Below are positions 1 through 64,000 of a DNA stretch of 64,000 nucleotides, one piece after another. Under the pieces are notes generated by a model. That model had not been told where the DNA came from and ran no database searches. It saw nothing but the letters and a program-made list of their open reading frames with translations. Position 1 is the first letter of the stretch. Every line of letters starts with the position of its first letter. The position numbers and the translations under genes were made by a program. This DNA comes from Amphibalanus amphitrite (taxonomy: Eukaryota; Arthropoda; Thecostraca; Balanomorpha; Balanidae), in the NCBI RefSeq assembly GCF_019059575.1, contig NW_024881625.1, positions 372,001-436,000 on the forward strand. Reading direction: 5' to 3'.

Positions 1-1785
1 TCAAAAAGTCGCCAAACCCAATACAGCCCATATTCAGCCCAGATTCAGCCCGGATTCAGCCCAGATTCGGGACACCTCCGATCAAGCTGAAACTCGCACA
101 CAATGTAGGCCATGACATGCGCAATCCACAGTACAAGTCATTCGGTGACACTCCCAGCCGTTTGACCTACAGAGGTCAGCAAAGGTCACGTGGCCCAAAT
201 TTGCACAGCAGATTGTGGCCCACCCAGTAGAGCAAGAGCGCTAAAAATGGCACCAATCGACTCGCCAGCATCTAATCTTACTTTCCCAACACTCATTTGA
301 CCTCTCAAGGTCATGCGATGACCTGAGGTCATTTGTGGGCTATTTCGAAAATACACTTGCACAGCAGTTTTCGAGAAGATGGATTGACCGAATTTCAAAT
401 CAAAGCACATCATCGGGTAGCCCATAAACCGTAGTAACTTTTCTTACAAACCGCTTTTCGATATGTGACCCCGTTTGACCTCGGCAGGTCAAAATGGGCA
501 AATAAACGACACTCAATACGTCGTAGCCCGGATTCAGCCCAGATTCGGGTCACCTCCGATCAAGCTGAAACGCACACACAATGTAGGCCATGACATGCCC
601 AATCCACAGTCTAAGTCATTCGGTGGCACTCCCAGCCGTTTGACCTACAGAGGTCAGCAAATGTCACGTGGCCCAAATTTGCACAGCAGATTGTGGCCCA
701 CCCAGTAGAGCTAGAGCGCTAAAAATGGCACCAATCGACTCGCCAGCATCTAATCTTACTTTCCCAACACTCATTTGACCTCTCAAGGTCATGCGATGAC
801 CTAAGGTCATTTGTGGGCTATGTCGAAAATACAATTGCACAGCAGTTTTCGAGTAGAGGGATTGACCGAATTCCAAATTAAAGCACATCATCGGGTAGCC
901 CATAGGCCGTAGTAACTTTCCGTAAAAACCGCTTTTCGATATGTGACCCCGTTTGACCTCGGCAGGTCAAAATGTGCAAATAAACGACACTCAATACGTC
1001 GCAGCCCGGATTCAGCCCAGATTCGGGACACCTCTGATCAAGCTGAAACTCGCACACAATGTAGGCAATGACATGCCCCATCCACAGTCCAAGTCATTCG
1101 GTGGCACTCCCAGCCGTTTGACCTACAGAGGTCAGCAAAGGTCACGTGGCCCAAATTGGCACAGCAGATTGTGGCCCACCCAGTAGAGCTAGAGCGCTAA
1201 AAATGGCACCAATCGACTCGCCAGCATCTAATCTTACTTTCCCAACACTCATTTGACCTCTCAAGGTCATGCGATGACCTAAGGTCATTTGTGGGCTATG
1301 TGGAAAATACACTTGCACAGCAGTTTTCGAGTAGAGGGATTGACCGAATTCCAAATCAAAGCACATCATCGGGTAGCCCATAGGCCGTAGTAACTTTCCT
1401 TAAAAACCGCTTTTCGATATGTGACCCCGTTTGACCTCGGCAGGTCAAAATGTGCAAATAAACGACACTCAATACGTCGCAGCCCGGATTCAGCCCAGAT
1501 TCGGGACACCTCCGATCAAGCTGAAACTCGCACACAATGTAAGCCATGACATGCCCAATCCACAGTCCAAGTCATTCGGTGGCACTCCCAGCCGTTTGAC
1601 CTACAGAGGTCAGCAAAGGTCACGTGGCCCAAATTTGCACAACAGATTGTGGCCCACCCAGTAGAGCTAGAGCGCTAAAAATGGCACCAATCGACTCGCC
1701 AGCATCTAATCTTACTTTCCCAACACTCATTTGACCTCTCAAGGTCATGCGATGACCTAAGGTCATTTGTGGGCTATGTCGAAAA
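1..1785. repeat. 478-bp tandem satellite (about 3.7 copies)
   Basis: The same sequence recurs at a 478-bp step (for example GTCACGTGGCCC near 187, 664, 1143 and 1620) with only scattered substitutions. Each unit holds three everted repeats TGACCT-N4-AGGTCA (for example 476-491, 641-656, 776-791) and one TGACCT-A-AGGTCA (797-809), so the unit is dense in nuclear-receptor-type half-sites. Short open frames of 63-79 codons exist on both strands of every unit, but they are symmetric by-products of the repeat. The array begins before the window and is split at 1786 by a Tc1/mariner element; the remainder resumes at 3371. Confidence 0.93.
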
Positions 1786-1787
1786 TA

Positions 1788-3368
1788 CAGGGTGTAACGA
1801 AATTATCCGGACATCTTTCTTCGCGCTGTAATTAAGAAGCAAGACAATCTGATATTTTCTCTTTTGAATTATTATATAGCCACTTTTCATAAGAGCGCAG
1901 GTACAAATTTCTGGAGCATTCCAGCCACTGGGTTTTCCAGCACAGTGGGTTTCATGTAGAGCAGCGCCTTGCTAGCCTGTGCCCACAGTTGGGCGGCGCT
2001 GGTGGCGGGTGTCCCTTCATTCATCTCCTGCTGGACAATAGTCCATAAGATATCGATGGAATTGGGATGGGAACTATTTCCAAGCCATAGCCCGTTAGCC
2101 CAGAAGAAAAATAGGTCCTCTCGGCATCGCTTCTCATTCTGCTAGGGGACTTGAAGGTGGTGCGCCGCCCCGCATGAAGACTGCGCGGCTTGAATCAGGC
2201 ATCAGTACGCGTTCAGAAACAGAGCCCTCCTGCGCCGTCTGGTTGAGTGGCTCCAACCAATCGCTAGCCAGGATGTTGCGCCGGTAATACTCGTCACTGA
2301 TGTGGTTTCCTGTGGCGTCATGAACAGCTTGAATATTGCACAGCAGCTGAACATGCTCCAGGTTTGGATTTTGACCGGATGCTTGACGCCGGCGACGGCC
2401 GGCATGTTCGAGCTGCTGGCAGCCCACACATGACCGATTTGACGGTTCAACGGACATCGCAGCTCGAACAGCTTCCCATCCGACCAGGCCATCTCATTCA
2501 TGTCTTCCTTCGACCAGTGGTCACGCCCTGGCCTGAGGCCAAAGGTGGTGGACTGGTTCTTTTCCCGTCAGTTTCATTGTCTTTTTCAGTTTGAAGGGCA
2601 GTAAAACCAAGCTAAAGAGCGGGTAACGGTGAATTATGATGTGGGACCTCTTATTAACTGCCTTGGTAAGAATTCGAGTCAGTTTGCGGATTAATTGGTG
2701 CCGTTTCCTTGTCGCTATCTTGACAACTCTCCTCACCACTTGGCAAAGGGCGCCTTCTGCGATCGAGGCCGGGCTGAGTCTGCCACCAAGTCCCAGCTTA
2801 TTATGCCTGAGGCAGATGTGCTACTGGCTGCTGCTGATGTCCATCTGCTGACAGACCAGCTTCTGGCTCATGCCACCATGCCACCAACACGTAGCCTTAC
2901 TACGAAACGAGAGACTGTACTCCCTTCTCTCCACTGCCTTAAACGAAAACTGTCAAATGAACCTGTCGGCGACTCGACTCTTACTCAGAACAAGAGTCAT
3001 TTCGCAAGGTCAGAGGCCGCTTGCACCAAACTACCTAGCTAGGTAAAATCGAAAAACCGGTTTCAGAATAAGCTAATCTAAAGGTGGTAAATTTGTTTGC
3101 AATAACCCAATACATAACCCTACATGTGCTTGCTAAATTTCGCACGCAAATTGTTACATTTGAGACTTGGACTGGGTATACGATGCAAAATAATCCAAGC
3201 ATTGATGCAAGAGGATTTTGGTGCAAGAGGCCTCAGGTCACTGCTGAGTTGAGAGCAGATACCAGAGGTATGCATTCATCCAATTTTCCAGCTTCTAACA
3301 TTAAAAAAGAAACTTTGCGAGCAGATATGGCGAAAAAATAGATGTCCGGATAATTTCGTTACACCCTG
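1788..3368 (-). mobile_element. Tc1/mariner-type DNA transposon, degenerate, inserted in the satellite
   Basis: The ends are perfect inverted repeats of about 28 bp, beginning CAGGGTGTAACGAAATTATC on the left with the reverse complement on the right. They are flanked by a TA dinucleotide on each side (1786-1787 and 3369-3370), the hallmark target duplication of the Tc1/mariner superfamily. Removing the element restores the satellite sequence GAAAATACAATTGCACAG. The interior holds a decayed minus-strand transposase. The clean TIRs contrast with the broken coding region, so this copy may have been mobilised by an enzyme supplied elsewhere. Confidence 0.9.
1910..2860 (-). pseudogene. Tc1/mariner transposase remnant
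   Basis: Read on the minus strand in several frames, this gives a recognisable transposase. An N-terminal helix-turn-helix-like part (VRRVVKIATRKRHQ, about 2739-2690) is followed by a stretch with MNEMAWSDGKLFELRC (about 2500-2450). Next comes AVFMRGGAPP (about 2170), where the family normally has QDGAPPH, and then WLGNSSHPNSIDILW (about 2080-2040), where the family has a WPxxSPDLNPIExxW block. The catalytic aspartates of the last two blocks are lost and at least two frameshifts are needed, so it is inactive. The assignment rests on motif memory only. Confidence 0.75.
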
Positions 3369-3370
3369 TA

Positions 3371-3436
3371 CAATTGCACAGCAGTTTTCGAGTAGAGGGA
3401 TTGACCGAATTTCAAATCAAAGCACATCATCGGGTA
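3371..3436. repeat. Remainder of the interrupted 478-bp satellite unit
   Basis: The sequence CAATTGCACAGCAGTTTTCG through CATCATCGGGTA continues exactly the unit that stops at 1787. It ends abruptly where the reverse-transcriptase remnant begins. Confidence 0.9.
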
Positions 3437-5027
3437 AACCATGACACCAAACCTGCTTCCCGAACCACCAACAAATGACTCAGCACGAGAACATCAAAAG
3501 CCTGCCACTGACGCCCTGGCCCGTCGGATCCTCGGGAAATGTGCAGATGGCGACATTCGGGCGGCCCTAAGGCTACTGACCTCAGACGATACAGTTGCCG
3601 AGCCTGACGCCGAAGTAATCGCCGAGATAATGCTGAAACACCCAGCAGCTCCCAAGGACGAGCTTCTGCCGCCACCGCCCGCCCCATCAGACCCAGGGCC
3701 GCTCACGGTGACGCCGGAGGAGGTGGAGGCCGCTATCAACTCGATGCCTCCGGGATCATCAGCAGGCCTAGACGGCATCAGGCCGCTACATCTACGCCAG
3801 CTTATCTCCAGGGAGGCGGCTGAGAGCGGCCGCCGTCTTTTGCACTCCTTGACGGCACTCACCAACCTGGTGCTGGCCGGTGAGGTGCCGGATTGTGCCA
3901 GGGACGCCCTTTTCAGCGCCTCACTATGCGCACTCAGGAAGAAGAGCGGCGGATTGCGGCCCATTGCAGTCGGGAGCGTCTACCGACGCCTGCCATCCCG
4001 CATCGGAGCACGCTTCGTGGCAGACAGCCTTGGTGCCGAACTCCGTCCTGTCCAGCTCGGGGTAGGAACGCCCCTGGGCTGCGAGGCGGCGGTCCATGCA
4101 ACACGCAGTTTCATTGAAGCCAGCCGACAGTCAGCTGCTCCACACGTGCTGGTCAAACTTGACGTGTCAAATGCTTTTAACACGGTGCGGCGCGACGTCT
4201 TCTTGACCCGCATTAGGGAGCGATGTCCGGAGGTGTACTAGTTACCTAGCCTACCAGGCCCACGGCTCACCCAGCCCACTCATCATCGGAGGGCAGACCC
4301 GACCCCCACCGGACACGATTTGGTAGCCGAGGTCTGTGACGTCAGCCGGGCGTGAAGTTTTCCCTTCACCATAGGCTTCACACACAAGCTGGCCGAAGTT
4401 CATGCCAGGATAGCCCGGCTTGAAAGTGCAAAAATGATTAAATTTTGCCCTCAATAGATTCATTGCTTCATTTTATAACTAAAAACGTCCGTTATTAGGC
4501 CTCAATGAAGGTAAGAAGTACTCAAAATCGAAGTTGAAGAAGATGCTGTCCGAGCACAATCTGGTAACATCACGTGACCTCTCTTAAGCAGAATGTATAT
4601 AATTCAAGGATGTTATTACACGATTGCTGCCTAAAACATCATAAATAATACGCTTGTAACATTTATTGCTTCTGTTTAAGTCATAACATTGCAAAACGCA
4701 AAGTTTATCATGGCAGTCACGTGACCAAAGGTATAGCAGGGGTTGGGACAAGCACTCAAAGGATTTCAAGTTTTTTAATTAAATTATATAAGTTTCATGA
4801 TGAAATTGAAAGAATGTATTTTTTTCCTAATGAAATACAAATTTTCGTATGTAAAATATTTTCCTTATGGGCGAAATTCTCCATATAAGAAATGTCAGTG
4901 ACGTCACCAGGGCTTTACTCAAAACATCCGACCTACCTGTTTCTTATAGGTATCTTGGGCAGACCATCGCTTCGGCCTGCGGTGTCCTGCAAGGCGACCC
5001 GCTCGGACCGGCCGCGTTTGCTATCGC
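3437..5027 (+). pseudogene. Non-LTR-type reverse transcriptase fragment, interrupted
   Basis: An open frame at 3441-4241 (266 codons) reads as the N-terminal and central part of a reverse transcriptase. It has a PPGSSAGLDGIRPLHL block, then GGLRPIAVGSVYRRL, then the palm motif LVKLDVSNAFNTVRRD that carries the first catalytic Asp. A frameshift near 4235 moves the continuation (YLAYQAHGSPSPLIIGG) to another frame. A 657-bp insertion at 4300-4956 follows, and the reading resumes as GQTIASACGVLQGDPLGPAA, the GxxQGDPLGP motif. Sequence then diverges, so the YxDD motif, thumb and C-terminal part are missing. The clade is uncertain. It is non-functional. Confidence 0.8.
4300..4956. mobile_element. 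657-bp insertion with 9-bp target duplication
   Basis: The nonamer GGGCAGACC occurs at 4291-4299 and again at 4957-4965. Deleting one copy plus the intervening DNA rejoins the reverse-transcriptase reading (LIIGGQT then IASACGVLQG). The interior is AT-rich, has no long frame and shows no convincing terminal inverted repeats, so the superfamily is unknown. A 9-bp duplication would fit a MULE-like element or a short retroposon. Confidence 0.7.
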
Positions 5028-5439
5028 CTAAAAACTTTATATGCTTCAACTCACAATCAACCAACAAACATTTTGGCTATCTCGGATTTTCAACTTTTGA
5101 CTCTCGTCGATCCGCATCGAAACATATGTACGTTGACCTCGAAAGGTCGATAGGTCAAAAGTTGACCTTAGGTCACGTGACCTAAGGATGTCAATAAGGA
5201 TCAACAATGCATGTTTTTTTATAAGGCCAGTAATTTGTTGTTGTTTTTTTTTGGGGGGGGGGGCGTGGTAGCATGCCGGTATCCCATAAAATTTTTGTGG
5301 GACGGGGTGATGCCGGTAGCAGCCTTTGTGAGAAATTTTGCAACTCTTGTCATTAACATCCCAATAAATTTCATTTTAACTAGGTAAAAATGAAATACTT
5401 TCTCTTTTTGAAAATGGTTTCACCGGCAGGGTGACCGAA
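5028..5439. other. Unassigned repeat-like DNA with half-sites
   Basis: No gene seen. The first 170 bases carry several GGTCA/TGACC half-sites, including TTGACCTTAGGTCACGTGAC near 5163. The next part has T- and G-runs and GATGCCGGTAGC-like short repeats around 5265-5325. Confidence 0.5.
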
Positions 5440-5519
5440 AATGTCCGATTTTTGGGGGGCCTGACCACCGATGACCGAATCGGTCAGCACATCTTTTCGG
5501 TAACCGATTGACACCACTA
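5440..5519. mobile_element. Solo right end of a hAT-type element
   Basis: The terminal stretch GGTAACCGATTGACACCACT is the same as the right terminus of the complete hAT-type element at 51045-52886. No matching left end or 8-bp duplication was found upstream, so this is a truncated relative. Confidence 0.6.
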
Positions 5520-5667
5520 GTACTTATGGTGTGCCAATTTTTCTGGAGCTTGGGAGGGCACATTAATCTCGCGGGCGCAATAAGGGTACTCTCCCCTTGA
5601 GGTTGACATGGTCTCCAAGAGGGGTGTTTTTTGGTCTTGTTTTTAGCATCCCGTAGACGGTGATTAA

Positions 5668-6526
5668 AGGTAGTGTGCCAGCTTTCTTGGACCGTATGGA
5701 GTTAATGGCCCAGATAAGGAGAACCGGATTTTTAGAGCTTATCCATACCTTCAAAACTCATGGAAACGTCTTAAATTCTTCAAATTTTGAGTACCCCAGT
5801 GCGAAATTCGCCCCGACGGGTTGTCGGTCGTACCCCAACCACATTTCACACCACTATGAACAATAAATGCACACACTGAAATCGCTATTACCGATATGTT
5901 CATCCAATCAAGTTTCGATAAACCCGTTCATCATAATCTCCTGCGGTTTCGAACACGCCTGTTAGGTGGCTTCTGATGCTCGTCGAGGTCGGAATTTCCA
6001 AATACGCGTGGTGCGTCGGGCCGCGCGCTCTGACTTCGGCCAAGAAAAATGCGTCAGCTGATCATTGTCATTTCTGCCACTTGCGTGTGGTGAAATGGGG
6101 TCATAACTTATAAGACGGCTTTTTCATATCAATTATTTTACATAAAATCATATTTCAAACCATAAATAATGTTCGACAGCCAAATAAAAGAAACAATACC
6201 AATACGGGCTTACAGTTTAAGGCTCGACATTGTGTTGTCTACGATTAGACAGCTGATAACTCATTCCCGTACGTCGTATGGTCGTAACACTATAATGACC
6301 TTTGCTTATTGTCACAAGTGCGCCGCATTCGCGATTGTTGCCCGACGCCTGTTTGCAGGTGAGCCCACTACAGTTGTTATACATATCTAAAAACCGAAAA
6401 ACTTTTAGGCGAAAAAGGCACTATTCCAGGCCCATTTTTGATTTTTTTGCGATATTAGGTAAAAACAGAAGCTTCTTATCCTAGGAAAAATAAAATGGGA
6501 AATCTTTCAAAGGTGGCACATTACCT
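5668..6526. mobile_element. TTAA-targeting (piggyBac-like) non-autonomous element
   Basis: The terminal inverted repeats are AGGTAGTGTGCCAGCTTT on the left and AGGTAATGTGCCACCTTT (reverse complement of the right end). They are flanked by the tetranucleotide TTAA at 5664-5667 and 6527-6530. TTAA duplication is characteristic of the piggyBac superfamily. No transposase is encoded. Confidence 0.8.
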
Positions 6527-6530
6527 TTAA

Positions 6531-7124
6531 GTCTTTTGCGGACTCTCCTTTTTTATTCACCTATGTAAAGCCGCTGTCATACCAAAAATGTTGTATATAA
6601 AAATACATGTAACCTGTGTGATGAGAAACCCCCTGTGTACATATACCAATCATGCCAATCACTCTGCATAGGTAGGTTTTGCATTTTCGCGAGTTTGACG
6701 TGCTGCGCAAACCTGTGTTACTTTTAGGTATTGTGTAGCATTGACAATATTTATCCAATTGTTATTCAGTGATACTGGAGCATTCTATTGTACGCTGTTA
6801 AAATTTATTATAGATATGACCTGACTGTAATTTGTTAGCCAGAGATCTCACAAAAATGTTGCACGCTATTTTGAAAGGATTTGAATTTGCTCGTCGACAA
6901 TTCCGAAAATGTACATTCTGAAGACGACGCAAGTTGAAATATATCATAATACTTTTAGGACTTATTTTACTTCGTATATGAAGTAAGATAAAAACACCAA
7001 AACCACCCAACGTTTCGTGTTATTCACTTTTTCAAGGGTGATATTTATTTTACTATCAAGTCATTGCATCACGAGCATAAGGTCATTTTCTAACATCATA
7101 ATAAGGTTTTATTACTGTTAAAGA
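6531..7124. other. AT-rich stretch, nothing recognised
   Basis: No coding, RNA or repeat signal that I can support. A short inverted motif around TTACTTCGTATATGAAGTAA (about 6968-6987) could form a small hairpin. Confidence 0.5.
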
Positions 7125-7335
7125 GTTAACAATGGCTAGATCTGGGACAGACTGACAACAAGACGACAGATACTCAGACTGACACTCTACCACAAAATCA
7201 GCACAACAGAAAACCTTCCGAACTACATTGCAGCTTTACTTCCAATTTCCAAACACCAGAGCACAAGACACGGATAGAAGTCTCAGAAACGCTACTGCGC
7301 ACACCACATCTCCCATCCAATTGCACACTTCATCC
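7125..7335 (+). pseudogene. LINE ORF2 fragment, part 1 (C-terminal region)
   Basis: The reading WDRLTTRRQILRLTLYHKIS followed by TTENLPNYIAALLP matches the LxxRRxxxRLxxxHKI block found after the RT domain in many LINEs. The frame is broken shortly afterwards. The segment ends with CTTCATCC, which is repeated at 15355-15362 on the other side of an inserted hAT element, and the LINE continues there. The 5' part of the LINE is absent, as is usual for 5'-truncated insertions. Confidence 0.7.
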
Positions 7336-7971
7336 CAAGAGGCCCTAAAACATAAGGTTGTACGAAGTTTTCGACCAAAAATGTACTAGAAAAGCGCACG
7401 AGTCAAAGCTATTTCCGTTGTTTCTTTACAAATATGTCGCAAATAAGCTTTTTTTCTGTAATAAATCATTATTTTGAAGTTAAGCGTCCAGTTACTATTA
7501 ATTCCATAAGCAAATACTTATTTTTATATAAAAGCCTAGCTTATATAGTCCAACTCTAGTTAAATAATCAAGTAGCTAATAAATTTTCCAGATGTGACAC
7601 ATATTGCGCACTTCAGACAAATGCCTTGCTAGGGCGTTGCTAAGGACTCTTTCGCATGTTTTGCTGCCAGGTTTTTGTTATGAAGTGAGGGAAGTGAGAT
7701 ATGGATAGGCTCTTTGATTTTTTCTGGTTTTCTAGGACCGTCTCAAAACTCTCAATTATTTAACTTGAAATACTTTTCTTGCTTTTTTATCCGAGGCTTT
7801 TTCAATAATTGGTAGATTCTAGCGTGGAAATAAAAGGGCGAGCAGGCCACAGGGGTAAATGCAAGTCGACTGATAGCGAAATAAAAGGTAGAAGTGTCTG
7901 TTCCATTATAAATTTAATGTGATGTGATGGAACATGAAGCAACAGGATCAGACGCAAGAACCACCAATTAA

Positions 7972-9145
7972 CCTTCGCCCCAGTGGGGGGGGGGCATATG
8001 TTACCACCCTGTCGCGTTTTTTGCGTGTGAATAAAAAACCGCGGCGCGTAGCGCCGCGCCGCTTGGGGTAGCTTTTGGTACATCAATTTTGGACAATGTG
8101 TGAAATTTTTGACCCCAGGTCATGTCAGGTCAGGTCACCAGGTCAAGTTAACTGACCAAGCCTAAAAAAAGTTTGCAGTCATGTCCAGCCTGAAGTGTTT
8201 GTCAGAAAGGTTTCAAACTTGGTGGATTGCATGCTGTTATGGGCGCCTACAATTTGTATATCTCGGATTTTTTATATCCGTGACCTAAGGTCAGGTCAGT
8301 GGCGAAACCTTTCCATTACAAGTCAATGGAGAAAAATGAAAATGCCTCTAGATCCGTGTGTACGCATCGGAACAGTCCAAATATTTCAGAATCACAATGA
8401 TTTAGTCCACTCGTGATGACCAAGGTGTCATTTTTGCTGATAGCCTCTAGACAGGTCATCCGAGGTCACTTGAGGCTACAAACAGTTTTTTGCCAATAAC
8501 TCGCGATTGGAAAGAGATAGAACGCTGGGGATGGTCTCATTGTGTTTGCCTTGTTGAGACGCATCGACTGATATGCAGCACGACCTTTTCCGGTAAGGTC
8601 ATGACCTTGACCTGAGGTCAAATTTTCAACTTGACCTTTCAAGGTCAAATTATAGTTCATTCGACGCGTCTCGGCGAGAGGAACACGATTCTGGCAATAG
8701 AAATGTCGTGGCTTTTTGTAGTCGAAAGTTATTGTCGAAAAACACTTTTCGTAAAAACAGCTATTTTTGGACTTTTTGCCCTCTGGAGGCCAAACCGTTG
8801 ACCTGAGGTCAATATTGATAATGACCTTTTCAAAAGAAGAGTTCAAAAGCTATCGATTGCTTTTCCCTGCGTTATTCTAGCTACCATAGTTCCTGAGATA
8901 GCGGCATGTTTTCTGAAAAATATAATGACAATTGGCAAATTTTGACCTTTGATGACCTCTGGTGACCCCAATATTGCTCTAAGGTGAAAAATGACTGAAA
9001 TACTTTCAAACGTACGCATTGAGAGCTATCGACTGCTTTTTACCGCGTCTTTCTAGCCCTCTTAGTTTTTGAGTTAGAGGTGGGTGGTAACATATGCCCC
9101 CCCTCACTAGGGCGAAGTTGGCTGAGACCGCCACTGGGGCGCGGG
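7972..9145. mobile_element. TTAA-targeting element rich in AGGTCA half-sites (P1)
   Basis: TTAA at 7968-7971 and 9146-9149 flanks termini CCTTCGCCCCAGTGG on the left and CCCGCGCCCCAGTGG (reverse complement of the right). The paralogous empty site is present in this window: in hAT copy A2 around 24618 the sequence GGGTTCTTAATTGGTGG has a single TTAA and no insert. The interior carries many TGACCT/AGGTCA motifs (for example TGACCTGAGGTCA near 8610 and TGACCTTTCAAGGTCA near 8633). No transposase. Confidence 0.93.
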
Positions 9146-9639
9146 TTAAGAACCCAGAACCAGCAAGCGCCATGCAATCAAGAGCAGCCATGGTAACGTT
9201 TGATTATAAGCTTTCAGAAAACCTTAGAAGACGCCAGCAGACGGTGAGCAATCAAGAGATTTTACAAGACCATTAGTTACTTGAAAACGAGAGCCGCCAG
9301 GAAAATCGGTAGATTCTTCAATGGCAACACATTTCAACATCTATCTAGCAATGATTTGCACCAGCGAGGTGCTACCATTGTGTTTTGTGTCTGTATCCCT
9401 ATAAACTGCTAAAGAAATATTTGTGAATAAATAAACAAACAAACAACCAACAAATAATGCGTCTTTTTCTACTGAAAGTAAGTCCTCCAAGTGGCAGGGG
9501 ATGAATAATAGAAGGTACCTACCTAATTAATTGTCATCTATTCATTCAATTCATAGGCAATTCAGGGCATCGATCGGCAGCGCCCTTACTGCATGGTACT
9601 GCGGATCGTCAATGGGTTTCTTGATGACTCCGACTCTGA

Positions 9640-9985
9640 CTCAGACTTTCAAAAATCAACTGACTTTGATATCAAATGTCGGCTCTGACCGACTCCGACT
9701 CCACAGCCCTAGCAAATCTGCGGAGGCAATGTATTTTTGGTGACTCTGACTCCGACTCTGGCTTTCAAAATCGACTCTGACTCTGACTCTGGTCAGAACT
9801 GTCGACTCGACCGACTACAACTCCGACTACGGAACCCTGAAAGGTCTGCGGAGTGGATCGAATTTCGGTGACTGACTCAGACTCCAGCTTTTAAAATCGA
9901 CTCTGACTCCGACTCGACGACTCAGGTCAGAACTGTCAACTCCGACCGACTTCATGACTCCGACTCCGGAGCCCTACTGGCAGCT
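9640..9985. repeat. GACTC/GACTCCGACTC-rich subrepeat region of hAT copy A1
   Basis: Dozens of short units such as CGACTCCGACTC and CTGACTC are arranged irregularly in a single orientation. The same block occurs inverted in hAT copy A2, so it belongs to the element rather than being a later expansion. It may represent sub-terminal transposase binding motifs; that is inference. Confidence 0.8.
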
Positions 9986-10320
9986 ATCACGCCAGGAAGC
10001 TGCAAATCGTATGTTCCGTGGCGGTTTATGGCATTAAAGTCGATAATGCGGCTGAATCGCATTATGAAACACCCTTATTGGCTGCAAGAACCATGAAAGT
10101 TAGCGCATCACCACTGGAAAACGTGACAAGTTATCCATTAATTGGCCCTGGATCTGGATAAATAACATTGATGATCATATTAGCACATATTTACATCATC
10201 ATCTATCTCAAGGCTGCCCTTCAGGCGGCTCTAAACTATGGCAATTTCCCTATCTTCAACATGTAAATGCCCTCGGGCGTCCTCGTGGTGACGTACAGGG
10301 TATATAGCAGACATGTGCTT

Positions 10321-10545
10321 GGATCCGAGAGCTGGATCTATGATCTCAGTGGATCTCTCGACAAAATAGAGGGGTTGGATCTATGATCCGAGTGGATCTC
10401 TCGACAAAATTCAGGGGTTGGATCTATGATCTGAATGGATCTCTCGACAAAATTTAGGGGTCGGATCTATGATCTCTGTGGATCCAGCGGGCAAAAATTT
10501 GTGGAGGACCTATGATCTGTATGGATCTCACGACAACATGTAGCC
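10321..10545. repeat. Left sub-terminal 43-44-bp repeats of hAT C
   Basis: About five copies of a unit with core GGATCTATGATCTGAATGG then ATCTCTCGACAAAATT occur at 43-44-bp steps (GGATCTA near 10333, 10377, 10420, 10463). Sub-terminal repeats are the usual binding sites of hAT transposases. Confidence 0.85.
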
Positions 10546-12134
10546 AATGAAACCCTTATCCTACATAATTGTACGCCTTACAGTGCAATACAATTGAGAA
10601 TTATCACTTGTGGACATGGTTATTGGTTAAGACCACTTGTGATCATTAGGTATCATCATCAAATTTGAATTTAAATAAACAACATTTGTACTACATTTAA
10701 AATAAACCAAGTACATGCATATTGCTACTTTTTGTGACCAATTGTAACTTTTTCATGACAGCACTGATGACAATCTTATCAACAAGCTACAGCCACTTTA
10801 ATTCAAAGAACAAACAGTACAGACAGATGCAGTGGCAGCAGGGCACTGCAGATTTTCATTTTGGTCCCATTCTTTCTGCAACGCCAGTAGGGCTAGTGCT
10901 AAAATGCCAAAATCTATGGGGGGCACTGTACCCTGGTGCCACCCCCCACCCCTGTTCTGCCGCCTATGGACAGATGTTAGGAAATCAAACCTGGAAGCCA
11001 AATAGGTCAGTTTTGTTAAAAATAATCCAGCAATCCACTTCTTCCAGGTATGAAATCCCAATCCAGAATGTTCATATGAGCTATTAGTATGTGCAACACA
11101 ATTTCGATTTAGTAAAAATAGCAACCAACCTCTAATACTTTCCTAATAAAATTACAAGTTCAAAAATGGCATCAACTTCTTCAGATTACCTACTTTTGGC
11201 CACTTTTGGCATCGTGCCACACGTGTGGTGCCATGCTGTGCTTTTGTTATGAGAGAGCCTCCCAAAAAAAGACAAACGAAATTCACAGCTCACGTTTTGG
11301 TAATATGGTTTTATTGCGTCATTATCGTTTGACCAATGAAAAATCTTAATTTGACCAAGCCCGTCATGATTCCAAAAGATTCCCCGTAATAGGCCCTTTT
11401 AACTAATGACGTAAGATATTGTTATTCTTTTGAAAAATGAATAAAATAAAGATGCAAGGCGCACACCGCTCAGGGCCATATAATACCGTTTCAGCTTACG
11501 TTTACGTCATTAAATTCAACGCTACAAAGATGATATTCACAAACAATCGTATCGTAAAATTATGTGAGGCAGAAAAAATGAACATTCTTTAAAAAAAAGC
11601 ACTTTTGAACTTCCAGTTTGATTTTTTATTTATTTTCATTCTCGAAGGTAGAACGCCTAGCTCATTTGTTATTTGAAATGACGTCACGAGTTCAATTTAG
11701 ATACTGAATATTCATTTTACGGTAAATATCCAAGGCCATTACAATTGTTATTTCGCTTCCCATCGCTTCCGCAGGCTGTTGAATATTTTTATACTTTTGT
11801 TTGTTTATATCTCAGTTTATTTTATCAAATATTTCTTTCAATAGATTGAAATACCTTTACCTAACCAAGCCACATGTGTCAGTATCATCTTTTATTGTTT
11901 ATCAATCAATTGTGGTAGCTGGGAACTGGAAAGTCTCATGGTTGTCTAATGCAAGATCAACGAGATTGTCTTATCAATATCATTATGTAGAACATGAATT
12001 GTGATGTGGTAGGTACCTAGTTATATATTGCTCATTAGTCATTACTTTGACTTACCTCTATGTTAATTGTTAATGCAAACTTTTCTGTTGGTATGTGAAC
12101 TGTGAACAATCTTCATGTCACTCAATTCTCTTAA

Positions 12135-13031
12135 CCCTCGCATGTGTGCGGCGTTTGCCAGCTTCTAATGTGTAGGGGGGGGGGGGGGGTCGGTTGGACC
12201 CCCCCCTTGCCGTTTGGCCCCTGATCGAGCTAGAGCTTCGCGGAAAAAACGAGCGTGTTGCCCGTGACGAGAGGAAGCCGATGATACCCAATTTTAAGGT
12301 CCTAGGTCATTGGTTGACCTTCCAGGTCAGGTCAATGACCCAAAGTCGGGAAAATCGGGACCTGTTATAAAGTCGTAAAGTGTGGCTGCTTAGGGGTTTT
12401 TCGGGGTGCTGATCACGAATATCGTGTTAGTTTTGATCACAGATGATGTCTTGAAGCATTTAGACCAGGTCGGGTCAGGTCAGGTCAGGTCAACCAGTAG
12501 GCGTCGTGACGGGTATTCGTAGTACGTGTCAACCGCCTCTGACAGCTTCGTAACATGTTACGAAGTCACCAAAACTACTTCGTAAATGTTCAAATGGTTG
12601 CTAAATTCGAATTCAGCTCCAAAAACTAGCCTAGAAACATGTAAAACTCGAAAAAGTGACCCGAGGTCACCCGAGGTCACCAAAGGTCAATGACCTGACC
12701 TGACCTTCAGGTGACCTTGACACACACGGGAGTAACATCAAATCACATGTTTGAACGTTTGAAACCACGAAAAGCTTGCAAACACGCGGCTAGTGCGAGC
12801 CGACATACGCGAAATCGCGATTCCGGCCAAACATGGTCTCGGAAAAGAGGTCACAGGTCAAAGGTCATTTGGGTCAGGGTCATGAAATTTTCAGGGTAGG
12901 TGTAAAATTGATCAATGTGAGGGTACTGAAAGTTTCGTCGCGATCGGCCGCTTTTTACGCGAGTTATTCGCGAAAAACCATGGGGGGGGGGTCCATCCGA
13001 CCCCCCCCCCCCCCCCCTACACATGCGAGGG
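12135..13031. mobile_element. TTAA-targeting element with G/C-tract hairpins (P2)
   Basis: TTAA at 12131-12134 and 13032-13035 flanks the inverted termini CCCTCGCATGTGTG and its partner. Just inside each end a long G run faces a C run across a short loop (12175-12208 and 12980-13017), so each end can fold on itself. The interior is full of AGGTCA half-sites, including tandem AGGTC pentamers near 12472-12492 and TGACCTGACCTGACC near 12690. No transposase. Confidence 0.9.
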
Positions 13032-13194
13032 TTAAGTTGTGACCATCATGACTCATGAGCCTCCTTTATTTTGTATTCTGTATAATGTAACTGGATGCCT
13101 TTACTAATATGGTCTTTGTATAAGATTGTTTCTAACCATACTTTGGTATTCATAACTTCTTATGAAAGAAAGTTGTTAACATTTTGAGCACCTA

Positions 13195-13360
13195 TGAGCT
13201 ATGATCCCAATGGATCTCACGACAAAATTGGGGAGCCAGATCTATGATCCGAGTGGATCTAGCGACAAAATTGAAGGGTCAGATCTATGATCCCAGTAGA
13301 TCTCTCGACAAAATTGAGGGGTTGGATCTATGATCTGAATGGATCTCGGATCGGGATCCA
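13195..13360. repeat. Right sub-terminal 43-44-bp repeats of hAT C
   Basis: About four more copies of the same unit as at the left end (GGATCTATGATC then GGATCTCTCGACAAAAT). They lie in the same, not inverted, orientation as the left array. Confidence 0.85.
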
Positions 13361-13558
13361 TGGGATCGGATCTCAGATCCATTTTTCCGGATCCAAGCAC
13401 ATGTCTGGTATATAGAACAACGGGTACACCAACGACGCGGAAAGCGCCCATTTTACCTGGATGAGTTACATGGTAGGTGATATATTTTTTGAATATGGAA
13501 AAAATAGTGTATTCTATTCTGAAGAATAAAGCCAAATTCATAAAGCAGTTATTTTTAA

Positions 13559-14750
13559 CCCGCGCCCTGGTGGGGTCTGTTTATAACGCGACCTGGTGGG
13601 GGGGGGGGGGCTATTTTTTGCCCCCCCCCTCGTATCTCCGAAACTACTGGACGGATCCGTAAAATTCAAACGGCGTTCGAAAGGCCTGTCAAATTTGTCG
13701 CGGAAAACCAAATTTCATTGACCTCGGGGTCACCGATGACGTCACAGGTCAGGTCAAAGATGAAATGTTTCACCGTTCACGGGTCATCTAGGAAATGCGC
13801 TATAACACCGAAGAAAACGCATTTTGTCGAGAATCAGCGATAGGGCGTCAGTTGCCTAGTACATATGTTGCTATAAGAGGTCACTGACATTACCAGGTCA
13901 GGTCACAGGTCAGGTCACCAAGGGTCACAGGTCAGGTCACATGAACCTAAACTAACTAAGGCTGTGCGACGCATGTTTTATGGCCAATTTTTCATTTCCA
14001 ACTCAATGGTGTTGGTTATAAGACTATCAGGTACGGCTTAGGTCACTTTCTGGTGGAGGTCAGGTCAAGGTCAGGTCAAAAAAGGTCAAATTTCAAAATT
14101 GGTATTTTTGCATAAAATGGGTATTGATTCGATGCAGCTCGTCACGGGGAGTCTAATGGTGGTCTTTGTTTTGCGCTACGAGGTCTAGAATTGCTAAAAA
14201 TTGATTTTGAAAATTTGACGTCATCAATTTTGAACAGTTTTTTCGCTATAACTTGGCCAAAAAAAGAGGTATTGATCTCAAATTTGGTATGTAGATAGAA
14301 GGCGGTAGGGACTATCACATATATTCCGGTTTTTTCGAAACTCAAAAAACTTTTTGGATTTTTCGGCTATTATAATCAAAAAATCTATTTTTTGATTTTT
14401 GGAGGTCAAAATCCAAAAATTTCAAAAATCCGAGATAGCAGTTTTGTAGCCCTGTCAATTCTACAGCTTTTATGTCCTAATCGTTTTTCTGTATTTGCAA
14501 AGCTATAGGCATGACAGCTCTTCCCGCGAAACCCTTTTTTCGGTCGAAAACGGCAGAACATGACGTCACTCTGACGTCATTTCCGGCCAATCTATCATAG
14601 CCTTTGGAAAAATTTTTGGTCACAGTGTGTAAAATTGATGTCCGGGAGGGTACTGAAAGTTTGGTGACGATCGGCGCAGCGGTTCTGGAGATATATCGAA
14701 AAGTCTGGAGGGGGGGCAAAAAATAGCCCCCCCCCCCACCAGGGCGCGGG
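13559..14750. mobile_element. TTAA-targeting element with AGGTCA arrays (P3)
   Basis: TTAA at 13555-13558 and 14751-14754 flanks perfect inverted termini CCCGCGCCCTGGTGGGG. A G-tract/C-tract hairpin follows at each end (13597-13630 and 14707-14738, with CTATTTTTTG in the loop). Half-site clusters lie at 13740-13755, 13890-13945 and 14055-14085 (AGGTCAAGGTCAGGTCA-type). Flanking bases belong to hAT B. No transposase. Confidence 0.92.
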
Positions 14751-15362
14751 TTAAGTTATATGTACCAGAAATAACATACTAACCATAGTTTAAAACTTAG
14801 TCTATAGTTAGTTGAAAAGCGTATAGTTGATACTAAGATGGAAGGAATCTATGGAGGACGGAAATGGCGCAGCGGTTTCATTCTTAAAACGTGTTCGCAA
14901 GCAGGATTTACGTAATGCTAGCGGCATCTATTAATGTAATCGGGGACGCTGATTGGCTGATCGAGTCCGTGAGCAGTATCACTAGTTTGAGCCAGTACAG
15001 GGTTGAGGCAATGTGCGCATGCGCAGGAACTTGTGCTCTCATGGAGGGGCTTTTGGTACCTCGGGCAGCGCCCAATGCTTTTTGGACCTGTTATGGCCTC
15101 TGCATCGAAAAACGCTAGATAAAAAGGTTGTAGAGGAAGCTTGAGGCTACCTTTCCCTACAATAATTTTGGCACTTTATCCTTTAGCTTACGTGTGAGGC
15201 TCGCTTGAAAAAGGTCGATTTAACATGGAAACCCTATGGGGTAGTAGTTTTTGAGCGCCCATTTGGCCTAATGCTACCAACTGTTACTGGCTACCCCTGG
15301 TGACGTAGGCATGGGAGTGCCAGGTTGGTAGGAACTAGACTTCGACGCCCCCTGCTTCATCC

Positions 15363-15854
15363 TATAAAGGGTCATTTTTGCCAACCACAACTTGACAATG
15401 GAACATACCTATTAAGAGATGACATCCAGCAACTCTCAAACAGCCACTTCAAAAAGGACATACGCCAGCAGCTGGGGGCTCCAGATCCACTAAAATTTTA
15501 CAGAATTGGTTCCAAAGCGGGCAACACTTTCCACTCCATACTTCGTATGAATATGTCTCACTTAAATGCCCATCTCTTCACAATTCAAAAAGTGGACTCA
15601 CCAAAATGTGATTGCGGGAATGGCAATGAAAACACTGATAATTTCATCTTCCATTGCTCAAAATACACATCCGAACGTAACGATCTATTTAATTAATCTA
15701 TCCCAAACACTAAAATCAGACTTTAGACGACTCTGCAAAGCAGCAACATGACATTCTAATTTACGGCAGCGATCTCAACAGCTGTGACGGTATGGCAGTG
15801 GCCCTAAGTTTTCAAAACTTTTTAATTGCATCAAAGAGATTCGCTCAAGTGTAA
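15363..15854 (+). pseudogene. LINE ORF2 fragment, part 2 (C-terminal zinc-knuckle region)
   Basis: The reading continues the LINE across the inserted hAT: SYKGSFLPTTT then QWN is the SFxPxxxxxWNxLP block. It goes on through HFKKDIRQQLGAPDPLKFYR, SHLNAHLFTIQKVDSPKCDC and DNFIFHC (a CxC...H...C zinc-binding motif). It ends in SFQNFLIASKRFAQ before a TAA at about 15852. At least three frameshifts or stops are needed (a TGA near 15394, shifts near 15690 and 15745), so it is dead. The C-terminus and the microsatellite tail suggest a CR1/L2-like or related clade; the clade is inference. Confidence 0.8.
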
Positions 15855-16112
15855 ATTTTTCACATTTTCCTCGGCCTGTAGCTTCTATTTCGGTCTCCGG
15901 AGAGGAACGGCGGGCGAGCGGCGACTTTAACTGCTGGTGAGCTGTGCCTTGGCGGCGGCCGCAGCCGTGTTTACATTTGTTTATGTATGTCATTCGACAA
16001 CGCGCTTTGAGTTAAGCTTTTGCTTTTGCGCCTGTCTTATATTTTGTACATTATCAGCCCATATTTTTTGTTTAATAAACTTGGTTATGATGATGATGAT
16101 GATGATGATGAT
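15855..16112 (+). mobile_element. LINE 3' untranslated region with ATG-microsatellite tail
   Basis: Non-coding sequence after the LINE stop, with AATAAA at 16074-16079, ends in an (ATG)n run of about eight units (16087-16112). Short 3' microsatellites instead of poly(A) are known for several LINE clades. This marks the 3' terminus of the LINE that contains the whole 7336-15354 stack. Confidence 0.8.
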
Positions 16113-16402
16113 CTGCGCTGACGTCACAAAGTCAAAGGGGGCAATCGAATGCATTAGCCTTTCTGAGTTCGAGTGCTTCAGACTTTGAAGTTAAATATTT
16201 CGAGTGGAGGCATTGCTCGATGTTGTGAGTACCCAAACCGGTAATAACTACACTCAGAAACAGTTAAGAACATTATGTAACGGAAGTTGGCACAGATTCA
16301 GCACAGATTCAGCACAGCACAGATTCGGTAGGGGAAAAAAGGCCCCGGTAGAGGGAAACCTTTATGACCCGTTTTCCCCTAGAAATGACGTCACAAAGAG
16401 GT

Positions 16403-19400
16403 AAAAATGGGTATCAATCGAAAGCTCTCGTTTACCCAGACACAGTCCTGCAGGAAAATTCCACTTTTTCCCCATAGGAAAGTTTGTACGGGAAAATCAA
16501 AATTTTGGGTCAATGGGGGGTCCCCCCCGATTTCGTTCAAAATCGGCACACAGGTGCCCCACCACCACCCGAGAAACTTTCCCCAAAACGGTCCCCGTTG
16601 CATTGACGTTTAAGGCCCGTAAAGCCCCCTAGACTCGTAAAATATACGTAAAATCGCCTTTGTACGGACAAAAAAGTGGTGCTATGGTAAAAATGGGTAT
16701 CAATCGAAAGCTCTCGTTTACCCAGACACAGTCCTGCAGGAAAATTCCACTTTTTCCCCATAGGAAAGTTTGTACGGGAAAATCAAAATTTTGGGTCAAT
16801 GGGGGGTCCCCCCCCGATTTCGTTCAAAATCGGCACACAGGTGCCCCAGCACCACCCGAGAAACTTTCCCCAAAACGGTCCCCGTTGCATTGACGTTTAA
16901 GGCCCGTAAAGCCCCCTAGACTCGTAAAATATCCGTAAAATCGCCTTTGTACGGACAAAAAAGTGGTGCTATGGTAAAAATGGGTATCAATCGAAAGCTC
17001 TTGTTTACCCAGACACAGTCCTGCAGGAAAATTCCACTTTTTCCCCATAGGAAAGTTTGTACGGGAAAATAAAAATTTTGGGTCAATGGGGGGTCCCCCC
17101 CGATTTCGTTCAAAATCGGCACACAGGTGCCCCACCACCACCCGAGAAACTTTCCCCAAAACGGTCCCCGTTGCATTGACGTTTAAGGCCCGTAAAGCCC
17201 CCTAGACTCGTAAAATATCCGTAAAATCGCCTTTGTACGGACAAAAAAGTGGTGCTATGGTAAAAATGAGTATCAATCGAAAGCTCTCGTTTACCCAGAC
17301 ACAGTCCTGCAGGAAAATTCCACTTTTTCCCCCATAGGAAAGTTTTTACGGGAAAATCAAAATTTTGGGTCAATGGGGGGTCCCCCCCCCGATTTCGTTC
17401 AAAAACGGCACACAGGTGCCCCACCACCAGCCGAGAAACATTCCCCAAAACGGTCCCCGTTGCATTGACGTTTAAGGCCCGTAAAGCCCCCTAGACTCGT
17501 AAAATATCCGTAAAATCGCCTTTGTACGGACAAAAAAGTGGTGCTATGGTAAAAATGGGTATCAATCGAAAGCTCTCGTTTACCCAGACACAGTCCTGCA
17601 GGAAAATTCCACTTTTTCCCCATAGGAAAGTTTTTACGGGAAAATCAAAATTTTGGGTCAATGGGGGGGGCCCCCCGATTTCGTTCAAAATCGGCACACA
17701 GGTGCCCCACCACCACCCGAGAAACTTTCCCCAAAACGGTCCCCGTTGCATTGACGTTTAAGGCCCGTAAAGCCCCCTAGACTCGTAAAATATCCGTAAA
17801 ATCGCCTTTGTACGGACAAAAAAGTGGTGCTATGGTAAAAATGGGTATCAATCGAAAGCTCTCGTTTACACAGACACAGTCCTGCAGGAAAATTCCACTT
17901 TTTCCCCATAGGAAAGTTTTTACGGGAAAATCAAAATTTTGGGTCAATGGGGGGTCCCCCCCGATTTCGTTCAAAATCGGCACATAGGTGCCCCACCACC
18001 AGCCGAGAAACATTCCCCAAAACGGTCCCGTTGCATTGACGTTTAAGGCCCGTAAAGCCCCCTAGACTCGTAAAATATCCGTAAAATCGCCTTTGTACGG
18101 ACAAAAAAGTGGTGCTATGGTAAAAATGGGTATCAATCGAAAGCTCTCGTTTACCCAGACACAGTCCTGCAGGAAAATTCCACTTTTTCCCCATAGGAAA
18201 GTTTGTACGGGAAAATCAAAATTTTGGGTCAATGGGGGGTCCCCCCCGATTTCGTTCAAAATCGGCACACAGGTGCCCCACCACCACCCGAGAAACTTTC
18301 CCTAAAACGGTCCCCGTTGCATTGACGTTTAAGGCCCGTAAAGCCCCCTAGACTCGTAAAATATCCGTAAAATCGCCTTTGTACGGACAAAAAAGTGGTG
18401 CTATGGTAAAAATGGGTATCAATCGAAAGCTCTCGTTTACCCAGACACAGTCCTACAGGAAAATTCCACTTTTTCCCCATAGGAAAGTTTGTACGGGAAA
18501 ATCAAAATTTTGGGTCAATGGGGGGTCCCCCCCGATTTCGTTCAAAATCGGCACACAGGTGCCCCACCACCACCCGAGAAACTTTCCCCAAAACGGTCCC
18601 CGTTGCATTGACGTTTAAGGCCCGTAAAGCCCCCTAGACTCGTAAAATGTCCGTAAAATCGCCTTTGTACGGACAAAAAAGTGGTGCTATGGTAAAAATG
18701 GGTATCAATCGAAAGCTCTCGTTTACCCAGACACAGTCCTGCAGGAAAATTCCACTTTTTCCCCATAGGAAAGTTTGTACGGGAAAATCAAAATTTTGGG
18801 TCAATGGGGGGTCCCCCCCGATTTCGTTCAAAATCGTCACACAGGTGCCCCACCACCACCCGAGAAACTTTCCCCAAAACGGTCCCCGTTGCATTGACGT
18901 TTAAGGCCCGTAAAGCCCCCTAGACTCGTAAAATATCCGTAAAATCGCCTTTGTACGGACAAAAAAAGTGGTGCTATGGTAAAAATGGGTATCAATCGAA
19001 AGCTCTCGTTTACCCAGACACAGTCCTGCAGGAAAATTCCACTTTTTCCCCATAGGAAAGTTTTTACGGGAAAATCAAAATTTTGGGTCAATGGGGGGTC
19101 CCCCCCCGATTTCGTTCAAAATCGGCACACAGGTGCCCCACCACCAGCCGAGAAACATTCCCCAAAACGGTCCCCGTTGCATTGACGTTTAAGGCCCGTA
19201 AAGCCCCCTAGACTCGTAAAATATCCGTAAAATCGCCTTTGTACGGACAAAAAAGTGGTGCTATGGTAAAAATGGGTATCAATCGAAAGCCCTCGTTTAC
19301 CCAGACACAGTCCTGCAGGAAAATTCCACTTTTTCCCCATAGGAAAGTTTGTACGGGAAAATCAAAATTTTGGGTCAATGGGGGGGTCCCCCCCGATTTC

Positions 19401-21663
19401 GTTCAAAATCGGCACACAGGTGCCCCACCACCACCCGAGAAACTTTCCCCAAAACGGTCCCCGTTGCATTGACGTTTAAGGCCCGTAAAGCCCCCTAGAC
19501 TCGTAAAATATCCGTAAAATCGCCTTTGTACGGACAAAAAAGTGGTGCTATGGTAAAAATGGGTATCAATCGAAAGCTCTCGTTTACCCAGACACAGTCC
19601 TGCAGGAAAATTCCACTTTTTCCCCATAGGAAAGTTTTTACGGGAAAATCAAAATTTTGGGTCAATGGGGGGTCCCCCCCGATTTCGTTCAAAATCGGCA
19701 CACAGGTGCCCCACCACCAGCCGAGAAACATTCCCCAAAACGGTCCCCGTTGCATTGACGTTTAAGGCCCGTAAAGCCCCCTAGACTCGTAAAATATCCG
19801 TAAAATCGCCTTTGTACGGACAAAAAAGTGGTGCTATGGTAAAAATGGGTATCAATCGAAAGCTCTCGTTTACCCAGACACAGTCCTGCAGGAAAATTCC
19901 ACTTTTTCCCCATAGGAAAGTTTGTACGGGAAAATCAAAATTTTGGGTCAATGGGGGGTCCCCCCCGATTTCGTTCAAAATCGGCACACAGGTGCCCCAC
20001 CACCACCCGAGAAACGTTCCCCAAAACGGTCCCCGTTGCATTGACGTTTAAGGCCCGTAAAGCCCCCTAGACTCGTAAAATATCCGTAAAATCGCCTTTG
20101 TACGGACAAAAAAGTGGTGCTATGGTAAAAATGGGTATCAATCGAAAGCTCTCGTTTACCCAGACACAGTCCTGCAGGAAAATTCCACTTTTTCCCCATA
20201 GGAAAGTTTGTACGGGAAAATCAAAATTTTGGGTCAATGGGGGGTCCCCCCCGATTTCGTTCAAAATCGGCACACAGGTGCCCCACCACCACCCGAGAAA
20301 CTTTCCCCAAAACGGTCCCCGTTGCATTGACGTTTAAGGCCCGTAAAGCCCCCTAGACTCGTAAAATATCCGTAAAATCGCCTTTGTACGGACAAAAAAG
20401 TGGTGCTATGGTAAAAATGGGTATCAATCGAAAGCTCTCGTTTAACCAGACACAGTCCTGCAGGAAAATTCCACTTTTTCCCCATAGGAAAGTTTTTACG
20501 GGAAAATCAAAATTTTGGGTCAATGGGGGGTCCCCCCCGATTTCGTTCAAAATCGGCACACAGGTGCCCCACCACCAGCCGAGAAACATTCCCCAAAACG
20601 GTCCCCGTTGCATTGACGTTTAAGGCCCGTAAAGCCCCCTAGACTCGTAAAATATCCGTAAAATCGCCTTTGTACGGACAAAAAAGTGGTGCTATGGTAA
20701 AAATGGGTATCAATCGAAAGCTCTCGTTGACCCAGACACAGTCCTGCAGGAAAATTCCACTTTTTCCCCATAGGAAAGTTTGTACGGGAAAATCAAAATT
20801 TTGGGTCAATGGGGGGTCCCCCCCGATTTCGTTCAAAATCGGCACACAGGTGCCCCACCACCACCCGAGAAACTTTCCCCAAAACGGTCCCCGTTGCATT
20901 GACGTTTAAGGCCCGTTAAGCCCCCTAGACTCGTAAAATATCCGTAAAATCGCCTTTGTACGGACAAAAAAGTGGTGCTATGGTAAAAATGGGTATCAAT
21001 CGAAAGCTCTCGTTTACCCAGACACAGTCCTGCAGGAAAATTCCACTTTTTCCCCATAGGAAAGTTTGTACGGGAAAATCAAAATTTTGGGTCAATGGGG
21101 AGTCCCCCCCGATTTCGTTCAAAATCGGCACACAGGTGCCCCACCACCACCCGAGAAACTTTCCCCAAAACGGTCCCCGTTGCATTGACGTTTAAGGCCC
21201 GTAAAGCCCCCTAGACTCGTAAAATATCCGTAAAATCGCCTTTGTACGGACAAAAAAGTGGTGCTATGGTAAAAATGGGTATCAATCGAAAGCTCTCGTT
21301 TACCCAGACACAGTCCTGCAGGAAAATTCCACTTTTTCCCCATAGGAAAGTTTGTACGGGAAAATCAAAATTTTGGGTCAATGGGGGTCCCCCCCGATTT
21401 TGTTCAAAATCGGCACACAGGTGCCCCACCACCACCCGAGAAACTTTCCCCAAAACGGTCCCCGTTGCATTGACGTTTAAGGCCCGTAAAGCCCCCTAGA
21501 CTCGTAAAATATCCGTAAAATCGCCTTTGTACGGACAAAAAAGTGGTGCTATGGTAAAAATGGGTATCAATCGAAAGCTCTCGTTTACCCAGACACAGTC
21601 CTGCAGGAAAATTCCACTTTTTCCCCATAGGAGAGTTTGTACGGGAAAATCAAAATTTTGGGT
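16403..21663 (+). repeat. 286-bp tandem array, left arm (19 units, last one partial)
   Basis: Units start at GTAAAAATGGGTATCAATCG, include TTTACCCAGACACAGTCCTG, a G6-T-C7 hairpin-like block and CGATTTCGTTCAAAATCGG, and end in AAAAAGTGGTGCTATG. Two linked variants are interspersed: GTTTGTACGGG usually with CACCCGAGAAACTTTC, and GTTTTTACGGG usually with CAGCCGAGAAACATTC. This implies unequal exchange or conversion. Overlapping 68-86-codon frames on both strands repeat at each unit with frame slippage (286 is not a multiple of 3) and are not genes. Confidence 0.95.
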
Positions 21664-21667
21664 CCAA

Positions 21668-23113
21668 AAGTCCATTTTTACCAAAGCACCACTTTTTTGT
21701 GCGTACAAAGGCGATTTTACGGATATTTTACGAGTCTAGGGGGCTTTACGGGCCTTAAACGTCAATGCAACGGGGACCGTTTTGGGGAAAGTTTCTCGGG
21801 TGGTGCTGGGGCACCTGTGTGCCGATTTTGAACGAAATCGGGGGGGGGGACCCCCATTGACCCAAAATTTTGATTTTCCCGTACAAACTTTCCTATGGGG
21901 AAAAAGTGGAATTTTCCTGCAGGACTGTGTCTGGGTAAACGAGAGCTTTCGATTGATACCCATTTTTACCATAGCACCACTTTTTTGTCCGTACAAAGGC
22001 GATTTTACGGATATTTTACGAGTCTAGGGGGCTTTACGGGCCTTAAACGTCAATGCAACGGGGACCGTTTTGGGGAAAGTTTCTCGGGTGGTGCTGGGGC
22101 ACCTGTGTGCCGATTTTGAACGAAATCGGGGGGGACCCCCCATTGACCCAAAATTTTGATTTTCCCGTACAAACTTTCCTATGGGGAAAAAGTGGAATTT
22201 TCCTGCAGGAATGTGTCTGGGTAAACGAGAGCTTTCGATTGATACCCACTTTTACCATAGCACCACTTTTTTGTCCGTACAAAGGCGATTTTACGGATAT
22301 TTTACGAGTCTAGGGGGCTTTACGGGCCTTAAACGTCAATGCAACGGGGACCGTTTTGGGGAAAGTTTCTCGGCTGGTGCTGGGGCACCTGTGTGCCGAT
22401 TTTGAACGACATCGGGGGGGACCCCTCATTGACCCAAAATTTTGATTTTCCCGTACAAACTCTCCTATGGGGAAAAAGTGGAATTTTCCTGCAGGACTGT
22501 GTCTGGGTAAACGAGAGCTTTCGATTGATACCCTTTTTACCATAACATCACTTTTTTGTCCGTACAAAGGCGATTTTACGGATATTTTACGAGTCTAGGG
22601 GGCTTTACGGGCCTTAAACGTCAATGCAACGGGGACCGTTTTGGGGAAAGTTTCTCGGGTGGTGCTGGGGCACCTGTGTGCCGATTTTGAACGAAATCGG
22701 GGGGACCCCCCATTGACCCAAAATTTTGATTTTCCCGTACAAACTTTCCTATGGGGAAAAAGTGGAATTTTCCTGCAGGACTGTGTCTGGGTAAACGAGA
22801 GCTTTCGATTGATACCCATTTTTACCATAGCACCACTTTTTTGTCCGTACAAAGGCGATTTTACGGATATTTTACGAGTCTAGGGGGCTTTACGGGCCTT
22901 AAACGTCAATGCAACGGGGACCGTTTTGGGGAAAGTTTCTCGGGTGGTGGTGGGGCACCTGTGTGCCGATTTTGAACGAAATCGGGGGGGGACCCCCCAT
23001 TGACCCAAAATTTTGATTTTCCCGTACAAACTTTCCTATGGGGAAAAAGTGGAATTTTCCTGCAGGACTGTGTCTGGGGAAACGAGAGCTTTCGATTGAT
23101 ACCCATTTTTACC
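21668..23113 (-). repeat. 286-bp tandem array, right inverted arm (5 units)
   Basis: The same unit as the left arm occurs in reverse complement (ACAAACTTTCCTATGGGG recurs at about 21887, 22170, 22739 and 23026, with a variant ACTCTCC near 22457). The junction with the left arm at 21660-21670 reads TTTTGGGTCCAAAAGTCC, so the two arms meet with only a few bases between them. Confidence 0.95.
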
Positions 23114-23434
23114 TCTTTGTGACGTCATTTCTAGGGGAAAACGGGTCATAAAGGTTTCCCTCTACCGGGGCCTTTTTTCCCCCTACCGAATCTGTGCTGT
23201 GCTGAATTTGTGCTGAATCTGTGCCAACTTCCGTTACATAAGAACATTCCATGATTGGTTTACTCCGAAGTATCCGGCCAGTCTCAATTTCCGGTAAATG
23301 CTCTTGACACGGAGACATTAGATGCCGAAATTTCCAGAAAGCCAAGGTTTAGTATGCCGACTATCTCAATCAATCTCAACATCGATACAGCGACCTTCTT
23401 TGAGAAAACATTGGAAGTTTTTAATGGCCGTGCC

Positions 23435-25247
23435 CAGGGGGCGTCGAAGTCTAGTTCCTACCAACCTGGCACTCCCATGCCTACGTCACCACGAGGACGC
23501 CCGAGGGCATTTACATGTTGAAGATAGGGAAATTGCCATAGTTTAGAGCCGCCTGAAGGGCAACCTTGAGATAGATGATAATGTAAATGTGTGCTAATAT
23601 GATCATCAACATGTTATTTATCCAAATCCAGGGCCAATTAATCGATAACTTGTCACGTTTTCCAGTGGTGATGCGCTAACTTTCGTGGTTCTTGCAGCCA
23701 ATAAGGGTGTTTCATAGTGCGATTCAGCCGCATTATCGACTTTAATGCCATAAACCGCCACGGAACATACGATTTGCAGCTCCCTGGCGTGATAGCTGCC
23801 AGAAGGGCTCCGGAGTCGGAGTCATGAAGTCGGTCGGAGTTGACAGTTCTGACCTGAGTCGTCGAGTCGGAGTCAGAGTCGATTTTAAAAGTTGGAGTCT
23901 GAGTCAGTCACCGAAATTCGATCCCCTGCGCAGACCTTTCAGGGTTCCGTAGTCGGAGTTGTAGTCGGTCGGAGTCGACAGTTCTGACCAGAGTCAGTGT
24001 CAGAGTCGATTTTGAAAACCAGAGTCGGAGTCGGAGTCACTAAAATACATTGCCTCCGCAGACCTGCTAGGGCTGTGGAGTTGGAGTCGGTCAGAGCCGA
24101 CATTTGAAATCAAAGTCAGAGCCGATTTTTGAGTCTGAGTCAGAGTCGGAGTCATCAAGAAACCCATCGACGATCCGCACTACCATGCAGTAAGGGCGCT
24201 GCCGATCGATGCCCTGAATTGCCTATGAATTCAAATTGAATGAATAGATGACAATTAATTAGATAGGTACCTTCTATTATTCATCCCCTGCCAATTGGAG
24301 GACTTACTTTCAGTAGAAAAAGACGCATTATTTGTTTTTTATTTATTGATAAATATTTTTTGAGCAGTTAGGGATACAGACACACAACACCATTGCTATT
24401 GCACCTCGCTGGTGCAAATCATCGCTATAGATGTTGAAATGTGTTGCCATTGAAGAATCTACTGATTTTCCTGGCGGCTCTCGTTTTCAAATAACTACTG
24501 GTCTTGTAAGATCTCTTGATTGTTTTCCGTTTGGCGTCTTCCATTCCAAGGTTTTTGAAAGCTAATCAAACGTTACCATGGCTGCTATTGATTGCATGGC
24601 GCCTGCTGGTTCTGGGTTCTTAATTGGTGGTTCTTGCGTCTGATCCTGTTGCTTCATGTTCCATCACATCACATTAAATATCTAATGGAACAGACACTTC
24701 TACCTTTTATTTCACTATCAGTCGACTTGCATTTACCCCTGTGGCCTGTCCGCCCTTTTACTTCCACGCTAGAATCTACCAATTATTGAAAAAGCCTCGG
24801 ATAAAAAGCAAGAAAAGTAGGTATGTCAAGTTAGATAATTGAGACGGTCCTAGAAAACCAGAAAAAAAAATCAAAAAGCCTGTCCACCCCACTTCCCTCA
24901 CTTCATAACAAAAACCAGGCAGCAAAACATGCGAAAGAGTCCTTAGCAACGCCCTAGCAACGCATTTGTCTGAAGTGCGCAATATGTGTCACATCTGGAA
25001 AATTTAGTAGCTACTTGATTATTCAACTAGAGTTGGACTATATCAACTAGGCTTTTATATAAAAAATAAGTGCTTGCTTATCGAATTTATAGCAACTAGT
25101 TACTTAACTTCGAAATAATAATTTATTACAGAATAAGCTTGTTTGCGACACATTTGTAAAGAAACAACGGAAATAGCTTTGACTCGTGCGCTATTCTAGT
25201 ACATTTTTGGTAGAAAACTTCGTCCAACCTTATGTTTTAGGGCCTTG
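23435..25247. mobile_element. hAT element, copy A2 (1,813 bp, uninterrupted)
   Basis: It starts CAGGGGGCGTCGAAGTCTAG and ends GTTTTAGGGCCTTG. An 8-bp duplication with one mismatch flanks it (GCCGTGCC at 23427-23434 and ACCGTGCC at 25248-25255). It is the inverted homologue of A1 (7336-15354) minus A1's insertions. It therefore supplies the empty target sites for the TTAA element P1 and for hAT B. A short minus-strand-looking frame exists but I see no hAT transposase motifs. Confidence 0.9.
23810..24160. repeat. GAGTC-rich subrepeat region of hAT copy A2
   Basis: Irregular repeats of CGGAGTC/AGAGTCGG are the reverse complement of the block at 9640-9985, with several indels between the two copies. 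Confidence 0.8.
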
Positions 25248-25255
25248 ACCGTGCC

Positions 25256-26640
25256 GTTGTCCAGAAAACCCCCCCATGTGTCTCCATGAACGAATGTCTT
25301 GACGGTCCGCGGATTCGATCCACGCGCTGCACATCAAAAGAAATTCTTGCTAGCGATCCCCCGTCCAGGAGATTTCCCAACAACTGCGCATTTGAACGGC
25401 AAAATGCCATCAAAGGTGAACAAACATCCACTCTATCGCTGCACAGGGGAGCATTCATTCTGGCCAGGGCCCACAGTGGCCCTTTTTCAGAATTAGCACG
25501 CATTAATTCCCACATTACCTGAAAGTGGTGCAAGACATCACCACGTGATCAAGGACGTATTCCCTGCCAATGCAAAGACAAGAAAAGAAACGAACTGCCC
25601 AAGGAGATTCGGCCCAACAGCGACAGGCCGCTCGGCCCAAGATTTGGCGCACGTTCGCACGGCTCGCCCGCCGGCCCAGGCCGCTCCGAACGCAAGTGTG
25701 GCGAGCCCGCCAGCCGACCGCGCTGCACTGACCGCCAGGACGCCTCAGGGCGTCACGTGACCGCATCTGCAGCTGTTGCCAGCCACCGTTAATCGGCCCC
25801 GGCCGGGCAGCAACTAAGGTCAGCGCGACGCGAACAATACAAACACATAGGCGCTTTTGACGTTAGATCTTAAGCCGACCACGGGACTTGTGCGGCTTGG
25901 ACATCAAACGCGACAAGAAATCGGACAGTTTTTCTTGAGCACAGCGTTATGCCTATATGACATTTCAATAAGCACATCTTATGGCAAAAGTCAAGCCACA
26001 TTTAGGCGCCCACCAGGTGACACCAGCTTCGAGCCAGGTCAATGAGCTTAGTCGTATCGAATAGGAGCCACAGCCGCTCGCGGACTGAACTGGCTCACGT
26101 TATTCACCGTAGAAGCAAAATGGCGCAAAATGGCGCGATGCCCTTTGGTGGACATGGTCAGAAGAGATCGGCGATTCGAACGATGTATATTACGATATGT
26201 CCCAGAGTGTGTTACTTAACATAAAGCTTCATATGTATGCCGCCATCTCCAGTTAATAATTGTCCTGTTATTGTGTCCACAATATTCGGCAAAAGTGGTC
26301 TATTTGAGTTTATACAATGAAAATTGTGGTTTCTAGGGCTTCTACGTAAACTCAGCTTCACAGCCATGCCACTAATTTTTAATATTTTCTCACCGAAAGC
26401 CTTACAAATTGATGTTCATCTCACCCTACTTTTTAGGGTCCGCCGGTGGTGTCCGCGCGCCTCTCGACAAACTTCGATTTTGCGGTCAGTTTTACCAAAG
26501 ATAATTATTTTTTAGGAGGTAAAAATGGCACCATCGGATAGTTTGGAATGTTTTGCACACGATTAGACTGCTTGTTTCTCAAAAGAAGAAAAAAAATATT
26601 TTGAATTTATGCGTGCTAATTCTGAAAAAGGGCCACTGTG
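25256..26640. other. No recognised gene; GC-rich island in the middle
   Basis: 25590-25800 is GC- and CpG-rich (GCTCGCCCGCCGGCCCAGG), and the rest is AT-rich. There is a box-B-like GGATTCGATCC at about 25313-25323 but no matching box A or cloverleaf. No coding frame with recognisable motifs. Confidence 0.4.
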
Positions 26641-27020
26641 CAGGGTTCATAATGTCCAGGGTACGATATGCCCAGTGTCGAATTGGCCAGTGCCATGAAT
26701 GGGCCAGAGTTCATAATGTCCAGGGGTTGCATGGTCCAAATGCGGCCAACTGGCTGCAGATAGGGTATATTCAAAGAGGCCAGGGTTCATAATGTCCAGG
26801 GCACGATGTGTCTAGTGTTCGAAATGGCCAGGGTTCATAATGTCCAGGGCACGATGTGTCCAGTGTTCGAAATGGCCAGGGTTCATAATGTCCAGGGCAC
26901 GATGTGTCCAGTGTTCGAAATGGCCAGGGTTCATAATGTCCAGGGCACGATGTGTCCAGTGTTCAAAATGGCCAGTGCCTTGAATGGGCCAGAGTTCATA
27001 ATGTCCAGGGATTACATAGT
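26641..27020 (+). repeat. 48-bp tandem repeat array
   Basis: Units of 48 bp, containing AGGGTTCATAATGTCCAGGG then CACGATGTGTCCAGTGTTCG, are near-identical between about 26780 and 26975, with diverged units on both sides. An open frame of 16-residue periodic peptide (MCPVFEMARVHNVQGT) follows from 48 being divisible by 3. The same array occurs inverted at 48310-48655 beside the other Penelope copy. Confidence 0.9.
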
Positions 27021-27112
27021 CACTGAAAGTGACGTCATTATGTAAAAAACACGGAACCAGCTCAATGCGAAGCAGTGCAGTGCCGAAGGCAATGCCTTAG
27101 GAGAGATTACAG

Positions 27113-27225
27113 GCAATAGTAAATCAAATATTTTTAGGTTAAGTGGTTATGTATCTGGCTTCAGGCCGAAGGCCTGAAGCCTGATGCATAACCACTTAAC
27201 CTAAAAATATTTGATTTACTATTGC
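27113..27225. repeat. Long hairpin (MITE-like palindrome)
   Basis: About 39 bp beginning GCAATAGTAAATCAAATATT are perfectly inverted at the right side. The centre GGCTTCAGGCC-GAA-GGCCTGAAGCC is a second perfect stem, giving arms of about 55 bp. Fragments of the same family lie at 32445-32506 and 53306-53420. Confidence 0.88.
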
Positions 27226-27284
27226 TTGCAATCTATTCATGCGAGAAACTATTTCCTTATCCCTGGTAGGCAAACATCATTACC

Positions 27285-27314
27285 TTAGGTTAGGTTAGGT
27301 TAGGTTAGGTTAGG
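27285..27314 (+). repeat. Telomere-type (TTAGG)6 tract
   Basis: Six perfect TTAGG units. TTAGG is the ancestral arthropod telomere repeat. It directly abuts the 5' region of the Penelope-like sequence that follows (AAGTATCATTAGAATATATG). Confidence 0.95.
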
Positions 27315-27790
27315 AAGTATCATTAGAATATATGACCTCCTCGGAAAATGACCAAATGAATGAAAATGATTATCTATTGATGAATAGATGATATTTCGGT
27401 CACAGACCTTCGTCTAAATCGAAGTCGTTAAATCGTACAAGGCAAAAGTAGCGAGTGAAATGCGCAACAATTGTCGATTGCCTGTAGAAAGTGAAAAATT
27501 CAAAATTCGTTTGTCTCGTGGTCGTCATGCAGGGCTAACATCACATTTCGAGGTTCGCATCGCTTTCGATCGTAAAAACGTATCGATATCAAATCGTACA
27601 ACAATATCGAACAACAAAACATCAACAAAACATCTGATCATACACCCTAAAGATATCATGCACTTAAAAAGCAAAAATATAGCTACGCCCTAAAAGGTAC
27701 ACATGAGCAGAAGTTCGGTACAAACAGATTGGCAAAAGCATATTCATCTAAATACATGCTTGCTGGCAAGAGGGCGAAGCGCCGGCAAGA
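27315..27790 (+). pseudogene. Penelope-like element, 5' region and start of the coding frame
   Basis: This stretch is about 95% identical by eye to the reverse complement of 47885-48220 plus 45560-45676, that is, the 5' part of the Penelope-like element on the minus strand at 43-48 kb. It includes an ATG at 27702 followed by MSRSSVQTDWQKHIHLNTCL, the same start as in the other copy. The frame is cut within about 30 codons of that ATG. The sequence then joins, in the opposite orientation, the endonuclease half of such an element. Confidence 0.75.
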
Positions 27791-27987
27791 CGGTGCAGCG
27801 CCTAGACCCACAGCGGGCCTCGTGATGGATAGGTCAGGCCCAGGCGGCTGGCGGGGGGGGGGGCGCGGCCGTCGCCGAGCAAAAGGTGTGCGTCATATAT
27901 AGGTACACTGTACAACGTACATACATGTAATGAGGTACACATACATGGTGAAATATCAAAAAACCAGTAAAATATATATAACATCCA

Positions 27988-28036
27988 CATCAAATCTAAA
28001 AATACAAAAATACAAAAATACAAAAATACAAAAAAG
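27988..28036. repeat. Short ACAAAAAT microsatellite
   Basis: About four to five copies of an 8-bp AAAAATAC unit. It lies just beyond the 3' end of the endonuclease fragment and may mark the element's 3' tail. Confidence 0.8.
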
Positions 28037-28116
28037 TCACACTACTCGCATGATAGGCCATGACGATCCCTGAATATTCAATGTCGGTGTCTCGCTCCTA
28101 ATGAGTATGCTTTCAG

Positions 28117-28693
28117 CTATTTTCTGTCTGGATGATCCTGGGCTCTGTAAAGTATTCTAAGATGTAAGACATCTGAACCCGTATCAGTCAGTGAAACGTG
28201 CTCCTTCAGAAAGTGGTCACCGAATGGAGTGTTGGGGGTTCTATTGATAGCGTCACGTCGGTGTTCATTATATCGTAGACGGACTGGACGCATGGACTCC
28301 CCCACGTAAGTGGCATCTTTTCCCTCGCTTTTGCATATGCTACATTGAATTTTGTAAACAACATTCTTTTGTGTGCAATCTCCTTTGAAGTCAGACATGC
28401 ACAAGTGACATCTCTGGCCCCCTGGACATTTGGGTTTGCATATGGCTGATTTTGTTAGGGCGTTTTTTAGTTTGTTTTCGTTTTTCCATGCTATATGTAC
28501 GCGTAGGTTTGACTTTCTCACGATAGATTTGATTTTCCGTGATAGTTGCTCGTCAATGAACGGCAACGTTAAAAACCCGTCTATCTCGTCCGTCCCTTTC
28601 TTGTTTCCCCCTCCGCTCTTGTTCCGTGGCTCTCTACCCCTTCTTGACCTGGACCGTTCTACCTCTCTGAGAAGTCTCCTTAAAGGGATTATC
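28117..28693 (-). pseudogene. Penelope-like element C-terminal part: GIY-YIG endonuclease
   Basis: The minus-strand frame runs uninterrupted from about 28693 to the stop before 28117, with a possible ATG at 28566. It encodes a basic linker (LPFIDEQLSRKIKSIVRKSN) and a Cys-rich knuckle CPGGQRCHLC. The GIY-YIG nuclease core follows: VVYKIQCSIC, YVGESMRPVRLRYNEHRRD, then FGDHFLKEH. Penelope-like retroelements fuse this nuclease to their reverse transcriptase. The RT is missing upstream, where sequence breaks off at 28693. The domain itself looks intact, so the copy is truncated rather than decayed. Confidence 0.85.
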
Positions 28694-30075
28694 AGGGTTT
28701 AAAAATTGAAAGGAATCGGCATAAATTTCCAATCAATGAACTCCCCAGACTCTGCCGATTCTAAAGATATGCATAAAATGTAAATCGGTACCAAAATTTG
28801 CGAGATATAGCCGTTTCAGAATTGACAAAATTGTACTTACTCACGCAAAACAAGTACTTGGGCGGCCAAGTTGGCCCATCGCTAAAATGTAAACAAAGAG
28901 CAGCCTTGGGAAATTTCGCCAAGGCCGCCGCACCGCACTGGCGATTTCCACAAGACTGTTTTGTTTTTGTCTGTTGTTTTTAGGGCCTTACAACAAGATT
29001 TCAGTGCTTGGCATTGGATTTGGATATGAACAAATTGAAGATTTGCTTTTCAATTAGACAGCAAGAGTTATCAACATTGCCAAAGTTATTATATGGGTGT
29101 GATTTGAATAGCTTGTTTGCTGATCATCAAAATCTTGATGTTAATATCATTTAAATGTCAACAATTTTCAAGGGTAAATTTGAGTGTTTTATTTCAATAA
29201 ATTGAAATGTAAGTGCATCAGGCACAAGAGCTAAGTTTCAATCTGATTATTTTGTCAAGAGTGGTGAATCTAATGTAACGTCTTGCGAGAAAGCTTACCT
29301 AAGTGACTGAAGAAAGCGCTACAGTTTTTCAAAATCAATGTTGATCTTTTTTTCGAACAACAGGTTGTACAACATGATGTGACATGACCTCTGTGCTCTG
29401 TACGTCACCCCTGCTGCTGCAGCAGAGCCCCGGCTTCAACTATAGTTTGTTATGGGTGGGCTCTCCGTGAACGTCTTAGTGCGTTTCTACATATTGTTGT
29501 TGTGAAAGGACTGTACATGAAAAAATATGTAACTTGCATGTTTTTTATTGCTCTGGTACCTACTTAATGTATATTTTTGTTGTTTATGAGTGATAAATGA
29601 ATATATTTTGAGGAAAATTGAGTCATTTCAGTTTTAGTTTGTGGAACAGAACAGAAGAAGCTGATGAGTGTGGATCATGCTTCAATTGAGAGAATCATCC
29701 TCAGTTATCTACATATAAGCATGCTTTGTAAGCTCCTTGCATTTTGCCAGCTTCTACTTGCTAGTCAAAGTTGTAAGAAGGGTTAGGGAGAACAATTGGT
29801 ACACATGCCACTATGTGCAATCACCAAACGAATGAACGTGAGGGCCAAGTCCTTCACACAGCTTGGATACTTATAGGTACTGCACTAATGTATAATGTTC
29901 ATTATGTTCATATTAGCAACTCACCCAGGCAGCCTGCCTTGTGGAGTATTTCTGAGTTTAAGATTTTGCAAGACTCACACTAATCAATAAGGTAAATTAT
30001 ATTGATATGTATGGATGAACAATGTGCAAAGGGGTCGCACGTGCCTGCTCAGTGCTCAGCCATGGATGCACGTGC
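28694..30075. other. AT-rich stretch without recognised genes
   Basis: It begins next to TTAAAGGGATTATCAGGG (28680), which resembles the left terminus of a TTAA element, but I found no right partner. 30020-30075 contains a short GC-rich repeat (GCACGTGCCTGCTC) also seen at 41190. Nothing coding was recognised. Confidence 0.4.
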
Positions 30076-30551
30076 CTTCTCAATAGAGGTCTGCACCGGC
30101 CGGCTGCAGCCGCGGCTGGCTGCAGCCCCACGGCTGTGGGCCGGGGCGGCTGCAAATATCTCCAAGAACACGGCTACGGCTGTGGCCACGGCTGTGAGAT
30201 TTCAAGCTCAATCTTTAGTACTCAAATATAAAATTTTAAATCCTTAATCTTACATTCTGATAAGCAGTCTAGCCTGTAAAAATCATGCAAAGAATGCCCA
30301 GCAATATTGAAAGTGGTGAAGTCTTTGAAAACCTGTAATGGTTTTACCATTTGTTGTAGGAAAGTTTGCACTCTGGTACAGAATACTAATTATATGTAGG
30401 TACCAATTGTTCCTTCATCATCAAGAGCTTGACAGTTTCAGAAAATGCAACATGTTGCATTGTCACATCCCTCTCAAATCAATCTCACCTGGTCATTAGG
30501 AGAGCACCTTACAGCTATTGAAGACGAGCGCTCAGTAATTCTTTCAGTTAA

Positions 30552-31466
30552 CCCGGCAGTTGCTGGGGTATTTCGCCACCCACCATTTGCTGGGGGGGGG
30601 GCGTTAAACGCCCCCAGCCGATAACTCGAGAACCAATAGGCGCAGCGAAACGCACGAGGCGGCAAACGAAAGAGCGCGACGAGACGCTTCAGATGAGTAC
30701 TTTAAAGTTGAATTTTGAGGTCACAGGTCGGGTCAAGGTCAGGTCAAACACCTGAAATCGGGCTTTCAGTAGCATGGACTTCAGGGCTTCGCAATGGGCG
30801 CCTCTCGTCATAAACTCTGTCAAAACGGTGCACAATCCATCATATAAGGCCTACAAGAGTGTCAGCTCCATGTAGGGGTCAGTCAAGCATAGGTCAGGGT
30901 CAAGGTCAGGTCAACCGGGTAGGCACATATCCCCGAAAATCAAAGCTGATATTTGCAACCTGTGACACATGTTTTATAGGTAATTTGGGGCGCAGAACAC
31001 GATGGTGACATTCATTTTATCATATGTGTACGTGTTTGCCTCAAAAAGTTGAATTTAAGAAATGCATGTATCATGGTCGTGAAGTAGTCACGAAAAATTG
31101 CCAAGATTCAGTTCAAGATTATGGAAAATGCGGAACGATAATCAATAATCGAAGATAGCCATTTGATTGATCATGGTATTGGCAGTCTAATGGCGTTTAC
31201 GGCATGTCTGTATGTCTATTCTGTGATTTTATATGATTTTTTGAACATATGCCGTTTTTGGTCGAAAACTCAGAAATCATGACGTCACTAAAACCTCGAT
31301 ATCTCAAAAATTTTCCGACCGATTTTTTTGAAACTTTGTCACAATAAACTTCAATCAATTCCCTACAGGTACCCAAAATTTGGCGCGCCTGCGGCGCGCC
31401 GTTTTTATGCTATGGCCCGGCGAAAAAAGTGGGGGCGTTTAACGCCCCCCCCCAGCAACTCGCGGG
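30552..31466. mobile_element. TTAA-targeting element (P4)
   Basis: TTAA at 30548-30551 and 31467-31470 flanks CCCGGCAGTTGCTGGGG on the left and CCCGCGAGTTGCTGGGG (reverse complement of the right). Hairpins GGGGGCGTTAAACGCCCCC lie just inside both ends (30594-30617 and 31433-31452). Half-sites cluster at 30718-30750 and 30880-30915. No coding capacity seen. Confidence 0.9.
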
Positions 31467-32444
31467 TTAATATAAAAAGAAATCACGCCTAGGTAAAGGC
31501 AGGTAAAGGCTTCATAAAATATGATCTAAAATAACTCGTAGATGTATTTCTGGATTTTCGGCAAGTCCAATTACATAATATAAAACTGGCGCTTTATGTT
31601 CTAACTGGTGTGTGAATGACCGCTTACAGAAAATGCTGATCAACGAAGCCAATGGAATTAGATTACAAGTGAGCATGAACCTTACTTACGGTTAATTCAC
31701 ATGATGGTGAAAACCCTGAACACGTAATTCACATGACGGTGAGATCCCTGAACACAATATTTCGTACGCGAGCTGTTGACTTTACTAATGAAATGACGTC
31801 TTCTTCTAAAAATGTAAAAATTTGATGATTAATCTTTGTTTGAGAGCAAGTTTTTAATTTAATAGCATTATTATTTATTACTAATAAGTTTTATGGCTGG
31901 TTATTGTGACACAAAACAATTCATTGCCACTTCTTTGCTATTGACGTCATTAAAAACTCAAGTATGATTTTTGATTGAAAGAGGCAATTGTGGCTCGCAT
32001 GTCCTTGGGGATTTGAGCGAAGATCATTATTTGGAAAAATTCAAAATAGATGAATGTTTTTCTTTCTTGGATGCTCACTAGTGTTTTGATGCCTTGCATA
32101 TCAAATTAGTTTGAGACTTGCTCAGAAGGCTGCTTCAAGCCTGGCATATCACACCCCAGAAAATATGCAAGGTAAGAAAGAAGCAAGAGTTTTGACTAGA
32201 CAATCACTGTTTGACAGTCCATAAACTTCAGTTTCATTTTCCATACCTAACATTCATAATGAAAAGCATCAGGGTCTGTTGTTCTACTTCTGTCCCACAA
32301 ACAGGCTTCAGGATTTGGCATTAGATGTCTACACTGCTAGTGCTTCTATTCTGCTGGTTTGTTGTTTATGTTTTTCTGTTGATGTAGGTACCTACCTACC
32401 TACCTACCCATCTTTCTTAACCCCTTGCAAGGGCTTGTGTAGGC

Positions 32445-32506
32445 ATGCGATGCGCATCAGGCTTCAGGCCTTCGGCCTAAAGCCAGATACACAACCGCTT
32501 AACCTA
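32445..32506. repeat. Fragment of the GGCTTCAGGCC hairpin family
   Basis: CATCAGGCTTCAGGCCTTCG followed by AACCGCTTAACC matches the centre and one arm of the palindrome at 27113-27225. The outer arm is missing. Confidence 0.7.
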
Positions 32507-32744
32507 TGATGCTTCATGAGTTTGAGAATCTATAGCCCATTGCAATGTGCTTTTGGCTATATGTTTCAACTAAAAACAACTTATTATATACTATTTGGTT
32601 GCATTTCATTGAAAGTATCCACGGCCGGCTGACGGCTGGCTGCCCACAGTTTGCCACGGCTGTGGGCGGCTGTGGCTGTGGAGCCACGGCTGCGGGGCGG
32701 CTAGGCTGTGGAAAATTGCAGCCGTGCAGAACTCTACTTCTCAA

Positions 32745-33775
32745 CAATGGTCGTGCTTGCAGACATCTCCATGGACGAACAATGTGCAAAGGGGGGGCCG
32801 GGGGGCGAGTTTCCTTAGTGTGGAACTATATTTACTCACCCGTCGATTCTCGGGCTCTGATTGGTGACTTTGGTCGGGGGCTGACGCTTATAGCATGACG
32901 TCACTCACGTACTCGGCTGGACCAACGGCGCTGCGCAGACGCGCCGAGCCAATTCAGAGGCTCTCAAACTTAATTGTACAGATCCTGTGCATTGAATCGC
33001 GAAACTTCGGCGAGTTCGCCTGAGTTTGGAAGCCTCTGCCGGAGAACTGGAGAAGGCCGGATTATTCGCTGGACAGTGGAAAGCGCAGATGGCGATTGAC
33101 GGTGCCGCGAAAAGATGATACGGAGAAAGGAGTTCAGCAGTGAATTATATGCCTGTGCTTGTGCATAGCTGAGTTTTTAATTGTAAAATGGTTAGGTAGG
33201 CTTGTAAGAAATGCAGCGTAGTTTAGCCGAACCAGGGTATTCTGCCGAGTGGCGGTTATGCAAGGCGGAAGGGTCGCAAGTCATTTGTTTCCATGAATGC
33301 ACGAATTAAAATGTAAAGCGTAATGCTAAGTTGTTAATGCAGTGTGGTTGGCCATCTGCTCAATCTATTTCTTCTCTGCATAATGCATTCGCCACTAATT
33401 CCTTTTAAGAGGCACTGGGCTGCGCCGCCTGTTGATTCCGAAACACCAGTGAATTCATTTGCTGTCGTCACAACAATACGAATCGTGCAGTCATGCGCTG
33501 GGGGTCCGCCAAGTTTGAGTGTGCTGCAGAGTGCAGACTGGGCCGCCGAGAATATAACATTCCCGTCTCCCTGGGCGAGCGGCGCATTATAGCCGAAGGA
33601 AACTGCTTCAGTTTTGTTGTGGGGAGGATACCCATGTTTGAAAATTATGTTCGGGAATGATGCGATGTGGAAAAGGTTTGTTGAATGAATAGAGGGCTGT
33701 CAAGCAGATGCAGATTTTCTCATTTGCTTACCGATACAACGCGAAAAAGACGAAAATGTTGCAATTTTAAAGGGC
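32745..33775. other. No recognised gene
   Basis: Moderately GC-rich at 32880-33080, then mixed composition. There are short repeats shared with 41190-41280 at the left edge (GCAGACATCTCCATGGACG). No frame with recognisable domains. Confidence 0.4.
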
Positions 33776-33779
33776 TTAA

Positions 33780-34789
33780 AGGGAGATAATGACCTTTTTC
33801 CACAAAATCTGAGTCAGGATCATTTTCTGACAAAACACAACAAGTTATAATGTAAATTAAAACCATTTTGCTCAATGCGGTACCTTGCCGCAAATATCTC
33901 AACTTGAAGTCACGTTAGCGGGGAGCGCTGAAAATGACCGTTGAATAAGTACTTACATCACTTTTTGGTACTTGCATGTAATTTTGTAAAATGAGCGTAT
34001 TCCTTACATTTGATCTTCATCACATCTAGTTAGTTAATGGTCGTCTATAGTGCCTTCAAAAGATATTCATGGTTTGGGGGTGGTTTATGTCTAAATTTAC
34101 GCAACTATTTTTCCTGTTCATCATCTGAGGCCATATGCTGCTATTTTAGTAGCAACGACTCAATTTTGAATCGGTCCCGCCGACTGCACAATAAAAGAAG
34201 ATAGATACAACACTTTTGCGGCATCACTGAAAAACTTATGCAGTACTGTTATCAAAATTCTCATAACACCGTTCGACAAACCTGAAGTCTTTTTGAAATA
34301 AATATGCTTGTATTTTTCTCTTCAGGCTCTGAGGCCAAAATAATGAATTTCGTAGTCGCAATCGCAAGATTTGGCTGCGTTTCTGGCGCATGCCGTTCAT
34401 TTGTGGCGCAAAATAATACTTGGAAACAAAGAAGAGTAGGCACTATGTACGAATCTAATTAATTCTAAACCGAATTAACTCTAATTCAAATTAGAATCCT
34501 TACAACCAAGCAACGACAAGGCGATAACATAAACAAAAACCCAAGCGTCGCTGTTTGAAACAAAAGCGCCATATACTGCGACTTTTTTATAGAGAAGGAC
34601 AAGAAGGACAACGCATTTCGGTGGGTGTTACAAGTACTGCAAGTACTGCTTCTTTTTTGCAAAAATAAAAACCTTTTTCACATACGAAAATGTGCTAGGA
34701 AATTTTCATATTTTATAGAAACTACAGTAGAAATAGTATAGATGTCGAGTAATTTTCATTAAAGAAAAAAGAAAGCTCATTATCTCCCT
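33780..34789. mobile_element. TTAA-targeting element with AGGGAGATAATGA termini
   Basis: Inverted termini AGGGAGATAATGACCTTT and AGGGAGATAATGAGCTTT (reverse complement of the right) are flanked by TTAA at 33776-33779 and 34790-34793. The interior is AT-rich without a transposase. The termini resemble those of the elements at 5668 and 39228, all starting AGG. Confidence 0.82.
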
Positions 34790-34793
34790 TTAA

Positions 34794-35340
34794 GTCTAAT
34801 TAAAGATTAGGGACTTCGTGAATAATGCGTATTGACCGCGACCCAGTTATTTGCCATTGGGTAGGTAGGTACTATGTAGGGACCAACTCATTTGTGAACA
34901 GAACGTTCCACCACCACTCGCCAGAAATTCAATGAGCAGTTGCTTATCCTTAAACGTTTGAGTGCACCTAACAACCTTTACAAATGACGTCCTCCCTTTT
35001 AATGGTTTGCGCGAAGACACAAAGCCATAATCAACCAAGCAATGGCAGAATCCATTGAGCAGTGTGTCAGATATGCCCCCCCCCCCAATTCTCAATCCAC
35101 TAGCATAGCATACACTAAATGTAGGTACACGCACCTACATATTAGGTATTTGAAGGACTTGATAGCTGATACACACGAAAGAAACGCAATGCGCTAAAAT
35201 TAAACGCAATTAACTAGCTGCAGCAGAAGTATGGCGTCCGATGCCTCTTCGCCAAGTTAAGACCATGCCAATCTCGGCAAGTCTGCCGCCGCGCCGGCAC
35301 TGGCCGTGGTGTGACGTCATTCGCTCGGCACGTCGCCTAT
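34794..35340. other. No recognised gene
   Basis: AT-rich at first, turning GC-rich after 35230. No supported coding or RNA signal. Confidence 0.4.
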
Positions 35341-35344
35341 AGTT

Positions 35345-35660
35345 CCACACTTGGGTAACTCGCGGCCGGGGGGGGCGTGCCTCCGCGGCCGCCTGTTGGC
35401 TCAGCCGCTGCTGCTGCTTGGCGCCGCTGCTGAGCGCTGCCGGAGACGCCGCTCGCTGCCGGAGCTGCCGGAACAGTCACCGGAGCTGCCGCCCGCTGCC
35501 GGAGCTGCGGGAGCCGGGCCCGCCGCCCATCTGTCAGGACCGCCGACGGCAGCACGCCCGTCTGTCAGGGTCTGTCAGTGCCGGCAGTGGACGCGCGCGG
35601 GTGCGGGCCGGGTACGGACGCGCGCGGGTGCGCGCCAGGTACAGTAGGTCTACTAAAAAA
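35345..35660 (+). repeat. GC-rich dispersed repeat with CTGCCGGAGCTG and GGACGCGCGCGGGTGCG units
   Basis: 35490-35645 matches 40880-41010 nearly base for base (GAGCTGCGGGAGCCGGGCCC, then GTCAGGACCGCCGACGGCAG, then GGACGCGCGCGGGTGCG). The sequence is over 75% G+C by eye. Open frames of about 100-150 codons on both strands are low-complexity and I do not regard them as genes. Confidence 0.8.
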
Positions 35661-36224
35661 GTCCCCCGCTCCAGAGGCGGCCGGCCGGCCGAACCCCCGG
35701 ATGCCAGCCCCGACTCTATTGCGCAGGCCACGGCAGCGACACGGGTCAGGTCGCGGCGCCCGGCGAGTGGGTCAGTTGGCGGCGGCCGGCCGTGGAGTGA
35801 GGACGCCGCGTGTGAGGCGCAGAGATGCCGCAGTGCAGAGGAGGTGAAGATAGTGACTGCACGATGCGGGAAATGATGCCTTCGTGATCTAAATTAAACA
35901 CCTTCAGTGCATATCCTCCCTTGCCCCATTCCTATTTTATCATAATCCTTCAATAATCCGTAATGACCACTCAACGCAAGCAAGCAAACAAAACAACCCG
36001 TTTAGTGGCGACATCATCTCGGATAAAAAGGCGACAGTGATGATTGGAATAGACATAGCGCGAGGGAAAATCGAGGGGTATATATGTATCACATACCGAG
36101 TATCTTATTCCCATATAGCGAATTAAGATTGGGGATCTTGTCCAACAAGTCAGCGGCCGTTCTAGACACAGATAAATGCTTTGTTTTCGGTCGCATCATT
36201 ATCTGCAATAATTCGAAGCGAGGT
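35661..36224. other. GC-rich tail of the repeat, then AT-rich DNA
   Basis: The 35640-35680 stretch TAGGTCTACTAAAAAAGTCC is inverted at 40716-40738, so it belongs to the dispersed GC-rich repeat. Nothing coding is seen after that. Confidence 0.45.
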
Positions 36225-36228
36225 TTAA

Positions 36229-38080
36229 CCCTCGCCGGCCGAGAAGAAGGGGTGGATGCCGCCACCATGCATTTTTTGCGGTAGCTCAAAGCACACTGAT
36301 GATGGAAGGCTGACATTTCATATGCCTTACATTTGATTCAAGCCGGATCATTTGACATCAACCACGTTTTCAAGTCAGGTCACTTAACTATGACGTCTTA
36401 ACCCTCGCCGGCCGAGGGGGGCGGGTGCCGCCCCCCCATAGGGTTTTTTTCGCGATAGCTCCAAACACGCTGGCGATAGAGATCTGAAACTTGGCATACC
36501 TGACCTTTGATTCAAGCCGGATCTTTTGACACCAACTGCATTTTCGGGTCAGGTCAGGTCACTGACCTATGACGTCATAAGTAAACCTCTTCACGGTCTT
36601 CAGATGTCGCAATTTCGCAACGCCCTCACTGCCAGAGGAGCTTTCACAGGGAAATGAAACTTGCAGGATCTAATCCATTACGAGTCCCACAACTTGTTTA
36701 TCTCGCATTTTTCCTAAAGGTCATATGAGGTCAGGTCATTTTCGTGACCTCACCATTATAGGTAAGTCAATGGGGAAAAATGAAAATTGCTATTCTGGCG
36801 CCGGGAACGATCTCCAACTATCTCAAGCACACAGAATCGTGATTTGATGCACTTCTTGCAAGGTTAGATGCGTCACTTTTGCAATGTTGGCCTTGCGTGA
36901 CGTCATTTATGACGTCATCAAGGTCATATTAGTTTTTCGTCAATAACTCCCGATCAAATTGAGCTAGCGAGTCGTGAAAGCCACCAATGGACTCAGGAAG
37001 ACCTGCCAAATCGAATAATATGCGACATGACCTCTTTTGACCAACTTCGTGATCTGGGGGCGCTGACCTGACCGTGACCTGAAGTCAACACCCTAAGTTG
37101 ACCTGACCCAAACAAAAAAGTATATCATTCGACGCGCCTGACCGAGGCGAACACGATGCTGCCAAAATCGGCGCTCTGCGGCCGTTTTTTGCGAAGTTAT
37201 TCACCAAAAACTGAACCGTACCTTTGGGCACTTGACCTGACCTCAGAGGTCACCGGTTGACCTAGGACCTTAAGATCGGGCACCAATCTTTGCGTCTCGT
37301 AACGGCGCACACGCTCGTTTTTTCCGCGACGCGCTAGCTTCACCAGGGGCGAAACGGTGAGGGGGTGTCGTACTCGCCCCCCTCCCCCCTCGGCCGGCGC
37401 GTATGTAGAAAACCAATAGGTCCGGCGAGGGTTAAGTAAACCTCTGCATGATTGTCGGTTATAAAATGATGCAAATCCGCAATGCACTTAGTGTCATATA
37501 AGCATAATGGGGAAATATGGAAACTGTTAATTTGCCGTCGGAAATGATCTGAAACTATACCTCAAGCATATGAAATCGTGACTTCCTACATTATTGGCAA
37601 GGTCTAATGCTTCACTTTTGCATTGTGCACCCTGCGTGACGTCATTTATGACGTAACTAGGGTCATAGGAGTGTTTCGTCAATAACTACCGTTAAAAATG
37701 AGCTAGCCAGTCGGGACAGCCATCAATGGACTTGTAAGACTTGCCGAATCAAATGTTATGCAACATGTCCTCCTTTCAACAGCTTCGTGACCTGTGTTGC
37801 CCTAACATGACATTGACCTGAGGTAAACATTCTAAATTGCTTCACCTAAGCAAAAAAGCATATAAATCGACGCGTCTGAGAACAGAAAACACGATTGTAT
37901 CGAAATGACGACAATGCGACCATTTTTGCGAAGCTATTTACCAAAAACCAATCCAATGCCTTGGGGCCCTTGGGCTTGACCTGCCCTAATAAGAGGTCAC
38001 TGATATTTTAAAATGGGGTACCAGTTGCTGCGTCACCTAACGACGCTAGCGCTCGTTTTTTCCGCGAGGCTCTAGCAGCT
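36229..38080. mobile_element. Older TTAA element interrupted by a younger relative
   Basis: It starts after TTAA (36225-36228) with CCCTCGCCGGCCGAG, the same terminus as the nested element. 36229-36397 and 37436-38080 align in order with the interior of that nested element, for example the glutamate-free blocks TCAAGCCGGATC (36340 versus 36515), TGTTATGCAACATG (37755) and CTCGTTTTTTCCGCGA (38050 versus 37315). It is about 15-20% diverged by eye, and its right terminus and TTAA are eroded. Confidence 0.8.
36402..37431. mobile_element. TTAA-targeting element (P5), inserted in an older copy of its own family
   Basis: TTAA at 36398-36401 and 37432-37435 flanks perfect inverted termini CCCTCGCCGG. 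A G-tract/C-tract hairpin (GAGGGGGGCGGGTGCCGCCC) follows the left end. Its own sequence at about 36567-36590 (TATGACGTCATAAGTAAACC) shows what the host copy looked like there. The older copy carries TATGACGTCTTAAGTAAACC, so one A-to-T change created the target. Many AGGTCA half-sites are present (36545-36565, 36720-36750, 37060-37100, 37235-37265). Confidence 0.9.
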
Positions 38081-39223
38081 AACTCAATTATAGGAGCTAA
38101 ACATGGCGTTGGGGAATCGCTCCATTCTCACTCACTATTTGGCCGGGATAGTGTTTGCAATTATTGTTAAAATCTAGCATTTTAAGATTTCAAATGACCC
38201 ATTTTTACCCTTCCAAGTCTTTCAATTCAAGGTCATAACACCAGGTCACGTCAAGTGACCTTACCTCAAGGAAAGTTCCTGTGCTCATCATTTCTATACC
38301 GACTAACCGATCGCTTTAGAACTTTCAGCGAATTCAATGGGCAATAGAATATGTATTTGAAACGTTTACTTTGTAAGTTTGACGACAGCAAGGCCGGGTC
38401 AATTTTGAGATCGCTCAAGTCAATGGGAGAAAATTGAACTGCGCTTTTTTGAACGGAACGCATAATAAACACTCTGAAAACATGTGGTGCTTGATGGGAT
38501 ACAATACTGAATGAGAAAATTGTTTGTTTTGTTGGAAGCCATCTTTTTCGGTCTGAAGAGGCCCTTGCAGGGCTATGACATAACTATGTTCTGGTGTAGT
38601 GGTTGGGTTGTGCGAGCCAGCGACAGTGATCTGCAGAAGCGAGACTGTTCCCGTGGGACCAGATTGACCTGTTGGGACGGTCCGGCCGTCTGCCAAACGG
38701 TCACCCGAAGAGGATTATGTGTCCTGGAATGGATCTGACATCAACTACAGGTTGGCTGGTGGGATGACCTGCAGTGCAGAGAGGGAAGCATGAAGACTAG
38801 GGGCGATGCGGATTGGTCTTTCCTTAGGATAGCGAGGACGGAAGGAATCCAGCACCCTTGACCCTTCCTTATACTGAGTGTATCTGTTAAATCTCCTAAG
38901 CGTTTTTCTCGACATCGTCAAGGTGTCATTAATAAAAATATGAAATCCGGGAGGATAAATTAATTGTAGAAATTGTGGCCAACAGAACATTATCAGTTGC
39001 GTTCAACATACTCGTAAGCATGATCACACACCCAGCTTACATACGAGCCATGTAATAATTATTTTTGATAGACATGCTTAAGTTATGAAATCTTCTGAAG
39101 TCTGAAGTGTTTGTAAAGTTCCACGATACGGATCGGATCTAATATCCTGCTATGCATCAATCATCATGACCATTTCTGGTCAGGTCATGTCTTTGAACAT
39201 AGGCCAAATTTTTCAAATGACCT
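38081..39223. other. Repeat-derived DNA with scattered half-sites, no gene
   Basis: Half-site clusters at 38230-38275 and 39178-39225 resemble the interior of TTAA elements, but no left terminus was found. 38590-38760 has some tRNA-like wording (GGTGTAGTGGTTGGG) without a convincing box B. Confidence 0.4.
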
Positions 39224-39227
39224 TTAA

Positions 39228-39705
39228 AGGGACCCTCCCACCTTAACATTAGATTTGAGTTGAGATAGCCAAAATGGGGTCCCTGGCTCACAATTACCGG
39301 TTTCGGCACTCACAACATCGAGAAATGCCTTAAGTCGGAAATATTGAATTTCAAAATTGCAGCATTTTGATTCAGAGGGGCTAATGCTTAGGAATACCCC
39401 TCTGAATGTGTGACGTCAGCGCAAATATCTAACGATTTTTAAATGTTTGACTAAAACGTTTTGTAGCACGCGGTGGTATATGCTATTTGCGCGCAACATC
39501 TGCCGCAAACGCCGCACTTCTAAAATAAAGTCGCTAGAAACAGCGGAGATCCCAAAAAAGTAAACAAAAGTAAAAGCCTAATATCTTGAAAACCGGTGAA
39601 TATTTTTCGGTGAAATTTGGTAGATATTCGTTTTCGCTCTTTCTGAACCGAGCGACATCACTTTCATGCCAATTCATAAACTTTTTTGAAGGTGGGAGGG
39701 TCCCT
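39228..39705. mobile_element. 478-bp TTAA-targeting MITE
   Basis: Perfect inverted termini AGGGACCCTCCCACCTT are flanked by TTAA at 39224-39227 and 39706-39709. Removing it joins TGACCTTTAAAGATCAAC inside an older half-site-rich repeat. It has no coding capacity; its length equals the satellite period only by coincidence, since the sequences are unrelated. Confidence 0.9.
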
Positions 39706-39709
39706 TTAA

Positions 39710-40455
39710 AGATCAACTTTTGATTCATTCGAAGCGTTGTGATAAGGGGAAGACGAGGCTGGTAAAATTAATTTCATGCAAGTTTTAAGCTAAAAACTTT
39801 TACGTTATTATGGAGAAAACAATTGGTTTCCTCATAATACCGATGGTGGCAGTTGTTGTTATTTATATGCTAAGCCGTTGACCTTAATTAAATCTGACAA
39901 TATTATTCAGACATAGCGGTAAACGAGCTGTTTGTTGTGTTAGCTTAGGCTCTTCCGTCGATTTCAGAGTGGGAAGGATGACAGGAATTAGGGGGAGACA
40001 TGGGGCCTGGTGGGCCTCATGCTCCGCTGGGGCCGAGCCCATCACGTGGGTTGGAGTGCCCTGACACATGGATAGCCCTGGGCGGTGTTTCACGGCCCCA
40101 CGCTGCAGCACGCTGCGCTGCGCTGCTGCATTGTTGCCGCGGTTGATATGAATTCGGCTCCACGCTAGCGTTGCGAGCTTCCGAGTCTGTTGATGCATCC
40201 ATGGAAATTGGAAATCCAATGCAACGGTGCGCGCAACGCACCCTGTCCAAGCAAAATTTTACCATCGATGACCTCTGGTGACATGACCTCTGGCTCTGAC
40301 CCGATCTAAAATTGGCTGAAGTATTTTTTTTTGCTACTTTTGACGCTACTTTGAATACCACTTAAATGCCCAAATCTGAGTTATAAGAATGATGCTCAAT
40401 CCCCATTTCCCATCCAACAGGGCGTGAGAGTCTAGGCATTCCTGTGGGGCACGGG
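39710..40455. mobile_element. Right-end fragment of an older half-site-rich TTAA element
   Basis: It ends with CTGTGGGGCACGGG immediately before TTAA (40456-40459), matching the GGG-TTAA border of the P-type elements. Internal GATTCATTCGAAGCGTTG (about 39723) and GATGACCTCTGGTGACATGA (40268) resemble the interior of the element at 7972-9145. The left end is not found. Confidence 0.6.
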
Positions 40456-40519
40456 TTAACAATGACTATCTCATAAGCATTGTGGCCATGAACATCTACT
40501 GTCATTCTTTAACACCGGT

Positions 40520-41200
40520 TTCGCTGCGCTGAGCGGTGGCCGTCCCGTTTGTTGGATTCTACAGCTGGCTGGCGGAAAGCGTTACCGGCCGCCCGTCCAC
40601 CGCCCGCGGGCCGGACCGAGCGGTCCCGCTGACCCTACCTGCCCTGAGCCCGGCGCGATATGGGACAGGCAGACGGGGGTTCGGCTCAGCGAAGGCAGCG
40701 CCCACTGGTGTGGGGGACTTTTTTAATAGACCTACTGTACGGGTGCGCGCCGGCTATGGACGCGCGCGGGTGCGCGCCGGCTATGGACGCGCGCGCGCTT
40801 GCGTGCCGACGATGGGCGCGCGCGCGCGCTTGCGTACCGACGATGGGCGCGCGCGCGTGTATGCCGACCATGGCTGCCGCCCGCTGCCGGAGCTGCGGGA
40901 GCCGGGCCCGCCGCCCATCTGTCAGGACCGCCGACGGCAGCACGCCCGTCGGTCAGGGTCTGTCAGTGCCGGCTGTGGACGCGCGCGGGTGCGTGCCGGG
41001 TACGGACGCGGCGTTCTCGCCGGGTAAGGACGCGGCGCGCGCGCCGGCTATGGGCGCGCGCGCCGGCTATGAACGCGCGCGCGCTTGCGTGCCGACGATG
41101 GGCGCGCGCGCGTGCATGCCGGCCATGGCCGCGCGTGTGCGCCCCAGCCATGGACGCGCGCTAATGCGCGCCGGCGATGGGCACGCACGTGCCTGCTCGG
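40520..41200 (+). repeat. GC-rich minisatellite (GGACGCGCGCGGGTGCGCGCC-type)
   Basis: Irregular units of about 24-33 bp with cores GCTATGGACGCGCGC and GTGCCGACGATGGGCGC run from 40738 to about 41180. They are preceded by a unique GC-rich segment and interrupted by the block shared with 35490-35645. Two overlapping plus-strand frames (163 and 210 codons, Ala/Arg-rich) are by-products of the repeat. Confidence 0.85.
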
Positions 41201-41770
41201 CAATGGATGAGCGACGAGCGTGCCTTCTCGGAAATGAGTATACATGCAGACATCTTCATGGATGGACGCTTTCAATATGTTCAATGTGTTGAGACGGATC
41301 TGAGTAAATTGGAGAGAAACTAGGATAGTTTTAGTCCTGCTCAACTGGTTCTGCCAATAAGTACAAACACCACCTTGCTGCCAACTGCTTACCAAATACC
41401 GCATCTGTTGTACCCTTGCATGATGCATATGTACATACAGAAACAATTACAGTCTGTTGAAATCTGAAAACATGCACTGCTGAGCACTGTGGATGAATCT
41501 GTATGAACCGTGTGGCCCAGCGAAACCTTCTGGACCAGGTTATAATTGACAGTGAATTAGTAATCAATCCTTGCGAAGAGAAAATAGATGATTGTGCCTT
41601 AGATGAGCATAATGAAGAAGCGTTCCTGAAGTTGAGTTAGTGGCTTTCCATCATCCATGCCAGATGGCCAAAACACACCATTTCAATACTGTCCCAAAAA
41701 TATATTTCAAAACACTTATTGCATGGCTATACACACCAGCTTACTCGGTCACCACACTCAAACCAAGGCC
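41201..41770. other. No recognised gene
   Basis: The left edge (41201-41285) is a relative of the sequence into which hAT D inserted at 30.08/32.74 kb. The rest is AT-rich without support for any feature. Confidence 0.4.
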
Positions 41771-41974
41771 ATATAAGGGTAGTAGTATAGCAGGCGTCAC
41801 ACTTTTTTTTGCAACCATGAACGAACGAAGAGAGGCGCTGTAGGTTAGGTTGTAGGTAAGGTTAGGTTTGGTTAGGTTTGGTTCGGTAAGGTTGGATGAC
41901 AAAGCAACTCTGGGTATAGCGCTTCTCCTTGGTTGCAAAAAGAAGTGTGACGCCTGCTTTATGACTACCCATAT
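41771..41974. mobile_element. Palindromic MITE with telomere-like repeats in the loop
   Basis: The arms share AGCAGGCGTCACACTT and TTTTTTGCAACCA in inverted orientation, extended outward by ATATAAGGGTAGT against ACTACCCATAT, giving about 45-bp arms. The loop at 41842-41893 is a degenerate run of GGTTAGGTTTGGTTAGG. No clear target duplication was found, and no coding. Confidence 0.8.
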
Positions 41975-43180
41975 AAGTAGACTCAAACACAGTCTACTGA
42001 TACAAACGTCACTGGTCTCAAGTCTGTGCTCAATGCACCAGCTGTACACTACTCACAATACGTAAGGACTCAACGTCAGCCACCAATTTTCTACATCAAA
42101 TTCACATCAGGTTTTCAAAGTAACAATGTATGTGCCACTTCTGTACTTTGTGCTACAAACACAGAATAAATGATATCAGTCAGCAATGCATTGCTCATTG
42201 TCAGCCAGTCTGCAAAGTCAGTCCGCAGGCTTTGCAAGCAAGTGCAAAGTCTGCGGAGATCAGTTGCTTTACACACCACCAATATCATGCTGCAATGTGC
42301 TCAAAATATGCCCATACACCAACAACAAAGCACAACCATGAAGCACCACTGATAACACTTAACCTCAAAGCACACAACATGATAATTTATTTATTTTGAG
42401 TACCTACAGAAACAGAATGTCTCAAGGCCACTCGTGCTCACTCCGAAATCTGCCAGTCGCTCAGCCTTGAACATTGACATTATTTCATCTGAAATCTATT
42501 TCCTTCACTTGATCAAAGTTGATCTGCGTCATACATCTTACAACGGATGTCTCGAATTATTGGTAACGTTCAGCACTTAGCATTAACATTACAAATGATA
42601 GGTAACTTTGGTTCAACGTTCCATCCAAGCTTCTTCATTGCTGGAGCTATATCACTTTCAAGTTTAATTGCTTGAACTAAGACATTCTTGAATTACACTC
42701 GGGATGAGCTTAGTTTGAAAGCACACAACATAATTTTTTAATTATTTTGATTTTTGATAACCCACAGGATATCTAGAAGCTACACGCACTGGCTACAAAG
42801 CCCACAAGTCTTGAACATTCAAATATGAATAGGAACAGCTTTGTTTCGCACAGATTTCGCACATGGCGGGATGGCGCCATTCCGTCCAACTCATACAGCC
42901 TCAGAAATTACAACAACACACTCAACTTTCGGAATATCCGTCAAACAAATCTTATTTATGACGACACGAGCCAATGCTAACAACGTTTGCCAGTTGCGCT
43001 AGAGATATTGGAGTGGAGACGTCAGAGAAAAAAAGTCTTTAGATTTCTCCCATTTCCCCACGTAACGTTGAACGGCCGTTGCGGCCTTATCTGGTATGCG
43101 ACGGCCTTATCTGGCATAAAAAATATCTCTAGAAGTCTCTAGCTAGTGTTAAGCCTATGGACTTATAGGGAAATGTATCC
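41975..43180. other. AT-rich stretch, nothing recognised
   Basis: No coding or RNA signal supported. A short duplicated phrase CGGCCTTATCTGG occurs at about 43081 and 43102. Confidence 0.45.
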
Positions 43181-44540
43181 GAGTACTTGGTACTGCCTCC
43201 TCCAGGTACTGGCTGGCAGACGGATCAACTTTGGAGGCCCACCATTTGGAAATTAGGCAATTTTGAGACGAATGACTTCGGATTGGGGCCTCAGCCACCT
43301 TCTTCTACACGTTTCGCTCAGTAACTCCGAAATTTCGGAAAAAACCCTGATAATACCTTTAACAGTTTCGGAGGATATCCGTTCTCTAAAAGTAACTGCC
43401 AGATCTTGTTGACGCTTCTGACTTCTTTTTCCTTGCTGGAAGAGTTGTTAAATGCCCTATGAAACATGTTTCGAATAATGTTATGCTTAGTACTTTGAGG
43501 ATGTGCCGATGAGGAGTGCAGAATGATACCAGAATTTGTTGGCTTGATGAAAAGTTCTGTTTCCAGCGTTGTTTTTGCACCACGGTTCTCTACGGTTGCG
43601 TAGGTGTCCAAGAAGGGCACCCCCACTCCATGACTACTGTGCTCCATAGTAAAGGATATGTTAGGATGTTGGTTGTTGAGGAACGCTAAAAAATCGTCCA
43701 ATGCCTTTTGTCCGTGGTTCCAGATTCCCGCATAATCATCTATATACCGGGCTAGGAACGCTGGTTTCAAAGGGGAGTTCGCAAGGGCTTTGGTTTCAAA
43801 ACGATCGAGGAATAAAATGGCCAGAGGCGGAGCGCAGGGGTTCCCCATAGCGATGCCTACGAGTACTTGGTACTGCCTCCTCCAGGTACTGGCTGGCAGA
43901 CGGATCAACTTTGGAGGCCCACCATTTGGAAATTAGGCAATTTTGAGACGAATGACTTCGGATTGGGGCCTCAGCCACCTTCTTCTACACGTTTCGCTCA
44001 GTAACTCCGAAATTTCGGAAAAAACCCTGATAATACCTTTAACAGTTTCGGAGGATATCCGTTCTCTAAAAGTAACTGCCAGATCTTGTTGACGCTTCTG
44101 ACTTCTTTTTCCTTGCTGGAAGAGTTGTTAAATGCCCTATGAAACATGTTTCGAATAATGTTATGCTTAGTACTTTGAGGATGTGCCGATGAGGAGTGCA
44201 GAATGATACCAGAATTTGTTGGCTTGATGAAAAGTTCTGTTTCCAGCGTTGTTCTTGCACCACGGTTCTCTACGGTTGCGTAGGTGTCCAAGAAGGGCAC
44301 CCCCACTCCATGACTACTGTGCTCCATAGTAAAGGATATGTTAGGATGTTGGTTGTTGAGGAACGCTAAAAAATCGTCCAATGCCTTTTGTCCGTGGTTC
44401 CAGATTCCCGCATAATCATCTATATACCGGGCTAGGAACGCTGGTTTCAAAGGGGAGTTCGCAAGGGCTTTGGTTTCAAAACGATCGAGGAATAAAAGGG
44501 CCAGAGGCGGAGCGCAGGGGTTCCCCATAGCGATGCCTAC
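43181..44540 (-). repeat. 680-bp tandem duplication within the Penelope-like RT
   Basis: 43181-43860 is repeated at 43861-44540 with only about two differences that I can see (TTTTTGC/TTCTTGC near 43575/44255 and AATGGCC/AAGGGCC near 43816/44496). The duplicated segment covers the RT palm with the IDD motif through the end of the RT frame. The junction fuses the end of one copy to the middle of the next, creating a 196-codon chimeric frame. Confidence 0.93.
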
Positions 44541-45626
44541 TTTTTGTCGGAAGTAGTCATTGTTGAAGGAGAAGACGTTGTCTCCAAGGCTCTGTTCCAG
44601 CAGGCGGGAAATGTCATCTTTTGTCAACCCAAATGTGTCGATCTCATCTCCATGCTCGTCTTTTCTCTTACTGCGTCTATGGCCTCATTTATCGGTATAC
44701 TTCCATATAGGTTAACAACATCAATCGAGAAGAAAATGCTTTCCGCCTTGGGTTCGTTATCCTTTAAATTTGTGGACAATTTCTCAAGAAAATCCTTTGT
44801 GTCCCACAGGTGTGTAGGAACGAACTCGAGGAGCTGTTTTAAAATACGCTCCAGCAGGCAAGATGTCTTTTCGGTGGGACCACCACATGCTGAGACGACT
44901 GGCCTGAGGGGCACTGACGGTTTGTGGTCCTTAGGCAGTCCATAAAAAACGGGCGTCCTACTGTGTCCCGGCGTCAATTCCTTGATAGTCTGGTCTGGGA
45001 GTTTACCTCTAGCTACATTGAGAAGCGTTTGCTTAGCTCTAGCCTCTACTTGGGGGGACGGGATTCTTGTTAAGCATGTCATAGTTGTTTCGATCATCCA
45101 ATATGTTTTTGACTTTTGTAACATAGGCTGGCTTGTCTAGGATAACAAAACCCTTACATTTGTCGCTTTCTTTTATGACTATGCTGTCGTTGTGAGCAAG
45201 GTCCTTGATGAGTTAACGTTCACTTAAGTCTGTGTTATCATCTGTTACTTTATGGTTTTTGTATGTCCGCAAAATATCATTTTTGAGTTTTTGTAAACAC
45301 GTTTCTGTTTGAGCGGTCGTTGGTTCAGGGAAGCTTTTCCCGGTATCAGGAAATCTGAAGGAGAGATTAGGCTTGCAGCCTCGCCTCTGACCGTCTCCGT
45401 CGCCGTTGTCGCTGTCGTCCCGGCCACGTGCCTCGTCCGGAGCGTCACCGGCGGTCGTGTCCCTCTGCTGGGTCGGCACAGTCCGGCTGCCTCCTGGGGT
45501 GCTGGCGTCAGGTTCGGTCGCTGGTGGCGTTCGTGCAGTCTTGCCGGCGCTTTGCCCTCTTGCCAGCAAGCATGTATTTAGATGAATATGCTTTTGCCAA
45601 TCTGTTTGTACCGAACTTCTGCTCAT
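43318..45626 (-). pseudogene. Penelope-like element reverse transcriptase, frameshifted
   Basis: It starts at ATG 45626 (MSRSSVQTDWQKHIHLNTCL), then a low-complexity Asp/Gly/Arg-rich part. After an in-frame stop comes DSIVIKESDKCKGFVILDK, typical of the N-terminal Penelope RT region. In another frame comes FYGLPKDHKPSVPLRPVVSA, then FFSIDVVNLYGSIPI (palm motif A). After a further shift come VGIAMGNPCAPPLA (motif B), ARYIDDYAG (motif C) and GVPFLDTYATV. Final residues are followed by unrelated sequence, so the GIY-YIG endonuclease is absent here. One stop and at least two frameshifts make it inactive. Confidence 0.88.
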
Positions 45627-46149
45627 GTGTACCTTTTAGGGCGTAGCTATATTTTTGCTTTTTAAGTGCATGATATCTTTAGGGCATAAGCGTAACTTTA
45701 TATCTCTTTGTGGGTGCTCAAGCACCCCCAATCCTGAGCTCAGCACCCCCTGCCTTCTTAAAGCACCCCCAGCCCCTCAAAACATTCCCAGCTGACTCAA
45801 GGCCCTCAATAATCAGAATGTCCATCTCTTAGTACTGTAATGAGCCCAGTGAATCATGCAAATACTATGCTTACTCAATTCAGTGACTAAGAGAATATAC
45901 ATTGAATAAATCACCACAAATTAAGATGCATGATATTTGTGTTAACATTACATCTGATATTATCAGGGGCCCGCGAACGATTTTCAAGTTGGGGGGGGGG
46001 GGGGCGAGCCTAAAATACTTGACATGATGCATATGAAACAGTGGCATAGCTAGGGGTCTAAGGGGACACGTACCCCCTCCCCCCCATCGAGTTCAAAGGG
46101 ACCCTCGGGTCCGAGAGGCCCTGCGGCGCCATTTGACCGCTGAGGGTTA

Positions 46150-47240
46150 ACGATGACCATATTTCTACTCAGAAGGGCCCCGTGGGGCTCGTAAGAGCAC
46201 CTCATGGGCCCTAAATAGCCACACTAAGGTCTCCATAAGGGCCCCACGCCGACTTCTGAGGGCCTCTTGCGGCTTTTAAGGACACCTCGGTGGTCTCCAA
46301 AGCCCCGTTAAGCCTGAAACAGACTCCGCAGTCAGGAAATCGCATGCGAGAGCCTATTCAAATACATGGAAGCACGCTCGCATCAATCGCACGCACCTCC
46401 CGCGAGCGATTGATGCGAGAGGAATTACAATGTAAATGAATACTGAATAGGCTCTCGCATGCAATTTCCTGAACGCGGAAAGAGTCTGCTTCAGCCTTTA
46501 CTGGCCCCTGAGAGGTCTTACCGGCCTATGAGGGGACAGTTCTAGGGGCATTTCCCACCTGTGATGGTCCCACACTTATTTTTCTGAGGGCCCCATAACG
46601 GCAACTATGGGGCCCTCATCGGTGCCTATGAGGGCCCACACCGGTGTCTCTGAGGGTTTCACACCCCCAACTCTGAGTGCCTACACCAGTGCCTATTAAA
46701 GCCCTATATCGGCGGCTCTGAGGACCCACCCAACACCTGCGCATCTAAAGGCCACCCACTGATGACTTGAGGGCCCCACAACGGTGACCCTTAGGGCCCC
46801 ACCGGCGTCTGACAGTACCATGCCGGTCTCTTAGGACCCCGCAGGACTTCTTCTGCCGGCCTAAGCCCGCTAAGGACCCCTTGCCGGTCACTGAGACCCC
46901 CTGCCGGCTTGTAGAGAGTTCGCTTCAGCAGCTCTAAAGGCCCCACACCCGCCTGTAACGGCTCTACACCAGCGTCTATGAGGGCTCGGAGCAACGCCTG
47001 TAAGGACCCTCATCGGCGCCTCTGAGAGAATCACACTAGCACCTCTGATCGTCCACACCGACACCTGCATGGCGGCCCCACACCGGTGCCTCCCTTACCG
47101 GCGGCTCTGAGGGCCCTACGCCGGTGATTCTGAGGGTGCCACCGATAACTGAAGGCATCACACAAGCCCTTAGTGTAGCTGAGCTTTAATCCCATACCGG
47201 CCCTCCGAGGGCGCCACGTCAGTGCACTCATTGCCCCACA
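46150..47240. repeat. Degenerate GAGGGCCCCACACCGGTG minisatellite
   Basis: Roughly 27-32-bp units of the form CTATGAGGGCCCCACACCGG / TGCCTCTGAGGG repeat with much divergence across about 1.1 kb. A related pattern appears in reverse complement at 54660-55060, suggesting a dispersed family. Frames here are open by composition only. Confidence 0.75.
46316..46492. mobile_element. 177-bp palindromic MITE
   Basis: The arms GAAACAGACTCCGCAGTCAG and AGGAAATCGCATGCGAGAGC are inverted at the right side (GCTCTCGCATGCAATTTCCT, then GCGGAAAGAGTCTGCTTC). A smaller inner palindrome is CGCTCGCATCAATCG against CGAGCGATTGATGCGAG. AGCCT occurs on both sides (46311-46315 and 46493-46497) and may be the target duplication. 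It is inserted in the minisatellite. Confidence 0.85.
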
Positions 47241-47479
47241 TCCCTTCCTCACACCCGGAGCGGGTAAACTGTGTTATACCTATAGCAACGATTTTACCAC
47301 CGTTGTACGTTATGTATTTCTCAAAGTTGACTCAAAATGGTCCATTACAAAATCTGGCCTGCCAAACTTATGGCCAAGGTCAGGCCCAAACACGTTTTGG
47401 GCAATCAGTCTCAGTCCATGACTCCATTCTGCGGCAACTACGGTGCAAGGCCGATACTGTAGAAACTTGCAATTTGTAC

Positions 47480-47669
47480 CCTTGACCTGACCTTGACCTT
47501 GACCTCAAACTTTAAATTAAGTAGGTACATGTTTTTAGTTATTCGTGATGAGATCCTTCGACTGGCGTTTGAATTTTCCAAATCGGACCATTAGTTCGGG
47601 AGATAACAGGGGGGTAAAATTTATCCCCCAACCCCGCGCGTTCGGCTGGAGACCCCAGCCCCGCGCGGG
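47480..47669. mobile_element. Right-end fragment of a TTAA element
   Basis: It ends CCCGCGCGGG before TTAA (47670-47673) with a small hairpin GGCTGGAGACCCCAGCC just inside. TGACCTGACCTTGACCTTGACCT lies at about 47485-47507. No left terminus was found. Confidence 0.6.
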
Positions 47670-47884
47670 TTAAGCGGGTTAATGCATTGGGTGAGCCGAA
47701 ATTGTTTTACAGTGGCGCTATTAAAACAAGCTCTCGAACCGATTTAACATCATTTCTTGCATGATGCCTGATGGCTACAGTAAAAAAGAACAGCTAAAAA
47801 AAACTACAAAAACTATGGCGTGCCTTTCTGAAAGCTATTGAGCACCCCCAATGATTTTTGGAAAACTACACCCATGCTTTAGGG

Positions 47885-48220
47885 TGTATGATCAGATGTT
47901 TTGTTGATGTTTTGTTGTTCGATATTGTTGTACGATTTGATATCGATACGTTTTTACGATCGAAAGCGATGCGAATCTCGAAATGTGATGTTAGCCCTGC
48001 ATGACGACCACGAGACAAACGAATTTTGAATTTTTCACTTTCTACAGGCAGTCGACAATTGTTGCGCATTTCACTCGCTACTTTTGCCTTGTACGATTTA
48101 ACGACTTCGATTTAGACGAAGGTCTGTGACCGAAATATCATCAATTCATCAATAAATAATCATTTTCATTCATTTGGTCATTTTCCGAGGAGGTCATATA
48201 TTCTAGTGATACTTCCTACA
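47885..48220 (-). pseudogene. Penelope-like element 5' region (minus strand copy)
   Basis: This is the reverse complement of 27325-27650 with small differences. It continues the element whose coding part begins at 45626, being separated from it by hAT E. A minus-strand frame of 67 codons reads through it (MRNNCRLPVESEKFKIRLSR); the same frame is present in the 27-kb copy (77 codons). It could be an upstream frame of the element or chance; I cannot tell. Confidence 0.75.
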
Positions 48221-48255
48221 TTTATCATGCTCCTCGCAGCAGCTCTCAGCGATAT

Positions 48256-48295
48256 AGGTTAGGTTAGGTTAGGTTAGGTTAGGTTAGGTTAGGTT
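48256..48295 (+). repeat. Telomere-type (AGGTT)8 tract
   Basis: Eight perfect units of the TTAGG permutation AGGTT, followed by degenerate TGGTT/GGGTT units. It lies between the 48-bp repeat array and the 5' region of the minus-strand Penelope copy. This is the same relative place as the tract at 27285, but with opposite orientation relative to the element. Confidence 0.95.
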
Positions 48296-48309
48296 TGGTT
48301 GGGTTGGGT

Positions 48310-48655
48310 TGACTATGTAATCCCTGGACATTATTAACTCTGGCCCATTCAAGGCACTGGTCATTTTAAACACTGGGCACATCGTGCCCTGGACATTATG
48401 AACACTGGCCATTTCGAACACTGGACACATCGTGCCCTGGAAATTATGAACCCTGGCCATTTCGAACACTGCACACATCGTGCCCTGGACATTATAAACC
48501 CTGGCCTCTTTGAATTTACCCTATCTGCATTCTGCAGCCAGTTGGCCACATTTGGACCATGTAATCCCTGGACAATGTGAACACTGGCCAATTCAGGGCA
48601 CTGGCCATTTCGAGCACTGGACACATTGTGCCCTAGACATTATGAACCCTGGCCT
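48310..48655 (-). repeat. 48-bp repeat array, inverted copy
   Basis: Units such as CCCTGGACATTATGAACACTG followed by GCCATTTCGAACACTGGACA are the reverse complement of the array at 26641-27020. Diverged flanking units are also shared (CCAGTTGGCCACATTTGGAC). Confidence 0.9.
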
Positions 48656-48816
48656 AAATAATACGCACCCGCTGCACATCATCCACACTTGGCCAACGTC
48701 ACCACAAACGCTGCCAATCTCTCTAAAAAAAAAAACACGACCGAAGTCGTTTATACGACAGCCTGTCAGCCGCCGCCGCCGCTGGTACAGAATGCCGTCT
48801 GTGGCCACTGCGACAA

Positions 48817-48896
48817 GGCGCCTCGGTAGCTCAATGGATAGAGTCAAGTTGCGGTTAATCAATCGAAAGATTGCCGGTTCGAATCCGGGCGCGCCA
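48817..48896 (+). ncRNA. tRNA-like Pol III promoter (SINE head or tRNA pseudogene)
   Basis: Box A TAGCTCAATGG (48827-48837) and box B GGTTCGAATCC (48876-48886) match tRNA internal promoter consensus closely, at a normal distance. Outer ends GGCGC and GCGCC can pair. The acceptor, D and anticodon arms do not fold into a standard cloverleaf: CAATC-GAAA-GATTG replaces the anticodon arm. I therefore favour a tRNA-derived SINE or decayed tRNA over a functional gene. A 10-A run lies 95 bp upstream and a short direct repeat (GTATGGTCTCCAA) downstream. Confidence 0.6.
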
Positions 48897-50206
48897 CGAC
48901 TTTTCTCATGTATACCAACGTATGGTCTCCAAAGAGACCAATGTACACCAGCGTATGGTCTCCAACGCATTATCTCCAAAGAGATAAAAATGTTGGTGGT
49001 TTAACTGAAGCTCAAATAAAAAAACAAAATTGTTTAAAAAAGGGTGGCTCTTTGCAAAGACGTGCCAGGTGCCTCAGAGCCAACCTAATGGGCTTTTCTG
49101 TTTCTGAGTGTAGCCATGGACCCCATTTTGACAGTCTCAAATCAAAACTAATGTTAACCTGCGCCCTGCTCCCTGCTATGCTTGAACTCCCCCTGTGGTT
49201 TTTCGCGAACATCTAAAAAAAAAACGGCGAAGCTCCGCGCCGTTTTTTTTTTCTCTCGACATTTCGCCGACATTTTTCTCTTCACGAAAGTCGATTTCTA
49301 CTATCCCTCCGGGTCCGCCTATCGGCTTCTGTTCGTACAACCACTTTGGGGAAACTTCCGAGCAAAAGCTTCTCCAGTCCACGCTTGTTTGCCGTGAGAT
49401 TCCCAGATTTGGCGTGGCAGCGCTGTTGCACCACCGCTTCTGCACGAATATGCTAATAAATTGCCATGCGTTGATGCGACTGCGTTCAAGAAAAGTCCCT
49501 TCTTTTGTTCGAGATGCTGAAGTTGCAAATGCGCCACCGCTTTGTCTTTCCTACTTGGGAGGTAAATGTGCACTGTGCAGCGCCACAGACCTCAGTCCTT
49601 AACAAACTTAACACTGGCTGTCGCACAAAGGACAAGTAACGGTTGGGGGAAGAACACCGTGCTCTCGAAAAAAATATGCATGGCGCGCTCCTCGTTTCTT
49701 CAAGTTCCAACTAGCTCGTACTCCTACCACTTGCACCCGCAGCAGTAGGAATCACCGGAATCACTCGACGCTGAAGCCATTATCGTAACGAAGTGACGAG
49801 CGCGGAAAGGCGCTGATCAAACAATGCTCAAACGGAAACGGAAGTTTCTGATTCAGAATTGCAGGGATCAATAAAAAGAAGTTTTTACGCAAGGTTTTTA
49901 TACAGCTAAGGCGGAGAAAAATCGTAAGGTGGAATCCGCTTAATAAATCCACCTTGGTGACAAGTTGTTTTGGATTTATTAAGCGGTGGCTTTATTAACC
50001 GGAGTCAGTCATTTTCATTAAAAAATACGCCCGGTTATATATGGCAATATTTAACCGGTTTTTCCGCGACACAACGAGCGTTTTCTTTGGGGCGGCCCCG
50101 GATCCAGGCCGGCCTCTGCGAGCAGCTTCGGCGGCAGGCGGGCGGCCGCCTGCGCCCCCGGGCGGCAAGGTCGCTAAGGCGGCGGCCTCCTCTGATTGGT
50201 GGAGCG
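48897..50206. other. No recognised gene; two perfect small hairpins
   Basis: AAAAAACGGCG and CGCCGTTTTTT around 49217-49250 form a stem with an A/T base, and CCGCTTAATAAATCCA/TGGATTTATTAAGCGG around 49937-49986 form a 16-bp perfect stem. 50075-50190 is GC-rich. Frames present show no recognisable domain. Confidence 0.45.
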
Positions 50207-50740
50207 CAGGGTTGTGCTTGACTCATGAGTCGAGTCAGAAATTTGACTCAACTCTGACTCAAATGAGTCAAATTTAAGTCGAGTCGGATAAAATGTTGAG
50301 CTGTTGAGTTGAGTCAGAGTTGAGTCGGACAAAAATATTAAGGCGTTGAGTTGAGTCAGAGTTGAGTCAGTAAAATAACTTTTGACATTGAGTTGAGTCA
50401 AACATTTAGGAACATGAGTCAGCTGACTCAAATTTCTAGAAACAAGCTTTTCATCCCCCGCTTAACAACTTCGCCCTGGCCCTGCTGCCGGATTTTTTTT
50501 TTTCACCCCCGCCCCCGCCGAACAACTTTTTTATCTGAGTCAATTTTGAGTCAACTCACTTGACTCAACAAAAATTTGAGTCAAGTTTGAGTCGACTCAT
50601 ATTTTCATTGAGCCGCTTGAGTCATGAGTCGAGTCAAGGGAAAAAATCAGCTCCTTGTTTGAGTCAGAGTTGAGTCAGGGCTTTCTGAAGTTGAATGATG
50701 AGTCGAGTCGGCAAATTTTTTTGAGTCGAGCACAACCCTG
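50207..50740. mobile_element. 534-bp hAT MITE packed with TGAGTCA motifs
   Basis: The 8-bp duplication GTGGAGCG (50199-50206 and 50741-50748) flanks inverted termini CAGGGTTGTGCTTGACTC and CAGGGTTGTGCTCGACTC (reverse complement of the right). Most of the sequence is irregular repeats of GAGTCA/TGACTC, many forming the palindrome TGAGTCA, the AP-1/bZIP consensus. No coding. Confidence 0.93.
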
Positions 50741-51044
50741 GTGGAGCGACTCGTGTCACGTGACGGTGACGGCGCGGGGTTTGAGTGCATTTGCGCGGTC
50801 ACTCTGTTCTAAGCCGCCCGGTCTGACGGGAGTCAGCAGTGTTCTCGCTCTGGAATGTTTTTGCGTTTCCCACCCACCCACCACCATTTTTGGGCCTTTT
50901 TTTACACGCACCACACTCTTAAATAAAAATGGGTTTTTCCACAACATGTGTTTTTTCCCCAGCTAGGTCCCCCGTTTTTTTTTTCAAGTTAGGACTTTTT
51001 CCGGGGAGGACACACACGACAGGGTTTCTAGTTTGGGTGGGGAC

Positions 51045-52886
51045 TAGTGATGTCAATTTCAGAAATTTTGGAAACCAATACCAAACCGATACCGACCAAA
51101 ACCACTGAGAGTATACCAAAACCGAACCGATTTTCAGAAATAGGGTGAAATACCGACTAGGTACCGAATTCAGGGAATCATGAAACAAATGCTTCAAAAC
51201 TTTCTCAAAACAAATGATAAGCATTGAAAGGTACCTAATACTTTAGAATAAGGCAACAAAAACAAGTCAGGAAATCTCTAAATTATTTGCAATGCAAAAA
51301 ATATAACTGTATTGTGTAACTATTAACAAATATTCAGGTCAGTTACCTGGGATGTGGATTCAAGTCATCTGGATGAGGTGATAGGACAAGAACTTGAACC
51401 CTGAATCTCATCCATCTGATCCATGCCTGAACCATCAAACGTCCTTTCAGTTCAAGTCATTCAATTTGAGTCCAGTCAAGACAGGGTTACATGTGGTATC
51501 ATGATCCAAAAATGGTAACCAAATGACAGTGATGGGCTGGGCTACACCATTAATGTAAACAAAATCCATGATACCTACAGTTCAACTCAAGTAGCAATGG
51601 TGACGATAGTGACGCAGCCAATTTTTCATCATAAACAAACGTTTAACACAACAAATCTTGATAAATAATTACTTACGAGGCACACTGATAGATAGCAGAC
51701 ACCACTGTAATGATATCGCGATGAAAGCTAAGTAAAATGTCCATAATTTTACAGAATCATTGACACGTGTCACGTGGCATCTCTTCCACAATGGCAGCCT
51801 TGCAGGCGGCGGCCATACGAAACGCACGGAACTGCATAAAATAAAGTTTTCCTTTTTTACACTTCGTAGACTTAATTTAGAAATATGATGTTCATATTTT
51901 GGTATCTTAAAATTAATTCAAGAAAGATTGAAGGCCGCTATTGCTAAAAAGTGAAGAACCAGAAAAACAAATTTGCTCAATTATTTTCAATTAGTTGTTG
52001 AGCTACATCGGGTTTTGGCGCAGCTGCGACATTTAAAAGTTCTTAGATGTGTTCAGTTTTAAAACTGCTATTTGCGATTCAAGCCAACACCCAATTATAT
52101 TTTAGAAATGCTTTTGATTACATTGCTAGCGATTTCTATCTGTTGAGGAGAGCAGGAAAGAGAACACTAATTAAAAGAAATAAATTATCCACAGGATCTT
52201 TTTGAAGTTGACTGCGAAGTTGAGAATTTGTGGAATGTTGCGAATGTGGGATGATGATGAAGTGATAAATGCTGCCTTCAATATTAGATGATAATGGTGA
52301 AGCTAGTGCTATAAAAAACAGGGTTTTGATTTTTGGATAATGTAACTGCATTGCAGTGAAATGGAGAGCAAGACAAGGTCAAGATCAATCACAGACTCCT
52401 CAAAACAAAGTCAAATTTGTTACTAATGAAAGCTTTGGAAATTTTGAGTACCTAAGGTAGTTAAAGTGTGTTTTCCAGTATACAGTGAGTTAAACATTGA
52501 TACATGTTTATGTCTTGCACATTAGCTTTTTTGTAAAATAATTATCCTCATGGTGTTGGAATTTGCTAGTACTGATAAGTTGCCATTTAACATTCGTAGA
52601 CTGATGTGTTTAATGTTACAGTTAATGTGTTTGTCCATTTGTTATGACATCATGCATTTGGGAGAAATGTGTCATGATTGTCCTTTTTCTTCATCCAATG
52701 TCATTTAGCAAATCAAATTTGAGTTCAGAAGGTTTATCAAAAATGTTTTCAATTTTTTTATGACAGTAGTTGACTTTCATAATACCGACAAAATACCAAA
52801 TGCTTTTAGTATAAAATACCGAATACCGAATCGGTATTGGTTCGGTATCGGTATACCGAAATATTGGTAACCGATTGACACCACTA
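51045..52886. mobile_element. hAT-type element G
   Basis: The 8-bp duplication GTGGGGAC (51037-51044 and 52887-52894) flanks termini TAGTGATGTCAATTTC and TAGTGGTGTCAATCGG (reverse complement of the right). Sub-terminal regions carry CGGTATACCGATACCG-like short repeats (ATACCGAACCG). The interior is AT-rich with no transposase that I recognise. The same right end recurs alone at 5440-5519. Confidence 0.9.
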
Positions 52887-52894
52887 GTGGGGAC

Positions 52895-53854
52895 ACCATT
52901 GCGCCGCGCGAGGGGAGGGGTGGCGGCCCGTTGGCAGGGCAGTCTCGGTTGAGACATGTATACTTGCTAGTATGTTTGTGTCGTGTTCATTTGGGCTGAA
53001 TATACCAATAGCCCCTTTTTGTACAGCTACAGTGTTTTCCTGGAGGGACTTGGTTGTGAGGTTTGCGCTGAGATTGGTTACGCATAGCATAGCTAATTGT
53101 CTATGTTTGCTGGCAGCTCGAAGGGGAAGCGGAAAATTGTACCGCAGCTGTACGTTCCGTTCCCCTGCAATACAAGCGTCCAGGCTAACATTCCTCATTG
53201 TCTCACTGGTATACCAATGAAAGTGCCCACGGGCTCCACCACATCGGTGGGGTCGCGGGGTCCGATCCCTAATAATTTGACTTCCGCAGTGCAGTCTAAT
53301 GTATAACGGAAATATTTGATTTACTATTGCCTGTGAGCTATCCTGAGGCATTGCCTTCGGCACTGCACTGCTTCGCCGCGAGTTGGCCAAGAGTATTATT
53401 ATGACGTCACTTTCACAATACAACTGAATAACATCTGTAATGTGTTTCATTCAACCTTGAACCCCAGTTCCCAGCAGTTCCCTTTTCTTTTCTTTTTTGT
53501 TATTATGAAGTCATTTTAATATTTTATTATTTTACCTTCCAACCCATGAACCCCGATTCCCAACAGTTCCCCAATTTCTAACCCTTTTCATCGTATTTCC
53601 CCCCCCCCACCCAATAACCCCGGCTCCCTACATTTCCCCTTTCTTGTTTTGCTCTTGTGATGTCATATTGATTTAACTCGACAGTTTAAATTAGTAAATT
53701 AATACTTTAAAACAATGGCAGCGCTGGATGTTTTCATTTTCTTCCTTTTATGCATGCGATTGTTGCGTGATGTCGGAAGGTGTACTTGCTGAGTGTTTTG
53801 GTGATAACTTTGTTCTTGCGAGACATGTATGCTTTTTGGATTCAGCATGTCAAA
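52895..53854. other. Mixed repeat fragments, no supported gene
   Basis: 53306-53420 is the reverse complement of 27020-27135 (ATTTGATTTACTATTGCCTG and GGCATTGCCTTCGGCACTGC), a shared repeat. A 188-codon minus-strand frame covers 52884-53450 but runs through this repeat and shows no known domain. Confidence 0.5.
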
Positions 53855-53858
53855 TTAA

Positions 53859-54400
53859 ACCACGCCCCAGTGGCGGTCTCAGCCAACTTCGCTATAGTGT
53901 GGGGGGGGGGGGCATATGTTACCACCCACCTCTAATTAAAAAACTAAGAGGGCTAGAAAGACGCAGTTAAAAGCAGTCGATAGCTCTCAATGCGTAAGTT
54001 TGAAAGTATTTCAGTCATTTTTTATCTTAGAGCAGTATTGGGGTCACCAGATATCATCAAAGGTCAAAATTTGCCAAAGGTTATATTTTTCAGAAAACAT
54101 GACGTTATCTCAGGAACTATGATAGCTAGAAAAACGCATGGAAGATCAATCGATAGTTTTTAACTCTTCTTTTGATAAGGTCATCATCAAAATTGAACTC
54201 AGGTCAACGGTTAAGCCTCCATAGGTCAAACATGAAAAAACAGCTGTTTTTAAATACAACTTTTTTCACGAATAACTTGAACAAACAAAGATGAAGAATT
54301 GGTAATGGCACTATCGTGTTTCTCTCTTTCAGACGCTTCGAAAAAAATGCTTCAGGTCAAGGTCACTATGTGACCTTGACCTGAGATTGGTCACGTAGTG
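53859..54400. mobile_element. Partial copy of the P1-type TTAA element
   Basis: TTAA (53855-53858) is followed by ACCACGCCCCAGTGGCGGTC. The sequence then matches the reverse complement of about 8600-9140 (GGGGGGCATATGTTACCACC, GCAGTCGATAGCTCTCAATG, TATTGGGGTCACCAGA). No second terminus or TTAA partner was found, so it is truncated. Half-site content is retained (AGGTCAAGGTCACTATGTGACC near 54353). Confidence 0.75.
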
Positions 54401-56282
54401 ACAAATATTTTTTTTTTGTTCAGCAATATACGTTACATTTCGTCTTTTCCGGCGACCTAGCTCCGTGTCCCGCATATTCTCATTAACGTATCAATTTGTT
54501 GTTTCTGTCCTCGGGGCGTCAATCTGTTGTTTCTACCTATCGTCGTCCTCACTGCGCGACGCCCAACTACTGGCTGGACGGTCACCGGTGTGCGGCAAGA
54601 GCAGCTCCTAATCGTAATGAAGCAGGCTCCCATTCAGCAGGCTCCCATTCTGGGTGATCGTAAGCTCAGGTTGGTGGTCTGTCTCTGGGGACGGGAAAGA
54701 CCAGTGTGGTCTACCAGAGGCCGGTGTGGGTCTAGAGGCTGGCATTGGCCCTCAGAGCAGCTCGGCACCTGACGCTCAGAATCCGCGGGACCCATCAGAA
54801 ACCGATGTGGTCCGCAAAAAAATATATGCGTGCGGGCTCTCGGCATAAGGCCCACGGGAGCCGCCCGCCAGCCGGCGAAGGCCCACAGAGGGGGTTTGGG
54901 ACACTCAGTAATCTTGGTACGTGGTACCTCAGATACCATGTCGTAGGAGACAGGTGCAAAGTCCTGTAGGGTCCTTACATGCCGGCATAGGCTCTCAGAG
55001 GTCAGCGTGATGCCCAAAAAGGTTAGTGTGGCTCTTCTCCGTCATCAACCTACGTGGGGCTCTGAAAGGCTCTGGAGACGGGGGTGTGTTTTGTTTTTGC
55101 AACCAAAGGAAGGCGCTATACCGATAATGCTCCGGGCAGCATGTTCCTTTGGTTGCGAAAGCGAAACACGTTGACCACCTATTTTGTTATTTTAAATAAA
55201 GGAGTTACTATTCTGAATTTTTGTGTATTCAGAGCTTACCTTAACCTCTACAAGTTGGAAACCACAAGTTCACTACTGGCGCACCCGTTTACCGTCCTCA
55301 CTCGATCCTAGCCAACCCTAATTTTCCGTTTATTTTTAATGGGTTGTTTTAACCCCTCCTAGCCCTTCAACTCATGGCCTTAGGACCAACTCAGGATTGT
55401 TCCCAAAGGTAACCGACGAACAGTCTTACCGAACCATAACAACTTTTCTGCACTAGGTAAGTGTAAAAAGCTACAGCAAAACAAAATTATTTTTCCAGGC
55501 GTGGGCCAAAGTTGCCCTTGGTGGTCAAAATTGCACGAAACTACGTTGGCAATGCGCAACATGTCCCTGTTCGGATTGGAGGAGCTGACGGGTCTCGAGT
55601 GGTCATCCTTTGCTGACCGTCCCGAATGAGTGTTGAAGATAAACATATTTGCACACAGGCTGTTTGTTTCCGTTTTCCAGTGGAAGGGAGAAGGCCAGCA
55701 GTCTTCTCTCTCCGGTACCGTCATCCACCAGCGTGTGTGTGTGATGTGTAACGTACCACTGCATTCGCGCTTGTGTCGGGACTACAGATTCACACTCTTG
55801 ATTATGAATTATCTTTGACTGTTGTGCCACCTGATGTGGTTTCAGCACTCATTACAAATTATTAGTAGGTATTCGCCGATTTTTTTCTTTTCAAAATCAT
55901 AGGTTTATATTCCAAAAATATTTTACAAGGTGTCAGTCGTTTTGTTTCATAGGGATATATTCAAACATATAAACATCCAAAACTCGTAAAAAGTAGTTAC
56001 TTGTTTTTCTCCTCTACCACGGCAGCAATTCTGAAAGGATTTGGCACAGCACTAACAAGAAAGAGAATATAAGTACCGGTTACAGTTCCCGTTTATTGAT
56101 TTCAATTTTCAATATTGGGATCATTTATTTCACATTCATTAATGAAATGAACTTGAAGTGGTACTGTAGTCTGTACAGCTGTCGCCTGTCGCCATCATCC
56201 GTAAATATCTCAGACTTAACATAAAATAGGCATTGCTCCCTGTCTGTTGCCTACTCTGATAGCTTCCGTTTTGTATTTTCAG
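54401..56282. other. No supported gene; minisatellite-like part and one hairpin
   Basis: 54660-55060 resembles the GGGCCC minisatellite of 46150-47240 in reverse complement. 55086-55170 folds with arms GTGTTTTGTTTTTGCAACCA and TGGTTGCGAAAGCGAAACAC, similar in wording to the MITE at 41771. The last few hundred bases lead into the first recognisable exon. Earlier exons of that gene may lie here or upstream, but I could not identify them. Confidence 0.5.
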
Positions 56283-56460
56283 AATAATTCGCCTGTTCCG
56301 ATATAAGGGTGTTGTGAAACAGTGGGCCTTCAACGGTGAAAAGGAAGGCAACATCAAAGGCAAAATAGAGTTTATACAGGAGTCTCCCTACACGATAACG
56401 AACACGGAGACGGACCTCACTGGACTGGACGGCGCTGCCGGAGGCTACCACGTCCATCTG
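56283..56460 (+). CDS. Copper-only SOD-repeat protein (CSRP), visible exon 1
   Basis: CSRPs are secreted or membrane-anchored animal proteins built of tandem Cu/Zn-SOD-like modules that bind copper but not zinc. This exon (acceptor TATTTTCAG, donor GTAAGG) opens a module: GNIKGKIEFIQESPYTI, a beta-strand block, then LDGAAGGYHVHL. YHVH supplies the first two copper-ligand histidines (His46/His48 of SOD1). It joins the next exon in frame. The start of the protein is not visible. The family call comes from recognising the SOD fold motifs across five in-phase exons; no database was consulted. Confidence 0.82.
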
Positions 56461-56598
56461 GTAAGGACGCTTCCTATGTGCGCCACGGAGTGTGCTTCAC
56501 TTAATAACCGTTGAACACACACAATCATGCAATATAATAACATAATATGCATTGGTAAGGCATGGGGCCGTGTGTTTCAATATGCCAATGACCTACAG

Positions 56599-56724
56599 GT
56601 GCCTGTACAGCTTAAAGACGAGTTTCCGTGCCATAACATCGCTATCGGTGGTCATTTCAATCCGTACGGGATCAACCCCAGGGCGTCCCCACCGCCAGGA
56701 CACGGCTCCAGCGACCAGTACGAG
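56599..56724 (+). CDS. CSRP, visible exon 2
   Basis: The acceptor is CCTACAG and the donor GTGAGA; the exon is exactly 42 codons. It encodes the metal-loop part of the SOD-like module, with GGHFNPYGIN giving the third copper histidine (His63 of SOD1, the bridging ligand). It continues with PPPGHGSSDQYE. In zinc-binding SODs this loop holds the zinc ligands. Here the residue corresponding to the second zinc histidine appears replaced, which fits a copper-only module. Intron 1 is 138 bp. Confidence 0.82.
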
Positions 56725-57102
56725 GTGAGACGCAAACGATCAACACAGACGGTTGGGCTCAACGAATCAAATTGCCACAGCTCACAAGATTGTGGTGTTG
56801 ATACGGTGACTCCTGTGCTGTTGGGTTGGCAATTGCTACAAAAGACTTCACAGAAAGCTTTCGTTGGTAGTTACAAGCGACTTTTTGAGCTTTGTTGTTC
56901 TTCTAGTCTGCTTAATCTAAACTCCTAAATTGCCCAGGGTGGATAAAATGGCCATTGGCCAGCGTCACTTCGCGAAGTATAGCAGTGTTGTCAATTATTA
57001 AAGCCTTGGATTCGAAAACTGAATGGTGTTTGGTCGTTGTTTTCGTGCTCTTCTTGCATTTCGTGCAATATGCTGATGGACGACGGCTGTTGTGGCCGGC
57101 AG

Positions 57103-57248
57103 TCTGGGGACCTCAGCGGCAAGTATGGCGAGCTGACTGGCAGGAGTGAGGTGCAGCGTGTCAGCAACGACACCAACCTGCAGCTGTTTGGGCCCGACAC
57201 CATCCTGGGCCGCAGTGTGGTCATCCACCGGGCCGCTGACCAGTCACG
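57103..57248 (+). CDS. CSRP, visible exon 3
   Basis: The acceptor is GGCCGGCAG and the donor GTAAAC. The exon encodes SGDLSGKYGELTG and then FGPDTILGRSVVIHR, matching the GDLGN... and GRSLVVHE blocks of Cu/Zn SOD. The last histidine is the fourth copper ligand (His120 of SOD1), so this module keeps all four. The exon ends after two bases of a codon, and the next exon supplies the third (CG+G, Arg). The following intron is 5,068 bp, of which 4,670 bp is a retrotransposon and its duplication. Confidence 0.83.
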
Positions 57249-57397
57249 GTAAACGGACCCACCCAGTGCCTCCGTGGGGCAAATAGTGTACAATGTAACT
57301 CTTCACTGGCAGCGCGTACCGTGGACTGTGTTGAATGATTATTCACGTACTCAGGAAACGGGGAAGAGAAAGACTTGCGTTGAAGACTTTTCTTTAC

Positions 57398-57624
57398 TGT
57401 TATGTCTCGCGGCCCACCATCGACACACCACCGCTCGGTTCCGACTGACTGTATTGTAGCACGGTGGTGGGGACGACAGGAGGGTCGTCCCCTCAGGCAG
57501 TCCCTGACCTCGGCAGGGGCCGACCCAGGTATCACACACACAGTAGCAGGCAACTCACATATCGGCCACCGCCAATGCCCAGGCAGGGGTCTGCACAGGT
57601 GTGCACACGGCCCATTACATAACA
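57398..57624 (-). repeat. 3' LTR of the Ty3/gypsy-type element
   Basis: 227 bp, TG...CA ended with inverted TGTTATG/CATAACA termini. Identical by eye to the copy at 61837-62063. LTRs of this length are at the short end for the group. Confidence 0.95.
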
Positions 57625-57636
57625 CCTCTCCACCCT
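57625..57636 (-). promoter_or_regulatory. Polypurine tract
   Basis: On the minus strand AGGGTGGAGAGG sits directly against the 3' LTR, as expected for the plus-strand DNA primer in reverse transcription. Its first bases overlap the TAG stop of the gag-pol frame (57635-57637), a very compact 3' end. Confidence 0.85.
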
Positions 57637-60600
57637 ATTTTCTTAGTATCGGCCTCGGCCTCAAGTTATAGCGACGCGGCGGATCATCAGGCTGCGGCTG
57701 AGTGGTACACTGAGCCGCAGACGGCGGCCGCGGCGGGGACGGCGGCGGCGTCTCGGCGTCCCCCGGCTGAGTGGTCCCTGGATCCGCAGACGGCGGCGGC
57801 GGGGGCAGCGGCGCCGCGGACGCGGCCCTGGTCCCCGGCGGCCCCCCGGCCGCGGGATCCCTCTCCGCTGGTGCGGCGAGTCGTCCTCTTCCCTCCTCGG
57901 AAAGCGGTGTCCCAGGCGGAAGCGGCTGCATCCAAACCGGCGGCATGGACGGCGTCGGCTCATCGGTCAGCTCCATCTGACGGCTAGAACCGCTGGGCAC
58001 CACGAAGTCTAGGTGGCGCTGTATCACGCGGCCGTCCTCCAGACGAACAGTGATCTTGGATCCAGAGCGGCTCACGCAGTGTCCCGGGAGCCAGCGAGTT
58101 CCCCGTCCGACGCCGGCCAGTCCGGAGACCTGTGACACCCAGACACGCATTCCAGGGGTTAGAACACGATCCTGTGACCCACGGTCATATCTCTCCTTCA
58201 TCTGCTGCTGTGCGGCTGACACACGGTCCTGTAGGTCAGGCAGTAAACAATCCATACGAGTCCGCAAACGTCGGCCCATCATCAGCTCCGCTGGAGTCTG
58301 CGCCGTTGTGCTGTGAGGAGAGGTACGGTAGGTAAACAGAAACCGGCAGATTTTCGTGTCCATGCTGCCATGTTTCTGCTTTCTCAGGCCCTGCTTCACC
58401 GTCTGCACACAACGCTCCGCTAGACCGTTACTTTTGGCCGACAGGGGTGCGGTCAGCAAGTGGCGCATGTCCAGCTGCTTGCAGAACGTCTCGAACGCTG
58501 GCGCTGTGAAACATGTTGCGTTATCACTGACCAGGGTCCGCGGGATTCCAAAATATGCAAATGACTTGCGCAGCAGCTCCATGGTATTCTCGGCTGTCGT
58601 GGAACGGGCCAAGTGCACGTCAATCCATTTTGAGTACGCATCGACAACAATCAAGAGCAAGTGGCCATCGAACTGGCAGTGATCAATATGCACTCGGTCC
58701 CAGGGATTTTTCGGCCAGGCCCACGGACTGAGTGGCGTCACGGGTGCCTGTCGGCGATACTGCTGACATGTCGGGCAGTGACGCACCAGTTCAGAGACTT
58801 CTCTGTCTATCCCAGGCCACCAGACATACATACGAGCGAAACTTTTCGTGTGACTCTCTCCCAGATGTCCCTCATGCAGCATAGACAGAATTCTAGGCCG
58901 AATCTTGGGGGGTACCACCACCCGTGACCCCCACAGCAAACATCCATCCTGAATGCTCAGCTCACCTTCCTTGCTTCGGTACTGTACCAGCTCTGGCATC
59001 ACGAGGTCGCCCGACGGCCAGCCCTCCCTGGTGAAGCGCAGAACGGCACTCAGCACAGGATCCCTGGCGGTGAACAGACGGATGGACTCAGCGGTGACCG
59101 GTGACGAGTCGAAGAACTGCATCAGGTGCACCGTCTCAGCTGGAACGGGCAGCTGGGGCGATCCTGCAGACACAGGAAGTCGGCTCAATCCATCACAGTG
59201 TCCCTGCTTGATACCCGGTACATATTCCATCTTATACTTGTACCCCGAGAGCAGCATAGCCCATCGTGTCACCCGGGGAGAGGCCATCAGTGATACCGGC
59301 TTATTTCCTCCAAGCATACCCAGCAGCGGCTTATGATCTGTCCGGATCAAGAATTCACGACCTGCCAAGTAAAAATTGAACCTGGCCAGGCCAGCAATCA
59401 CTGCCAGGCCCTCGCGATCGGTCTGGGAATACCGTCTCTCAGTCTCCGACAGAGACCGCGAGTAGAACGCAACTGGCCTCTCAACATGGTTCCTGTCCAT
59501 GATACTTAGGACACATCCTACCCCCACCGGGCTGGCATCACAAGCCAAAATGACTGGAGCTGTCTCGTCAAAGTGCGCTAAAGTCAGGGTTGATTTCAGC
59601 ATACCTTTCGTACTCTGAAACGCCTTCCTCTGAGCTGGGCCCCATTCCCACTTCTGCTCCTTTTTCAGCAGCTGATACAGCGGTGCCAGTTCTGTGGCGA
59701 GGTTTTTCAGGAACTTCGCGTAATAGTTGACCAGGCCGAGCCATGCCTGAAGCTCTTTCAAGTTTTTGGGCTCTGGGGCTTTTTCAATGGCACTGACCTT
59801 GTCTGCTGTTGGTTTGATACCATCTGCCGTGATGTGGTGTCCCAGATACACCACTTCTGATGCCGCGAACTGACACTTCTTCCGCTGCAGTCGCAGTCCT
59901 GCCTCCGACAGACGTCTCAGAACCTCCTCCAGCCGCTGCAGATGTTCCTGTTCGGATCCTGCTGAGACAATGACGTCATCGATCAGCACACCAACTCCTG
60001 GGATTCCAGCGAGCAGCGATTCCATGTATCTCTGGAAAATCGCCGGGGCTGAGGCATATCCAAAACCCAGCCTAGTCGGTACCAATATTCCCTTGTGCGT
60101 ATTGATAGCCATGTACTTCCTGCTGTTTTTATCTAACTGAATCTGATTATATGCGCTTTTCAGATCTAGTTTCGTGAAAATTCTGGCACCCTGAAATAGC
60201 GTGAATAGCTCCTCAGTCTTGGGCATCGGGTACCTCTCTAGCGGCGTTACTTTGTTGACCGTTAACCGATAATCACCACAGAGACGGACCTCACCTGACG
60301 CCTTCAGTGCAGTGACGATCGGTGCAGCCCACGTGCAGTGTTTCACCGGTTCCAGCAGCCCGGCCTGGATCTGACGGTCCAGCTCGGCGTCGACAGCAGC
60401 ACGGTACGCCAGCGGTACCGGCCTGGGCTTGTAGAATATGGGGCGTGTGTCTGGGTCAATCGGGATATCTACCACAATCCCCTTCGCACATCCCAACTCA
60501 TCCGCAAACACATCAGAGTACTTATGCAGCACAGACTCAACTCCGCTTCCCAGCGTCTGCGTCGTCACCATGCAGATGGTTCTCCAGTCCAGTCTGATGC

Positions 60601-61807
60601 TCTCCAACCAGTTCCTGCCGAAGAGCAGCGGCCCTGTCCCATCAACTACTACCAGGGGCAGGCTAAACGACTCTCCGCGGTACACCACGTCCATCTGTAC
60701 CTCACCTCGGACCTTCAAAGGCTCGCCTGAGAAGGTGTGTAGGATGAGGCTGCACGGCTGCAGACGGCGTTTCTTCTCCGGCCAGAGCTCTTGAAACCTG
60801 CTGAACGAACAGACGGATACAGATGCACCCGTGTCAAGCTCCATCCTGACATCGCGCCCATCCAGCGACATGTCCAGCATGATTGGAGGCCGGCTTTTCA
60901 CCACATGAATCCGCTCCAGACACTGAAAAACCTCCCCGATAAAGTCAATTTCTTCAGTGTCTGCCTCCATCACACTCTGCTCTTCCCCAGATCCATCGCC
61001 CTCCTCCTGACGGACCACCTCCGACCCAACATGTTTCACCGTCCCTGCCCGGTGAGCGGCCGACGTATGCCCATACTTGGAACACTGGAAGCAGCGCTTA
61101 CGTTTAAAGTAGCATTCGGATTCAGAGTGCGTTCTGTTCAAACAGCGCCAGCATCTCTCACCTTCATGCCGGGCTTGCTTACTGGCGTTGTGTCGCTCCT
61201 GGCTGGTCCGCTGTGAGGCTGACGGGCCCGTCCGGACACGGTTCACTGCCGTCTCCCCCGTAGCGGACACCACCGGCTGGCCAGCTCCCGTCAGCTCCTG
61301 TAGGTTTTGACCTGCTGTTTCCGTTGCCACAGCAATCTTGATTGCCTGCGGCAAAGTCAGCTCAGCTTCTGCCAGCAACCTGCGCTGAATGGGGTCAGAG
61401 TTAACTCCACACACCAGCCGGTCTCTGATCATTTGATCAAGAAACGATTCGAATTTGCAGTCCCGTGACAGCTGTCGCAGGCGCGCCACAAACTCCTGAA
61501 CAGACTCTGACTGTACTCGACAACAGGAAAAGAACCGATATCTTGCGACAGTTACCGATGTGGGCGGACAAAATTGCTTGCTCAATGTTTCAACAATCAT
61601 GGCATACGTCACCTCATTTTGTTTCTTCGGTGACAACAGCGATCTTACCGTACCGTATGTCCGAGCTCCCATGCTGCTGAGAAGAATGGCCCTCTTCTTA
61701 GCATCGTCCTGGATGTCATTAGCCACGAAGAATTGATCCAACCTTTCCGCGTACTCTTCCCAGTTATCTTGTCCTTGGTGAAATTCTTCAATCTTCCCCA
61801 ACGGCAT
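57635..61807 (-). CDS. Gag-pol polyprotein of Ty3/gypsy-type retrotransposon (1,390 aa)
   Basis: I chose the ATG at 61807 (MPLGKIEEFHQ), 30 bases inside the 5' LTR, because it begins a gag domain; the frame is open further into the LTR. Domains in order: gag matrix/capsid-like region (1-200); two zinc knuckles CX2CX4HX4C/H (219-252); aspartic protease with DTGAS (325-329); reverse transcriptase (about 455-620) with LDLKSAYNQI and LIDD in place of the usual YxDD; RNase H (about 750-870) with DAS, E and TDHK; integrase with HHCC finger (H978, H981, C1011, C1014) and D1042, D1095, E1131 (DD35E). A Pro-rich tail follows. There is no envelope gene and no frameshift between gag and pol, as in several invertebrate lineages. 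Confidence 0.95.
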   Translation of the reverse strand: MPLGKIEEFHQGQDNWEEYAERLDQFFVANDIQDDAKKRAILLSSMGARTYGTVRSLLSPKKQNEVTYAMIVETLSKQFCPPTSVTVARYRFFSCCRVQSESVQEFVARLRQLSRDCKFESFLDQMIRDRLVCGVNSDPIQRRLLAEAELTLPQAIKIAVATETAGQNLQELTGAGQPVVSATGETAVNRVRTGPSASQRTSQERHNASKQARHEGERCWRCLNRTHSESECYFKRKRCFQCSKYGHTSAAHRAGTVKHVGSEVVRQEEGDGSGEEQSVMEADTEEIDFIGEVFQCLERIHVVKSRPPIMLDMSLDGRDVRMELDTGASVSVCSFSRFQELWPEKKRRLQPCSLILHTFSGEPLKVRGEVQMDVVYRGESFSLPLVVVDGTGPLLFGRNWLESIRLDWRTICMVTTQTLGSGVESVLHKYSDVFADELGCAKGIVVDIPIDPDTRPIFYKPRPVPLAYRAAVDAELDRQIQAGLLEPVKHCTWAAPIVTALKASGEVRLCGDYRLTVNKVTPLERYPMPKTEELFTLFQGARIFTKLDLKSAYNQIQLDKNSRKYMAINTHKGILVPTRLGFGYASAPAIFQRYMESLLAGIPGVGVLIDDVIVSAGSEQEHLQRLEEVLRRLSEAGLRLQRKKCQFAASEVVYLGHHITADGIKPTADKVSAIEKAPEPKNLKELQAWLGLVNYYAKFLKNLATELAPLYQLLKKEQKWEWGPAQRKAFQSTKGMLKSTLTLAHFDETAPVILACDASPVGVGCVLSIMDRNHVERPVAFYSRSLSETERRYSQTDREGLAVIAGLARFNFYLAGREFLIRTDHKPLLGMLGGNKPVSLMASPRVTRWAMLLSGYKYKMEYVPGIKQGHCDGLSRLPVSAGSPQLPVPAETVHLMQFFDSSPVTAESIRLFTARDPVLSAVLRFTREGWPSGDLVMPELVQYRSKEGELSIQDGCLLWGSRVVVPPKIRPRILSMLHEGHLGESHTKSFARMYVWWPGIDREVSELVRHCPTCQQYRRQAPVTPLSPWAWPKNPWDRVHIDHCQFDGHLLLIVVDAYSKWIDVHLARSTTAENTMELLRKSFAYFGIPRTLVSDNATCFTAPAFETFCKQLDMRHLLTAPLSAKSNGLAERCVQTVKQGLRKQKHGSMDTKICRFLFTYRTSPHSTTAQTPAELMMGRRLRTRMDCLLPDLQDRVSAAQQQMKERYDRGSQDRVLTPGMRVWVSQVSGLAGVGRGTRWLPGHCVSRSGSKITVRLEDGRVIQRHLDFVVPSGSSRQMELTDEPTPSMPPVWMQPLPPGTPLSEEGRGRLAAPAERDPAAGGPPGTRAASAAPLPPPPPSADPGTTQPGDAETPPPSPPRPPSAAQCTTQPQPDDPPRRYNLRPRPILRK

Positions 61808-61819
61808 GGCTCCGTCCTC

Positions 61820-61835
61820 ACTCCGCTCGTCGCCA
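61820..61835 (-). promoter_or_regulatory. Primer-binding site
   Basis: One base inside the 5' LTR the minus strand reads TGGCGACGAGCGGAG. It starts with the TGG that pairs with the CCA end of a tRNA primer. The tRNA species cannot be decided without a tRNA set. Confidence 0.7.
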
Positions 61836-61836
61836 A

Positions 61837-62063
61837 TGTTATGTCTCGCGGCCCACCATCGACACACCACCGCTCGGTTCCGACTGACTGTATTGTAGCA
61901 CGGTGGTGGGGACGACAGGAGGGTCGTCCCCTCAGGCAGTCCCTGACCTCGGCAGGGGCCGACCCAGGTATCACACACACAGTAGCAGGCAACTCACATA
62001 TCGGCCACCGCCAATGCCCAGGCAGGGGTCTGCACAGGTGTGCACACGGCCCATTACATAACA
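61837..62063 (-). repeat. 5' LTR of the Ty3/gypsy-type element
   Basis: 227 bp, matching the 3' LTR with no difference noticed. It has no stop codon in the gag frame over its last 57 codons (from ATG at 61978), so an N-terminally extended gag is possible if transcription starts early. Confidence 0.95.
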
Positions 62064-62316
62064 TTACTATTTTACTATTTGTCTTTTTTTTTACGTGTGC
62101 TTTTCATTAAGGTCGTTGCTTCTTCGTTGCCCTTCTTTGCTTTCGCCTTTGTCATTCGTCTGCGGGCCCTCGGTCGGTTTGCATGTTAACTTTTTTGGCC
62201 TCTACGGCCTAGTCTGAACATTTGTTTAGCATCTAATAACATTAATTAGATGACTTCAATATGCTTACCGGACAGGCCAAGCTGTTCACGCCGTGTGACC
62301 GATGGCTGCCTCTCAG

Positions 62317-62428
62317 GTGGATGTGCGGTAACATCCTGTGGGGCTACTCGCCGGCCGAGGCACGTCAGGTGACCGCCATCGCTTCGTTCCACCACCCACA
62401 CGGCTACGCCTGGGGATACATCCGATTC
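62317..62428 (+). CDS. CSRP, visible exon 4
   Basis: The acceptor is CTGCCTCTCAG and the donor GTAAGT. Its first base completes the Arg codon left by exon 3, then WMCGNILWGYSPAEARQVTA, IASFHHPHGYAWGYIRF. This is the start of the next SOD-like module and follows directly from the VVIHR end of the previous one, so the retrotransposon-bearing intron separates two modules. The phase match across 5 kb is strong evidence that the exons belong together. Confidence 0.82.
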
Positions 62429-62907
62429 GTAAGTGAAACGCCGCCCACGTAAGTTGAAGGTGCATTACTCGATGTAAGGCATGCAGTATTTTGTTTCCGC
62501 TCAAGCTTTAAGTGAGGATTCGCAATTATTAGGGATCACTTGATTTATCTGACACGAACACGTTTTAAGTACAATAGGTGTGCAGTTTTCTGCTGGTATG
62601 CTATGTTTGTAAGCCTTTGCCGCCAAATGTTTTAGAAACGTCGTGTCTGCCATTCCGTTGCGTCATTATGTTGTCGTGTTTACATACAATAAATAAGCGC
62701 CCTGCTCTACGCCATTCGTGCGGACACGGCAGATCCGAGATCGCGGCGCGGTATGTAACATCTTATATCCGCGGGGAAGTCGGCTGGTGTACTTAACGGG
62801 TGTACCGTCCGGCGTCCCTGGCTTAGTCCAATGGTAGTGATCTCGGCACGGAAATAATGCGGACAGTTAGGACGGGTATAACATTCTGCCGTTCACCGAC
62901 CCGGCAG

Positions 62908-63129
62908 AGCCAGCTGGTGTACCACACGGGCGGCCGCAGCGAGACGGTGATCGAGCTGAACCTGCGCCACCCGGGCTCCAACGACCGCAACGTCACCTCG
63001 GGCCACAACTGGGCTATCTTCGTCAACCCGGTGGGCCACGACGCCGCCGTCAAGTTTTTCACGTCTCGCTGCACGGCCGGTGGCTACCGCTGGAACCCGG
63101 ACTTCATCCACCTGGCCAATCCGAATGCG
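62908..63129 (+). CDS. CSRP, visible exon 5
   Basis: The acceptor is CCCGGCAG and the donor GTGAGC; the exon is exactly 74 codons. It reads SQLVYHTGGRSETVIELNLR, then SGHNWAIFVNPVGHDAAV and CTAGGYRWNPDF. At the place where the first module has the copper pair HVH, this one has NWAIFVNP, so this module probably does not bind copper the same way. N-glycosylation sequon NVTS is present, which fits an extracellular protein. The gene continues past 63129; further exons were not found before the window ends. Confidence 0.8.
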
Positions 63130-64000
63130 GTGAGCTGTTTGAACTCCCTGGTGCTTCCTCTCCGTCCGTCTGTGTTCGACAACGACCGATGGAATCGTTT
63201 AACAGTGATCGTACGTCCAGCTGTTTAGTTTAAACTGAAATTAAACCTAATAATTACTTATGGGACACTGCTGTTGTTGGGCCAAGCTGGCCGCTTTTTC
63301 TGGAAATACGGGGAACCCGATCCGTTAAGTGAAGACATTGACATTGTTGCGTTTACGCAGACGCAATGGGTATTGGGTTTAGCTGGCCCTGTCCGAGGCA
63401 CACTGAGGTGGGCGGAGCTCAGCAAATTTCGACAGCCCGATTTTGCTATCTGGGTGTTCGCTTCAAACACCGATGAACCTCTTTCAAGTTGCAAAGCATC
63501 AATCGCTTCTGTGGGCGTATTTTTCCTCCAGTATTAATTATGGAAAAAAATCAGGCGTCTGTCTGACGGCTGTCGTCTTGGAGGTAAACAAATAGGATAG
63601 CTATACTAGCTTCGCCTTTTCTCCGCCTCATCGCACAATGATGTCCCAATTTTCTGACAAGGGTCACTAACGCACACCTTTTCCTGCTACAACCTTTTCG
63701 CTGCGCAAGCTTTGTGTATTGTCATCTCAAATACGTTTGCTACCTTTCTGCCCTGGCGGACCATGCTACAGGTACTGTGGCAGTGTTGTCAGTATACGAA
63801 GTTTTATGTCTGACAGTGCTTTGGATATATTTCACTTTCAGCTGCTCTAGCATTTTGTCATAAATTACGCCTTTTCACGTGCATCATCACCATCAATCGG
63901 AGGAAGGCCTCGAGTCAGCAGCGCTCGAGGCCTTCCTCCCGCCGACACTCGGCGCCTATCGCTCCGGGCGCGCCACCTGGTTGAACGTTGGACAAGTTGT
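63130..64000. other. Downstream intron or flank, no recognised exon
   Basis: Starts with a GTGAGC donor. A frame near the end (LEAFLPPTLGAYRSGRATWL, about 63925-63980) looks protein-like and could be a later exon, but I cannot support it. Otherwise AT-rich. Confidence 0.4.
63899..63939. repeat. Perfect 16-bp hairpin
   Basis: GGAGGAAGGCCTCGAG is followed by a 9-base loop and the exact reverse complement CTCGAGGCCTTCCTCC. Confidence 0.95.

Follow-up and report, generated by a model that had tools for sequence, protein, structure and literature searches.

What is the 6965-bp segment at positions 16275-23239 of the window, the 64,000-nucleotide stretch of barnacle DNA (Amphibalanus amphitrite) analysed here, in which two tandem arrays face each other between inverted ends? 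We conclude that it is probably a non-autonomous DNA transposon of the foldback type and that its most likely superfamily is MULE. It would have lost an interior, depend on a transposase of the type predicted in one long relative, and have arms shaped by exchange among units.

Layout of the window copy

The element is flanked on both sides by AAGAACATT and is composed of the following parts:

16266..16274, no strand: left target-site duplication AAGAACATT, 9 bp, identical to 23240-23248
16275..16399, plus strand: left terminal domain (FD), starting ATGTAACGG, an inverted match to the right end
16290..16317, plus strand: subterminal 11-bp tandem repeat GCACAGATTCA, 2.5 copies (Tandem Repeats Finder)
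16400..21664, plus strand: left arm, 18 full 286-bp units and 112 bp of a 19th
21665..21671, no strand: centre filler CAAAAGT, 7 bp, between the opposed arrays
21672..23113, minus strand: right arm, 5 units of 286 bp in the opposite orientation
23114..23239, minus strand: right terminal domain (FD), ending CCGTTACAT
23240..23248, no strand: right target-site duplication AAGAACATT

An earlier note on this DNA had described a 9-bp duplication, inverted terminal segments of about 128 bp, and 19 units facing 5 with almost no loop. The duplication is exactly 9 bp, as words of 10 bp or more do not match, and the ends are near-identical in inverted orientation over 125/126 bp, with one substitution and one single-base indel (126 versus 127 bp compared). 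The count of five holds for the right array (5.0 copies, 97% matches), but the left array has 18.4 copies (98% matches) and thus falls short of 19 full units. When the arms are aligned in the terminal register, they match in inverted orientation over 1.57 kb at 97.6% identity. Only 7 bp separate the arrays. However, unit position 112 is where the left arm ends, and the right arm ends at about 297, so that a hairpin folded in phase would leave a loop of roughly 190 nt.

Several searches within and around the element gave little. Among the left units, no best period stood out significantly (461 of 2000 shuffled orders were as low). The terminal domain and the unit are weakly similar (28 of 500 shuffles were as high; 24 of 500 for the inner half), and the resemblance of the 286-bp unit to a 478-bp array did not reach significance (61 of 500 shuffles). 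Rfam had no match within the window or near the element, and exact-pattern searches for copies in viral-contig and genome-contig collections returned 0 matches. The predicted DNA fold of a single unit had a z score of -2.4, with 5 of 200 shuffles as low.

A mobile family with changing arms

A search of the 807.6-Mb assembly for the exact 27-bp terminus gave 285 occurrences, compared to 0 for the reversed control, so the abundance of the terminus is not due to chance; these termini suggest a family of roughly 140 copies. We examined 25 complete short copies, including the window copy, all at different places. The earlier note had proposed looking for such relatives, and they carry the same terminal segment. 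Perfect 9-bp target duplications flank 21 of the 25, a 10-bp duplication flanks one, and the remaining three, which have no direct duplication, may be rearranged. For copy L009, a reading as an inverted duplication was rejected, as it comes down to a 14-bp inverted flank. The family has the structure of a foldback, with inverted arms of direct tandem repeats in variable number, and its target duplications and sister copies at different sites indicate movement as a unit. The window family is a real mobile family.

Two explanations that would remove the transposon altogether fare poorly. One is that ordinary satellite DNA was inverted by rearrangement. Tandem repeats do make up most of the length, and foldback repeats can become satellites, as described for Tetris (PMC4079207), but the common ends, the 9-bp duplications flanking 21 of the 25 copies and the sister copies with different duplications contradict a satellite-only reading, which we rejected as highly improbable. 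The other, raised in the earlier note as what might undo its reading, is that the palindrome is an artefact of assembly or library construction. Assembly can easily go wrong in long inverted repeats, and the unit number given for any single copy is as assembled. However, an assembly palindrome would not produce 25 copies in separate locations whose centres fall into 14 groups, most of them with a perfect 9-bp duplication. The two arms of the window copy are also unlike in length and carry different unit variants, and the 1-kb flanks of this copy are not mutually inverted, except for one identical 57-bp inverted piece away from the ends. We consider an artefact very unlikely and rejected it as well.

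Arms of the complete short copies contain from 2 to 28 units, and the two arms are unequal in unit number in 24 of 25 copies; the exception is L034_32, a zigzag array with 18 units in each. Unit number differs in three of four aligned pairs of sister copies, which lie at different sites and diverge by 0.2-0.9%. For example, L012 and L013 (9 mismatches in 5010 bases) differ by a net 5 units in one arm, and the other arm is unchanged. L014 and L017 (12 mismatches in 7297 aligned bases) have equal counts, yet their alignment shows two units gained and two units lost. The remaining pairs are L021/L023 (22 mismatches in 6120 aligned bases) and L031/L037 (58 in 6455). Each arm gains and loses whole units independently of the other, as expected from the asymmetric expansion that the note had proposed. 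This turnover suggests, from alignments of the assembled copies, that such elements may indeed be as unstable as it predicted.

The centres, where the arms meet, are similarly diverse. They fall into 14 groups among the 25 complete copies, and the centre of the window copy shares its group with none of the other 24. In 18 copies that we measured, the centre is a filler or a short overlap at varying unit positions. Eight copies have in common a centre whose asymmetric spacer is about 8 bp long, and the arms of L027 meet in a short inverted repeat that belongs to the unit itself, with no loop at all. In L034_32 the orientation switches five times, and by eye the outer switches mirror each other. 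Alignment of the two halves of L034_32 gives 101 mismatches over 4405 bases, together with 1162 gap columns, which argues against recent copying.

The long copy and the origin of the short ones

C105, at 25,866 bp, is the sole copy examined that has a long interior (about 17.4 kb) between the family's ends and arms. Its arms have 16 and 14 unit starts, its terminal domains are identical (127/127), and its flanks, GCATAAACA and GCACAAACA, match at 8 of 9 bases. The interior contains an open frame of 1882 codons with no stop. The first methionine is codon 847, so the upstream proline-rich part may be non-coding. The sole Pfam match on the central piece of the frame is a weak one to the MULE domain PF10551 (E 0.031, 15.2 bits compared to a cut-off of 27.6; another score was 13.6), and the 94-aa tail matches Peptidase_C48 at E 0.014 and 15.7 bits, below the cut-off of 20.7. 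Among 7993 scored candidates, P0122 was the only match at E of at most 0.001 (47% over 92%). P0122 has a Peptidase_C48 match at 1.4e-9 and no MULE match at E up to 1; it has in common with the C105 frame aspartate, cysteine-histidine and glutamate motifs, which may be catalytic. A structure prediction for the frame (mean pLDDT 35) was too poor for use. The C105 frame likely encodes a transposase. The autonomous MULE-type relative that the note had suggested looking for thus has a candidate, although its MULE score is below the cut-off.

Other evidence concerns how widely the frame occurs. At 100% identity it is found in C105 alone, the next long match being 58%, which makes a nested passenger possible. 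C39 and C21, both of which have long terminus pairs, had no match to it, and a 9.9-kb stretch of C39 is mostly units. C105 is absent from the 111 places listed in a whole-genome search with PF10551, and by eye none of those places lies inside a terminus pair among the terminus places listed (contigs C1-C163). The C105 interior also matches a 1.58-kb TIR element of the window (94.6% over 1236 bp), which represents other nested DNA.

We propose that the C105 frame encodes a transposase with a MULE-type DDE domain and a C-terminal Ulp1-like protease, which would bind the terminal domain, and perhaps the repeats as well, and move the family by cut and paste. Short copies, the window's included, would derive from loss of the interior when gap repair aborted and fold-back end joining took place, leaving two arms back to back around a centre that differs from event to event. 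Later, slippage or unequal exchange between units would lengthen and shorten the arms, and at times one arm may have been copied to the other. Consistent with internal deletion, the centre filler of L011 matches the inner edge of the C105 interior (34 bp, 94%, E 3e-9); L011 is the only copy with such a trace at its centre.

We think it unlikely that the family is a foldback of another superfamily (P/Galileo, Rehavkus or other) in which the C105 frame is a passenger, either a nested insertion or a captured gene. The foldback form does occur in several superfamilies (PMC3169594, PMC3573991), and the sub-threshold MULE score, the absence of C105 from the 111 PF10551 places, the restriction of the frame to one copy and the other nested DNA in that copy could all be read in this way. 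However, the frame sits in the only copy examined with a long interior between family ends and arms, its central piece matches MULE alone, if weakly, and no THAP or P domain was found by Pfam in the scanned pieces. The 9-bp duplications of 21 of the 25 copies contrast with the 7 bp of Galileo (PMC3573991), whereas duplications of 9 or 10 bp in 22 of 25 complete copies fall within the 8-11 bp of MULEs (PMC6446971), and the terminal inverted repeats, like those typical of MULEs (PMC5225508), exceed 100 bp. A closer question is whether the centres are revisions of an originally perfect palindrome, made when its hairpin opened or the template was switched at its tip, rather than internal deletions. 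We regard this as a real possibility, short of our preferred reading: the zero-loop centre of L027, the asymmetric spacer in eight copies and the mirrored outer switches of L034_32, as fold-back copying would give, speak for it, and the interior sequence kept in L011 and the diverged halves of L034_32 speak against it. Internal deletion and palindrome revision may both act. More tentatively, the family may represent giant-armed MULE foldbacks in which the predicted Ulp1-fused transposase of C105 drives about 140 copies, nearly all without the frame, the whole arm is the unit of inheritance, and arms are rebuilt by fold-back template switching that creates new palindrome centres and the mirrored zigzag array. 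If so, this genome holds a natural series of events in the formation and repair of long palindromes.

Relation to known foldback elements

Long inverted arms with internal tandem repeats, changing independently, are a feature of FB elements in Drosophila. There is a close likeness to Tetris of Drosophila virilis, a foldback in which a terminal flanking domain is followed by tandem repeats of about 220 bp in inverted arms, with 8-10-bp duplications and unit numbers that vary between alleles; it was placed with Mutator on duplication size (PMC4079207). The barnacle unit is 286 bp, and the terminal domain is 125/126 bp compared to up to 866 bp in Tetris (PMC4079207). The barnacle family also has up to 28 units per arm, 25 short copies without a proper middle domain, and a long copy with a transposase candidate, of which the Tetris authors found none (PMC4079207). 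Galileo is alike in its long inverted arms with internal tandem repeats, independent arm change and two-arm copies without an interior (PMC3573991, PMC3688188), but has a P-type transposase with a THAP domain and 7-bp duplications (PMC3573991), compared to 9 bp and a MULE-like, Ulp1-tailed frame here.

Muta1 of Aedes (PMC5225508) and Tm1 of Meloidogyne (PMC3169594) are MULEs that are both called foldback-type, with a short terminal motif, subterminal tandem repeats (12-15 bp there), duplications of 8-10 bp, mostly 8 or 9, and many non-autonomous copies. Their transposases are 504 and 496 aa, respectively; Muta1 has a terminal repeat of 145 bp and Tm1 has arms of repeats of about 14 bp, and the available portions of these two papers describe no large unit. 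Rehavkus, a MULE relative of arthropods and annelids, has the same 9-bp duplication and a minisatellite near one end, but that minisatellite lies before the 3' end, the TIR is 26-400 bp, and there is a PHD finger (PMC6446971); no PHD match was found in the final 1071 of the 1882 codons of the C105 frame, which were scanned as two pieces.

In the papers cited here, foldback families are described from drosophilids, a mosquito and nematodes (PMC4079207, PMC3573991, PMC5225508, PMC3169594). The barnacle genome brings together an estimated 140 copies, near-identical sister pairs, unit-by-unit barcodes, graded palindrome centres and a candidate autonomous copy. With these, three long-standing questions can be tested: by what process foldback arms grow, how an animal genome keeps or remodels its long palindromes, and whether the transposase makes use of the arm repeats. 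The Ulp1-tailed candidate could provide a second handle on animal MULE diversity. The kind of element is already known from FB, Tetris and Galileo; what appears new is the arm length, the mirrored zigzag array and the transposase-protease candidate, which set this family apart as a variant.

The window copy and its surroundings

The element at issue had been described in an earlier note as a foldback with a 9-bp duplication, inverted terminal segments and no coding region.

Window 16266-16274 and 23240-23248: target-site duplication, AAGAACATT, exactly 9 bp on both sides
Window 16275-23239: foldback element, the window copy

The duplication is present as claimed, and the terminal segments, compared over 126 and 127 bp, differ by 1 substitution and 1 indel. 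The absence of a coding region of note was likewise borne out among frames of at least 110 aa, since the two found inside the element both fall within repeats. The opposed arms, given as 19 units facing 5, contain 18.4 left units of 286 bp and 5.0 right units in the opposite sense; the right count is retained, and the nineteenth left unit is partial. The description of almost no loop has to be revised: only 7 bases separate the arms, yet because the left arm ends at unit position 112 and the right at about 297, the hairpin folded in phase would have a loop of about 190 nt.

When all left units (18 full and one partial) are aligned with the 5 right units, the left units form a nearly star-like pattern about one consensus, with five carrying a second linked class of variants. 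Right units 2-5 have a variant in common that the left arm carries in unit 2 alone. Two units differ on average at 3.7 positions within the left arm, at 6.0 within the right arm and at 5.5 between left and right, a pattern that fits separate growth of the two arms. Periodicity along the left arm was not significant (461 of 2000 shuffled orders were as low).

Other features of the window are as follows.

Window 1-1789 and 3369-3442: another tandem array, 3.6 copies of a 478-bp unit, extending past the window start
Window 1790-3368: TIR element flanked by TA, its inverted termini being CAGGGTGTAACGAAATTATCCGGACATC; it interrupts the 478-bp array
Window 7340-10295 and 23482-25245: inverted repeat pair of another element, 91-92%, either side of the window copy
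Window 27285-27314 and 48255-48310: TTAGG microsatellites, adjoining inverted copies of a 48-bp minisatellite
Window 57398-62063: gypsy-type LTR retrotransposon with identical 227-bp end repeats and an open gag-pol frame

The 478-bp array has 11-bp repeats resembling those of the terminal domain (0/500 shuffles and 0/300 window pieces were as similar) and may be an arm of a related foldback family. The window has 22 occurrences of TGACGTCA, whose contexts vary, where 1.3 would be predicted from trinucleotide frequencies; each terminal domain of the window copy contains one. Identical stretches of 57 bp lie in inverted orientation at window 15298 and 23435. Frames not far from the TTAGG microsatellites are, we presume from their motifs, Penelope-like reverse transcriptase and GIY-YIG-like ones, a combination suggestive of an arthropod host.

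Copies in the host assembly and turnover of their units

With the terminal 146 bp as query, the assembly (807,550,619 bases, 2644 contigs) yielded 427 candidate places; the best 40 were scored, and 40/40 matched at full length with 99-100% identity. Paired by position, these matches represent 31 elements, a sample that favours well-kept ends because it is drawn from the best 40 of 427. We analysed 27 of the 31, leaving out C51:281777, C42:630463, C12:490546 and C9:2126417. The 27 comprise 25 complete short copies (the window copy counted), L022, which is truncated at a contig start, and a long copy on contig C105. Exact matches to the 27-bp terminus number 138 in forward and 147 in reverse orientation (control, 0 and 0), suggesting a family of about 140 elements at two termini per element. 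That this is a foldback transposon family is near certain, and it is likely of MULE type.

The complete short copies measure 4497-11836 bp (median 7873), and the longest contain nested insertions. Nested DNA in the arms is visible as unit spacings of 1962 bp (L026, where the insert looks by eye like an inverted repeat), 2237 bp (L015_16) and 824 bp (L028), with further nested DNA in the arms of L035 and L036_38. The right arm of L011 has the fewest unit starts, 2, and the left arm of L031 the most, 28; the count for L019 depends on the detection method (6/10 or 5/10).

Perfect 9-bp duplications flank 21 of the 25 complete short copies, and one (L013) has 10 bp. The other three, L009 and L010 on C68 and L020 on C1304, are complete copies without a direct duplication and are candidate products of between-copy recombination, such as inversions. 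L009, whose arms are identical at 1269/1270 outermost bases and which has a 14-bp inverted flank at a place lacking a direct duplication, is probably a rearranged copy.

Units are diverse across the family. The first 18 copies contain 417 full units with 282 different sequences, and the window copy has no exact unit in common with the other 17. Divergence is 2.1% within copies and 3.3% between copies (414 units, after removal of three with insertions). Unit number changes arm by arm, and within arms, in copies with few mismatches between them. L012/L013 (9 mismatches/5010) differ by a net 5 units confined to one arm; L014/L017 (12 mismatches/7297) have equal totals, although their alignment shows two units gained at one point and two lost at another; and L021/L023 (22 mismatches/6120) have altered interior units, with outer and inner ones retained. 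Arms of 28/6 versus 18/10 separate L031 from L037 (58 mismatches/6455). In each of these four sister pairs the copies have different duplications. Not every pair has a changed unit number. L037 and L039, at different sites, have equal length (7890) and equal unit counts. A more distant pair, L010/L017, has 415 mismatches/7573.

Palindrome centres and probable loss of an interior

The 25 centres, where left and right arms meet, fall into 14 groups, one of eight, one of three, two of two and ten single. In the 18 copies measured, the junctions have filler of up to 79 bp or overlap of up to 20 bp and lie at many unit positions; the L035 centre has a longer insert with simple repeats. At the L027 centre is an inverted repeat of the unit itself, CCGATTTCGTTCAAAATCGG, with zero loop, and centres of this type could arise from fold-back joining. 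L034_32, flanked by a 9-bp duplication, is a zigzag array of 18 units in each orientation with five orientation switches (+6 -7 +5 -5 +7 -6), of which, by eye, the outer two are reverse complements of each other, as are the next two. If its mirror image was copied, the event would be old, because the halves now diverge (101 mismatches/4405 aligned bases and 1162 gap columns).

In the L011 centre, 34 bp match the inner edge of the C105 interior (94%, E 3e-9). This match is the one direct trace of interior loss in short copies. The other short copies presumably lost an interior likewise, for which aborted gap repair would be a likely route.

The long copy and comparison with known systems

C105:775220-801085: long copy, 25,866 bp, family ends, 16 and 14 unit starts
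C105:789336-794981: 1882-codon frame, no stop

The terminal domains of the long copy are identical across 127 bp, and its flanks, GCATAAACA and GCACAAACA, agree at 8/9 bases. About 17.4 kb between the arms contain minisatellites, the long frame and a copy of the TIR element of window 1790-3368 (94.6% over 1236 bp). The minisatellites of this interior (L024/L033) have units of about 71 and 53 bp; within the long frame and next to it are coding-like, proline-rich repeats of 162 and 60 bp.

The first methionine of the frame is at codon 847, and a protein starting there would have 1036 residues, similar in size to the 1071 aa of P0122, the sole database match at E up to 0.001 (47% over 92%; 7993 scored candidates). 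All Pfam matches of the frame score under curated cut-offs: MULE at E 0.093 (13.6/27.6 bits, 977-aa piece) and 0.031 (15.2/27.6, 534-aa piece), and Peptidase_C48 on the last 94 aa at E 0.014 (15.7/20.7 bits). P0122 has Peptidase_C48 above cut-off (1.4e-9) and no Pfam match to MULE. The motifs HIDATG, SDLSWALLHAI, CTCH and ESWFRTL, largely common to both proteins, may represent the MULE residues D, D, C-H and E, and HW, D, Q and C in the tail of the frame may form an Ulp1 active site. Plant MULEs can carry Ulp1-like domains.

Comparison of the frame with the assembly gave 98 candidates, of which 83 were scored and 66 matched. C105 alone reaches 100%; the remaining 65 have at most 58% identity, save one 55-residue piece at 78%, and seven long ones at 41% are seemingly copies of each other. 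For PF10551, 150 of 204 candidates were scored, giving 111 matches, with C105 absent from them. Among the terminus pairs listed (contigs C1-C163), no PF10551 match and no other match to the frame lies by eye within a pair. We consider it likely that the C105 frame encodes the transposase of the family.

The family is of interest for its many arms and centres, resolved unit by unit, and for a candidate autonomous copy. Titles and abstract openings from a literature search that was not aimed at animal Ulp1 MULEs mention no foldback with such arms and such a transposase. A 2026 survey of arthropod MULEs gives TIRs of 13-1193 bp in its text (PMC13359780). In build, the nearest of the known systems compared is Tetris (PMC4079207).
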